A DNA stretch of 64,000 nucleotides from the NCBI GenBank assembly GCA_947034885.2, contig OX344758.2:16085067-16149066 (forward strand), written 5' to 3'. This DNA is from Thuidium tamariscinum (Eukaryota; Streptophyta; Bryopsida; Hypnales; Thuidiaceae). Below the pieces are notes generated by a model. The model was not told where the DNA came from. It saw only the letters and a program-made list of their open reading frames with translations, and made no database searches. The position numbers and the translations under genes were made by a program. Shown in pieces: positions 1 through 64,000 of this stretch (position 1 is its first letter; each line of letters opens with the position of its first letter).

Positions 1-731
1 CATGAACCTGGTGAACATAAAAAGTACCTGGGGAAATTGCTTCTCCAGGTCTTTTGCCCGTTTCAGCCAAGCATCGTTGCGGAGACGGCGCTTGAAATAA
101 TCCGCTCCTGGGTGCGTCAGAAGGAAATCCCACGAGGCCGATGTGAATCTGTGCCTTGCCTTCCAGGACTTCCAAGTACCGTCAATTACATCGCCAGCAT
201 TATCTATGACCATCAAATCGGGGTTGATGGCCATCAAATCTTGGAGCACAACTTTCTTGCGCTTCCTCCGCTCCACCCACTCCTTGTGGGTCATGTTGTC
301 CGGCACGAGAACTTTGGTTGCGGTCACTGACACCTTCGGATAAATCGCTAGACGACCAGGTGTTTTACCGAGCAGATGCACTGCGTTCACTCCGAAGTCC
401 ACGTCCGTAAAATGCCCGAAGTGCTTGAAGAACTCCCTCTTAAGGGACATGCTCTTTATCTTGAATCCTTTTTCCGCTTTGTAAGGTTTCAAGGCGCAGG
501 GGTCAATTAAGTCGCCCTTGGAGTGCTTCGTCAAAAACGACTCCCAGTGCGCCCACAGATTGTCGGGCAAGGTGATGATCTGAATTTCATTTTTCAGATC
601 TGAGGTGCCACTGATTTTAGCGCCGTCTCCCTCTGGATTTATGTTTTGAAAGCGTTCAATCACGGCATCCGCGAAATTCTGCAAGAATTGCGTAGCATAA
701 GTTGTATGACACATTTTAAGAATACTAGGAC
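1..731 (-). CDS. Unrecognised protein, downstream exon, partial at the left edge
   Basis: The minus strand is open from a stop near 738 down to base 1, about 240 codons, and runs off the window. I do not recognise the protein. It is hydrophilic and rich in Lys, Arg and Trp, with a stretch TWKSWKARHRF near the visible end. No catalytic motif stands out. The frame has a Met at 714-712, but the exon probably begins earlier, at an AG near 732 or 738. Either acceptor would match in phase a donor near 894 (AA|GTAC) at the end of the ParB-like exon, so the two most likely form one gene. The intron between them carries two copies of the 21-bp palindrome, at 733-753 and 848-868. A separate gene starting at 714 is the alternative. 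Confidence 0.5.
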
Positions 732-889
732 TTTATCCTCGATGCAGTGATACGTTCACTTTGACACAGATGTGGAACATGGAGACATCACTGCCGAAGA
801 AATAGAATTGAAATAACACCACACAATAACAAAACACAGAAGCCAACTTATCATCAAGTCGACGATGTGGGTTCTGGATGGAACTATAC

Positions 890-2386
890 CTTGTACTTCG
901 TCAGGTCGAATACTGCCTTATTCTTCCTCGAGAAGTCTTCTGTGCGCACATCCGTGGGACGCTTGTTGGTGATCCAAATTCTCCGACAGCTTACGATTTG
1001 GTTCTCCCAAGTTGGTTGGGCATGGTCCAAGTGGTTTGTACAGTTATAGTACTTCGAGATGTTACGCAACTTGTTCTCATCAAGAGACCAAACAATGTAT
1101 GCGTCCCATGTCTTCAATTCCACTTTCCTTGCTTCTCCACAGCCAGAAATTTGTAGCTCCTGCGAAGCTGTAATGCTGTGCTGCCCGTTTATAATCATGA
1201 ACTTCCCGTTCTTGATTTCGTCCCATGATTGAGGCTTCCTTTTCAGAAGTTTCTTCTTGTTCACTGGTGTTAGGCAGACTTTCTGCCGTTGATTCACATC
1301 AATCAGTTGCACGAGCTCCTTCTTCACAACATCCACAATGTCCCGCTGCAAGGTGCGAATGACATACTCAGGACTCGCTATTATACACTGTTTGATGTCG
1401 ATCTTCACAGTCTCTTGATCAAACAGAAAGCATTTATGGTGCCCTGCCCAGAAAGTTCTCTAGATTAGAGCAAACTTTTCATGCTCAGGGACCTCATCCG
1501 CAGTCGATGACGATGCAGCAGATACCGAAGTCAGAGCAGAACCAGAACTTCCACCAATAGCAGGGGCACTGATCATACTTTTCCTTCTCTTTCTGCTAGA
1601 GTCTCCCTCTCCAGATCCAGGAGGGTCTCTCTTTTTAGGCTCGGACCTTGTTTGTCCGGGCTTCCGTGGTCTACTTCCTGACCCTGTTCCAGTGAAAGAT
1701 GGGGGGGCAGGACTGTCGCTTCCCTGACGACGACCGTGCGAGTGATCGGCCGGACGACTCACTATAGGTTCCCTCTCCACGTGCTCCAGTGCGTACCGAT
1801 CCAGCGTTTGGAAGATGAGACGCAATCTTGTTGCATTTGATCTGGCGGTGCTGTTTTTCCATGGAACGTATCCAGCTTTTTCAAACTAGCTATTCAGGGA
1901 CTCCATTTGTGAGCCCTCCAAAAATGTCATGAGGTTTGCGAGATCAAAACAGCCGTGATAGGCGTTCACGTTCAGCACAATGGAGTGGCAATGCTCTTGT
2001 GGTTTTCCACTCTCATCAACCTCTCGCAGAACAATCAGAATGTAATCCTTCTGGTGCTCCTCGATGAGTGTAACCTTCTCTTTCAGATTCCAGGGCATAT
2101 ATGTATTTGTCCCTTGAACTCTATAATGCAAGTACACATAGTTCTTAAATCGGTTCACACCGAAACTCCATGTATGGATATGCGCTCTGAATTCCCACAA
2201 CGTCCCGTACGTGTCCTCCATCTCCGTGATGAAGGGCTTGTTTTGAAATGGGTTAATGAAGGGCTTAAGGTGATGAGATGTTAAGGAGTAGTCATAGCCG
2301 TCTGTCTTCTCCATATTTTTCTCCTGTGTAATGCAACATGTGCTGTTCAGTGTCTTAATATCATCGACACAATGATACATATTCAT
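890..2386 (-). CDS. ParB/Srx-like motif protein, large 5' exon with two in-frame TAG codons
   Basis: One reading frame runs from the ATG at 2386 to a splice-like AAG|GTATAG at 890 (499 codons). It is broken only by TAG at 1886-1888 and 1460-1462. Residues 1-166 form an unrecognised domain. Residues about 170-310 are a low-complexity Ser/Pro/Arg linker. The last part holds IINGQHSITASQEL (about 1190-1150), which resembles the ParB/sulfiredoxin-fold nuclease signature seen in ParB and DGQHR proteins. That resemblance is by eye and rests on one motif. Either TAG would truncate the protein, unless CAG codons have decayed or TAG is read through. The next exon (1-731) probably continues it. The upstream side (2.5-3.4 kb) is full of a 21-bp palindrome. 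The function is unknown; a mobile-element protein is as likely as a host gene. Confidence 0.5.
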
Positions 2387-2672
2387 TGTGGAAAACAATC
2401 GGTCTATGCGTAAGAAATAAGAATGACATAATTATAAGAAAAACGAAACGATAATTATTTTAGCCAATTACTCTAATGGATCTTTTATTCACGTTCAATG
2501 ATTTTGTGATGTCATCGGAGGATAAAGACACTTGCAGTAACATTTACAAGCTATGATATAGGTAGGACGTTTCACCTCTACAATAATGTCGTATGAGGTT
2601 CTTGAAAGTTTGAATTATTTCTAAGACAAGGTCTCCTACACCCAATCATGACCTCAAATCACGAGGAAACAA

Positions 2673-3430
2673 TTATCCTCGATCCGATGATAACCTAAGA
2701 GGGTGAGGACACCAGTGTCCTCGACCAGATGACAGTTTGAAAACATAAGGAAACAGTTATCCTCGAACCGATGATAACCATAGTGTTCATGAGGAAACAC
2801 TTATCCTTGATCCTATGATAACCTAAGGGGGTGAGTACGCTATTGTCGTCGACCAGATGGGACCTTAAGAACAGTTATCCTCGTACCGATGATAACCATA
2901 GTGAGGACACTCATTGGCTGAGGAAGTTCAAAACATTTTTGATTCATTAAGCTGACATTGCATTTTTGTTTATTTTTTCTTATTTTCTAATTATTACCTG
3001 AATATCACATGTTTCAACCTAAATGCGGACTGCAATTTTCTGACAGTCTCCAGATCAAGTTCTTAGAATCGTTCCGTTTGTATCCTACATCGTAGTAACT
3101 TTTCGTGGACTTCTCTACTGCACGTACAGACTTCTCATTATCATCGGGTCGACGATAAAGAGATGAGCACTGAAGAGATTTGAGAGCTAAGGGTCCATTC
3201 AATATTGGATCAAATGTTAATTTTCGGTGGCCCCTAATACTCTGTTTCGTGTTTTGACTTAGAATTTGACCAAGTCTTTCGGTATCATCGTCTCGAGGAT
3301 AATTTTTTAAATGTACGTGAGACCATACAATGACATCGTCTTATCATCGGCTCGAGGATAGCTTTCCTGGCTTCTGCAAGGCCTATTTTCTGAAATATAT
3401 GTTGAAATGTTATCACCGGTTCGACGATAC
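2673..3430. promoter_or_regulatory. Cluster of 21-bp palindromic motifs upstream of the ParB-like gene
   Basis: Eight good copies of a dyad with core TATCNTCGANNCGANGATA lie at 2673-2693, 2757-2777, 2801-2821, 2875-2895, 3138-3158, 3282-3302, 3341-3361 and 3410-3430. Weaker relatives are near 2715 and 2844. The arms match on both strands while the spacing between copies varies from about 44 to 240 bp, so this is not a simple tandem array. It looks like a set of binding sites for a dimeric protein. The cluster sits upstream of the minus-strand gene that ends its first exon at 890. Confidence 0.75.
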
Positions 3431-3449
3431 CTCTGGCACCCTTGCCAAA

Positions 3450-3525
3450 ACCCTAATTCATGTGATGTTTGTAGGGCCCCTACATCCTAAACCCTATATA
3501 TACATTTGCCTAAACCCTAAACCTC
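3450..3525. promoter_or_regulatory. Telo-box and TATA-like promoter region
   Basis: Several AACCCTA telo-box motifs flank CCTATATATACA near 3492-3502. Plant promoters of translation genes often pair such motifs. No convincing coding region starts downstream on the plus strand (3605-4450 is CA-rich with short open frames only), so the gene it would serve is not identified. It could also be decayed interstitial telomere sequence. Confidence 0.3.
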
Positions 3526-4513
3526 TGAGCACATTCTATGTTAACTTGATTCTGGACCTGCCAATTCAATTCAATTAATCAGGAAAACTAACCTCTTCAA
3601 TGAATTAGTTGCAATTTGCTTGACAAGTGCTAAATGCAAACACGAACGCTCCACAACTCCAAATTGCAGCCTGAAATGCATATAACCAAGATGAAGTCAA
3701 TATAATGTTCAAGTCAGTATAATGTGGACAATGTTCACAACAACATGGAACACAGACTGTCAACGTTCTGCACCAGTTGTATGCACACCTAAACCCTAAA
3801 GCACAAACCGAACTGAAGCCAAAATACACGATTGTACTTGAAACCACAAACCCAACTGAAATCGAAACACTACAATCACATGAAGATGCAACCATCGATT
3901 GTGCTTTCAAAATCAGACGCAGAAGATCGATTCTGCTTCCACAAGCAAACAGAACTGAATCCAACAGACCAAATTCAAGCAAAGAAATTTAAAAAAACTC
4001 CAAATGCAGCAAATGCAACAAATTCCGGAGATCTTACCTGTAAGTCCGACAATGGGTGGGTGCGACGTGCACATTCCAACGTCGCGCAACCCTAGCGTGG
4101 AGCACCGAAGCCGCAACCGTGTACTCTTCCGCCAAAGTGCGAGTGACAACTTTGTCGAAACTGCACACCTCCCCTTCACCCACGATACAACCTCGCTCGC
4201 TCACAACTCACAACTCCCACACTTCGCTCGCTCGCTCACACAGCGATGAGACACACCACACCGAATACTGAACAACAACAGCAAAACAGTAGACAAAATC
4301 ACACCTGAACCCTAAACTTCACACACACACCGCGACCAGAGCTTCAGCCACCGCTTCCTGAAACTCCAACAGAAGAACACACTACTCATGCGATCACACA
4401 GCGAGCCCTAAACGCCAAAGCACAGAATAAAAAGACGCAGGAGAAACAACACGCATGCACACATATACACAAAGGAAACAACAAACACAAAAACCTCCCT
4501 CCCCACGAGAGAG

Positions 4514-4745
4514 ATGAACTCCCGCAGCAACGCCGAGCCGCCTCAAGCCTGCCCCGAACCTACCTCGAGCCTAGCCCAAGCTGGAGACACCAAGCCTGAA
4601 CTCCCTAAGCTACGCCGAGCCTCCGCGAGCCTACCCCGAGCCTACCCCGAGCCGGCAACACCAAGTCTAAACCGACTGTCGAGCCTCCATTGCATTGCGA
4701 ACCTGAGGTTCGGTCTCCCCCGAGCCTACCATGAGCCTGCACAGT
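4514..4745. repeat. GC-rich degenerate minisatellite (GAGCCTACCCC-type)
   Basis: Short units of the type CGAGCCTACCCC recur irregularly. Open frames across it are a by-product of the repeats. From 4746 to 6520 I see only AT-rich DNA with no supportable gene. Confidence 0.5.
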
Positions 4746-6524
4746 CAGCTCCTTCAAGTGTACAAATTTTGTGTTTTTGTTCTTATTATTTAATGTACAT
4801 ACCTATTATTTAGGAAATTGCACAAGTTGCACAAGTTAGTTAGGAAAAATAGCAATATCATTTATATAGTCAAAATTATAATGTGTAAGGATGACGGTGT
4901 TCAAAACTGCAAAAGGAAAGTGAAGTCTTTCTATCTTTTTTTTGTAAGACTAATATAAGAAGTTGGTGTCTAATTAAATAGAGGTTTGAAGGGCCTTTAA
5001 TGCTTAATTCCAGTGGACTTGTAGGTTCAAAAATGTATTCTAGGATTTCCGAAACTTCGATTTGCATGGTGATTTTTTTGTCCTACATTTACTGTATTTG
5101 AAGCCAATTTTTAAGACTTCTCAAGAAAACAAAAAGTCCATCTTGATGTGGGTACAATTGTTTCAAATTAGGAATTAATAAAATCACCATCATTCTTTTT
5201 GTAGATCCAATTTTTTAAAGTAAAAACCTTTTTTTTTTCAAATTGTTGTCTACGAACTTCAAGTTAGTTAGAATACTATGATTCTAAGAATTAAAAAAAA
5301 AAGTGCACTCATAGGCAAGCTATAAAATCTTCTTTTTCCATCATAGACTATATGAATCTGCACTTAGCGTTTTCTTCTCCTCATATTCACAATTCTAGTA
5401 CATTCAATTTACACATGGTAGGGTTTAGGGTTACTTATAGGTTCAATATCATTTGGATACTACAAGTTCAATATCATTTCAACACTTTTCTCATATACAT
5501 ATTACACAAGATCTCTCCTTCACAGAGCTACAATAGCTATTCTTTCTTGTATAGACTAATTTCATTTAGCTTTTTTCCTTTCGAGTAATTCCATTTTCCT
5601 TCTTGCATCACTTGGAATTTGTGGTTTCTAATCTAATACTTCTAGTGCCGTTTTCCATAGAATTTTTGAACTTCGAGAAATAAAAATTTCAATGACTTCT
5701 TCAATTATATTGTATTGCAACCTACTTGAAGAAGACTTCATAGATTCAACTCTTAAATTTTTATGTTGAATTGTCAGCAAGTTCTATTTGTACAAGGCAT
5801 TTATTTCACAAGTAATTCCACAGCCAACTAACCTTTACGATGCAAGAAGGAAAATGAATTTGTAGTTTTTCAAGGTTGGAATTAAGATTTCAAACTATAC
5901 AAAATGAAAATAATGAATGATTGTTACGTGATTGAAAAATCATTTGTGGACCGTGCAATTCTTTCCACTTCCAAATAACCCTACAAACAGTCGTTCGGAA
6001 ATAATTGAACTCAAAAAGAGGCCTCGAATTTTCATAATCTAGGTTTAATGTCTACCAATTTTAGTAATAATTGCATGTAATTGTATGTGTATGAAAGCAA
6101 TCATACATGGCATTTCACCCACCACTTGTCATGTGCTTCATCCTTCATGAGGAAACCATCATGAGATTTATGATATTTTGAAGTAATGTTAGGACAGTGA
6201 TGATGACGAATTTTTGAGTTTATAATGCATTTCTAGGCCAATTTAGTGAATTTAGAAGGCTCTTCCCAGTCACCCACTAATTCACGAGATCATAGGCATG
6301 AATTGAATTATGATGACTAATTTTTGAATTCATCATTGAATTCTTGGCCTAATTAGTGAATTATTGGCCTAATTAGTAAGTTGTGAAGGCTCTTCCCACC
6401 TTAATTTGTGCATTACAAAGCGACTGCTTTTGGGGTTCAAGTATTTTCTAATGGGAACTCACATTTTTTTGTAGAAATCCTTTATGCAATGCATTTAATG
6501 TTGAATTCCTGTATGTTGCAAAGA

Positions 6525-6860
6525 AAGAACCAATTGTCTTATACATTTCAACGTTAATAAGATTTTTCAACACGAATAAAAAAACAAAACTTTATATAAA
6601 CCTTTAATATTCACAAACTATAAACAATTAAACGAACATTGAGTAACTAAGGTACATTTAGTAGTCGAATTCTCTTAGTCACAAAAAAAAGCGAAGAAAG
6701 AACCAGTTGCCTTATAATACATTTCAACATTCATAAGATTTTTCAACATGAATAAAAAAACAAAACTTTATATAAACATTTAATATTTACAAACTATAAA
6801 AAATTAAACGAACATTGAGTAAGGTACATTTAGTAGTCGAATTCTCTTAGTCACAAAACA
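6525..6860. repeat. Two-unit tandem duplication, about 180 bp each
   Basis: The segment from about 6525 to 6690 is repeated from about 6705 to 6860 with small differences. Both contain the same AT-rich stretch followed by ACATTTAGTAGTCGAATTC. No gene is seen in it. Confidence 0.7.
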
Positions 6861-7149
6861 GAAAGCGCAACCTTAGTTAAACTTCTTCAAAAGAGCATGA
6901 CGAAACCACAAATACTAGGCATTGCACATACAAAAGAGCCCAAAAAGAAGGAAGAGGTTGCATGTTATAAAATAGGAATTTTTAATTAAAGCAGTTTACA
7001 TTTCAAACATTTAAATTACTCATTATTTATCGAAGTCATAGGAAAGAAATGATAGCCTTGCCGTTTCCTTCCCAAAGTGCCGACCCAAAAAAAATAGGAA
7101 AAAGTAAGATGTCATAAATTATGAATGTTGTAATTATGACCATTTCAAT

Positions 7150-8400
7150 CTCAAACTTTGAAATTGCTCATGATTAACTTACCATAGTCATAGGGAAAGA
7201 AATGGCAGCCCTGCCAATTGAAAGGACCGAGGTCCGAAATGTTTTAGTATTCACGTTCAAAAAACGTTAGAAAATTGTCTACAAGTTCGAAACTCATAGA
7301 ACATTCATAATCTAGGTTCAATTTTAATTTTGTACTCAAAGAATTCCAATTTGATTTGTGACAAAATGAAAAGGGCAACCCTGGCCTTTTTTTTAAAAAA
7401 ATGAAGATCACACAAAATAATGATAAAAATTGCACGAACAAGAGATTAAAAAAAATTGGAAGAGGTTAGGGTGTCATCAAATACTCATGTCCTATGAGAA
7501 CTTCCATCTCAAATATTGAAATTGCTCAATCATGATTAACTTACCATAGTCATAGGGAAAGAAATGGCAGCCCTGCCAATTGAAAGGACCGAGGTCCGAA
7601 ATGTTTTAGTATTCACGTTCAAAAAACGTTAGAAAATTGTCTACAAGTTCGAAACTCATAGAACATTCATAATCTAGGTTCAATTTTAATTTTGTACTCA
7701 AAGAATTCCAATTTGATTTGTGACAAAATGAAAAGGGCAACCCTGGCCTTTTTTTAAAAAAAATGAAGATCACACAAAATAATGATAAAAATTGCACGAA
7801 CAAGAGATTAAAAAAAATTGGAAGAGGTTAGGGTGTCATCAAATACTCATGTCCTATGAGAACTTCCATCTCAAACATTGAAATTGCTCAATCATGATTA
7901 ACTTACCATAGTCATAGGGAAAGAAATGGCAGCCCTGCCAATTGAAAGGACCGAGGTCCGAAATGTTTTAGTATTCACGTTCAAAAAACGTTAGAAAATT
8001 GTCTACAAGTTCGAAATTCATAGAAAATTCATAATCTAGGTTCAATTTTAATTTTGTACTCAAAGAATTCCAATTTGATTTGTGACAAAATGAAAAGGGC
8101 AACCTTGGCCTTTTTAAAAAAAAAATGAAGATCACACAAAATAATGATAAAAATTGCACGAACAAGAGATTAAAAAAAATTGGAAGAGGTTAGGGTGTCA
8201 TCAAATACTCATGTCCTATGAGAACTTCCATCTCAAACATTGAAATTGCTCAATCATGATTAACTTACCATAGTCATAGGGAAAGAAATGGCAGCCCTGC
8301 CAATTGAAAGGACCGAGGTCCGAAATGTTTTAGTATTCACGTTCAAAAAACGTTAAAAAATTGTCTACAAGTTCGAAACTCATAGAACAATTTGTTTTGT
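7150..8400. repeat. 362-bp tandem satellite, about 3.5 units
   Basis: Units begin near 7150, 7513, 7875 and 8237 and are nearly identical, each containing GGACCGAGGTCC. A diverged, shortened relative lies just before (6960-7145). The last unit breaks off near 8400 into a diverged copy. Each full unit carries a 65-codon minus-strand open frame ending FEREY. Since the whole unit is conserved, I do not take this frame as a gene. Confidence 0.9.
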
Positions 8401-8599
8401 GACAAAATGAAAAGGGCTATGTTGGCTTCTTTTTTTTAAAATGAAGAAACCACTAAATAATGACAGAAATTGCATGGAGACTAGAAAATTTTGGACCTTA
8501 TGACTTTGGGAAAAAAATGCCCCGGTTGCCATCTCTTTTATCACGACTTAGCTAAATAGCTATTGTGGTGTATAAGATGGAGTTTTTCATAATGAACTC

Positions 8600-8851
8600 A
8601 ATCATTCATTCATGTTCTACAATACGCCAACTTCTTCTTGTTCTTTTTGGCTCTACGCTCTGTGCAATTTCTATCATTCAGGGTTTGTTTATTTCTTTTT
8701 AAAAAAGCCTTGCTTGTTCCTTTCATGTTGTCACAAAGGAATTTCGAATTTGTTGAGTACAAAAATAAATTTTAACCTGGTTGTGAATGATTGTTCTAAG
8801 AGTTCCCAACTTGTAGACATTTTTTTGGCATTTTGTAAACGCGGATACTAA
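8600..8851 (+). repeat. Inverted, diverged copy of the 362-bp unit
   Basis: On the plus strand a 79-codon open frame here resembles the minus-strand frame of the satellite units: both read LSTK followed by a Leu/Asn-rich stretch, then LVD, and end with an aromatic residue. This places a diverged copy in opposite orientation about 250 bp from the array. From 8860 to 9720 I see nothing but AT-rich DNA. Confidence 0.5.
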
Positions 8852-9734
8852 AACATTTTGGACCTTATTACTATGAGAAGGAATTGGCAGGGGTGCCAAT
8901 TTTTTTCCTAGGACTTAGCTAATAATTAGGCAATTGCAATGTGTAACATGAAGAGTCTAATTTTGGCATTGCACTTATATTTAGAACAATGTATCTACGA
9001 AATACAAAAAGTTTTCCTTAACGAGTGATACTGTTGCTTTTCGGTAAAAAATAATGAACAAAATAAAATACCCCCGGGATTCTAATACCTATAACTCAAC
9101 CCTCGCATTCAAAGACCCCTTCAAGAATATTTAGAAAAATAATAGAGTCCTCTGCCATTTGAAATAGTTCAAGACTATGTATTTTGAGAGTTTGAAATGT
9201 AATTTCCTAAAACTATAGTTCATCCTAAACATGGACTTGCTTAAACTATCCTATATTCTTTGGGCCTTTTGGATATAGATTCATAGAAGACAATAGAAAA
9301 TTTGGACTTCAATTAAATTAATTAATCAAATTTCCTATACTTTTAAATGTAAATGACAAAATTGGCAATTTTAAAGGATAAAATTTGAAAAAGAAAAGAA
9401 ATGTTTCCATTTGCAGGCATTTATAAATGGATTTTAACGAATTAGATTTTGGAAAGAGTTCTCAAAAACTACTCCAATTAAAAAAACTACAATGAATAAA
9501 TAATTTTTGAACTTCAAAGTTCAATTCTTGGGCATTATAGAATGAGACTTCAATGAATTATAGTTAGGAAAGACTTGTATAGAATTACTACAACGGAGAA
9601 GAGTAAAGTAAATAAATATTTATTAGCTTTGAAAGTTTATTAAACATTAACGTTTTGAAATGAATTGGGATTTAGGATTTAGGATTTCTTATTATTGAGA
9701 GTCTTAAACCGAAAACCTCATTTTGAAGCCACAT

Positions 9735-9930
9735 GTCGCTAACCCTAACCGCAAACCCTAAACCCTGAAGACCCTAAACTCTGACCATGGAAGCTTGAAA
9801 TCTCAAAACATGACCTAAAACCGTGACCATAACAGTGCTAAACCCTTAACCGTAGCCCAAAATCTGATCCTAGGAACCTGAGAATCATGAAAACTTAACC
9901 TGATACCCAAATCCTAAACCCTAAAATTTG
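9735..9930. repeat. Degenerate interstitial telomere-type repeats
   Basis: Scattered AACCCTA and AAACCCTAAACCC motifs, mixed with related CCTGA/CCTAA variants, fit the plant-type telomere unit TTTAGGG in decayed form. Confidence 0.55.
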
Positions 9931-10606
9931 TAAAAGGGGACTCTTACATTTTCAAAGGGTTCTGAAATGTGAATTTACGGAGTGGATTTCCAAAAATTTC
10001 AAGGAATCCGAAACTCCAACCCCAGATGTCAACGTTCACCATTTATAGTAGACAGTTGTAACTTTTAAGCTGTCAAAAAATAGTTTTTCCGGACTTTGCT
10101 GCCTCAAAGCTGACAGAAGGCATTACGAAAAGTTCGGCCAAGTTGCATGAAATGACGGGGTAGGGGACGCCGACCTACAAAGAATTCAAATTCAATCCGT
10201 TGCGCGCTCAAAATTTCCCGCCCTTCTTTTCATCTGCAGGTCCAAAGCTAAGCTACGTCGCACAAGAAATCGCTTCTTCTTGTCGTTGTTTCCACACACC
10301 ATGCCGCCGTCGTTCCCCTTTTTTCTTGTTGTGGCTTGCTGTTTGAATGTTTGAAACAGAATGGAGTATTCTTAAGTGAAGATCCTTCCCTCGATTGCTA
10401 GCAGGTACGCCGACTTTGATAATCACTTATTTGCATAGTATGCAGTGTTTTGTGTGGATGCTTTTGTTTTCTGTGATCACATTGTATTTGTAGGTCAGTG
10501 TCAAGGGAGTTTTTAGAGTGGTCGATGATTTCTGCCCTGCAGTTTTCTCCAACCTTTTCGGCGCAATTTGCGGAACCCAACATTGTGTGTCACTGATGGT
10601 AATAAG

Positions 10607-11481
10607 GTATCATCGACTCGAGGATAATGTGTGCTTATGCATTATCCTAGAGGAATCTTTTTTATCGTTGTGTCGACGATAACTTACCCAGTATCAGCTC
10701 ACTACATCTAGACGCTCAGTACATCCAGATCGCTTACTATGTTTATCCTTCGTAATCCAACCAAGATGTTTGAGGTACATTATCGACAATATAATAGGTC
10801 AGTGTAGAAGTTGAGGACAACTCTGTAATTCTTATCATCGAGTCGAGGATAACTTGTCTTCAGAGATCCTACTGGTTTGTAGTTGTTGCTGACGGAGTGC
10901 TCATTATTTTTGTACCGTTTCCTGCGTAGACGATGCAAGTGCGAATTTCTGATTTGATGTAGAAATCTCTTCGGGTACATAGATCAGGGGATGATTGACT
11001 TGGAATGATTTAGGAAGTATCATCGAGTTGATGATAAGCTTTCTTTTATACTAAGATATTAATGTAAATCAGGATTATTGTATATGAGGAATTTTTTTAA
11101 CATAACAGTATCCAGTAATGGACAGAAGGGTTTCGATTTCTCTTCTGTGTGTATCATCAAGTCGGTGATATCTATGTTTCTTGTAGTCTTGTCCTTGACT
11201 CCGAGGAGACCTAGGTCCTTGATGTTTGTAGGTCCTTCATGGTTATGATCTTTGTGGCTTTATCATCGAGTCGATGATAGTTACATTTTCTTCATGATAG
11301 TGATGCAGTTGTTTTCTCTTGGGATGGGAACACCATCCCTTTGTGGATGTTCTGAGGATGGAGTTTGCTAGTTGACCAATCAGACTTTCTTTCATGAAAG
11401 AACTCGAATGACTTATGAATTACAATAACAAGCGTGACTATGAAGAGTGTGACGAATTCCTTATCATCGAGACGACGATAT
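10607..11481. promoter_or_regulatory. Second cluster of the 21-bp palindromic motif
   Basis: Copies lie at 10607-10627, 10662-10682, 10832-10852, 11017-11037, 11151-11171, 11260-11280 and 11461-11481, with the same TATCNTCGANNCGANGATA core as at 2.7-3.4 kb. The last copy lies in a probable 5' intron, about 30 bp before a TTTTTTGCAG acceptor next to the ATG of the 11.5-14.4 kb gene. The stretch just before the cluster (10,200-10,330) is comparatively GC-rich and could hold a 5' UTR. Confidence 0.75.
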
Positions 11482-11514
11482 TTAATCTCCCTCTTTGGAT
11501 TGCTTTTTTGCAGA

Positions 11515-14376
11515 ATGGATTTTCATGGTCCTGAGGAATTTGCAACTCCAGTCCCCACGCTTCCAGATGATGTTCGGTTGTGCGAGGGGATCCCTCGTGC
11601 AAAATGGGTCTCTCAGTCTGTTACCCTCCAGAATGATGACGGGGTGGATATTGCCAGAGGTGTCTGTCAGAACGTTGATTCTGATTTGGTTGTTGACCAC
11701 GACGGGAAGTCACTCGGTGATGATCGAGTTGCTATCCAGATTGCAGAGTCTTTGAATGAGGAGCTCTATTCTTCTGGGAACATGTGGTCGCTACGCTCTT
11801 GGCACATCAGGAGAGTGTTCCTTTATGACGGAGCCTCATTGTACGATAACGATCAGACGCACATATACCACACGGCCATTAACCCCTCAAGTAGAAGAGT
11901 TCGAAAGGGGGTTCGTTCATATGAAACAAGTCGTGAAAGGGTTGAACCTGAGGTTCTTCCTAAGAAAGAACTTCTTTTGACTATGGAATCAATCACTGCA
12001 GTTTCTACTAAAATATGTTGTGAGATGAATTGTGTGCAACCTTTTCCACGTGCACAAATACAGTCAATACGGACTGAACTGTATGGCGGAGATGACTTCA
12101 AGGCTCGTAACAAGACGCTTCTAGAGGTACATAGGCAAATTCACAAAGACGATAGAGGCAAAGACTAGATAACTTTGAAAGGTAGAGAAGTGTGCCCTAC
12201 TGCTTGGTGGATTATTCATGGGATTGCAAAGTGTACATTCTATAGGTACAAGGGGAAAGCAAGAAGTGGGGAGCAAGCAGAGGTTCATGGGAATTTGGGG
12301 AGCAAGAAGCCTCACAAGCATACTATTCAAGCTATTGCCACACTTCGAACACTTATAGAGTCGGATGCTGATCAGATGCCACACAAGACTAGAACACTTG
12401 AGTCTGGAGAGAAAGTCACCGCAATGGTTTTGCCATCCTCGTTCCGTTGGAGTGAGCAATTAGAAGAAATCAATGCTTCCAATGCGATGTTGGATCTGCC
12501 ACCAATATCTTCAAGTGGTTTGAGTAACATTCGTCGTGCTTCTTTTCCTGAATATGCAGCAAAGGCACGTGGAGACACCTTTGCTCGGTGTGGAGTGTGT
12601 GACACCTACAAGCAATTAAGGAAAGCTTGTGTGGGTGCTGAGTCAAAATTGAAGTGGACCAATCTTTATAAAACTCATAATCAAGGGCAAGAAGCTCATA
12701 GGGAATACTATTATTCCAATCGACGCACTTCAACACTACAACCCGAGACGATGTTGTGCATTATTCACGATAAGATGGATCATTCAAAGACAGCTTCTCC
12801 TCACTTCTCTCACAAGACCAAAGTGACAGAATCCTTCATGAAAATGCCTGTAGCAGTTACAGGTATGATTGCTCATGGTCATGGCGACGTGCGATATGCA
12901 CACTATGGATTAAGTATTTATCCAACAGATTCAAATCATACTATTGGATCAATTGCAAGATTATTGCGTGATTTGGAAGGAGCGCCCAAGAATTCATCAC
13001 GCATATTATTTTCTATTGAGAGGGACCAATCAACATTGACAAAAGCACTTCTAGATGGAGCAGAAACTTGCTTGGACTCCCTCCTCCCACCTCCAGAAGA
13101 ACCCCTTCCAGCTAAACCTCTTCCTCCGGTGTTAATATTGCAATTAGACAATGCTTTAGGAGACAACAAGAACCGATATGTTTTTGCTTTTTGCTCTATG
13201 CTTGTCTGCAAAGGCATTTTTCGTGAGGTGTATATTAATTTCCTCATTGTAGGACATACGCACGAAGACATTGATGCTCTTTTTGGTCGTTGGAGCTCGA
13301 GATTGAAGACAAGTAGCTATCCAACACTTCCAAGACTCATGAAGTCATTTATAGATTGTGAAACGCACCCTGTAATTCCTCATCTCATTGAGGAAGTTCC
13401 TGACTTCAAGGCATTTGTACAAGGGTACTTGGGCACCGGAGGGGATTTTTTGGGGGGGCATTCTAGAGCCCAGCAGTTCAAGTTTTTCATGGATCCAAAT
13501 GGATGGCCTCTGATGGAGTATAAAAATTTGTGTAATGATCCTAAGTGGTTGCTAGAGGATGGTAAGGGGATTCAGTTGTGGTCCGAGACTGAAGATGGGC
13601 TTCCTATAGTGTCGAGTGGGAATCCTCGACCTCTTGTTCCAGAGAAGATGAAGGATCTTGAACACGTAAAAAAGGGATTGAATGGTTTTGTTGCGCATTG
13701 GAAGAAAATGTCAAATGACGATTACACAAGAGAGTTCAGGCGGAAGAATGGTGCCTTAGAAGATTACTGGAAGGGTGTTCGGGCGGCTCTAGATGCACCT
13801 CTTCAAGTGCGTGAAGCATTACTTGATGGGTTTTGGCCGGCTTCCCGGATTGCTCCGGATGAGACAAATTGGATGCAAAGAGATGGCACATTGCATGAGG
13901 AAGACGCAGAAGATGCGCCGTTCGTTGGACGTAGACGTGATCGTCCACGTCCTTCATTCCGTGTTAATGTTGATACGCATGAAGGTTCTTTTATTGCTGT
14001 ACGTCCAGCTCATGGTGATCCTAAACCATTTTGGCTTGCTAGGGCCATTACGGCTCCGAGTCCAGATCCAGGGCATATGCATATGATCCGAATTCAATAT
14101 TGGACGCCTGCCTCAAATCGGCACATTAATATGGATACATATGCGGGATGGGACACAAAACAAGGGAATGTGTGGCGTGAAGACACCATGATTAAACCAA
14201 CATGGTCTAGTACGGGTTGTATCCTAACGGCTTGGAAGCCTCGTTTCCGAGAGAACACTAAAAAGCCGAAAGTATCGATTCCAAATTTACAAATTGGCAT
14301 CATTAAGGCATCATTGGCGGCCTTTGCAATTGATGAGCACAACGATGAGGAGAATGAGTCAATGGAAGAAGAATGA
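11515..14376 (+). CDS. Large transposase-like protein with VGHTHEDID motif (DUF7869-like)
   Basis: One frame runs from the ATG at 11515, directly after a TTTTTTGCAG acceptor, to TGA at 14374-14376 (953 codons). It is interrupted once, by TAG at 12166-12168. A CGVC zinc-knuckle-like pair lies near residue 359. QLDNALGDNKN lies near residue 543 and VGHTHEDIDALFGRWS near 579. The spaced acidic residues within a predicted alpha/beta core recall RNase H-fold (DDE) transposases. By memory the HTHEDID motif marks the DUF7869 family, which is found in many repeat-rich plant, animal and protist genomes. The C-terminus is acidic. Terminal inverted repeats were not found, so it may be a mobile-element gene or a domesticated one. 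The upstream palindrome cluster links it to the ParB-like gene. Confidence 0.7.
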
Positions 14377-15087
14377 ATATTTTGTAGTTGTAGCAGTAGG
14401 TTTTTGTTGTTGTATTTCGAACACTAGATCGTTTTTTCGTATTGTAGTTACAGGTTATGAGAATGATATTTGCATACATATATAGTACAAGTCAGATATG
14501 AATATGTCTTTAGCCACACTATAGTGGATATGTATTAAATTATGATTTCTATTAATAGTACTTATATATTTTCTACCTTTACATCTTCCTATTGTATGTT
14601 GAAAAGATTTCTTATATCAATGTAGGAATATGTGACAAGTTTAAGGAGTGAAATTGTGAAAGTGTGATATCATCAAACTTCACATGTGTGTTGTAAGAAG
14701 TACAAGTCTCCATTAAAAACATTAAACTTGAAAATGTTTTGAGCTATTTTGTTTACTTATAATAAATAATTAAAAGAAGAAATATAGATGTTGATAGTGG
14801 ATATTTATAGCTTGTAGAAATAAAAAAATATTTAAAAAGAATAATTCTTGACACTCGTAAGTCTCAATTTAATGAAAAGTCTCAATTTAATGAAAGCTTT
14901 TTAGGCCTTAAAATAGAAAGTTGTTAAAATGAGACTACACTTTGTCTCATTTTAACGAATAAGGCCTTTAATATTGTTCACCAATTAAATTAGTTTTTGA
15001 AAATTACAAAAGGGGAGGGGGACTGCGAAGACATGCCATGTGTCCCCCTTCCCATTGATGAAATTTAATTTAGTTGATTTGGTTTTG

Positions 15088-15118
15088 TTTCAATACATTG
15101 TCTTACAATGTATTGAAA
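15088..15118. other. Perfect 13-bp inverted repeat (hairpin)
   Basis: TTTCAATACATTG and its exact complement are separated by five bases. The surrounding 14,380-15,640 is AT-rich and holds no gene I can support. Confidence 0.6.
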
Positions 15119-15641
15119 AGTGGGAGTAAGTGCTAATCCATACAATATATTGAATAGAGTCATTGGACTATCCAATCTAAAATTTACATATATGACGAAA
15201 AATAGATTTTAATAGGGATACACATTAGAAACTCAAAATCATATTCAGTGGTTCAAAGATTACGTAAGTTAGCATGAAAAATGTGAAGAAACTAGTAGTA
15301 TTGGACCAACTAATGAATGTATAATTTGGGGTAGTGAAATTGCAAAAGTTTGGTAGATTTATAGTAATTTTTGTGGTACTTGAAATTGATAATACATCCC
15401 TTTGAACATTTGGTTGAAATAAATTTTTTTTCAATTTTTTTTAACCCGTAAAGGTTTTTGACTATGTTTTCACCAAAACTACTCCAAAACTATCATGTCT
15501 AGGACAACTATCAAATTTGAAAAAAAAAAAATCTAAAATTATGTAACCATAGGATCATTTGTTGCACTAGTTTGAGAAGATGTGGAAAAAATTTCAGAAA
15601 TTTTTGTAGTGTAGATTGCAAGATAAATTAGTATTTGAAGG

Positions 15642-15909
15642 CATTAGGGAGGATCTGAAGGCTCAATAAGACTACGAGTTCCCATAGTCTAGAAACGCAA
15701 GAATTACCCTAGGAACGCAGAATTGTAGGAATCCTTCGTCGTTGAGCAACTACCACGTCATTAATTTATTTTTTTAAACTTTTTTTTTCATATTTTAGGA
15801 TCTAATTTTTTTTTAGTAATTGTTGGCTGACAACAACCAACAATTCCTTAGACAGTTTTGGGAATAGACCTTAAAACAACCTTGTAGAAGCCTCTAATCC
15901 CCCCTAATG
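15642..15909. mobile_element. Small inverted-repeat element (MITE), CATTAGGG ends
   Basis: The left end CATTAGGGAGGAT matches the complement of the right end (CATTAGGGGGGAT). It is 268 bp long and non-coding. If the TA inside each terminus is the duplicated target, this is a Tc1/mariner-like MITE; otherwise the duplication is not visible. The MITE at 50,737 also starts after CATTA. Confidence 0.45.
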
Positions 15910-16536
15910 TTACAAAATTCTTTTTTTTACCATTATAAAAATCCGGGCAACTACACTTCAAAAGGCCACATTTGTATAAAAAAATGTTCAAAATGGTTGT
16001 TACTCTTTGGATTCATTCTTCAATTCAAGTTGGCTACATACTTGAAAATTTTCAAATCATTTGAAACTGTACAACATGTACAAAAAAAATAGTAAGTCAA
16101 AAGAAGTAGAGAATGATTCAAAGTATTAAATTGTTAACAATTTATTTATTGAATTGAAAAATGCCAATCCCAATGGTTCAATGTTGTATTAAACAATCTA
16201 CATCCAATGTTTGTTTGTTTTTTTCAAAACTATTGAAAATTGAGTAAAATAAAGGACTTCAAAGTTTATTTTAGAGTACCTACCTGCAAACTAAAATTCT
16301 TCATATTTTTTTACTCATTAATCCAAATGGAAAGATTCAAGGCCTTCCGTGTATATATAAATCTATAAAATTTATTTCAAATTTATGTTTCTAAAAAAAG
16401 TGATTTTTTCTAATCTACCCAAACTGCCTATGTTGAAAAACAAACAACATATTATGCGATAACGTTTCAACTATGTAATAAAATTCACAAAAATTGTTGG
16501 ACTTTAAAGATATTCCTTATCTACACCTTCTATTAA

Positions 16537-17351
16537 CCCCTGAGCGCCCAAGAGGCGAAATTTGGGGCACCCAAAATTTTATTTTGAGTTTGTTGGGTTG
16601 CTGAGGGTCTTGTACTACTTTGGAAGTAGTACAAGGTGGAGCGGGGTACATGCATGATTTCGTGGAGTGGGGCAATGGTAGAGAAACTTCCAGCACATTT
16701 GGCTAGGGGCCTAGCTAGAAAGAACACAAGATTCAGTGAAATTTCATTTTCCACTACTAAACCTGGCATGGTGTTACGGTTTTTTTTGGCACCATTGGGG
16801 TTTGTACCACAACAGCTTTGTTTTAGAGTGTAGTTTGCATACTGTGGCAGAGCTTTGAGGTCGCAAGCTTACTTGTTCCTGTACCACCGATATAGATTCC
16901 AACGTGTAAGTGAGCACCTGCTGTGGAACCTGCTGCCGGTGACATTCATGGAATGCAACAATGACTCTATTGTTCAAGGCTTGTGAAATGTGCCTTGTCA
17001 ATGTTAGAAAAGTCTGAAAATTGGTGGCCCCCAAGATACTTGCTTTGCGCACATTCTGCCAAATTTTCAAAGGCAAGGGCCTCTTCCTTAGGCTATGCAA
17101 GCATTCTGAAGTCCCAAACCCTTCCAAAAATCTACCTTCCCCAAATTGTCAACGCAACTTTGACCATTCTAAACTCAGGATCCAATCAGTGAAAAGCTCC
17201 ACAAATTTCATTAGAGCTCCGGACTGTAGGCTTCTGGTGAATTCAACAGTCAAGGCCTTCTAATCTTAGTTTTTGATTCAGACAACCATCTTTCTTGCAA
17301 GGTGGTCCAAACTGGCAGCACTTTGTTGAACACGACTAGGGCGCTTAGGGG
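16537..17351. mobile_element. piggyBac-like non-autonomous element flanked by TTAA
   Basis: TTAA (16533-16536) is followed by CCCCTGAGCGCCCAAG. The right end is the complement of CCCCTAAGCGCCCTAG, followed by TTAA (17352-17355). TTAA duplication plus CCC-starting termini is the piggyBac hallmark. The interior shows no intact transposase. It includes a perfect 12-bp hairpin at 16609-16635. Another GGGGTTAA end is at 17442-17449. Confidence 0.6.
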
Positions 17352-19674
17352 TTAAAGCTTAGTTTTAAAACATAGAAATCTCTAGTTACACATACATGCC
17401 CAAAATCACTATGTTGACAAAGAAGACACTTTGGTCCTTTAGGGGTTAAATATTCATAAAATTTCTTATCAATCAAAGTGGATTTATGAAAACTTTCTCA
17501 AATCAAATGTGTTTTTTTCATTTAGGGGAAGGGGTGAATTGTTTTATCAATACCCATGTGATATTTCAGTGATACTTGGTGATATCTATATAAAAATTAG
17601 GTGATACCTAGGTACAATTAGGCTATTGGTCTCAAAATGCAAGAGTGACATGGTTATTTTGAAACAAAGAAATAAAAAATTCTTTACCAAAAAAATAGCC
17701 AATATCTTTTGGTTGTTGCCAATTGGCAAAATTTCATGCATGGAAAAGCACTAGCTCAAATGCATGGAATTTTTTTCAATTTGATGATGTTTTCATTATT
17801 TTAAAAAATGTTTATTTTATTAACAAAGTATCAAAATCAATAGCAAGGTAGGGCACATAATAACCCCCATGGCCCCATAAGTGGATGCATAAAAGTCATT
17901 TTTAATATTATCTTATCTCGAGGTTTATTTTGACATAAATCATTCCAAAAATAATTAATGATATTTTGAAATTTTAAAACATGGTTGATTGAATGCGCAA
18001 GAATGACCTTCAAGATTATCAAATAAATGGAAAAAAATTCAAAGGAATGAAACTCTCATTATAGAAATATTGAATTTTTTTTGTAGTAAATAGAAAAACA
18101 ATTAGATGAATGGAAGTTTTGGAATGAAAAATAAATTAATAGGAATATTGTAATCTACTCTGACTCTAAAATAATAATAATTTTTTTATCAACTATCCAT
18201 TGATAATGGTCAAAGAGTAAGGTAGTAGTATAAGGTGGTAGTTGTAAGATGGACAATAGAAGGCTTTTAATTTTTGAATAATGGCTACATCATCATAAAG
18301 AAATTGAAAACATTGACATGAATCATGATCACATGTAGAAAAATGATACTGATTGTAATTAAGTTGAACCAACAATTTTTGAATGGAAATTTACTCCAAT
18401 GAATTTGAAAAGTCAAATAGACTTGATTTATTTCATCTTTACATCCAATTTTACTTCTACTATCACATTTATTTTTGGTGTTTATAATTTGATTATTTAA
18501 GTAGTATGTATAGGTTTTTTTCTTAGATTTTTTGTGCCATAAGGCACTAAAAAGAATAATTTGGCTTAAAAAAAAATTATAAATTGTAAGGTTTATTGCC
18601 ACTGAGCTTCAAATTATTAAAAAATATTGGATAAAATCATCAAATTGTGGATGAAAATAAAATTTTAGATATGGGATATGTACGAATGTGATATTTTCTA
18701 TCCAATATGTAGATGATTGTTGAAATTTGGAGCACCACAACAACATTTTACATTGCCACTTAATACTTCATAAAAAAACGAAAAAAATTCTAACATGGTT
18801 GTATGTGCTAATTGAGCAAGAAGGTTGTAACAAAAAGTACAACAAAATTGAATACACGTGATCCACACAAACCACTTTGATTGGTAGTATAGACTCTATT
18901 CCATATTTTTGTAAGTTAGATCGACTAGACTACAAAGTAATCTACATTGATTACAATTGTTTGTTGGTTATGAATCATGGTGAACTTAACTCCTAAATGC
19001 CCAAGCCTTTTCAAGTGTGTTTTGACTATGGAGAAAGTGCATTGGCTTGTAGTCATCTCTAATGAAGCAAGTTGATTTTTTTCCAAAATTTAACTGTACA
19101 AATGTTTAAAGAATTTGTTTATCAATAGGTACATAGATTTTGAGTGCAAAATTGTATAGGAGTTGTGACATTATAATGAGAGAAGAGTATATTTTCTATA
19201 TTTAGTATGATGCCTTTATCCACAATGTTTCCCAAATTTGCATATAATTTTTTTGGGGGATTGGAGGTGACATGAACAACTGCATAGAGTGTTAGCACAC
19301 TAAAATGCACTTCTAAAAAACTTAATTTCACATGAAAAGCTATTAAACTCATTACACAATCCACCTTGCAATTGTTGAAATGCAACTATTCTTTTATAAG
19401 TAAAAATTGCAAATAGCTCCAAATCAATAGTTGTATGTTCAAATTTTCAATGGTCAATATCATGAAAACACTTTAGACTTTCCATTGGAACCATTCTCAA
19501 AGCAAATAGATATGTACAATTTCTTAGATCTCAAATCAAGTGAAATTGCTAAATGCTACAAAATGAAGAAAAATTGGCAAGCTTTACACTTTTGGTACAT
19601 GTATGCCTTTGAAGACCTCTCAATAATCAATTATGTACTTTTTTCAGCGAAAAATGAAAGTTTTCAATAGTTAA

Positions 19675-19776
19675 CCCTTAAAACCACCCCCAAATTTTTT
19701 TAAACGGTCAAAGAAATTGAACTACCCGCTCAAAAATGAACCTGAAATTTCAGATCGACCACTGGGCAGTAAGGGG
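19675..19776. mobile_element. 102-bp TTAA-flanked mini-element, or a further piggyBac-like terminus
   Basis: TTAA at 19671-19674 is followed by CCCTTAAAACCACCC. AAGGGG precedes TTAA at 19777-19780. The right terminus (complement CCCCTTACTGCCCA) matches the left terminus at 16537 better than its own partner. The outer pair 16537-19776 could therefore bound one nested element. The AT-rich DNA from 17,450 to 19,670 contains no gene I can support. Confidence 0.4.
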
Positions 19777-20513
19777 TTAAGACAAGCCACAAGTGATAGA
19801 ATTTAGTCAAAGAAAAAAACAAGAAAGTCTAACCTGCAAAACCTGTCACCATATCAACAAGTTTCAATGCCATTGCAACGATAAAAATATACAAAATCAT
19901 GGCTTGCAAAATCCACCACTCAAAACCATTGACTCAAATCACCAAGTAACTTACACTCAGGGCTGAGACAAGGGATCATCAACAAGCATCAGATTAAAAA
20001 GAAAATCTCAGCTTCTTGAGTACAGTAGCCGATGTATAGGGGGATCAAAGTATATTAGCAAACACACCAAAATCCAAAGCTATGCATAGGAATCTTTCAA
20101 CAAAATTCAAACCTTGTGCGGAATTTGTGGTTTTATCATGAAGCACGTCAACATATAAAAAAGGTACAGTGATATATCATTAGGCAACACAATGGGGACA
20201 GGTTTGGGAATACCAAGGATTAAATTCAAGAAATAGTAGAGAAATTGATGACCAAGCCACCTGGACGAGGTAGATAACCTTGCCAATCACCACGCAATGG
20301 AAATTCAAATTCTTCTCCACAATACAATTATAGGAACTTATAAGCTCCCAAACTTTACATGATTATGCAATGCCATGTTAAGATTCACTTTCAAAAAAAA
20401 TTACAAAAAGGTTTCCTTTTGTAGATTTTGTTGCAACTTAAACATAACAAGCTTGAAATTGCTTGATTAAAAACTTTGTTGCCCATCACTGCATAGTGTG
20501 CGGTGATTGTGCG

Positions 20514-21248
20514 GGGTCATTGTAAGAAACACCGTCCATTTTCTATAGCGTTTTGCAGTACACCCCCTTTTTCTTTAGGAGTACTATTTAATTAGAAAAA
20601 TAATTTTTAAGAAATAAGAAAAATATGTACAATGTATATACCTTAAAGAAGAAGGCACCCTATGGAGGAAAAGCTTTGCAAAATTCTCTAAGTAGGATTA
20701 CTAGAAAAGTGGAAAATCTCATGAAAATGGGAATATTTATATTTTAATTTGTAAAAAATAGGAAAAGCTCTTTTTCTCAAATCTAAAAATTAGCCATTTG
20801 AGAAGAATTGATGGTGATGATATTTCACCAAAAAAATAATCTTAGCACTATTGTTGATGGTCAAAAATTGTGTGCAATTGGAGTGTTGTTTGCATGCATG
20901 TGGAGGACATAAAATAATATATTTTTAGATTTACTTTGGTAGGAATATACTTTCCTAAAATGCAAATTCACCATGAAAATTTCAACTTTAGATCATTAAA
21001 TTTGGGTACTCCTAATGTAGTAAAACCCCCTAAACCTCAGTTTGCGACAAATTAACAAAAATTAATTTTAAATATAAAATGTTTTTTTTTTAATTTTTGA
21101 AAAATAAGGGATGTAAAAACCATCAAGTTAGAGAGGTCCAATAATTATTTTATATTCTCAAATATTTTTATTCAAAAGTTATAGCAGAAAAGAACAACAA
21201 AACTCCAATTGTGACGAGAAATAGGACCGGTGTTTCTTGCAATCACCC
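20514..21248. mobile_element. MITE copy A, GGGT.ATTG.AAGAAACACCG termini
   Basis: Imperfect terminal inverted repeats GGGTCATTGTAAGAAACACC and (complement of the right end) GGGTGATTGCAAGAAACACC bound 735 non-coding, AT-rich bases. The same termini occur on the element at 48,076-48,803; the interiors look mostly different. No clear target duplication is visible here. From 19,781 to 20,513 no gene is seen. Confidence 0.6.
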
Positions 21249-21401
21249 TATAGTGGTCAATTCTTGAGTTCCTTTTGTGTTTACAAAGTTCCAGTGATGC
21301 ACGGTGTTTGCCTAGTAATTAGTAGTTTTAGTATCTGGTAATTGAAAGGGTCCGGTTAATGGCAAGTTTACTATATTAATCTACTCTACTTCTGGTACTT
21401 C

Positions 21402-21842
21402 CACTACTAGAATACATGGGTATAAATGATTGCGGAAGAATGACTCAATGTCCGCTTTGACTAAATAATGACTGCAACTCCGTAATAGCATCGGGACTGT
21501 AGCAGAAAATGAATCCTAGTCATTTTGTAGTCACGACTGCGACTTGCGCTTCAGAGGATGATGGATGAATTATACTGTCAACGTTTTCCTGTTCTAGAAA
21601 GGACCTGTAACACTGGGGTGCATCTGGTCGGGCAAGTTCAGTCATTCACGAGTCCGTTGTAGTCATTAACTGCAACTTCCCGGTACTGGATTATGACAGA
21701 ACAATGACTATACATCAGAGAGTACCTACATCCAGGTTTTATAGGCAGGACAGCCCGCTGAAGTGGAATTTAGTCATAAAAGACTACTAAAAAATGACTA
21801 CAGTCTCAGTCATTTTGTGATTTAGTCACTTATTAGTAGCCT
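21402..21842. mobile_element. CACTA (En/Spm) transposon terminus with subterminal repeats
   Basis: CACTACTAGAATACATGGG at 21402 is a textbook plant CACTA terminus. The next 440 bases hold many copies of AATGACT or AGTCATT in both orientations, as expected for TNPA-type subterminal binding sites. The same short motifs fill the introns of the transposase gene at 25.5-29.8 kb, which suggests one family. The matching opposite terminus was not found. Confidence 0.65.
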
Positions 21843-22211
21843 ATGGGCTTAGTCATGGGTATTGATTTAAGTGGTCATCGACTTGATCTGCATCCTATCG
21901 GGACTCATGTATTGCTTGTCTTCCAAAATTCATGGCACATAACAGTCAGGGACCCCATTACTCTCGTCGTTGACAATCAGAGTACTCTCAAGGCAGCCAG
22001 AAACCCACTTCATTATGAAAACGGACAGCATATAGAACTTTGGCTGCACTTTATTAGACAGAACGTTACACTAGGAACGATGGAAACCCTATATATCCAA
22101 ATGAGAGATCAAATGGCACACATACTTGCCAAGCCTCTTAGAAAACAAGTATTCACAGAACTCAAGGATGAGACGGGAGTCAAGGACATTTGTTCTATAA
22201 ATGAGACTTAG
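21843..22211 (+). mobile_element. Ty1/Copia RNase H fossil fragment
   Basis: The region encodes a piece of a Copia polymerase: the RNase H segment around VVDNQSTLKAARNP, then a degraded tail resembling the usual DQ.AD..TKPL end. Only this part is present and no flanking LTR pair is seen, so it is a broken, old fragment. It lies directly against the CACTA subterminal region, either captured or a nested relic. Confidence 0.65.
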
Positions 22212-22963
22212 CCTTCCTGCAAGTACCGCTCTGCATCTACGAGTGATTTAAAACTTTGAAACTTAGCGTTACTATATCCTTTAACCTCCCTCTCACAGTC
22301 TGACCAACTGAGGTAAACACCTAGCGTGAAACCCTACCGTACTGCATAGTACTTTTGTACAGTGGAGGCTACACCGAATCCTTTTATTTCGCTCCTCGGA
22401 ACAATCACCTTCTATCGAATCTCCTCTCGCCAAAATTCCTTTTGCCGACTTGCTCGACTTTGACCATCAAGGCATCGACTTAGTGCGCGATGGAGAAGCA
22501 CCACGAGAAGCGCCAACCACACCAACTCTGGTTGTCAAACAACAGGATACACATATGAGAAAGAAATAAAAATTGCTTCTCTCAAGATTAAAAGATTGAA
22601 TAAAAGAAAGTGCCCTCACCATCGTCATTGTAACAGAAATGATGTGGCGAAGACTTGCTCGCACAAACAAAATGAACGTTGGACTCGACTCGCTCCAAAC
22701 CTATATTATAACTTAGTATGAATCGATCATGTTAGGGTACTTACGAAGTACCTCGGTGCGGTGTCCTGTTGTAAATTCCTACATAGTGTACAAACATATT
22801 ATAATATGTTTTATTGGGTAGCTTCAAGGTGACGTTATTTCTTTGAATAACTTCAAGGTGACGCTGTTCTATTGAGATGTACAACATCCATATAAGAATA
22901 CGATTTTGCCTTAGAGTCTCATTGAATTTTGTTGGTGAGTTTAGTTTTCACATTAGAACTAGA

Positions 22964-23422
22964 ATGTCGAACTGGAGGGTTTTTTCTGAGTCTCAAGATG
23001 AAGAGCCTCAACTGGAGGCTGAATTTGAACTTTCGTTGTCACAACTGCCGGATCAACCTCTTCTGCTACAAGATATTGTATTGTCGCGTGAGCATCCACA
23101 AGATGAAGCTGGGCCTTCTCGACCGCCGAAACAACCTCGTATGGAGCAACGGTGGCACGGGAACCTTCAGCGAGATGCTCGAGCTTTGGTGATCTTATTG
23201 CAAGTTGGGTGTGTTGAGCCCGGAAGTCGTGAAGTGACGTTTGAAGGATGTTTTGAAGGTCTAAACGACGAAGAATATTTTGGTATGGTGAGGCCTATCG
23301 AAGGGAGTCGCGGTCACGAACGATGGTTAGAAGGACCGGTGAATCCTTTGACAAAGGCGGAACGTGCTGATTATGTCGCCGCGACAATCAAACGCATCCT
23401 CAAGTTTCTGCAGATGGAGTGA
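22964..23422 (+). CDS. Unrecognised 152-aa protein
   Basis: An ATG at 22964 (a further in-frame ATG is at 22877) opens a frame to TGA at 23420-23422. The N-terminus is acidic, followed by a Pro/Arg-rich linker with GPSRPPKQPR and then a compact C-terminal part including GLNDEEYFGMVRP. The codon content and composition look coding. A 28-bp duplication with CTTCAAGGTGACG lies just upstream (22,828-22,875). I do not recognise a family. It could be a passenger gene of the CACTA element in which it seems to lie. Confidence 0.45.
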   Translation: MSNWRVFSESQDEEPQLEAEFELSLSQLPDQPLLLQDIVLSREHPQDEAGPSRPPKQPRMEQRWHGNLQRDARALVILLQVGCVEPGSREVTFEGCFEGLNDEEYFGMVRPIEGSRGHERWLEGPVNPLTKAERADYVAATIKRILKFLQME

Positions 23423-23849
23423 AGCTTCGATTGAAACTCTAGTTTTTTACCTCTAGTAAACATTTATTGAATATTAGTTCTTAATTTTATATTTTGAGTA
23501 TTTTATTTTAATCGTAGTGTGTGATTAAATGTAGAATAAAGTTTTTATGATAGAAAAATTAGCTTGGGGTTTGATGATAAGGGAGAGTGTGAATGGAGAA
23601 ATGGTTGGAATCTTAGGTGGGGTCTTGGTAGGGGTATGGGCTGATGTGCCTCATCCCCTCACTTATGATGGGGAGGAAATTAGGGAAAAGTTGCTTAGTT
23701 GGTGTGTGGAGAGGGAGTTTTGTGTGTGTGTTTTTGGGAAGTTTTTGGCCGAATTTCGGGTTGATGTAGCTCATTGAGCATTGAATCTTTGGAATTGAAA
23801 CTTTGGCATCTGATTTCTTGTGATTAGACCTTTCCAAATTGTGCTTGCA

Positions 23850-25230
23850 AGTTAAATTTGGACTTGTGAATCAAAAGTTATAGAGTTTTGAAGTTGAGAG
23901 GACCTAAGGCCTTCTATTGAGAAGAGCAGAGGCTTCTTCGAGCCATAACTTTTGGAGTATTTTTCATCTTGTCTTGAGATTTGAAGGAATTGTATATCAT
24001 TGTAGTAGCTTTCCAAGAAGTCATCACTCATCTGATTTGGAGTTTGGAGGAGAAAGTTATGAGGAGTTGAAGGTCTGAAGGAAAATTGGAGTTTGGAAGG
24101 AGAACGGCCGTGACTTGAAATGACCACAACTTTGGGTGTATTTCTCATATGTCTTTGAAACTTCTTGTGGAGTTAGTTTGTAGAATTTTCTATTCATAAT
24201 GAGTTCATTCACTTAATTTGAACTCTTTTTGAAGAAGTTATAGAGTGTAGAAGATAGGAAGGAGTGTTGCCTTTGTAGTTTAGAAACCCGAGACTTTGTT
24301 CCTTAATAACTTTTGGACAGAGTCTTAGTTTCTCATGAAACTTTCTGAGATTGTGGGTATTAGTTTGAGGATTCTAAATTGTTATCACACTTGCAATTTG
24401 GTTTTGTAGTTCAAAAGTTATAGAAAAATATAGAGGCAGTAGTTGGTTGCCAAGGGGTTTGAGGAACCTCTACTTTGCACTCTAATAACTTTTGGACAGT
24501 AGTTTAGATATAGTTGAGATTTGGAGGGTGTTTTCCTTATAAAGTTATCTTTCTAAAATGCTATTACATTAAGTATTTGGAGACTTAAACCATCTGTAGC
24601 ACTAGAAAGAAGGTCGCAGCTAGTAAGAGGAGAAGTTTTCTAGTGTTCTTTGGGGTTCTTTGAAGTTCTTGGGGTTCTTTTGAAGACTTGAAGATTCGAA
24701 GGCCGTACATGTCGAGGATCTAGCGTTGTGTTGTGGCTTGTGGCTCGTTTTCATTTCTGTTATTCCCAGCCAGTTTTGGAGGCTAGTTGAAAATTCAATT
24801 TCTGCATTGTAAAACCGTTGCGAGCCGTGGTTATCCAGTAAGCGCTCCATTTTGTGTTTGTGGCGACGAAGTGGGGTTAATGGCCCACATGGTCGATCTT
24901 TTATGTTGTTCCCATTGATGAAAGGCGCTTCCTGGTCATCGTGGGTTTGAAGTTTAGAGGCCCATCATTCGGACGGTCACTCGTGTTGGCCGTCCCGTTT
25001 TACCCGTCCGAAGCCTTGTTTCTTATCACCCACCTTCAGCCTTGGCCCTATAGAGCCAGCCACAGGATAGGCCAACGAAAAAACAAGTGAAGATTCAAGC
25101 AGAGATTCAAGTGAAGATCAAAAGAAGATTCGAGTTTTGAAGACTTATCCAACTTCACTCATCAACGTGCAGACAGACACCCCGCGTGTTCCCTAAGCGC
25201 GCTCCTCTCTACCCGACAGCGGTTTAGGGT
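23850..25230. repeat. Gene-free region with degenerate repeats
   Basis: From 23,850 to 24,600 imperfect segments of roughly 150 bp recur, each marked by AACTTTTGGA or AAAAGTTATAGA. Plant long terminal repeats often contain such segments, so this may be LTR-derived, but no ends were found. From 24,650 to 25,230 the DNA is richer in GC without an open frame that I trust. Confidence 0.35.
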
Positions 25231-25541
25231 GTTTACAGATTTTCATCCACCTACCTCAATTCTTCATCCAGTTGACCAAAATTTAGTATTCCACAGGTCG
25301 CTTGCAGTTACCACTCCTGACTTCGTCACAACTACAGTAGAACTAAAGAATGACTTCAGTCTAAAGGCAGCTGATTTTAATGGCTTCTGCTCATTATGAT
25401 TTAGATGCCTTATAATCCGCTTCTCAAAGCTGTTTTTCACGAACTCAATCACTACATACAATCACATGAGTGTGCCAAAATGAAGAATGCACCACACTAA
25501 AATGGCTTCTGTGTTTTACACGGCCATAATCGACTTGCATG

Positions 25542-28500
25542 TCAGTAGCCTGCTTGAGCTAATAGATTATCTTCCAGGGACAATTCTATTGTTCCTACTA
25601 GATTCACCGTCTCTGGAGGATTTGGAAACCTCTGCGGAGCTATTAATCCTTCGCTCTCTACTGTAGTGGTAATGAATGCGTCAACTGTCTCTGCAACTTC
25701 TCGTCTAACTCTGGCTTCTTTGTGTAACACCACTTTCCAACCAGGTCTATCGGAGATATCTAAAAAGAAGACTTGGGTCGCCTGGCTTGGGAAAATGAAT
25801 GGGTCTGCCATGCGAGGCAGTTTGTGGCGGAAGTTCACTACAAGGAAACCCAACTCGTCTCTGGTATACGTCTCATTTCCTCGATTATCTTGCCTTTTCA
25901 CCCACTCGCAGCGTAGTAGAGTGATTTTGGTGGTGAGTGCACCATAGTGAAGTTCTAATATGTCTTTCAAGACTCCCACGTAGTTCACATTGGATTCCTT
26001 GACTCTTCCTGATGGCTCACGGAATATCGAAGCCACGCCGCTGTTGGAACTCAATACCTGTAGCGTACTGTCATCTTCCACACGGAAGTGGTTACCAAAA
26101 GCAATCATGCATGCATATCGAGTGGCTCTTTGTGCCGGCCTCTTGCTCATGAGGAACAGGTCCATGTGCTCTGGATTACCCAAATCCAACTCAGAATCTT
26201 GCTCAGTCCTCTGAATCCAATCTGCTAGTGCAGGAGTACTTTGATTCACTTCTGATTTTGACCTCCACTTTCTGAAAGAAACATTGGCATACAATGACGA
26301 TAAGCACACGAGACTATTTCAGCACATCTTATTAGAGGAGCAGTCTTGGTAACGCTTAATATAGTACTCTGCCATACTCGTACTCACTACTAACTTGCGC
26401 GTCACTTATCCTAGTGACGAAAAAGTCATTCTCTAATCACTTATTGTACACGTGACTTAAAAATGACTTCATGGTATCTGCAACACTACTACAGAGCCAG
26501 GTAGCACAGTTTTTAAACTTAGCGTCTTATAGACAGCCAACTTTGAATCCATTGAATGACACCCTCACAATGGCATGCAAATCCACTGAAAGAAATACAA
26601 ACAGTCGCATTTTTATCAATTCTAAGATGTACCGTTCACATTTCAGCACCACATTTTGGATGTGCAGTGCTCGTCTCTGTCCCTATATTACTTTCGTCAT
26701 GCTCATACTGTAGCGACTTCTGCGTCACTAAACCTAGTGACAGTAAAGGCATTTGGTAGTTAGTTGGTGTCAACATGACTTACAAGTCACTTACAAATGA
26801 CTGAATGGCGTCTGGAATACTACTGCAAAGCTAATTTCCACTATTTTGAGACTTAGCAACACAGAGAGGTCATGGGAAAACTTACGTGACTAAAACCTGC
26901 ATTGTGGAAGAATTTAAGAGCACATATTGGTGGGCTAGATCTCTGAGTTCAAGACTCATTACATATGGCCTTCTTGCCCCTTGTAGAACCTCCTCTGCGT
27001 CCCCATATTCTTCGTCTTCATCCCATACGCGTCTTTCAGTGGCCTCAAATCTATGGAGGTATTCGGTAATGAATCCTATACATTCATCTTTCAAATATCC
27101 CTCTGCCATAGAAGCCTCAAGTCGGGCCATGTTTCGGACATGGCTCTTCAATACTTTCATGTATCGTTCCACTGGGTACATCCACCTTGTACTAACTGGA
27201 CCACACAAGTCCAGCTCCTTCGCAAGATGGTAGGGAAGATGGGTCATGATATCAAAAAAAGATGGCGGAAATTCAATCTCCAACAGCGCCATGCTTTCAG
27301 CCGCATCTGCTTCTAGGGATGGAAAATCAGCGGGGTTGTACACCTTCGTTGAAAGGCGGCGAAATACCTTGCACATTCTCATGACAGCCATACGAGGTCC
27401 AGTTTCCATTAGCCCACGGAGAGCCAGTGGCATCACTTGTTGCATCAAAACATGGTAATCATGGGACTTCAATCCGCCAAAGTTTTTCTTGCAGATGCAC
27501 TTCTTGAAGTCAGATGAGTATCCAGTGGGCGTTATTAATGCCTCAATGCACTTCGCAAACTTCTCGAACTCATCATCTGTCAACACATAAGATGCATGAG
27601 GCTTCACCATCTTCCCTGCTTTGCGTGGATGCGGCGTCAGCCACAAGTGTGGCCTCACTTTTCGCCTCTGCAAATCCCTTCGGACTTTCACAGAATCTTT
27701 CTTCCCTGTTATGGTTTTTAGGAAGTTCTTCGACAGGTTCAGTTTGCAGTGCATGAGATCCAGCGTGTATCGAATAAAAAGGGCCTGAAATTATACACAG
27801 GACATATAGGATCAGTACATTGAATATGTTTAGAAAGTCATGTCTTCGAGTCACAAAGAAGTCATACTTTATGACTTCAGGATAAGTAATACTACTTTAT
27901 TACTCCAGGTCCACTTCTCGCTAACTCTACAGTCACATTCAAGTCATGTACAAGTCATTTTTCATCACTATGTTACTCAGCAGTCACTCACCTTCCAATA
28001 CGGCAAGCGAAAAAGGATACTCAAACGTTTAAGGCCAAATATTTTTGATGGGTCCCCTGCAGCTCCATCTCTGTTTCCAGCTACTTTCCACGCCTCGCAT
28101 TCCAATGCATGACGTATTTGCTCCTCCATTGTGACTACGCGTGGTTTAGGGCGGTTTTCGATTTTTCCATCAAAATGGTTCTTCATCTCTTGTGACATGT
28201 AAAGATGATTTTCGGGGAGCCATCGACAAGTCCCACCGTACGTTTGCTTACCCAACTCGGTAGAATGCTCTGCGCCTAAATCCTTGCCACACCATGGACA
28301 TGCTGCGTATCCTTGATGGGCAAAACCTCCTACGGTGCCATAACCTGGGAAGTTGTGGATAGTCCACACCAACATGGCCCGCAATTGGAAAGCCTGAGAG
28401 CCTACATCTTTTGATACATCGTATGCCGGAACTCCAGACCATAATTTCAACAACTCCTCCACAAGAGGCTCCAAGTACACGTCGAAGACATCAGCAGTGA

Positions 28501-29752
28501 CGGATTCTCTCCCTGGAATCAAAAGAGCCAACATAATAAAAAACTTCTTTGTACTCAACCATGGAGGTAAGTTGTAATTCAACAACACTACGGGCCACGT
28601 TGACCACGAGGATCAGTTCTGCGCGTAAGGATTTACTCCATCCGTTGCCAAGGCAAAGTGAACATTGCAGTCATCCTTTGCAAAAGAAGGATCCACGTTT
28701 TCCTCAAAATGCTGCCACGCTTTGGAGTCGCAGGGGTGTTTGACAAGGCCATCCCCCCCCTCTCGGTTGCTTTGGTTCTTTGCATGCCACACCATCAACT
28801 TTGAAATCTTTGGACTCATGAACATTCTCTAGAGTCGTGGAACAATCGAGAAGTGACGGAGCACCTTCAGTGGGAAGCTACGGCGATCCTCATTGCGGTA
28901 CCTACGACCACCACACTTTGGGCAGCGGAAGAGATTCTCATGAGGTCCATGGAAAAGGATGCATCCACGCTCACAAGCATGGATGGTGTTATAAGTCAAC
29001 CCCAATTTCTTGGTAAGTGACTTCGCTGCATGATGGATTTTTGGCAAAGTATTATTTTGTGGTAGAAGATGGGAATGTAGTATGCTGAAGAGTTCATTGG
29101 AGAACTGGTTGCTGACGCCGTGTACAGTACACAAGTTCATCAGTAACACGGTTGCTGCGAGCTTGCTACTCCGAGAACCATCGTACAAGTGCTCCAAAGA
29201 TTCTTCCAGCACCTTAGCATCGAAATTTGGGTCACCATCGCCAAAGGCTGTGTCCACATCGGGAGGTTCTTCATCCCGACATTCTACCTCCTCTACATTG
29301 TCGGCACTACCTGCTTCCATGAACTCTTCATGAATTGAGTCCGCCGTGGCAAAAGCGCCAGACACCTCTTCTTGGACTCTCTCCAAGACAAATGTTGTAT
29401 CGCCATGAGGTCGTAGTACTTGGTTGACCATCCCACGAGTATCAACAGTGGCGTCAACATCTTGTGATTCTTGTTCTCCCGTTCTCCAAAATTGTTGCTC
29501 CCACTCTTCATCCAAGGAATCTCGTGCACTCGGACCTCTCCACATCCTGCAATCCGGATATCTTCCGTAACGGATTAAGTACTCCCTTACATTGCGGATA
29601 AAGAGCTTCTTCCTGCCTCGACAATTGGTGCAAGGGCATTGTAATTTCTTCACATTGAACTCTATGGCCCATTGCACCTCTCGGGTCCATAGGCGGTCAT
29701 CTCTTAGCCGTTGCCTCTCATCGTCAGAGAGTGGCAGTCTACTTGGTAGCAT
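25542..29752 (-). pseudogene. CACTA/En-Spm tnp2-type transposase (three exons, two nonsense codons)
   Basis: The three-exon model fits in phase. Exon 1 is 29752-27992 (donor AAG|GTGAGT), exon 2 is 27784-26886 (acceptor TTTCAG, donor CAC|GTAAGT) and exon 3 is 26271-25542 (acceptor TTTCAG, TGA stop). Exon 1 carries the CPC..C transposase-associated zinc motif (residues about 37-45), an acidic linker, and the tnp2 core with the CPWC knuckle and NLPPWLS. Exon 2 carries DUF4218, with the WMYPVERYMK segment. Exon 3 carries DUF4216. Two in-frame stops lie in exon 1: TAG at 28829-28831, where relatives have Gln or Lys, and TGA at 28613-28615. It is therefore probably dead, though otherwise full length. 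Both introns (207 and 614 bp) are rich in AGTCATT motifs. Confidence 0.85.
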
Positions 29753-30268
29753 GTCTCTTGAGAAAACCTGATTGATAGGAACGCACTAAGTTCACGTAGC
29801 CAATACACGCTCAGTACTTTGATAGAAGGTCCGCCGTAACGTGGAAGCCTCCACGTATTTATGACTCCTGAATGTCTTTCAGTACTCCAACTCCACTTCA
29901 AAATGACTCTTGTCACTGCTGCATGACTACAACATCACAAGACTCCACTGATAAATGACTTGCATGTACATGCAGAGTGCCAATTGAATGCACAGTACAT
30001 TCTAGCTATGCCCATGATTTCAAAACTCAAGAAGACCCTACAAGAAGGGCATACTGTAACACTAATTCAACAACTTTTAATTCAATACAGGGTTGCTTCC
30101 GTCGCGTCACGTCCGTGCGTCAGGATGTCCGTCCGCTGACGTGACGGGGAGCCGAGCGTCCGTCAGGATGAAATTCACGACAAAATCCGCGACAAAGGAT
30201 GAAAAATCGTCGACAGGGCCGTCGACGAGGCCGTCCACCGTCGACCGGACCGTCCAGGATAGAATCGA

Positions 30269-30463
30269 ACCGATTAGGGCTAGCCAGCTGTAAACTTCAG
30301 AGCCTTGTAACTTTTGCAAAAAGTTTTCAAATTGGGCAAATGAGATGTTTTTCGGCATCTACAGAAACTGTAGATGCCGAAAAACATCTCATTTGCCCAA
30401 TTTGAAGACTTTTTGCAAAAGTTACAAGGCTCTGAAGTTTGCAGCCGGCCAGCCCTAATCGGT
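30269..30463. repeat. Near-perfect 96-bp inverted repeat inside the hAT-like element
   Basis: The left arm 30269-30364 and right arm 30368-30463 pair with only a few mismatches around a 3-base centre at 30365-30367. Transcribed RNA would fold into one long hairpin. Confidence 0.9.
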
Positions 30464-30790
30464 CGACGGCCTCGTGGACGGCCCTGTCGACGGTCGACGA
30501 CCTCCTCGACGGCCCTGTTAACGGTCGACGGCCTCATGGACGGCCCTGTCGACAGTGGACGGCCTCCTCGACGGCCTTGTCGACGGTCGACGACCTCCTC
30601 GACGGCCCTGTTAACGGTCGACGACCTCGTGGACGGCCCTGTCGACGGTGGACGGCCTCCTCGACGGCCCTGTCGACGGTCGACGACCTCCTCGACGGCC
30701 TCGTGGACGGCCCTGTCGACGGTGGACGGCCTCCTCGACGGCCCTGTCGATGGTGGACGGCCTTGTCGACGGTCGACGGACTTCATCCAG
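30464..30790. repeat. 31-bp GC-rich minisatellite with GTCGAC palindromes
   Basis: About ten units of roughly 31 bp, built from two related half-units around GTCGACGG and GGACGGCC. Because 31 is not a multiple of three, all frames stay open and give repetitive Arg/Pro/Thr/Ser peptides. These are not genes. Confidence 0.85.
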
Positions 30791-31579
30791 GCCGTCGACG
30801 ACGCCGTCAGCATTCGAGACGGCCTCTGACGCGTCCTGACTCGTCACGACTGACGCGTCATGACATCCGGACGGGAAAAGCCCACGTCACGTCGGGATAG
30901 ACAACCCTGATTCAATAGCATATATATAATTCACTAAGCATATACTACTTACAGACCAGGATCGGAAACTTCCAGCAATCTGAATACACGATCATAAATT
31001 TCAAAGACTCATTCATTGACCATGAGTATAGCCATTGGAAACAATCATCAAAAATGAAAAATGTGAAGGCGTCCGAGATCCAAGCGGGCCTCCATGATAG
31101 GTGAAGGATTTCATTTAAGCTTGTTGCTTATCTAAGGTACACGGAAACCCACAAGTACTAGACATGGGTAACGCATTTGCCGTCACAAAAGGGTGGGACC
31201 TCTGTGGGTGCTTCATTCCCACCCTTGGAATTAAGCGATCACAACCAGGCTCTTAACAATTCTACTACCTACGGGTGTCTAAGCATCAATCCATTGTGCC
31301 TTCCAAGCAATGGATCTTTTTTACTATCCTAACTAAGGTTTGTTTTGTTCCTTTGTCCTACTTCTAATTGTTACTTACTTCTTACGTGTTTCGTTCTCTT
31401 GTCCCACTTTTATGCTTTGTTCTCGTTTATCCTACTTATACGTGTTTGGGTTTGTTTGGCCCGCTTTTCCTATGGTATTTCCTACCCCGTCTCTACGTCT
31501 TTGTACTGCTATCCTATTTTATGTATTTGTCTTGGTTTTCCTTTACTCTACGTAATTGTCTTGGTTTAGTCTACTCTAC

Positions 31580-31829
31580 GTACTCTAATTGAATACCTCT
31601 ACTCTACGTACTCTAATTGAATACCTCTACTCTACGTATTGGTATTGTTCTACTTCTACTTTACGTATTTTAATGGAGTGCCTCTCCTCTACGTATTTAT
31701 CTTGCTCTACCTCTACTTTACGTATTTTAATGGAGTACCTCTACCCTGCGTATTTGTCTTGCTCTACCTCTACTTTACGTATTTTAATGGAGTACCTCTA
31801 TCTACGTATTTGTCTTGCTCTACCTCTAC
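31580..31829. repeat. 57-bp minisatellite, left part
   Basis: Units of 57 bp (19 codons) containing TTTTAATGGAGT recur with few changes. The array resumes at 35746 on the far side of the inserted 3.9-kb element. The flank from 30,918 to 31,340 holds no gene I can support. Confidence 0.85.
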
Positions 31830-34800
31830 TGTGGCAACCTAGAATTCACCTAAGCAGGTTCTTAAGCAAAATACGGGAAGAGGGATCTATTCAATCCCCA
31901 TTTTTTTTGTTGTTTTCTTAGTTTCTACACATAATTGGGACCAAGACCGGAAACCGGAAGACCCTAGACCGTAAACCAGAAACTACGTTAAGGGACAGCG
32001 TATGAAATCCCGGATTCCGCCCACCTAGCGACCGAGACCGGATAGGTAATGAGTGGCTACCGAGTCTAGAGATCGTCGGGATCTCTCCCATGTGACCAGA
32101 CTGGTTTAAACCTAACGGTCAGTAATTAATGCCGGGGGAAAAAGTATAAGACCAGGGAAGTAGGGCCAGGTCCTGCCACTTTCTTGCACGCAGTTCGAGA
32201 AAGGGTTTCCGGCCAGAGATAGAGTATTCGGTCTACAGACAGAGAGAAGGGATAGATAAACTGTCAATCCGGTCTGGTACATAGTTGAGCGAATAGCACT
32301 ACGCTAGCTGACAGGTTCTTGAGCGCGGGAGGTTTAGTTAAGTTGGACCGCGCCTAGATTGTGTAGGCGTCAAGTGAGAGATGGCAGAAGAGGTGCAGGA
32401 AGGAAGGATTCTAGCCTTCCGGAATGTGAATCCGGTCGTGCCAACTGACGCACAAGACAAGAGGGAGCTGGAGGAAGACCTCAGGCAGATGGGCTGCGAG
32501 GGGTTCATAGCTCACCCCTGGAACCTGAAGGATGAGGCGATGGTGGAGGAGCTACTGGCCGGCCAGACCAACGAGTGGAAAGGGACGGTCCGGGCGCTGC
32601 CAAAGGAGTGGAGTGCAGCAATGTGGCGCAAGGTGTACGCCTTCGAGCAAGGAGGAGATGCGACGGGCACCCGGACGGACAAATTCCACCAAGGGAAGTT
32701 CCGCAGGCCCACCAACCCGAAGGACGGCTTTACAGTAGCAGAGTGTGTGTCTGCTAGACACAAGAGGCTACTGCGGTTCATGATGGCGATCTTGAACCCG
32801 GATAGACCTAGTAGGATTACGGTCACCGTGGCCAACACTGTCTTTGGTGCACTGTCGGGAGACAGGAAGATAGATTGGGGGTTAGTTATGAGGGACCGGA
32901 TGGACCGAATGGTGAAAGGAATTGGGAAATCTAAACCCTCTCCCATTTCACCATTCCTGTTTCATCTGTATCATTCGTTAGACCTCTTGAGAGAGAAGGA
33001 GATGGAAGCTTACGAGGTAGGGGCTGCATTGATAGAGTATGAGATTGCAGACCCGGAAGCGGAAAATGACCAAGATGAGGAGGACTCCGAGGATGAGAGT
33101 CAGGAGGGGCATCAAGGAGGCACACAAGAAGTAGAGGAGGTTCCAGAGGTAGGAAGAGAGGATCCACCTCTAGAAACCCCTGTAGTAGCCGGGGAAGCCC
33201 AAAGGTTAGATCCGGTCTGGGAACAGGATCCCTTGCTAAGGATCCTGCGAGACCTGGAAGATTTCAGAAAGCACCACCTAGAGGAGAGAGGGTTATTACG
33301 GGCCATAAGCCAAGCCTTAGGCTCTATTCCCCCCTCCAAGATCATGGAGGTGTTGGGAGAATTGATTCAGGAGGCTCATGATAGTCGGGACAGAGAGGAG
33401 GTACTCCGGCTAACAAATCAGGTCTCAGCCCTGAGGAGGGAGCTCCATCACACTCAGGAGGAGCTGGATGAAGAGAGACGCCTCACCACGCAGGCCCGGA
33501 ACACACTCGGAGAAATCCGAGAGTTCATCACGCATCCGGGTGAAGTCGTCAACAAAGCCATGCTTTTCGACAGGAAGGTCTTGGAAGCAGGCAAGATGGT
33601 GGGTCCTCAGATGCTTACAGCTCTGGTGGCCTACAACAAGAAAATGGAGGCAGCGCTGGAGAAGTGGCGGTCAGTAGTCACGGAGGTCCAAGCTAGTTCT
33701 GCTCCAGTCTCAGGACCGAAAGAGCCAAAGATGGAGAAGGAACAACCGAAGGATCAGCCACCACTAGCAGCTGTCGAGGTAGAAGCCGGCATATATGAAC
33801 CGGCGAAGGAAGAGGGAACCAGGACCGACGCAGTGGAGGAGGAATCTGTCCCACCGGCCCGGATTGAAGAGCCCAGGGTTTCTCAACCCGAGAAGACCAA
33901 GGAGCCGGAACCCGAGCCGATTGTGTTGAGGGAGATAATCCGGGGAACTACACCACCAAGGGAGAAGACCAAGTTCATCACCTTGTTGGATGATTCTCCA
34001 AGCAAGTCATCACCCACGGTCATCACACAACCAAAGACCGGAGGGGAAGCGAAGGCAACGGTGCAGGTCCGCTCTATACTGAAGACCGGATCTGGATCCG
34101 GGTCACCAAGCCAGGGACCAGCCCGGACTGCCGAGAGAGTGGGGGAGCAGACCCCGCAAAGCAAGATAGTGCACCACCCGCCCATCACCGGATTCAAGAA
34201 GAAGACCGCGGAGACATCCAAGGTGAAGCGGAAGGCCCGGGATGAAGAGGAAGAGGAGTCAGATGAGGAAGATGAGGACTCGGAGGAAGAGACCGACTCC
34301 GGTGATGAGTCGGAACAGTACTCAGATGCGGACCAGGCATTGGCAGAGACCACGAAGACCAGGGCCAGGGCGCGGGGTAAGACCAAACCGAAACCCAAGC
34401 CCATCAAGATGTACCGATCTCCGAAGAAGCAGCCAGCCCGGAAAGGTGCGTCGCCTCTTAAGAAGGCGAGGAAATAGGGGGCATTAATTACAGGTAGATA
34501 GGAAGGCGGCTAAACCAAGTTATATTTAGGTTAGGAACTTTTGAACTTAGACCGGATCCAGATATGTAGGATCTGTGATCCTATTTTGTTGGTATTTTTG
34601 TAGTTTTGTGGAAGTCAACCTACCCAAGTTGTAGAGGAATGTGAGGTGGCATTCTTGGCGGCTGGTGTTGATTCCATTTGCACTTTTAGGTTTTCTTGCA
34701 GTTTAGTATTTAAACCCGGTTCGTAATTGAATCCGGGCGCGCATTATGTTATCTTACTTTCACAAGTTTTTGTGTTGCAAATACAAGTCAGAACCTTTTC

Positions 34801-35745
34801 TGATTCACTCTGAAGTGGACTGTGTGCATGGGACCTTGTCAAAGTCTTATGGTGATGGTTAGGATTGCAACCTTGTGTGGATAAGTGTGTGCCCGGATGG
34901 TCAGTTTATCCGGTCTCTGGACTTAAAGTGAATTTGGTTTTGATAGGGAATTTGTGCAGGATCCCACAGTGCTTTCTGAAACAGGTCTAGGGAGTATTTG
35001 ATAGAGATAGACACTTGTAGAGTCTGGGTTTGAGATCGGGAGCGTCCGGCCAAATGCCAACTGAATGGTGATCCGGTCTCTGTAGAAGAAAGAAGGACTA
35101 AGTGAGGAAATTCAGCTCTCTTGCATAAGCTACCGCCCTTATTCTACCAGGGATTAGACTAACTGGTTCTTCCGTCGTTGTAGTCTTTGTTAGGATTAGG
35201 CAGGAGTGCTTGCGTGACCTGCTGGGTCGGATTAGTCCCGGTCCAGTTGTGAGGTATTCCGGTCTGTTTGTAGTAGTAGTTTCTTTTTACTCATAAGTGG
35301 AACTTCTGACACTTTAAAACTTGAAGGGTAGGAGTAAGCTTCCTTCCTAAACGCCCAAACAAGCAGATCCCTCTTGTTATCGAGGTTAAACTTACACTTG
35401 GTTACTATACTAGGGATTGGACCAGCTACTAGTATCCGGTCTTTAGTCCCATATCTAGTGAGCGTAAGCATCAAGGTGGTGAACATACAGGTATAGATAG
35501 ATAGACTTAGTTTGGAAGGATAAAGGATTGATCTGGTAATCAGGTCCAAGGAAATCTTAGGAACGTTGGAGACCAAGACCGGATCAGTCTTTTGCTTGGG
35601 TTTTGTTGTGATAACCACTAACGTATTCCGGTCTTTCGTCAACTTTCGACCAAATCTCTTGGGAACGATACACAAGTCACTTTAAGGCTAATTTAGTGCA
35701 TTCTAAAGCCTTAGAGAAGGAATTGTGCTTTCCTGTGCTACGACA
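31830..35745 (+). mobile_element. 3.9-kb TG...CA element, copy 1 (Gag-like coding, LTR-retroelement kin)
   Basis: It starts TGTGGCAACC, ends GTGCTACGACA and is flanked by exact TCTAC duplications (31825-31829, 35746-35750). Five-base duplications with TG...CA ends are the signature of retroviral-type integrases. There is a promoter-like GTATAAGACC near 32,145, a 5' leader, one long coding region and a 1.27-kb 3' tail. No internal direct repeats and no polymerase or integrase coding are seen. It may be a solo LTR that carries a gene, or a non-autonomous Gag-only element. It looks whole. Confidence 0.7.
32381..34477 (+). CDS. Gag-like 698-aa protein of the 3.9-kb element
   Basis: The ATG at 32381 follows the leader of element copy 1. 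Residues 1-220 form a conserved helical domain (almost unchanged in copy 2) that looks like a capsid- or plant-mobile-domain-type fold. Residues about 225-290 are acidic. Residues about 290-440 form a long coiled coil. The rest is a Pro/Glu/Thr-rich linker ending in a run of acidic residues and then a Lys/Arg-rich tail (about 660-698) suited to nucleic-acid binding. No protease, reverse transcriptase or zinc knuckle is visible. The assignment as Gag-like is an inference from architecture and from the element's ends. The frame looks uninterrupted. Confidence 0.6.
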   Translation: MAEEVQEGRILAFRNVNPVVPTDAQDKRELEEDLRQMGCEGFIAHPWNLKDEAMVEELLAGQTNEWKGTVRALPKEWSAAMWRKVYAFEQGGDATGTRTDKFHQGKFRRPTNPKDGFTVAECVSARHKRLLRFMMAILNPDRPSRITVTVANTVFGALSGDRKIDWGLVMRDRMDRMVKGIGKSKPSPISPFLFHLYHSLDLLREKEMEAYEVGAALIEYEIADPEAENDQDEEDSEDESQEGHQGGTQEVEEVPEVGREDPPLETPVVAGEAQRLDPVWEQDPLLRILRDLEDFRKHHLEERGLLRAISQALGSIPPSKIMEVLGELIQEAHDSRDREEVLRLTNQVSALRRELHHTQEELDEERRLTTQARNTLGEIREFITHPGEVVNKAMLFDRKVLEAGKMVGPQMLTALVAYNKKMEAALEKWRSVVTEVQASSAPVSGPKEPKMEKEQPKDQPPLAAVEVEAGIYEPAKEEGTRTDAVEEESVPPARIEEPRVSQPEKTKEPEPEPIVLREIIRGTTPPREKTKFITLLDDSPSKSSPTVITQPKTGGEAKATVQVRSILKTGSGSGSPSQGPARTAERVGEQTPQSKIVHHPPITGFKKKTAETSKVKRKARDEEEEESDEEDEDSEEETDSGDESEQYSDADQALAETTKTRARARGKTKPKPKPIKMYRSPKKQPARKGASPLKKARK

Positions 35746-35870
35746 TCTACTTTACGTCTTTTAATGGAGTACCTCTACCCTACGTTTTTGTCTTGCTCTA
35801 CCTCTACTTTACGTATTTTAATGGAGTACCTCTACTCTACGTTTTCTTCTCTATGTTTGTGTATTCCTTC
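35746..35870. repeat. 57-bp minisatellite, right part
   Basis: This continues the array cut by the element at 31830-35745. The first five bases are the duplicated target TCTAC. Confidence 0.8.
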
Positions 35871-36184
35871 TTCCTCTTTCTATTCTAGTGGTGGTTATCT
35901 TCCTATTTGTGTTTGCTAATTGCCGGACCTCAATCCCACTTGGGATGGTAACCTTTTCCTACTAATTAATTCCTAATTGCATTAACAAATTGAATCAAAG
36001 GGGAGTTGTAGAGGCCCACCTCCGTTCCGTGGATCCGGTCCTCTTCACTCCACGCCACATCCATCGTTGCCATTTCTTGGACCCGGCTCTTTTAGTTATC
36101 CCTTTCCAGGTGCTTTTTACAATCAAGTCTTTTTTGCGATAGCCCCTAGTTCCACTAATTTCTAGTCTATCCCCTTAACTATCT

Positions 36185-36500
36185 AATTTCTATATTTCCC
36201 CCTAAGCTATCTAATTTCTATATTTCCCCCTAAGCTATCTAGTTTCTATATTTCCCCCTAAGCTATCTAATTTCTATATTTCTCCCCAAACCCCCTACTT
36301 CCTATATTTTTCCCCTAACTACTGCGGCCCTTCCCCCCTTGGTACCCGGCCCCCCCAATACCCGGCCCCCCAATACCCACGCGGGGTTGGCTCTGTGGGG
36401 CTGCTCCGACGGGGCTGGCTCTGCGGGGCTGGCTTCGGTGGGCTGGCTCTGCGGGCTGGCTCCGGGGCTGGCTTGAACTGGGGCTGGCTCTGGACTTGGG
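36185..36500. repeat. 28-bp tandem repeat followed by a GC-rich GCTGGCT tract
   Basis: About four units of 28 bp (TATTTCCCCCTAAGCTATCT type) occupy 36185-36295. Then comes a C/G-rich stretch with repeated GGGGCTGGCTCTG to about 36500. A similar GGCTGGCT tract lies before the second copy of the 2.06-kb repeat (55,200-55,315). Confidence 0.7.
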
Positions 36501-36591
36501 CTGGACCCTGGTTTTTGACTCCTCATACAATGCTAATTGGTTGAGTGGGCACTAATTGCTCCTAGTTTAGGTGAGGACTTGCTTACTAAGT

Positions 36592-38655
36592 TGTTGGAAG
36601 CTAAACGTTGGGTTAATTTCCAAGGTGTTGGAAACTAAACGTTGTTGCTATTGTGAAGGGACTTGCATTTGACACCCCGCTAAGACTTAGGGGGTTCAAA
36701 GCTTCGCCGTGAGGATGTATTTTTGACACTTGACTAAGACTCTTAATGGCCTAGAGACTTGGGAGGGCCATAGCTCCGCCGTCCCTCATGGGACTAATCT
36801 ATTACCGTGGACAAGAGAAGGGGGAGAAGAGAGGGACTTCCTATGCATCAAAGCTAAGTATTTAGAGGAGGGTCAAAGCCCCGCCGTCCCTCATGGGACT
36901 AGCTTAGCATTACATACAAGAAAAAGGGGGGAAGAGGTAGGTACAAATTGCAAGCATACTCTCTAAGTCACCTCCCAAGTCACCCCTCGGTTTTTTACTA
37001 GTCTCTCCCACAACAACTTTCAATAATAACACAACACAATGAATAAACCAAGCTTGGATTGCAATAAGTTTCAACAACTTGGAGGGGTCTCAAGTCCCCA
37101 AGTGCAAACAATACTTACCAAAGGGTGTAAAAACCCCAAAAGACCATCAAAGGCTCCTTTGGCATCAAAAGCCAAAGAAAATCCGGCATAACCCGGGCCC
37201 AATACTCCTCCTCCCTTAAATGGGTAGGAGTTGAGAGAGAGAGAGAATGAGAGGAGAATGCCGCCCCTTTTATACCCAAAAGGGAGCAATACCCCTCCCT
37301 TAATCTACTAAGAATAACTAGATGAGGGAAATTAGGAGGTCCGTACATGTTTATCCCTCCCAAATCTAATTATCCACCTAAAATCTACACAATTTGAATT
37401 GGGAAATTCAAATCTTACCTAACCTCACAAGAACTTGCAAAAATCGTCAAATTTACCTTCCCCAAATCTACAAGTTCTCACATGGGAGAAGTTCCCATGT
37501 GTTCCCACCTACTTAATTTGAAATTACTTACACCAAAGCACATGAGCCACCTCCACTAACTTTTTGAGGTGGTACTTGCTCCCACATGTGCCCGAAGTTC
37601 CCCACACGTTCCCTACGGCTAATGGGGCCCAAACTCCCCAAAAATGCATTGGGGGCCTAAAACCCCCATTTCTTCTCCATGTGCTGTCCCCAAAAGGCTA
37701 ACTTTTGGAGTTTAGCTCCAAATGGCAAACGGATTGCGCCATTGGCTCCGGAAGGCCATAATTAGCCTAAGGGGAATCCCTTACCCCTTACACTATGTCG
37801 AAATTCTCGAGGAATCTTAGCGTAAGCTGGGATCCAAGTTGGGTAAATTCCCAACTTTTGGAGTTTAGCAATTTTGGACCCCAAACCTTCACCAATCTCC
37901 CAAGTAGATGGAAGGGGGTAGGAATAGCCCCAAAATAGGCTCCGTTCCGATGTCGTATGGCCCCGGTACGCCGGTCAACTGCCGCTTTCGTCATTTAATT
38001 TGTCAGTTGGGGAGGAATGTCACCGATTCGGGATCTTTTGACTATCATTTTGTCTTGAAACTTGGGGAAGCGCTCCGTTGGTGTGAGACCGCCTCGCCGG
38101 ATTTTTAGTGAGATTTTACCGCACTTTGGGATATTCTTTCGAATTCCCACCCAAAGTCCACCGCGGTTGACCGTCTGGGAAAATATCCAAACAATGTTGG
38201 AAAATTCCCAAACTTTAGAGGGGACCACCCATGGGATCCCCCCCTTTGGACGCAAATCTGCATCCCCACTACGTGCTCCTAGAATTAGGAAATCGCCGAT
38301 ACCTGCATTTCAAGGTTAGTATTTTATCCGTATTCTCTTCGATGCTATGGAGAGTGGGGGATTCCTCCTAGATCCCCCTATGAGGACTTCCTAGCCTAGA
38401 CAGGGCCTTCTTAGGCTTCTTACCCTAATTCTGCACATCTCCATCAATTTGGCGTCTATTTAGCTAAGATCGGGTCTGTTTTGGATGTAGACTATCCTAA
38501 ATCCCACCTAATGACCAAATGGCACATTGGTATGTGTAATGCCAATATAGGTTTAATGCCCTTTTGTGGGTGTTATGAGCCTAAATACGCCTTAGTATAT
38601 GTATAAATTCGAAAAAAGAACCCGTGAGTCCCCGGTGACGAATCGGGGACTCACA
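36592..38655. repeat. 2.06-kb dispersed repeat, copy 1 (LTR-kin candidate)
   Basis: It begins TGTTGGAAGC and ends ACTCACA, like a TG...CA terminal repeat. The right two thirds are very close to copy 2 (55437-57500), the left third more diverged. Just inside the end is a perfect 10-bp hairpin (38624-38654, GTGAGTCCCC and complement). The bases after the end, GGTGCCGAAACTGGGAG, faintly resemble a tRNA primer site, but no polymerase coding follows. No gene is seen within it. Confidence 0.55.
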
Positions 38656-39177
38656 GGTGCCGAAACTGGGAGCCAAGGGTTGGGTGTCCAAAAGAAACTC
38701 ACATTCTATACATGTGAGAATTCTCACCCAAATCTTTGTTACAATTATTTAAATTTTGGTCAAATCAAAGGAGAGTTTCAAGAGAAACTCTAAACTCCTC
38801 ACTTCAAATTCTCACCAAAAATTAAACAATTGCAACATCAAAAATCTTCGTCCATCTTTCCAAACTAGAAACTCCATAGCCACCACTCCCCTTACAAAAA
38901 CTTGCAAAACATCTCGGAAGCAAAGTGAGGAGGAAGGAAGGAATTAGGAGAATTAAGGGAGGATTTGGCATTAAAAAATCAATTTCCTAAGAATCTTACT
39001 ATTGAAATCTAATTCTTTATTCTCAATGTTGACCCCACCCCCTTTTAAAACTAATTGTTTTAGAATCTTACTATTGAATTGGCACTTATTCTAGGGAGTA
39101 TGTTCTACATTCTTTGGTCGGTAGTTCTTCATTAGATTCTTAAAAGGTTTGGATTTTATGGTTTTGTTTTATTAGGC

Positions 39178-39410
39178 CTAATAAGCCAAAAAGGAAACAA
39201 ACAAATTGACAACTAATTTCTTTGCAACCTAACGCAAATTCAAAATTAATTAGATTTGAAAAGATTTGATGATAGTTTTTCGATTAAAATATTCTAATAA
39301 GCCAAAAAGGAAACAAACAAATTGACAACTAATTTCGTTGGAATTAAAACAATTTCGAAAATCAATTGGATTTGAAAAGATTTGAAGGGAATTTCTACCC
39401 AAATTATTTT
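39178..39410. repeat. Two-unit tandem duplication, about 118 bp
   Basis: CTAATAAGCCAAAAAGG and the following hundred bases recur 118 bp downstream with minor changes. The flanking DNA from 38,700 to 39,650 is AT-rich and shows no gene. Confidence 0.7.
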
Positions 39411-39672
39411 AATTCAATTAGGAATTTCATCACATTAAGTTTAATAATTAAAGAAAATAAAAAACAACGAATAGTGAATTATTAGACTTCCATTGATTTC
39501 TTTAGAACCTTAACCATTTAGGTAGACTAGTTAAATTGCAGTAATTCCTAATTACCGGGAATTTAGGAATTAAAAGAATTACGCAATTAAATTAAAGCTA
39601 CATAACTTTAGTTTCTTTTAAAAAATAGGACCAGATTAATTGACCGACAACGTGCGAATTATTATGGATTAG

Positions 39673-39768
39673 ATGGAGGGCCGGGATGAGTTCGATGGCG
39701 AGGTTGTAGGAGAATATTTGCATATGATGATGTTCGACGACGGGACCATGGAGATTTACGCCGAGGAG
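39673..39768 (+). CDS. Possible short exon with Tudor/chromo-like strand pattern
   Basis: There are 32 codons from the ATG at 39673 to GAG|GTAAAC at 39768, and a stop lies just upstream in frame. The pattern FDGEVV...FDDGTMEIY resembles the beta-strand pattern of Tudor-like modules found in front of some plant transposase genes. The partner exon was not located. From 39,780 to 41,340 I see no other exon that I can support. Confidence 0.25.
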
Positions 39769-41341
39769 GTAAACCGCTCACATTTGATTTTCATTCTCAT
39801 TGTTTTACTGTTAAGTTTCTTTCTACCAAATGCTTGGAATTAAATTTAGGTACCAATAATATTCAATAGGCTAGAATAGAGTAGGATTGATTGGGTGAAT
39901 TTTAGAATAGAATAAGATAGAATTATAACCACAAAATTAGATTAGAACACTTTAAAAACGTGACTAAAAGAGTTCATTGCTTAGAAGGCTTTCTTTTTTA
40001 CCCAATTAGAAAGAAAACTCAATTAGACACAGGACTCGTGTGAAAAACTCTTAGCTCGAGGGTGGAGTTAGGAGCGCTCATAAGCCGCCAACTCCCAACT
40101 CCTTCATCATGCGCTGAAGTGTGAAGGGCGCCTAACCTCACTATCTTCCACATCTCCACACTTCAGTTCCATTCCAGTTGCAGCAAGGTAGTAGCGCTTG
40201 TAGAGGATGTGCGAGGACCTCTCCGCCAGCTTCCAAGACTTTAGGACCGTGCCAAACTCGTCGTGGTTCCTAGAGAATCACGAAGTGCTGAAAAGTGTTC
40301 TACACCTTGCTTGAGAGAGTTGTAATCCATCTGCTACTACACCTAGAAGTTCTGCAAGAGAAATAGACTTACAGAGTACGATGCATAAGCCGATGGAGAG
40401 TCCGCCTCCGGAGAAGGGAGCGTATGAGCTTGCAAGGGACCAGAATGTGATAGAATTGCAAAAAAGGTTTGGTTTGTCGTTTTCGGCGCGGCCAGTGCTG
40501 TAAGTTTCCGGTCCACATCTCCCAGATCGTGCCTATCTTCTCTTCACAAGTGTCTCCATTGACATTGCCATGCTTCCGAGTCTTGTCGTCTCTCAGAACG
40601 TGGGAGTATGGGACTGCACCTTCTAAGTCTGAGTAAGTTTGTACTTCAGCATTGGTAGACACGTTAGACTCTACCAACGCTTGTATCCAGAACCGTTGCG
40701 GTTTGACATTGAAGGTGGCACAGATCCCAAGGTGCGCAGGCAACGCTGTCCTAGGGTTTTACTAGTGGAACATAGTGCCCCCAGCAGTAGTTGGTGAATT
40801 GTGTCTCGGTAGTCGTTAGGTAGTTACATTTTAGTCGTATAAAATGTCTCCAATCTCTAGAGCAACTGCATTTCTGTCATTCTTAAGTCTCATGTGAGTA
40901 GAGTCAGAGTCGCGTGGAAGTAGAGTCTGAGAAGCTAGCAATAATTACCCCTGGCCACGTAGGATCCATGTGCCCCAGAGATGCATTGTGTTTCCCTCGT
41001 TTAGAAACCCTAGCCATTTTTTGGTTTCCATGTTTGCGCTCTGAAGTCCTCCATTCTCGAATCGCCTTCATGCCAATTGTTGTGTGCGCTAGTTTGAGGT
41101 TTGCACACGCATCGTCTTTGCGTTGAGCGGATTGTATTTTTTAAATTTCTGAGTGAGTTTCGGGTTGCGGCACAGGGCCCCGAAACCTCCGACTCCTCCC
41201 GCGACGAAGAAAGTGGAGAGTGTGAGGAAGGAGTGCGGACCTTTGCAGAGGAGTTCTAGGCGGCGAGGCCTTTGAGGACGCCAAGAAAGGAAGGTGCGAG
41301 GACAAGAGGAAGCGGCGCCTACAATCTCCAAGAACATTGAG

Positions 41342-42702
41342 ATGAGTAGCGGACGCGATTCTTCGTCGGAGGCAACAAAGTCCAATGACGAGGCCATCGC
41401 CACATGTATGATGAATTTAGCAATTGCTTGTAAACATGTAGCGTGGCAATCCAACTCGGAGGCACCTATCGGAGGTAATTGGCATCACGTTTTCTAGTCA
41501 TTTCGGGTTAGGGCTAGGGTTTGTGATTCTTCTGCATTGAGCATGTTTAGCAAGCTAGGCCTTAAGTGTCAATCTATGAGGTGAATGAGGCAAATTAAGC
41601 GCGTGGGTCCACTTGGTGCATGTGCAGACTTGGAGCGTCTTCTAATTGACTCATCAGATGAGGACGTCTCTTTAAAGGATGAAGAACCTCTCGTGGACCG
41701 CCGAACTAAGCGGAAGAAGACCGCGATGATAGAGGCGTCACCAGGGAAGAAGGCGGCAGCACCACCACCACCTCCTCCCCCGATTGATGGGGCATACGCC
41801 CAACTTGCACTGCATTAGATTCCGGGCCACTATGTTTTTAGTCAATCCCAACCTCCAATAGGTCCTTGGACCGTGAATGCTCCAACGTCCTTGGCGAGGG
41901 CATGGCCCATGTAGAGTGCAGGCTTACAAGTTGGACTTCTTAGATCTGAGGACACTGAAGACTGCTTCTTCCGGAGGAAGTGAAAACATGAGTACGATTT
42001 GGGCAGTCGTATATGCGCCACAACGGGAACCAAGCCGAACCGTGTGTATGTACTCGAGGGTGGGGAAGTGGACGCTAGTTGTGAAGGCAAGAATGCTTGG
42101 GACGAGTGTCTTCGAGATTTGGTTCCAAAATGCCTTGATATGAGTGTGGTGTCTTGGAAAAAGCATCAGCCACATACATTGAAGAAACTTCGAGTTGCCC
42201 TAGACAATGAGTTCGAGTACCTTAGGAATCCGCTCAGCATGTTAGGTTTTCAAACTTCAGTGATGAGGTATATGAAATCCGAGAGGTCTCGCTTGAAGAA
42301 CCGTTACTTGAAAGGCATTGACAAAGCTCCCCTTCACATTGATGGACCAGAGTGGGATTGGCTGAAGGACTACTGGAATACGGATGCACAGAAGGTGAAG
42401 GCGCAGAAGATGGCCAAGGCTCGGAAGAGTGTGAAGAATTACACACTAGTGGGGAGGAAAGGGAAGGCAGGGAAAGAAGGCTTGGCGGTAAGTGTTCCAT
42501 TTTTCAATTTCCATTGGAGTTTAGTATTTGAGGTACTTTAGTGACCTGCGTTTGTGCCAAGAGAGTCACCAAGTGGTCATGTTGCTCATATAACAAATGC
42601 TTGGCCTAATCTATTGACATGTGTAGGGAGGGGAAACAAGTACGGGCATTACCGACCTCGCTGTGGCAAGGCGTGCAAGTGGAGGAAGCGAATTTGCAGG
42701 CC
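41342..42702 (+). pseudogene. En/Spm TNPA-like (Transposase_24-type) gene, 5' exons
   Basis: Exon 1 runs 41342-41474 (MSSGRDSSSE..., donor GGAG|GTAATT). Exon 2 starts at 41628 after GTGCAG, in phase. It has an acidic stretch, a KRKK basic patch and a Pro run, and is interrupted by TAG at 41816-41818 where the surrounding HxIPGHYVF reads on. A frame at 41999-42488 carries the plant Ptta/En/Spm transposase domain: a conserved Trp-rich block with WKKHQPHTLKKLRVAL, then a P.HIDGPEWDWLKDYWNTD segment and a GRKG end, with donor GCG|GTAAGT. A small exon 42626-42702 fits in phase. TNPA proteins bind the subterminal repeats of CACTA elements. The gene is decayed and continues beyond the inserted 3.9-kb element. 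Confidence 0.6.
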
Positions 42703-42780
42703 ATGTAAGCGTGATGTTAGCGTACCCTTAGTGAAATTGATGTGGTCCATAGTCACAGTGTTTTGGCGATGGATTGGAGT

Positions 42781-45700
42781 TGTGGCAACCCAGAATTCAC
42801 CTAAGTAGGTTCTTAAACAAAATACGGGAAAAGGGATCTATTCAATCCCCATTTTTTTTGTTTTTTTCTTAGTTTGACGCACAATTAGGACCAAGACCGG
42901 AAACCGGAAAACTCCAGACCGAAGACCAGAAACTACGTTAAGGAACAGCGTAAGAAATCCCGGATTCCGCCCACCTAGCGACGGAGACCGGATAGGCAAT
43001 GAGTGGCTACCGAGCCTAGAGATCGTCGGGAACTCTTCCACGTGACCAGACTAGTTTAAACCTAACGGTCAGTAATTAATGATGGGGGGAAAGTATAAGA
43101 CCAGGAGAGTAGGGTCAGGTCCTGCCACTTTCTTGCACACAGTTCGAGAAAGGGTCTTCCGGCCAGAGAGGGAGTATTCGGTTTACAGACAGAGAGAAAG
43201 AATAGAGAAACTGTCAATCCGGTCTGGTGTAGAGTTGAGCGATTAGGACAAAGCCATCTGAGAGATTCTTAAGCGCTGAGGGTTTAGTCAAGTTGGACCG
43301 CGCCTAGATAGTATAGGCGTAAGGCGAGCGATGGCAAGTGAGGTACAGGAGGGGATGCTTCTAGCCTTCCGGAATGTGAATCCGGTCGTGCCAACTGACG
43401 TGCAAGAGAAGCTGGAGTTGGAAGAAGACCTCAGGCAGATGGGCTGCGAGGGTTTTATGGCGCGTCCCTGGAACCTGAAAGACGAGGCGATGGTGGAGGA
43501 ATTGCTGGATGGATAGACCAACGAATGGAAAGGGACGGTCTGGGCGCTGCCAGGGGAGTGGAACGCGGCTATGTGGCGCAAGGTGTACGCCTTTGAGCAA
43601 GGCGGAGATGCGACGGGCACCCGGACGGATAAATTCCACCAGGGTAAGTTCCGAAGGCCCACCAACCCAAAAGATGGATTCACGGTAGCAGAGTGTATAT
43701 CAGCTAGACACAAAAGGTTGCTACGGTTCATGATGGCTATCTTGAACCCGGATAGGCCAAGTAGAATCACAGTCACCGTAGCCAACACCATTTTTGGTGC
43801 GCTATCGGGAGACCGGAGGATAGATTGGGGATTAGTCATGCGGGAGCAGATGATTAAAATGGTGAATGGAATTGGGAAGTCAAAACCCTCTCCCATGTCA
43901 CCATTTTTATTTCACTTGTACCACTCGTTAGACCTCCTAAGGGAGGGAGAGAGAGAGACTTACGAGGTGAGAGCCGCAATGATAGAATACGAGATAGAGG
44001 ATCCGGAGGCCGACAAGGATCCGGATGATGAGGTCTCGGAGGAAGAGGGTCAGGATGAGCAACAAGAGGAACAGCAGGAGAGGAAGGAAGAACTAGAGAT
44101 AGGAGAAGGTAGTTTGCCGCTAGAAGCCTCTGTGTTGGCAAAAGAGATCCAAGGAGCGGATCCGGTCTGGGGACAGGACCCCTTGATGAGAATCATTAGA
44201 GACCTGGAGGACTTTAGGAAACACCACCTGGAGGAGAGGGGGTTGCTGCAGAGCATCAGCCGAACCTTAGGCTCTATCCTACTCTCCAAAATCATGGAGG
44301 TTTTGGGGGATTTGATTCGGGAAGCCCATGAGAGCCGGGACAGGGAGGAGGTACTCCGGTTGACGAACCAGGTCTCAGCCCTGAAGAGGGAGCTCCATCA
44401 CAACGAGGAGGAGCTGGATGAAGAGAGATGCCTCACCACAAAGGCCCGGAACACTCTCAGAGAAATCCGAGAGTTCATCACACATCCGGGCGAGGTCGTC
44501 AACAAGGCCATGCTGTTCGACAAGAAGGTGTTGGAGGCAGGCAAAATGGTAGGTCCACAGATGCTCATCGCTTTGGTGGCCTACAACAAGAAGATGGAGG
44601 CAGTTCTGGAGAAGTGGCGAACGGTCGTCACGGAGGTCCAGACTAGCTCTATTCCGGTCCCAAGACCGGAGGTGCAGAAGACGGAGGAGGAACACCCGAA
44701 GGAGCAACCACCACCAACTACTGATGAGGTGGAAGCCGGCGCGTCCGAGCCAGCGAAAGAAGAGGCGATCAGGTCTGAAGTCGTGGTAAAAGCACCTATC
44801 ACACAGACCCAGATAGAAGAGCCAAAGGTTTCTGACCCCAAGAAGACCAAGGAGCCGGAACCCGAGCCAAGCGTGTTGCGGGAGATTATCCGGGGGACAA
44901 CACCACCAAGGGAGAAGACCAAGTTCATCAACTTGCTGGACGATTCTCCCTGTAAGTCATCACCCATGGTCATTACGCAACCAAAGACCGAAGGGAAAGC
45001 AAAGGCAATGGTGCCAGTCCGCACCATACTGAAGATCGGATCTGGATCTGGCTCACCAAGCAAGGGATAGGTCCGGATTGTCGAGAGACTGGGGGAGCAG
45101 ACCCCGCAGAGCAAGGCAGTGCACCACCCACCCATCACCAGGTTCAAGAAGAAGACCACGGAGACGCCCACGGTGAAGCGGAAGGCCCGGGTTGAAGAGG
45201 AGGAGGATTCAAAAGAGGAAGATGAGGACTCAGAGGAGGAGACTGACTCCGGTGATGAGTTGGACCAGTACTCGGACACAGACCAAGCACTGGCGGAGAC
45301 CAAGCAGACCAGGGCCAAGGCACGAGGTAAAACCAAGCCGAAACCCAAACCAGTCAAGATGTACCGGTCTCCGAAGAAGCAACCATCCCGAAAGGGTGCA
45401 TCGCCTGTCAAGCGGGCGAGGAAGTAGGGAAGCATTAACACCAGGTAGATAGGAAGGCGGCTAAAGCAGGATATATTTAGGATAGGTATTTTTGAACCTA
45501 GACCGGATCCAGATTTGTAGAATCTGAGATCCTATTTTGTTGGTATTTTTGGAGTTTTGTAGAAGTCAACCCGCCCAAGTTGTAGAGGAATGTCATGTGG
45601 CATTCTTTGTGGCTGGTGTTGATTCCATTTGCACTTTTAGGCTTACTTTTAGTTAGTATTTAAACCCGAGTTGTAATTGAATCCGGGCGCGCATTATGTT

Positions 45701-46686
45701 ATCTTACTTTCGCAAGTTTTTGTGTTGCAAATACAAGTCAGAACCTTTCTGATTCACTCAGTGTGTGCATGGGACCTTGTCAAAGTCTTATAGTGATGGT
45801 TAGGATTGCAGCCTTGTGTGGATAGGTGTGTGCCCGGATGTTCAGTTTATTCGGTCTCTGGACTTAAAGTGAACTCGGTTTTGATAGGGAATTTGTGCGG
45901 GATCTCACAGTGAATTCTAGAACAGGTCTAGGGAGTACTCGATAGAGATAGACACTTGTAGAGTCTGGGTTTGAGATCGGGAAGTACCTGGCCAAATGCC
46001 AACTGAAGGGTGATCCGGTCTCTGTAGAAGAAAGAAGGACTCGTGAGGAAATTCAGCTCTCTTGCACAAGCTACCGCCCTTGTTCTACCAGGACTTAGAC
46101 TAACTGGGTAATCTGTCATTGTAGTCTTTGTTAGGATTAGGCAGGAGTGCTTGCGTGACCTGCTGTATCGGGTTAGTCTCGGTCCAGTTGTGAGGTATTC
46201 CGGTCTGGTTGTAGTAGTAGTTTCTTTTTCCTTATAAGTGGAACTTCTGACACTCTAAAACTTGAAGGGTAGGAGTAAGCTTCCTTCCTAAACGCCCAAA
46301 CAAGCAGATCCCTCTTGTTATCGAGGTAAAACTTACATTTGGTTACTAATCTAGGGACTGGACCAACTCCTAGTATCCGGTCTTTAGCCCCATATCTAGT
46401 AAGGATAAGTATGAAGACCATAAACCTACTAGTATGAACTGATAGGCAAGTATTGAGAAGCAGGGGATTGATCTGGTATCAGGTCCAAGGGAATCTTAGG
46501 AAACTTGAAAGACCAAGACCGGATTAGTCTTTTTGCTTGGATTTTGTTGTGGTAACCACTAACGTGTTCCGGTCTTTCGTCAACTTTCGACCAAATCCTT
46601 TGGGAACGATACACGAGTCACTTTAAGGCTAATTTAGTACATTCTAACGCCTTAGAGAAGGAATTGTGCTTTCCTGTGCTACGACA
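42781..46686 (+). mobile_element. 3.9-kb TG...CA element, copy 2 (broken)
   Basis: It has the same ends as the copy at 31,830, flanked by exact GGAGT duplications (42776-42780, 46687-46691). By eye roughly nine in ten bases match copy 1 over the full length. Same parts: leader with a GTATAAGACC box, Gag-like coding region, 1.26-kb tail. The coding region is broken in about two places, so this copy is a fossil. It is nested in the TNPA-like gene, most likely in an intron. Confidence 0.7.
43331..45427 (+). pseudogene. Gag-like coding region of element copy 2, broken
   Basis: It matches the 698-aa protein of copy 1 from end to end, with the same order: conserved N-terminal domain, acidic linker, coiled coil, basic tail. 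About two breaks interrupt it, so no full-length product is expected. The conserved N-terminal block is the least changed part. Confidence 0.65.
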
Positions 46687-47041
46687 GGAGTCACAACAGC
46701 CTTGTCTCTATGTCTTTAGGTCCAAATATGTTGCCAAAGATTGAGAATGTATGATGTCTAAATCGTTGATATGTGTCACTTTCACAAGGCATGCAAGTTT
46801 GTTGTTGCTCATAACGGAAGTTGTATCAGAGGACTATGCCAAGCAGATTAGCATTTACATGAAGAACAGGTGGTAAGGAATCCCTAAGGCAGGGTCCAAT
46901 GAATGGTAGTGGTAATAAATGTATGCGTGGGGGGTGGGCTTGATGTAGGTCGATGCAATGTGAATCTGTATTTAGGCTAAAAAAAAGTTTAGTTCTGATA
47001 TAGTGAATATGCAGTATTTCTTAGTCCATTTTTAGTTGTGA

Positions 47042-47160
47042 TGAAGTGAAACTTCAGTCGTGGTGAAGTAAAACTGAAGTCGTCATGAAGTGAAACTTCA
47101 GTCGCAGTGAAGTAAAACTGCAGTCGTCACTAAGTCAAACTTGAGTCATTCTGTAATCAA
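47042..47160. repeat. 22-bp tandem repeat, about five units
   Basis: Units such as TGAAGTGAAACTTCAGTCGT alternate with TGAAGTAAAACTGAAGTCGT, giving a 44-bp higher-order period; each holds a short palindrome around GAAACTTC. It lies in a probable intron of the TNPA-like gene and recalls the AGTC motifs of the CACTA subterminal region. Confidence 0.75.
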
Positions 47161-47466
47161 ATAGTAGTGATTGATAAGTCACGTTTTAGTTGAATTCTCC
47201 TCGTCAGTGTACAACGTTAGTATTAGTTGGTGCAATTAGAATCCATATCCTTCTGTCTTTCTAGTCCCTCATGCTAACCTTATGGCAGGTCCGAGTACCC
47301 TAAACTGCTGAAGTGTGATTCTGTGTGGCACATATTGTCTTTGGTTAGTTTTTTGGCACTTAGCCTTGCACTGTACAGTTAATTTTCCAATGTATCAGTC
47401 TCTAACTAGTTGGTGGGATTGGTTTAGGGTTCTCAGTGGGAATTTATGGAATCGTAGAAGAGAGGT

Positions 47467-49952
47467 GTGGATGTTAAAATCGACCACTTCCTAGCCAACT
47501 CCAAAGCCCAAGGTGCGGCAATAGACGAATTGCGCAGCATGTTTGCCACTTACGTAGGCAAACCAAAGCAGCATGATGAAGGCAGTCCCTCCATCGGCCA
47601 ATCAGCGCTAGAGAACCAAGCTCCTTGGTACCTGCCTAACCATGAAGCCGTCGGATTCAAGCCATCGGATTCATACAAGAAACAAATAAGGGCAGAAGGA
47701 GGGATAGGTGCTTCTGCAAAAGAGAAGGAAGGGCACGGTAGTGGAGCAGTGAAGAAACGTGATGGCAAATTCTGCGTGAAAGCTAGAAACGTCATTCTAT
47801 CCGAGTCTAATTCGAAACTGCCTCCTCGGGAGATGGAGGTTGCAGGCATCATAACTTCACCCATCTCAAAGAAATGTCGAGAATTAGCCGAGAGAATTAT
47901 CTCGGAGCCCATTATCGAGACGCGAGATGAGATAAAACAGGTCCAATGCGCGGAGGGCAGGAGTGCAGAGGACGTGGGCGTGGGCGTGGAGTCCATTCCC
48001 GTTGGGGCCTCTGAAGTGCAACAGGCCTCGACTATTGAAGTCCCTCCACCAATTGATGAAGCAAAGAAGCCGTCAGGGTGATTGCAAGAAACACTTGTCC
48101 TATTTTTTGTCCCCTTGACCTCCAATAGGTAGTTTTTTGCTCATTACTTTTGCATCGTTTGCCTTATCAACTTGAAATTTGGAATGAAGGTGCACAAAAA
48201 AGTTTTATATGTTGTGTAATTTTTTCAATTTTTTAAGAATTAGTTTACTATTTTTAAACTGCCCCTGATTGGCTGTCTACCTTGGCCTTTTGGGGGGGTT
48301 TTAGTCCTATTTTTGACCCAAAAATGCAAATTTTGAGCTTAAAATTGGCATTCTTAGATATATAGTATAGTTACACAATCCCTTAAAAGATTTTTTGAAA
48401 ATATTAAACTGTCCAACTTCCACAAGTTGTCAAAGTGGCTGACTTTGCGCAGGTGTAGAAAATAGAATTTATTTTTTCCAAAGATGAAATTTGTTGGAAA
48501 AGAAAGACCTTTACTTGAAGAAAAAATAGATTTTTTATTTTCAATTTTTGAATTTTTTTACTATTTTTACCAAATTAGTGAAAAAAGAGCTATTTTCATT
48601 GTATTTTCCATTGTCTATAACATTTAGAGAAATTTTTTCTTAGGTCTGAATTTCAAGAGACATAATATTCCCATTGCTCTTCAAATTATCCATATTTTTT
48701 TCAATTTAAAAAAAATTTATTTCAAAGGGTCATAGGACTCATAGGACTCATTGATTTTGAGCCATTTTGAGCCAAAACCGGTAAGTGTTTCTTGCAACGA
48801 CCCGTCAGCAAAGGAGGTGACAGTAGAAGTGGAGCTGGGTCCAATTGTGGTAGAGACCACATCACCATTTGACAACCACGATGCAAAGGATGTGGATGCC
48901 AAAGAGGAGGGCGTTCGCACGCCAAGCAGCAGTGGTGCTTCACCGGCTACTAGTGACGGCGAAGGCAGCCCTAAGGAGAATTTAGACCGAGAGGCCCCTG
49001 AGGTAATACAGGAGAGATCAAAGGCCTCCGAGGATGTTGTTGCAGGAGTGCCTGAACAGGGGAAGTTGGCTAAACCACCAATTTGTATCTTGGAGTCGCC
49101 CTCGCCAAAGAAGAAACCGTTGAAGTCACCAATGAAGGTACATTCCCCACTCGGCGTTTCTAAGTACACGTCGAGTGAGGTGAGACCTTCAGGTGCCCCT
49201 AAACCGCTCTTAGTTTCATTGCGTGACACTTCTCATTCAAATTTAGTCATTCTCAATGTGCATGGAACCTTGTTAGATTGCAGTATGCTTTCAAAAAGGA
49301 ACCCAAACAGTCGAATTCGTAGCAGCACAAGAACTACAAGTAGAAGAATAGTTTTCCGCCCTTGGCTAAAATTGTTCCTTTCTCGCTGCTTTGATACCTT
49401 TGTTGTTGCGTTCTGGGGAAGCGGGAGTAGGGAATATATGTCTAATGTTGTGGGCGCAATGTTGGGGGGGGGGTTACAGCCACGCCATTATTCACGTGGT
49501 CAGGTGAAGATGTACAAAGTGATAGTGTTGAAGATGGCAGGCTATGTGAGTAGAGCAAGCAGTTGGAGTCAGTGTGTGCTCGCTGGCCTAGTTTCTGTGC
49601 AGCCAATACTGTCATTGTGGATAGTAAGGCAAGTAGGGTCGAGTGTAATCCGGAGGCTAATGTCATCATGAATATCCCTTTCTACGTGAAGTGGATATGC
49701 GCATTGGCAGATGATAAAGAATACTTAAAACGGTATTTGTGGCCGTTATTGGAGGGTCTGCAACAATGCACAAATGTTCCGGCATTTCGGTCAAAGTACC
49801 TAGAAATTGTCAACGAATCCATGTCAGAAATGCTACAAAGATGGCGTAATGGACATGCGTATGAATTCCTTGACATTGTGGAAGGTGAGGGGACTAGCAT
49901 ACCATTGGGTTGCATATATGAAGGCGTCCCCTCACCTTCACTTCATGTTTGA
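47467..49952 (+). pseudogene. TNPA-like gene, middle exons: coiled-coil/linker and FCP1/SCP-like phosphatase fold
   Basis: The frame from 47467 (exon edge probably near 47,455) encodes a coiled-coil start, then a long charged linker. It stops only because a MITE lies at 48076-48803; the same frame resumes after it. From about 49,240 comes an FCP1/SCP (NLI-interacting factor) HAD-like fold: LVILNVHGTLLD, then VFRPWLKLFL..CFDTFVVAFWGS and, in another frame, NTVIVDSKASRVECNPEAN. The first motif would normally be DxDGxLxD; here N and H replace the Asp residues. The frame change coincides with a ten-G run at 49466-49475, and TAG lies at 49551-49553. The domain is probably catalytically dead and the gene is decayed. 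Donor GAAG|GTGAGG is near 49,887. Confidence 0.5.
48076..48803. mobile_element. MITE copy B inside an exon
   Basis: The ends GGGTGATTGCAAGAAACAC and (complement of the right end) GGGTCGTTGCAAGAAACAC match the element at 20,514. GTCA (48072-48075) is repeated at 48804-48807; a five-base reading CGTCA is possible. The element is 728 bp, AT-rich and non-coding. It separates two halves of one open frame in the TNPA-like gene. Confidence 0.7.
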
Positions 49953-49980
49953 ATCTGATAATGTGCTAATGTGTGCATAG

Positions 49981-50068
49981 GGCAAGGGGCAAAAGCAAGA
50001 GGCGAGGACAAGGCCTGCAAACCCTGCATCCGCAACAAAGAAAAAAGCTTCTACACCCTCCACCAAGA
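49981..50068 (+). CDS. Probable small exon of the TNPA-like gene
   Basis: Acceptor TGTGCATAG at about 49,980 and donor GAAG|GTGTGT at 50,068 bound a Lys-rich piece whose phase fits the donor near 49,887. Basic composition only; no domain is seen. Confidence 0.3.
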
Positions 50069-50736
50069 AGGTGTGTTTCTAAAACTTTGAAGTCCAGCAT
50101 GGTCTTTGTTGTTTCAGTCAATTTAAGTAATGATGTAGTCTTCTTTTAGTGAAAAGGAAGTGAAGATCCCAAGCTCCACTGAGTAATATACCAGTTGTGG
50201 ACTAGTCCTCTCCATGTTACGCTGTAGTGCCCATCATCATTTTGAAGGGACTTGGCTACAAACCTTAGTTTTTTCTAAGGGTGTTGTACCCATTGTGGAG
50301 TGACATTGTAGTTTTGTGTAAAATAGGTCATTTACGCGGGGCTGCAATGTGCCCCATAGATTACGTACACATTCAAATTGGGGCATTACCTAGGTAAAAC
50401 TCAGAAGGCAATTGTAAAGCGTCACCCTAAATCGAGGTAGGCAACCCTAAACCGTAAGTCCAGAATTGCATGTTGCATGACTTGCTTTTGCAATTTGGGA
50501 GTAACCTTGGACTAGAGGTTGGTGGTCTTCTAGTCTATTCAATCCGGCAAAGGCCTTCTCACATGTGCTCATAGCATTCAATATAACGTTTTAGGGTCAG
50601 CCTATTGTGGCACACTTCATTGTGGAGTCGCGCGGAAGTGAGGCAACAATTAGGGTCAGTGCAAAAGTCATGTAGAAGTGAAGCTTCTGTTACGTCTGAG
50701 TCACAGTGCTCTGACGTGGAAGTGGTCATGGCATTA

Positions 50737-51008
50737 GATGTTTTTTGGGAGATTAGAAGACTGTTTCAGGCCTGTTCCCAAGGCTGCGAACAGTCAGAAT
50801 AAAATATAATAAAAAAATAAAAAAATAAAAAAATAATTTATTTATTTTTAAAATAATTTTTTTCGAAAAAAAATTAATTTTTTAATTTTTTTAATATTAT
50901 TATCTGACGTGGCAGTCTCTCGACCATGTCAGATTGCAGATGTGGCAGTTCTCGACAGCGTTCCCATAGCTGGGAACTCACAGTCTTCTAAACTGTTGAA
51001 AAAACATC
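50737..51008. mobile_element. 272-bp AT-rich MITE flanked by TA
   Basis: Termini GATGTTTTTT and AAAAAACATC are flanked by TA (50735-50736, 51009-51010), as in Tc1/mariner (Stowaway-like) elements. A second pair of matching blocks (TAGAAGACTGT) lies inside. The core is a run of A/T around 50,810-50,900. The region 50,070-50,735 contains no gene I can support beyond this unit's introns. Confidence 0.6.
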
Positions 51009-51086
51009 TAATGAGTAGTCATTTGTTAAAATGCCAATGTGATTTGTACTTTATTGCACTCTAGCTAATTCGTGTTCACCTTGCAG

Positions 51087-51224
51087 TATCGGATTGAAGA
51101 AGAAGTTTATCTCATAAATCCACGGTCAACTAGGCAGAAAGTGGCGGTGGGCAGGGTATTCGCACGCTACGGTCGCCCCCCTGGCCCGATGTACAACCAA
51201 GTGCAAGTAGTACGACCTGTATGA
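51087..51224 (+). CDS. TNP1/En-Spm (Transposase_23)-like C-terminal exon
   Basis: After CCTTGCAG at 51,086 the frame reads 45 residues to TGA. The pattern EEVYLINPRS...VAVGRVF....V.VVRPV resembles the small beta module found at the C-terminus of plant En/Spm TNP1 proteins (VxLxxxxxPxxxVAxGxV). This supports the CACTA nature of the gene unit. The match is short and by eye. No gene is seen in 51,230-52,440. Confidence 0.4.
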   Translation, partial: YRIEEEVYLINPRSTRQKVAVGRVFARYGRPPGPMYNQVQVVRPV

Positions 51225-52456
51225 CCCGTTGGTATGTCGTGTATTCCGGCGGCGTCTCCGCCGCACTGACAACTGGCCCACGAGTTCGGGGGCATCTGTA
51301 GGCATTTGATCGTCTACCTATACTCTTTCGGTGCTTGTCAACTTTGATTATTTTCTTTTAGCAGCAGACACAGATGTGACGTGCGTTAGAAACAACGATT
51401 GATGTTCAAGTTCTTCAATGCTGTTGCCAATGGCAGAAGGATTGAAAACCTTCGCTATTCTCCTACAGTCACCCTGTGTGAAGGTTTGTGTTTCCAAGGC
51501 CTATTAGATTCATGTCATTTTTCTTTTTTGCTTAAAATTTGACTTGATTAAAGACCTTGTAGGAGTAGAAGTTTTTTGGTGGAATGTGATGCAAACCTCT
51601 TAGTGTTAACAGAGACCTCTCTTCTATTCTTTTGAGATCTAGGATCTTCCAATGGTTCCTCAATTGGCATTGTATTTTAAAATGCACTCTCCAAATCAAG
51701 TTTATATCTGTTGTAGTCATTCATTGCATTGAGTTCCATTTAGCTTCATTGTAGGATGATTATCAACTATACGCTTTAAAAAATTAGAATCGGCAGTTGA
51801 GAATGTTGCAAGTAGCTAACTCAAAGTAATAGAGAAGATATAACATCCTTGAGGTCATAGAGTATTTGCTTCAAGTATAGTGCATTGCTAGAAATTTTTG
51901 CAAAAGTAGTTCAAGGTGGATGAGAGAATAGCTTTAAATTTTTTTGGAAGGTCACTGTACTTGAAGAAATATAGTATTTGAGTCGATGGAGTGAAGGACT
52001 AGTAGTCCAAGAAATAATCGGATTGTTTGCATTAAGTCATATCTCTGAGGTCATACAATGGACAGTTTGGTATTGCAATCGCTTACCCTTTGTACAATAG
52101 AGGGAATGGATTGTAGTTCATGAAGTACTGTTTGTATAACTTGTTTGTAAGTAAACTCATATCCTACAGTCATCCATTTTTGATACTGGAGCGGTGGTAC
52201 ACATTCTCACACATTGTACAAAGTTTGGTACTCTTTTGTACCAACTATACCAACTATTGAATGCCTTTGGAGGTTGATTTAGGTCTTCCTTGTGAATTTG
52301 GCCACCTTCACGTAGCCTCCAATGCTCTTTTGATGGTTTATTTCTTTCATTTCTTCTCATGTGAGGATCATTTGTGTTATACAATATGAGTACTAGTTTC
52401 ACTTCAGTACTAACTGTATGAGTACTAGTTTCAGGATTTGGTGACCTCATTCAGCC

Positions 52457-52830
52457 TGGTGATAACTTTTTTGTCCCTGCCATGGAAGGCAATATTGAGG
52501 GAGTAGAATTCTATTTTCTGCAATGCACCAGGGGAAAGCATGAGGTCGATCATGGATTCACAACTTCACATGCGCATGGGGACGTCAATTTGAAGCTGGT
52601 GACTTCATCATACGAGGCACGTACTACCAGAAGTGGAACAATGACTACGTGTTTTTGAACAACTCTGAACCAGCCTATATAGATGCACATCTTGTAGTGC
52701 ATGGTAAATTTGGGTTTAGGCCAAAGTCAGGCAGGCGCAAAGGTGGAGAGGTTACATACAACATCAGTGATGACAATCTTTCAACTATTAGGGCTGGTTT
52801 ACATCGATTTAGGCAAGAAGAGGATTAGGG
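52457..52830 (+). pseudogene. Unnamed domain exon with GTYYQKW...AHLV motif
   Basis: Two overlapping frames encode EGNIEGVEFYFLQC and then, shifted by one, FEAGDFIIRGTYYQKWNND..VFLNNSEPAYIDAHLVVHGKF. The pattern of strands and the AHLV motif suggest a small beta domain that I recall only vaguely from transposon-linked plant proteins and cannot name. The frame change near 52,560 implies decay or an error. Confidence 0.3.
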
Positions 52831-53846
52831 GTTCAAGAAGATTAGAGTTTAGGGTTTTAGGGACTTTGACTATGGGTGGTTGGGTGTATTTTCATTCAAA
52901 TTATGATAAATATTTTTTTTATGCACATCTACAACTTTATATTTTAATTTCATTTCCTTCATAATTTGCAAAGCACAACTTGTTTTATCTCATGATTTTC
53001 TGTTTAATAAGTATTGACAAAGACTGTACTGAACTGAAGAGTGTCGATTTGTATGTTTTGGCATGTATGTAGTTATTCATTACTTTTGCATACAATATGA
53101 AAGGACTGTGCTATACAAAGGACACTTACAACGGGCTAATCATAACTTAGAATTGAGTTGAAATGACACTCTAGTCCATTTTGTATGTATCAATTACAAA
53201 GGGCTTAAGACTTACATCACATAGGAAACTGTACTACTAGTGCTATCATGTACTACCTATACATCATGAGAAACCTATCTTTCAAAATTATGCAGACCTA
53301 AGTGGTGAATAAGTTAGTGTATGCATCTTACAGTGAAGTTCATTTGGTGGTATAATTGGCCAAAGCCACATTCATAAGACTCACTTTCTATTGCGCTCAC
53401 CATATACGGTCGTGAGTTTGCCAACGGAGGAGAGGGGAGTTTCAAGCTAACACTGACCTTTTCGTTGCTATTCTTGTCATTTTCAAGGTTTGTGCGTCCA
53501 CTCCAAGGTCGCTTTTTTTTTCTTTGGTTTCATGAACAATCACAGTTCCATTGACTCACCGAATTTGGCTCATCAGCTGACTACAATAACTTTGAACTCC
53601 TACGGTCCCACCAAATTTTTTTTTTTTTTTTTGCTGTAGTTCTGTGAATAGTCACTTACAATTTAACTAACTCACCCGATGTGGCTCATCAGATGATCGC
53701 AAGAACTTTGAACCCTACATTCCATAAAGTTTTGACAAAAACGGCACTATTCCAACTGGTGCGTATGTAACTTCTGGTGTTTGTGAAAAACTTTCTTTCT
53801 TTTTGCTTTCAAGATTTGTCTCTTATTTTGGTCGTTGCCCTTGCAG

Positions 53847-54089
53847 ACTGTGCCCGTTTGGTTTGTGCGTAAGCATGGGGATGAGTTTCACATGTGTATC
53901 AACCTCCGTTGTAGGGGAAAATGCCCCTGGTTGCCAGTTAGATTGAAAATATGTTACAGCAAGCGTGGACGTGCACAAGTAATGTTCGGGAAAGGGTGGA
54001 AAAAATATGTTCGCTTGCATGGCTTTGTTAAAGGCGACCAAGTCACTTTCACTCTTGTGAGAAAGTCCCATTTTTCGTGTTACTCTTGA
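53847..54089 (+). CDS. B3-like DNA-binding domain exon
   Basis: The frame after the acceptor CCTTGCAG (53,846) runs 80 residues to TGA. WLPVRLKICY...GRAQVMFGKGWKKYVRLHGFVKGDQVTFTLV matches the second half of the plant B3 fold: the W..V strand, the GW..YV helix and the GDQVTF strand. B3 domains bind DNA in plant transcription factors. Tandem-like 120-bp duplications with GGCTCATCAG lie just upstream (53,500-53,760). Whether it belongs to the TNPA-like unit or to a separate truncated B3 gene is open. Confidence 0.55.
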   Translation, partial: TVPVWFVRKHGDEFHMCINLRCRGKCPWLPVRLKICYSKRGRAQVMFGKGWKKYVRLHGFVKGDQVTFTLVRKSHFSCYS

Positions 54090-54810
54090 CAGGGGAGCAA
54101 TGTAGAATTAATAGATGATGTACTAGAAGAAGCTGTGAATGAGGATCTAACTATTGGCTCGGTTTAACCAAAGACTGTGCTTGGTGAAGCAAACTACGTA
54201 GAAATCATGGAGAACTTCAACATAGTTTGCTGATCTGTAGGCTATCAAAGCCCTAAATGTTTTTGTGTACAATCCTTAATTGTGCAAAACTTTGGAGTTT
54301 TGCCGTGCACGATTTATAAATTGTATATAACTTTTTTTTTGTAATATTGTAGTAATACATACTTTTTGTATAATTTCATACTTTCTATCATTTTCTTATA
54401 CTCTTTGTACACATTCGTACTCAGTTATATTATGCATAAATATAGTGACTTGTTATATAGTCCGAATGCTCTTGGAAGGTTCAGTAACGGTATTCGGAAG
54501 GGCTTTTATATCGTATTCATGGACAAGTTGGACTTTAATATAGAATGTTGACAGGGGAATCTATGGGTGCACAACTCGTTGGTTTCTCCAATGAAAAAAA
54601 AGTTCCTTCTGTAGTTGCTAGAAGGTGGCTCGGACTCCGCGTTTCTAGAGTTGTTTTTGTTTGCGCTTTTCCTTGCATAGTGTTGAGCTTCGTGTTTTGG
54701 GCTCCTCGTCTTCATCCTATACTTTGTGTTTGCTCTATTTTGTTGCTATTGTGTAGTAGTTGAACTTCATGTGTTGCGATGTCTCACCAGAATCCATTCT
54801 GTAACTCCAC

Positions 54811-55048
54811 ATTTGTTCAACAATATGTAACTTCTTATTTTCCATTTCATAGCACTAGACTTGTTCAACAATGCATTAGGGCTTACTTTCCATTGTATAG
54901 TAATAGACTTGGTTCCTTAACCAATGCAAGCTGTGACTTTGATTCTTTCTCAAACACTTATGTTTTAGAACACTTAATGTTTCTCTACTGCTGCAAATTT
55001 CTAGAAGCAAAGCAACATTGTTTATCTAGGAATTTGCAGCAGTAGAGA
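54811..55048. repeat. 51-bp duplication and 23-bp fold-back
   Basis: A unit starting TTGTTCAACAAT occurs twice (54,811 and 54,862). At 54982-55004 and 55026-55048 two 23-base arms are complementary at 22 positions around a 21-base loop, the size of a small-RNA hairpin. From 54,090 to 54,810 no gene is seen. Confidence 0.6.
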
Positions 55049-55436
55049 GATGTGTCAAATTACTTTCGTTGGGAGTAGTGAGGCATTGTTTGAGTAAGTA
55101 GAAGCAATAGAAGTCTCGTGTAACTCAATTCAAGTTCGTATTTGCATCTCTTTTTAGTTGCATTTTATTTCAATTTCAATTCACCTTTCACTTGATTCAA
55201 GAAGGCCCGGCGGGTCTGCTACGGCCCCAATGGGGAGCCCGGCGGGTCTGCTGCGGCGCCCGACTGGGGGGAGCCCGGCTGGTCTGGCTGAGCGCTCGGC
55301 TGGGCTGGCTGGTTGCCTATTTTCTACAACTTTTGCCTAACAACTAGCCACACTTAACTAAACTAAATGTTCATACAAAAGGGTTCACCCCAAGGGTGGG
55401 TCCCTACCTATCCTTCTATTAAGGCTACTCCTCTAT

Positions 55437-57500
55437 TGTTGGATGCTAAACGTTGCATTAGTGCCCAATATGTTGGACACTAAACGTTGAGACTAGCTCA
55501 AAGATGACCTCCTTTGACACCCCGCTAAGACTTAGGGGGTCCAAAGCTTCGCCGTGAGGGGAGGTGTTTGACACGTGACTAAGACTTCCTATTATTCTAG
55601 AGGTGAAGGGGGGCTATAGCTTCGCCGTCCCCTATGGGACAAGCTTACCCTTGTGCACAATAGAAGAGGGGAGTGAGAGGTAATAAGTGTCTACTTAAGT
55701 ATAACGGTCAAAGCTTCGCCGTCCCCTATGGGACTAACTCAACCTTGTGCACAAGAGAGGAGGGAGAAAAGGAGGGTACAAGTTTGCAACATACGCTCTA
55801 AGTCACCTCACAAGTCACCCCTCGATTCCTTACAAGCCTCTCCCACAACAACATTCACTTGCCTTACAATGCAAAAGGTAACCCAATATTAATTAACAAA
55901 AGTTTCCACACAACTTGGGGGGGTCTCAAGTCCCCAAGTAAAAACCACAAGAACCAAGGGTGCAACAACCCCAAAACTATCAAAGGCTCCTTTGGCATCA
56001 AAAGCCAAAGAAAATCCGGCATAACCCGGGCCCAATACTCCTCCTCCCTTAAATGGGTAGGAGTTGAGAGAGAGAGAGAATGAGAGGAGAATGCCGCCCC
56101 TTTTATACCCAAAAGGGAGCAACACCCCCCCCTTAATCTACTAAGAATAACTAGATGAGGGAAATTAGGAGGTCCGTACATGTTTACCCCTCCCAAATCT
56201 AATTATCCACCTAAAATCTACACAATTTGAATTGGGAAATTCAAATCTTACCTAACCTCACAAGAACTTGCAAAACCGTCAAATTTACCTTCCCAAAATC
56301 TACAAGTTCTCACATGGGAGAAGTTCCCATGTGTTCCCACCTACTTAATTTGAAATTACTTACACCAAAGCACATGAGCCACCTCCACTAACTTTTTGAG
56401 GTGGTACTTGCTCCCACATGTGCCCGAAGTTCCCCACACGTTCCCTACGCGTTCCCCACGGCTAATGGGGCCCAAACTCCCCAAAAATGCATTGGGGGGC
56501 TTAAAACCTCCATTTCTTCTCCATGTGCTGTCCCCAAAAGGCTAACTTTTGGAGTTTAGCTCCAAATGGCAAACGGATTGCGCCATTGGCTCCGGAAGGC
56601 CACAATTAGTCTATAAGGAACCCCTTACCCCTTAAACTATGTCCAAATTCTCAAGGAATCTTAGTATAAGCTGGGATCCAAGTTGGGATAAATTCCCAAC
56701 TTTTGGAGTTTAGCAATTTTGGACCCCAAACCTTCACCAATCTCCCAAGTAGATGGAAGGGGGTAGGAATAGCCCCAAAATAGGCTCCATTCCGATGTCG
56801 TATGGCCTCGGTACGCCGGTCAACCGCCGCCTTCGTCATTTAATTTGTCAGTTGGGGAGGAATGTCGCCGGTTCGGGATCTTCTGACTATCGTTTTGTCT
56901 TGAAACTTGGGGAAGCGCTCCGTTGGTGTGAGACCGCCTCGCCGGATTTTTAGTGAGATTTTACCGCACTTTGGGATATTCTTTCGAATTCCCACCCAAA
57001 GTCCACCGCGGTTGACTGTCTGGGAAAATGTCCAAACAATGTCGGAAAATTCCCAAACTTAAGAGAGGACCACCCATGGGATCCCCCCACTTGGATGCAA
57101 ATCTGCATCCCCACTGCGTGCTCCTAGAATTAGGAAATCGCCGGTACCTGCATTTCAAGGTTAGTATTTTATCCGTATTCTCTTCGATGCTATGGGGAGT
57201 GGGGGATTCCTCCTAGATCCCCCTATGAGGACTTCCTAGCCTAGACAGGGCCTTCTTAGGCTTCTTACCCTAATTCTGCACATCTCCATCAATTTGGCGT
57301 CTATTTAACTAAGACCGGGCCCGTTTTGGATGTAAACTATCCTAAATCCCACCTAATGACCGAATGGCACATTGGTATGTGTAATGCCAATATAGGTTTA
57401 ATGCCCTTTTGTGGGTGTTATGAGCCCAAATACGCCTTAGTTTATGTATATATTCGAAAAAAGAACCCGTGAGTCCCCGGTGACGAATCGGGGACTCACA
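55437..57500. repeat. 2.06-kb dispersed repeat, copy 2 (LTR-kin candidate)
   Basis: It begins TGTTGGATGC and ends ACTCACA, with the same terminal hairpin (57469-57499) as the copy at 36,592. The flanks (TCTAT left, TACTA right) do not match, so a clean solo-LTR insertion is not shown. The interior holds a (GA)n tract and CCCCTTTTATACCCAAAAGG, and no gene. Confidence 0.55.
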
Positions 57501-57524
57501 TACTAGTGTAAGGAATTTTTGTAG

Positions 57525-57690
57525 AGTTTCACTGTAAAGATTGTACAAACCATTGTGACCGTGGTTTTGTATTGTTTGTACAGTTCTATAGTAAAGAATG
57601 TACAAACAATTGTACTGAGAGTTTTAGTATAGAGAATGTTTGTATAGTTTCACAGTAAAGACTGTACAAACTATTGTAACCGTGGTTTGG
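57525..57690. repeat. Tandem repeat of about 60 bp, three units
   Basis: Units share AGTAAAGANTGTACAAAC with alternating details, so units 1 and 3 match best (120-bp period). TTGTACAAA-type words are frequent from here to 64,000. Confidence 0.65.
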
Positions 57691-57977
57691 ATTTTATATT
57701 CTCAAAATACATTTAGTACAGAAATGTAGAGTTTGTAATGTTTGTACTAGCTCAGTTGAGTCAGACCTTTTGTACTTCAAAGAGTATGTACAGTACTTAG
57801 AGTATTGCACAATGTGCAAACACTACAAAATAAATATTGATTGTGGAGTAGTTTGCATAGATAGATGTATCCTAAATCCTAAACCCAATCATTCTCTTTG
57901 TCTCTTATGTTTAATCTCATAAATTTGATTTTATAATTTTTTACTTGTATCGAAATTCACGTATTGGTTTAGTTATC

Positions 57978-58448
57978 ATGTCGAAACAGCCTGAGCTTAT
58001 GTTTTCTCTTATTATTGACAAGCTACGCAGGTTTAATATGTCTTCTCTTCCCAAACTCAAGGCTGACTTATGTCTTTACCTTGCACGGGTCGATAAGGAG
58101 GTGGAAAGGTGGAAGGGGAAGATTCTATTTTTTGATTCGGATGAAGTGCGAGGTCTACTACGTCGAGGAGACGACGAGAAGTTGCATTGGACTAAACATG
58201 CAAATTCTGAATTTAGGTTCATGGAGATTTGCACCGGAATTGCATACACAGGAGAGGTAGAGGCGCCAATTGTACAAGCGCCAAGAGTAGAAACAGAGTT
58301 GGAAAGCCCTAGAGAGTAGATTACAAGTTGGCTTCGGGACTACAACGACAATGATGATACTCGCAGATCATGGAGCCCTTTCTTTCTAGAGTTGTCAGAT
58401 GAGTATCTACAAGTGATGGAGGCTATGCCTCCAACTAGGTAGCAATGA
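57978..58448 (+). CDS. Unrecognised small protein, frame continues through two TAG codons to TGA
   Basis: The ATG at 57978 opens 113 codons to TAG at 58317-58319. The same frame then reads a further 40 well-formed codons (ITSWLRDYNDNDD...) to TAG at 58440-58442, then CAA and TGA (58446-58448). The encoded protein is charged, with a Leu/Lys-rich N-terminal half and no recognised domain. If TAG ends the protein, the product is 113 aa. The coding look of the tail suggests the ancestor was 155 aa or so. Confidence 0.4.
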
Positions 58449-58534
58449 CAAAAGGAGCCAATGGCAGATGGAGTGAAGGCGCCAGATAACCAGTCTTGAA
58501 GAATCAGCTTTGGTACCAAGGTTTAGGGTGGCTT

Positions 58535-58975
58535 TTTTTTCTAATACAGTAGTGTGGTTTTTGTTTTTTCTAATACAACTATCCACAAGTTGTAGTAGAA
58601 TTAGCCCATACATTGTATGTTTCTTTGTAATTTAGGCCTTAAACTACGTCCATGCATTGTATGCAATGGTAGATGGAGGCAACAACAACAAACGATGTGA
58701 GCTTGTGCGGGGGCAAACGGAGATAGTGTGTGTGTGTGTGTTTTTTTTCTAATACAACTGTCTACAAGTTGCAGGAGAATTAGCCCATGCAGTGTTGTTT
58801 CTTTGTAACTTAGGCCTGAGACTACATCCATGCATTGTATGCAATGGCGAATGGAGGCAATAATTGCAGACGCTGTAAAGGGGTAGAAAGACATAGTATT
58901 TTTTTTTTTTTGCTAGAACGATCTGCAAGTTATAGTGGAGTCAGTTCATAGAGTGCATTTTGGTTTATAACTAAA
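58535..58975. repeat. Tandem repeat of about 180 bp, 2.5 units
   Basis: Two similar units with CTACAAGTTG, AATTAGCCCAT and CATGCATTGTATGCAATGG are followed by a third degenerate part. A short GT run separates the first two. From 58,980 to 59,430 no gene is seen. Confidence 0.7.
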
Positions 58976-59434
58976 GCCTTCACTAGTTGTGTGCAAGTAC
59001 CTGTATTTTTTGGATCAGTAAATATATTTTGCTTATAAAATGTATATTCTTATATACATTTATCTACTTAGCAGTTGTCATAGTCGTTTGCAAAACGTGC
59101 ATAGACTATACTATATGCTACGTACAGCTTTGTACAAAATCTACAAATTGTACAATGACATTGAAAGAACTTGGCGTTGTCTTCTATGTGCACCTCTTGC
59201 CTATAACTGCCTTATTGGTGGCCCGTTAATGTGCTAGCTTCAAGGTTGTTGTCTCCCACAAGTACCACAAATTTTACAGTGTGTTGGATAGACATCCAGA
59301 CACATCTGAGTCCGATGTGCACATTGCATTGCAATAGCAGTTTCAGAAATGCTGGATACGCGCCCAACACAAGTTATTTCCTGAGAAATCCACAGAAACT
59401 TGGAACTTCATAAATCATAATGCAATCTTTAGTA

Positions 59435-62400
59435 TCACATGTCACACAGCGATTGGTGATGTGGCGAGGGATTGGGGATATGGTGAATTGGACGATCGTC
59501 AAATATAGAATCACGGCAATGAGTGCTGCCACACTTACAACGGAAGGGAACTACATAATCCGTTTCTGACGTTGCAAAGGTACAGCCATAATCCCAACTC
59601 AGCTCTTCCAAAGCTGGAATGTCTACTTGTGCAAAAAATGCAATACGGTAGAGCCTTGGGTCTATGCAGCTGCCTTTGACGGGTACATCAATTAGGTTGG
59701 CATCTCCACATCTTCGAAACAAACGACTACATATGATGAGATTCAAAGAAGTAAGAATTTGTATAGTTTTCATCACAACAAATGCAATACAAAATCGGAA
59801 TACAAAATCACAATATTCAATTTGTGGCAAATACCTGTGGTTTAGAAATCTACTGACATTTTCCCAGGTTGTGCTGTCTATGGACAATGCAATATCATCA
59901 GTCACCAGCTTCTCGGATTCCCAATCAGCATCAAGTGCAAGCGTATACGCCTCGAATTTCCCCAGTTTTGCACAAGTCCTCCGTTCCATGAGCTCAGAAT
60001 TTGTAATTATCTCCCCTACATATTCAAAAACAAAAGTACCTTTTTGGATGTGTTTTTTTGCCCGTAGTCCCCAACCCTTCTCTCCAGCCCAAAAAACCTC
60101 CATGGGAATACGTAATCCCTTCTGAACAACTCTATTCCCGCAAGAACTATAGCAGGTGCAAGAACTAGTGCATTCTTGAAGAAAAAACCTATTGTTGTGA
60201 CCAGGGATGTTGAACCTTGTTCCACACAGCATTCTTCAGTGCAAAATACCAACTCTTCCATCAAAACCTAACAATTGTAAAAATCACTACATAGTCAGCA
60301 CACAATGTACAAATCAGTATATATTCTATACGCAAAGTACATGCATGGTCATACATAGGAACGGTAGCAAAAAATGAAAAAATGTGTAATGAAATGAACT
60401 CTCTTCATTCAAGCAAAACTTACATGGCGTAGGCTGGAACTTTGTAGACGCCCTCGTTTGTTATATGCCAACCGCATAAGGTTTTTCACCCCACAGCAAC
60501 ATGCATGCCCGTGACAGGAAATGTCTCCGCATTGGCAAGGAGCGGGTAAATCTACTTTTACCTTGGCCAAATTTTTAGAAGCAACTGTAGAAAGCTTGGA
60601 ATGAAGACAGTAAGAAAATTCCTCCAAATCATGGAATCCCTTACTTGCCACACATATCGTGATTGGAACTCTTTCTAATCCGTTGGACAAGTCGCGTGCA
60701 TCATACCACAATTGTGCCTATGGACAGAAATCCAACCTCAGAAACATGTAACCTAGTAATAGTGGATTCAATGATTTGGAGGAACGGAACTGTAAACAAG
60801 AGACAAGAGGGTGGCTTTGGTGCCCAATTCACCGATGCTGTTTTGCTCCCTTTGGGTCTAACGGCTTTCGCTTTCTTCAGATTTTGCTTCCCCGTCATTT
60901 TAGACCTTTGCCTCTTTCCCCTAAATTCCACATGAAGCACATATCTGTAATACTTGCACAATTGGCTTGTATGTTGTAAACTTAAAAGACAAAATGAAAT
61001 GACAAGCGAGGGTCTCAAAGGAAATCATACCCAGATCTTGTTGTTGGTCCCGCTTCCTCAACCTCATCTTCACCTTCTTTTCCAATGGCTTCTTCATCTA
61101 CACCCTCTATGATGCTAGGATGGCCGTCCTCCCCAGATGCAACAATGGTTCCGTCAATCAACCCTTTCTTGGTAGTAGGGCCTTTTCCCCCTTCAATTTC
61201 GTTAGTGGTTTTGTCACCACCTCCCTGTGTGTTGAGAGTGGCTTCTTCAACAACGCTTCTTTCACATGTGTTGACAGTGGCTCCTTCAACAACATCGCAT
61301 CCCGATCCTAAACCACCACCTTCAGGTCTAACGGTGGCTTCTTTAGCAATGCCTCCCTCGTCGACAGCAAAAATAGACACGGATCTATTGGCCTTCACTT
61401 TCTTCCGCTTTGGCTTCTCCATGTCCCTAGACCTCTTCCTCTTCCCCCTAAATTCCACATGAAGCACATATTTGTAACACTTGTACATTTGGCTTGTATA
61501 TTGCAGACTTAAAGGACAAAATGAAATGACAAGCCAGGGTCTCAAAGGGAATTATACCAAGATCTTATTGTTGTTCCTGCTTCCTCAACCTCATCTTGGC
61601 CTTCTCCTCCGATTGTTTTTTCAACAACGCTTCTCTCACCTAAACCACCATCCTCTGTAGTGACATTGGCTTTCTCAGCAAAGCCTCCCTCAATGACCGC
61701 AAATACGGACTCGGCCGCCATACTAGTGGCCTTTTCACGCTCTACTACCCTAAATCCTTCATTAGCAATTGTGGCAGTAACCACTGTGACAGATGCATCA
61801 TCAAGAACTGAAATAGGGACTTCACAAGCACTAGTGACAGTGGCATGACCAGATTCAACATCAACAACACAATCATGGACTGCTAGAATGCCCTTTGCAA
61901 TCCTCTCCGCCGGGGCTTCATCAAGAATAGAATAGTTGGCCATCGTTGCCATTGTGACCTCATCCCTCCCCTCCCCACCAAGGTTTAGGGTATTCCCAAA
62001 ACGTCCACTATCACCGACCATCCTTTCATCACCATCATGATCTTTATTGCGACATTGTGCCCGTTGATTTGATTGGCTTACACATTCGACACAGGAGGAA
62101 TTGTACAAATTTGTACAGGAAAGACATTTTCCAAATGTGCTTCTACATTTCAAAAAGAACACATTATACAAAATTTGCATAAATGTACACAATTAACTGC
62201 ATTTTCCTGATGTGCTTCTACATTTCAAAAAGAACGCATTCTACGAGATTTGTGTGAATATTTAAATTTGTTCACAAACTGTACTTTTCAACTACTCTCT
62301 CACATTCCAATAAACACTAATTTGTGCATTTTAACCCCTCTTCAACATTTTGAACACTAATTTGTGCATTTCCAAAGCAAAACCTAGCAAATATGACTAG

Positions 62401-64000
62401 AATCTAAGAAACTGCATCTGGTGACGAAGACCTATGTCTCTTCCTTGAACCCTTTCTACACATGAAACAAAACGCACATTTGGAGTTACAATAAGTTGTG
62501 GAATTAACAAAAATTATAGAAAAAAAAAAATTAGGGAAGGTCGAACAGAGATCATACCCAGACGTGTCTAAACCTGCATTATGCATTGCTGTAGTACATT
62601 CCTCACACCCAATATAGAAGGGTTCAATACAACCTCGCACCACAAGGTTGTTCCCTCCCTTTGAGCCGTCAGTGGTTGAAGTGAATGGGAGCGCCCCTGT
62701 CGTGTGTTCAGACAATGCAGTGATTGAATTGATGGGGAGCGTCTCCATCCTACATTCCAACACATTGTATTATGAGTTTAGAATTTAGAAATACTTTGGT
62801 GAATATACTAAACAAATATGAAAAGAATAGAAAGTCGAATGGAATAATTGAAAATAATACCCAATTGATATTGGTGCAGGAGGTATTGTTGTTGCTAATG
62901 AGGTTGTTTTTGCTGATACAGTTGCTTGTGTTTGTTCTTGTAAGCTCTGAGCTGGACTCTGTAGAGCGGTGTTGTGTTCTTTGAAAACCTGATTGTCATT
63001 GCCACCTATTGGTGTAGAAGAATTTCTTCTCTCTTCTTTTGCCTCTTCATCCGAGGAAGTAAGTGCTGCACCAACACAAGGCCTTCAATTTAGTAAACTA
63101 AAACCATGTTCGATATCCATATCAAGTACAAACATTCAAATATGATACAAGTCGTAGTATAAGAGGTACAAACTTGTGCAATATGTACAAGTTCGGTATG
63201 CATATCAGGTACAAACATTCAAACATGATAGAGGTCGTAGTATAAGAGGTACAAACCTGTGCAATTTGTATAAGTTCGGTATCCATGTCAGGTACAAACA
63301 TTCAAACATGATAAAGTCACAGTAGTAGAGGTACAACCTTGTGTAATTTGTACAAACAAGTTGTACAAATTATACAATACAAGTACAAAAAAAAATATCA
63401 AAATACAACACCGCCTGCCTAAGTACAAACAACATGTAACCTAAACACAAAATGAACTTGTTACTGTACAACAAGTATATACAAGGGTTATCGAGTACAA
63501 AATCGGTAATCCCAAAACACCTTGGATTCAGAACATATCCAATAAGTTCCAGATCTGTACAAACTCAAGCAACAAAAGTGTAGACAATACAACCAGGTGG
63601 GCAAAAAGAAAAATCAAGTACAAATGAATCATCTCGTAAACATTTCTTGTACCAATCTACACGAAACATTTAAAACAGTGTACAATTGACAAATACACAA
63701 TACAATCTATACAACAACTATTACAACCTGTACAACTATTGCAACAAAAACTACCTTTCTCCCAATCCCTTGAAAGCACAAACAACTTGAATATAATACA
63801 CTGTACCAATGAAGGGGGCAGAATACCAATCATAAAGAAGTTGTGTAATATTACCTTCAAGATCTTCCATGGCTTGGCTACGTTGTTGGATGGCAGTACG
63901 AAGTTTAGCTACGGCGTCAGTCCTAGCTGCTAATCCTCCAGTGATAGCAATGGCACACTCTGCTGTCAACTTTGTCCACTCTTCACTTCCACCTCCAGGA
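59435..64000 (-). CDS. SUVR: SUVR-type SET-domain histone H3K9 methyltransferase, 5' end beyond the window
   Basis: Exons by splice signal and phase: 64000-63855 (partial), 63065-62861, 62749-62558, 62142-61558, 61447-61031, 60920-60833, 60717-60424 (pre-SET), 60267-59835 and 59711-59435 (TGA). Pre-SET: DLSNGLERVPI, a Cys-rich block PCQCGDISCHGHACCC, then ECTSSCTCYSSCGNRVVQKG. SET: EKGWGLRA, FEYVGEI, FLNHR|CGDANLIDVPV (AdoMet-binding NHxC motif, split by an intron) and LSWDYG; post-SET CKCGSTHC. This order and RFLNHRC match plant SUVR1/2/4 nuclear methyltransferases, which act on H3 Lys9 of repeats. Within 60267-59835 the frame must change by one base near a T6 run at about 60,190: a deletion, an error or a missed splice. 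The N-terminal exons are acidic and repeated. Confidence 0.85.
60833..62142 (-). repeat. Tandemly duplicated exon-intron module in the SUVR-like gene
   Basis: Exons 62142-61558 (585 bp) and 61447-61031 (417 bp) are multiples of three, both start and end in phase 2, and end with near-identical sequence EVEEAG.T.RS before GTAT donors. The introns that follow and the starts of the next exons (TTTAG|GGG, encoding GKR.RS) are also near copies (60,895-61,080 against 61,432-61,600). An older relative of the basic segment may lie at about 62,404-62,463. Confidence 0.75.
63113..63361. repeat. 83-bp tandem repeat in a SUVR-like gene intron, three units
   Basis: Units start near 63113, 63196 and 63279, each with GGTACAAACATTCAAA and AGAGGTACAA. 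They lie in the intron between exons 63855 and 63065, which is otherwise AC/AT-rich. Confidence 0.8.

Follow-up and report, generated by a model that had tools for sequence, protein, structure and literature searches.

Lineage-specific palindromic dyads in a five-gene DNA transposon of a moss, a candidate system of element self-recognition

Clustered palindromic sites beside a gene are known from the ParB/parS partition systems, and the TnpA protein of En/Spm, which is encoded by the element itself, binds repeated sites within its own element and acts on promoter silencing. VANC, in Arabidopsis, is to our knowledge the one case understood in detail in which a transposon relieves the silencing of its own kind while other repeats stay silent. 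The available portion of the VANDAL21 study describes a family-enriched motif that two genes carry in their introns and the third has upstream, a 9-mer in one-orientation arrays that lie chiefly in non-coding DNA; VANC21 binds its short C- and T-type forms in these introns and upstream regions, the motifs evolve along with the lineage, and VANC proteins lower methylation (PMC5735166). Sola transposons, within the part of their description that was accessible, have a DDD transposase, 4-bp target duplications and terminal inverted repeats (TIRs) of 11-1124 bp, are mostly 2-9 kb in size with some above 15 kb, and include a reported moss member (PMC10741241). The element presented here was undescribed among the matches listed in literature searches on Sola, on large transposons of mosses and on elements that carry a phosphatase, and likewise on element-encoded binding proteins; no paper mentioning DUF7869 was found in the literature searched.

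We investigated a 64,000-nucleotide stretch of the Thuidium tamariscinum genome, hereafter the window, and identified 19 places with a dyad of the consensus (T)TATC-N-TCGA-S-TCGA-N-GATA(A), with palindromic arms and with an outermost T and A in the 21-mer that are conserved only in part. All 19 lie within positions 734-11480 (37 strand-matches on both strands with up to three mismatches, against a shuffled expectation of 0.96 and a highest count of 5 among 100 shuffles), and the same scan found none across 11.5-64 kb. Their positions are as follows.

734-867, no strand assigned: dyad pair (734-752 and 849-867) between genes B and C, where it occupies the short gene C leader
2359-3429, no strand assigned: left dyad cluster, in the leader of gene B, with dyads starting at 2359, 2674, 2716 (weak, three mismatches), 2758, 2802, 2876, 3139, 3283, 3342 and 3411
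10608-11480, no strand assigned: right dyad cluster, with dyads starting at 10608, 10663, 10833, 11018, 11152, 11261 and 11462, the last ending 35 bp upstream of the gene A ATG

The original prediction had named two, eight and seven of these sites, only around two divergent genes, with none in the rest of the 64 kb. Both-strand scanning at up to three mismatches recovered every one of them and confirmed the empty remainder, with the coordinates corrected by one and with the site at 2359 and the weak one at 2716, both overlooked, added to the list. The restriction to two genes was too narrow: dyads crowd the leaders of genes A, B, C and D, with two more inside the coding sequence of gene D, and a third gene had been missed in the window itself, gene C, which is on the minus strand with its ATG at 712-714 and starts beside the 734/849 pair. 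The proposal that copies lie beside splice acceptors is consistent with the sequence for genes A and B, on a reading of the letters alone, and the view that the dyads are not a satellite is upheld, as the window contains no tandem array built on the dyad as a unit, and the dyads are irregularly spaced and dispersed over gene starts; their variable base tracks the element lineage. The exception to irregular spacing is a local array spaced at about 90 bp in the leader of one lineage (C1_2208).

In the window lies a decayed copy, truncated on its left side, of a DNA transposon of 17-23 kb with 24-bp TIRs, 4-bp target duplications and five genes, of which E, D, C and B run leftward and A rightward (E-D-C-B<->A), an order kept in diverged copies. 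This copy continues for about 3.07 kb upstream of the window (from C10:16081996), where gene D and a stub of gene E are found. Its features within the window are listed below.

1-14968, no strand assigned: window part of the element, a decayed copy whose true left end is missing
1-714, minus strand: gene C, N-terminal part, an open frame of 466 aa that extends past the window edge upstream; no known family
884-2320, minus strand: gene B, with invariant IINGQHSI and NxTNHL motifs, interrupted in this copy by two stops in frame, near 1886 and near 1460
10405-11513, plus strand: putative intron in the 5' leader of gene A, within which all seven right-hand dyads lie; donor AG/GTACGC, acceptor TTTTTTGCAG directly before the ATG
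11515-14376, plus strand: gene A, a DUF7869 protein (PF25273, E 2.7e-44), with an in-frame TAG at 12166-12168 in the window copy
14860-14944, no strand assigned: subterminal repeats on the right side, GTCTCAATTTAATGAA, akin to the inner TIR sequence and distinct from the dyad
14945-14968, minus strand: right TIR of the window copy, AAGGCCTTATTCGTTAAAATGAGA on the minus strand; the right end of the element, at which three aligned copies end

Exact TIR ends were found 369 times genome-wide and never with the reversed control; among the first 100 of the 369 listed, 23 neighbouring pairs lie no more than 50 kb apart, and 19 of these 23 span 17-23 kb. The target duplications (GTAC, TACG and TATA) measure 4 bp in all three full copies with both ends read. 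We additionally identified a 255-bp non-autonomous derivative that shares the TIRs of the element; of its 20 distinct insertions, 17 show an exact duplication of 4 bp (read by eye; L040, L042 and L050 fail, and L053, which repeats L048, was counted once). The element genes are under purifying selection, with dN/dS values of 0.12-0.38 in five pairs and pN/pS values of 0.19-0.33 in three pairs with saturated dS.

Gene A probably encodes a DDD transposase, in which three acidic motifs are kept in all four aligned copies and the motifs HDKMDHSKT, LQLDN and VGHTHEDIDALFGRW are conserved; the GTCTCAATTTAATGAA repeats would be candidate sites for transposase binding at the element end. We scored 61 copies of this gene among 917 candidates genome-wide, and AG stands directly before the start codon in all nine copies examined. 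DUF7869 gave its only significant profile matches, no MULE family matched at E<=1, and relatives were absent from the viral contigs and prokaryote genomes searched. Genes B and C are conserved orphans, neither with a DNA-binding domain recognisable in profile searches, and gene E carries an NLI/FCP1-like phosphatase. No Pfam family was found for B, C, D or E1, and profile searches of the PDB with genes A, B and C returned no credible match. Gene B matches no Pfam, NCBIfam or PDB family, its sole Pfam match with seven members at E<=10 being DUF3939 (one member, E 0.081) and its best PDB match an acetyltransferase (E 0.52). Its description as ParB-like was given up, since comparison by sequence profile found no ParB family in Pfam (seven members, E<=10) or in NCBIfam. 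Single-sequence AlphaFold models made from the window sequence were unusable, both for gene A (735 aa, mean pLDDT 32) and for a C-terminal piece of gene B (191 aa, mean pLDDT 33), and a PDB fold search with the former gave 0 of 284 matches at E<=0.001.

Across the 363-Mb genome, exact dyad matches number 1,533 per strand (reversed control, 0 and 1), and most dyads examined sit in or near copies of this one mobile-element family. Among 123 exact symmetric dyads, 98 have an exact TIR end or a listed transposase no more than 25 kb away, against 2.6% of the sequence considered; the remaining 25 have neither within that distance. Conversely, at 23 of the 24 listed transposase loci a dyad from one of the three counted classes lies no more than 22 kb away. 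The dyad is not confined to this locus.

The variable base N of the dyad sorts by element lineage, with A, C or G in V-type elements and C or T in Y-type elements. Genome-wide, we counted 179 T/T, 124 A/A, 292 C/C, 88 T/C, 86 A/C and 85 A/G dyads, but 5 T/A and 10 T/G, and these are not independent events, as the dyads within an element arose in part by duplication of one another. Concentration of the half-site base by lineage reached 112.9, while none of 5,000 shuffles exceeded 84.1. Across 67 dyad clusters on C1 to C6, a T half-site occurs in 30 and an A half-site in 39, with both in only 2, where 38.4 were expected and the minimum in 3,000 shuffles was 28; considering the symmetric classes alone, no cluster mixes T and A. 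The sorting is not absolute: outside the C1-C6 count, a few T-bearing dyads lie near A-bearing ones in C7, C9, C10 and C11 (for example C7:17808514/17808556, C9:19755794/19757340 and C10:11077957/11078412). In a 330-nt tree of gene A, Y-type copies are nested in a group that also contains V-type copies, with deep nodes so weak (0.49-0.53) that the number of switches between V and Y is uncertain.

We consider it reasonably probable that the dyads are the cis half of a self-recognition system, read by a dimeric protein of the transposon itself. A homodimer made by the element would bind two TATC-N-TCGA half-sites as one dyad, with the product of gene B or C the most likely candidate reader, and binding would turn on the element's own genes jointly, or lift silencing from them. 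Such joint activation is suggested by the crowding of dyads at the main gene leaders and their recurrence in the coding sequence of gene D. Lineages would have shifted between two half-site specificities, V (A/C/G) and Y (C/T), and the dyads within one element would share the type of its lineage. The original prediction had offered either a regulator shared by two genes or a single mobile system that encodes its own binding protein for these sites; the latter fits best, as the two genes are two of the five in a transposon bounded by TIRs and target duplications, a protein of which would presumably bind the dyads.

Four other readings were weighed, of which the dyads as transposase binding sites for synapsis and transposition, in the manner of CACTA subterminal repeats, fares best, though it is unlikely. 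The transposase is the sole element protein certain to need element DNA, and the 255-bp derivative, with the same TIRs, carries one dyad or its remnant at the same position in 21 of 21 aligned copies (20 of 40 scored, including kin of the first copy, plus the first copy itself), to which the dyad is ancestral. However, both CpGs of this dyad are intact in only one of the 21 copies, one that was found via its dyad, with one CpG intact in 4 and neither in 16. In the three full copies, every dyad is more than about 3 kb from either end of the element; the ends carry a different repeat, GTCTCAATTTAATGAA, and the dyads occupy gene starts and the gene D coding sequence. The TIRs are moreover nearly identical between V-type and Y-type elements, whereas the dyad base differs.

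Two readings appear improbable to a similar degree. In the first, a host transcription factor or chromatin protein would bind the dyads, and the element would merely have accumulated host sites. Host factors in other organisms do bind palindromic GATA/TCGA-like dyads, such as DREF in flies, binding by an element protein is itself presumed from sequence, and one cluster of six dyads (C1:19.907-19.927 Mb) has no detectable element gene or TIR. In contrast, a nucleus has a single set of host factors, yet the V and Y types are nearly exclusive (5 T/A dyads against 179 and 124 of the symmetric classes; 2 mixed clusters of 67), and the flanks of the ten element stretches examined were free of dyads.

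In the second, the dyads would act in RNA, as a hairpin near the leader-intron acceptor that governs splicing of element transcripts. This reading accords with the placement of dyads, which end 27-41 bp upstream of the gene A ATG in seven of nine copies and start 39-50 bp before the gene B start point in six of nine, and with complementarity of N5 and N15 in 66 of 107 dyads (31.5 expected). Stratifying by lineage removes about two thirds of that excess (from 34.5 to 11.5 dyads), leaving a slight one within lineages (66 against 54.5, p 0.005) that a freely variable N does not predict. Nevertheless, 41 of the 107 dyads are non-complementary at N, there is no clear sense-strand excess of G-U (9 G-U against 11 C-A at N; other pairs 35 against 27, p 0.37), the central base hardly favours either strand (sense G 54, C 39), and coding sequence carries dyads too.

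Least credible is that the clusters are functionless local duplicates homogenised by gene conversion, for although one leader holds the array spaced at about 90 bp and the register of dyads is only partly kept between lineages, spacing in the window is irregular, dyads recur at the starts of several genes, dyad bases resemble each other more closely than the +/-60 bp on either side do in all seven pairwise comparisons (0.93 against 0.62 in one), and the two coding dyads of gene D are kept in frame in 5 of 5 lineages with fixed synonymous bases (9 of 10 arginine codons there are CGA, compared with 26 of 138 overall).

Self-recognition by the element thus remains our preferred reading of the dyads. 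Its wider form we regard as evenly balanced: an independently evolved, element-encoded self-recognition outside Mutator, probably anti-silencing, with a V/Y split and a new DNA-binding family, in which dispersed dyads, two of them in coding sequence, would have changed in step with an uncharacterised dimeric protein. If so, this element would be a second case, unrelated to the first and with a dyad of its own, and would suggest repeated evolution of self-specific activation. Dozens of natural variants with two nearly non-overlapping specificities, all in one genome, would then form a ready set for studying joint change of specificity in a protein and 15-20 scattered sites, and would hint at functions for the orphan proteins B, C and D and at a role for DUF7869.

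Among known systems, ParB/parS resembles this locus in its clustered palindromes next to a gene, here one with a vaguely ParB-like NGQHS motif, and differs in that our gene has no ParB profile match and the dyads belong to a eukaryotic transposon, in whose gene leaders and coding sequence they lie. Unlike the subterminal sites of En/Spm TnpA, the dyads are placed at gene starts, and the ends of this element carry another repeat. By description, the element agrees with Sola in its 4-bp duplications, its 24-bp TIR, its probable DDD transposase and its occurrence in a moss, with a size in the rare upper range; five genes and dyads are unmentioned for Sola in the accessible part of that account (PMC10741241). 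The likeness to VANDAL21 and VANC, so far as the available text of that study describes them, lies in a multi-gene plant DNA transposon with a short variant motif that is linked to lineage; in contrast to the VANDAL21 motif, ours is a CpG-containing dyad of 19-21 bp that occurs in coding sequence too (PMC5735166). VANDAL elements are MULEs, whereas this element has a DUF7869 transposase with no MULE match at E<=1 and makes 4-bp duplications, VANC being compared here by description.

We identified 19 places matching the dyad, a 19-21 bp palindrome of the form (T)TATC-N-TCGA-S-TCGA-N-GATA(A) in which N varies, all at window positions 734-11480, with the remaining 52 kb free of matches (at most three mismatches); the original prediction had claimed at least 17. 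Across the genome (19 contigs, 363.2 Mb), the exact pattern had 1,533 matches per strand, and the reversed pattern 0 and 1.

The sites lie in a DNA transposon. The window aligns at 95-97% to C1:2.84-2.86 Mb, and on the right three copies break off together at window 14968; the sequence at this end was found inverted at the left end of copies on contig C1, defining a terminal inverted repeat (TIR), AAGGCCWTATTCRTTAAAWTGAGA. In the three copies for which both ends were available (22,538, 18,692 and 17,734 bp long), the bases next to the TIRs are GTAC, TACG and TATA. The exact TIR occurs 369 times genome-wide (reversed control, 0); among the first 100 of these ends there were 23 neighbouring +/- pairs at most 50 kb apart, 19 of them spanning 17-23 kb. 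The window copy continues for 3.07 kb beyond the upstream edge of the window, and its left end is lost. A 362-bp unit in 3.5 tandem copies, 98% alike, occupies the middle of this copy (7144-8389).

Ten fetched element stretches, some partial, carried 142 sites in 156 kb, and the remaining 94 kb of fetched sequence carried seven, one in a 255-bp derivative and six at the locus C1_1990 (at most two mismatches), a split that reflects anatomy rather than rate, the loci having been picked for having sites or transposase. No exact TIR or listed transposase lay within 25 kb of 25 of 123 exact sites; one such cluster, at C1:22.09 Mb, proved on fetching to be a diverged element whose TIR has one mismatch. 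At C1:19907001-19927000 (L019-L020), six dyads form two groups about 10.5 kb apart (at most two mismatches), and neither element genes nor a TIR were detected there; this locus may represent a lost relative, or host genes bearing the site.

The gene order, with E, D, C and B leftward and A rightward, is retained in diverged copies. Identities to the copy C1_972 in other lineages were approximately 40-41% (E1), 44-55% (E2), 29-34% (D, N-terminal 106-141 aa only), 37-51% (C), 30-56% (B) and 47-76% (A). Gene A, the probable transposase, has three conserved acidic motifs and gives a match to DUF7869 (E 2.7e-44 for the window copy, 7.2e-45 for C1_972); E includes a phosphatase domain of the NLI-interacting-factor-like type (E 5.5e-16). 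Profile searches gave no reliable family match for B, C, D or E1 (Pfam; also NCBIfam for B, and PDB for B and C). Values of dN/dS (A 0.12, C 0.14, D 0.38, E2 0.20-0.21), and of pN/pS in three wider pairs in which dS is saturated (0.19-0.33; A, B, C), show that the genes are under purifying selection.

We scored 61 gene-A copies among 917 candidates. Those at C2:19.31 and C4:2.02 Mb show no difference across 330 nt, suggesting that the element moved recently. Two full-length elements of equal gene-A score lie in opposite orientation, 16.5 kb apart, at C2:19294865-19350142, perhaps through a recent local jump or duplication. Contig C11 holds 18 of the 61 copies, an excess for a contig spanning 17.5 of 363.2 Mb; this small contig is perhaps a sex chromosome or another repeat-rich one. 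A 255-bp non-autonomous family (fetched stretch L025, 4439-4693, and other copies; 40 scored) has the TIRs of the element, 4-bp duplications and one ancestral dyad, decayed at CpGs.

Elsewhere, window 25542-29782 (minus strand) holds remains of a CACTA/En-Spm-type element (DUF4216, DUF4218, Transposase_21, and Transpos_assoc scoring under its curated cut-off), and 59435-60232 (minus strand) encodes a SET-domain protein (PF00856, E 1.3e-17), likely a host histone methyltransferase. A further NLI/FCP1-like phosphatase domain (48745-49668; PF03031, E 3.5e-06) shares its strand with two similar large ORFs at 32378-34474 and 43517-45067; these may represent a second, phosphatase-bearing repeat family. 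Telomere-like AAACCCTAA stretches are also present and, with the CACTA-type genes, suggest a plant genome, conceivably that of a moss.

There are two SPECIFICITIES: every half-site reads TATC-N-TCGA, and the lineages are divided by the base N, which is A, C or G in V-type and C or T in Y-type copies.

Base N over both halves of the sites in fetched copies, apart from two near relatives of C1_283 (C9 and the window copy)
V-type, C1_283: A17 C14 G8 T1
V-type, C1_1643: C13 A11 G8
V-type, C1_2263: G14 A7 C6 T1
Y-type, C1_972: T18 C14
Y-type, C1_712: C5 T5
Y-type, C1_715: T12 C8
Y-type, C2: T20 C1 A1
C-only, C1_2208: C29 G1

Genome-wide, exact sites with a C or G centre were counted in the symmetric classes T/T (179), C/C (292) and A/A (124) and the mixed classes T/A (5), T/C (88) and A/C (86), as well as T/G (10) and A/G (85); the rarity of T/G and the abundance of A/G had been predicted beforehand from the other classes. 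If halves combined freely, about 298 T/A, 457 T/C and 381 A/C would be expected, all above the observed counts, and we put the T/C and A/C shortfall down to C-only elements. Symmetric sites within one cluster were concordant at 0.72, against 0.38 when shuffled (maximum 0.53), over C1 to C6:18.37 Mb, the stretch common to all three class listings. Among 67 clusters on C1-C6 (C6 to about 18.4 Mb; T/T, A/A, T/A, T/C, A/C, T/G and A/G sites), 30 contained a T half-site, 39 an A half-site and two both (shuffled 38.4, minimum 28). Beyond this region, T-bearing and A-bearing sites occur near one another in a few cases, and the exclusion is thus strong but not absolute. Within lineages, the N bases were complementary more often than expected (66 v 54.5).

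In a gene A tree (330 nt, 25 copies), labelled from nearby exact symmetric sites or from fetched copies, some Y-type copies are interspersed with V-type copies in one group and others belong to the distant C1_9.72/C1_7.17 clade; the copy C3_27.63 carries the label C but, with A/G sites in its vicinity, is V-type. The simplest reading is that site type would have changed at least twice, and we claim no more because the inner nodes are weak.

The placement of sites at genes was read in nine copies that include several close relatives. In seven copies the ATG of gene A is preceded at 27-41 bp by the end of a site, adjoining a conserved AG (nearest site at 128 and 220 bp in the other two). The aligned start of gene B has a site beginning 39-50 bp ahead of it in six; in the other three, the nearest lies 161 or 354 bp away or no site was called. 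The coding sequence of D contains two sites in each of five lineages, at homologous positions in a single frame, translating as Y/H-P/R/C-R-V/L-E/D-D, with CGA at 9/10 arginine codons against 26/138 in these frames. Four further matches near the 5' end of the D open frames, in mixed frames, probably lie in leaders.

Site bases were more alike than flanks in all seven pairwise comparisons (0.75/0.51, 0.93/0.62, 0.79/0.42, 0.69/0.43, 0.59/0.48, 0.67/0.43 and 0.70/0.48). Register was only partly kept in the same pairs (7/12, 5/7, 6/11, 4/10, 0/6, 5/10 and 2/6 sites), and sites therefore also come and go.

As one nucleus supplies one set of host factors, yet the two site types track the element and are nearly mutually exclusive, the protein reading the sites would most simply be one of the element's own (B, C or another), changing along with them. 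The dyad symmetry suggests that this putative reader binds as a homodimer, and the position of sites at gene starts suggests that they may co-regulate the element genes. Methylation-linked anti-silencing would be a plausible mode of action, because the sites contain CpGs, which decay in the 255-bp derivative. Counting against this interpretation are the 25 exact sites without an exact TIR or listed transposase nearby, the six dyads at C1:19907001-19927000 and the within-lineage surplus of complementary N bases. The closest precedent is the VANC21 motif system, in which motifs of C- and T-type, located in VANC21 and VANB21 introns and upstream of VANA21, are described as evolving together (PMC5735166).
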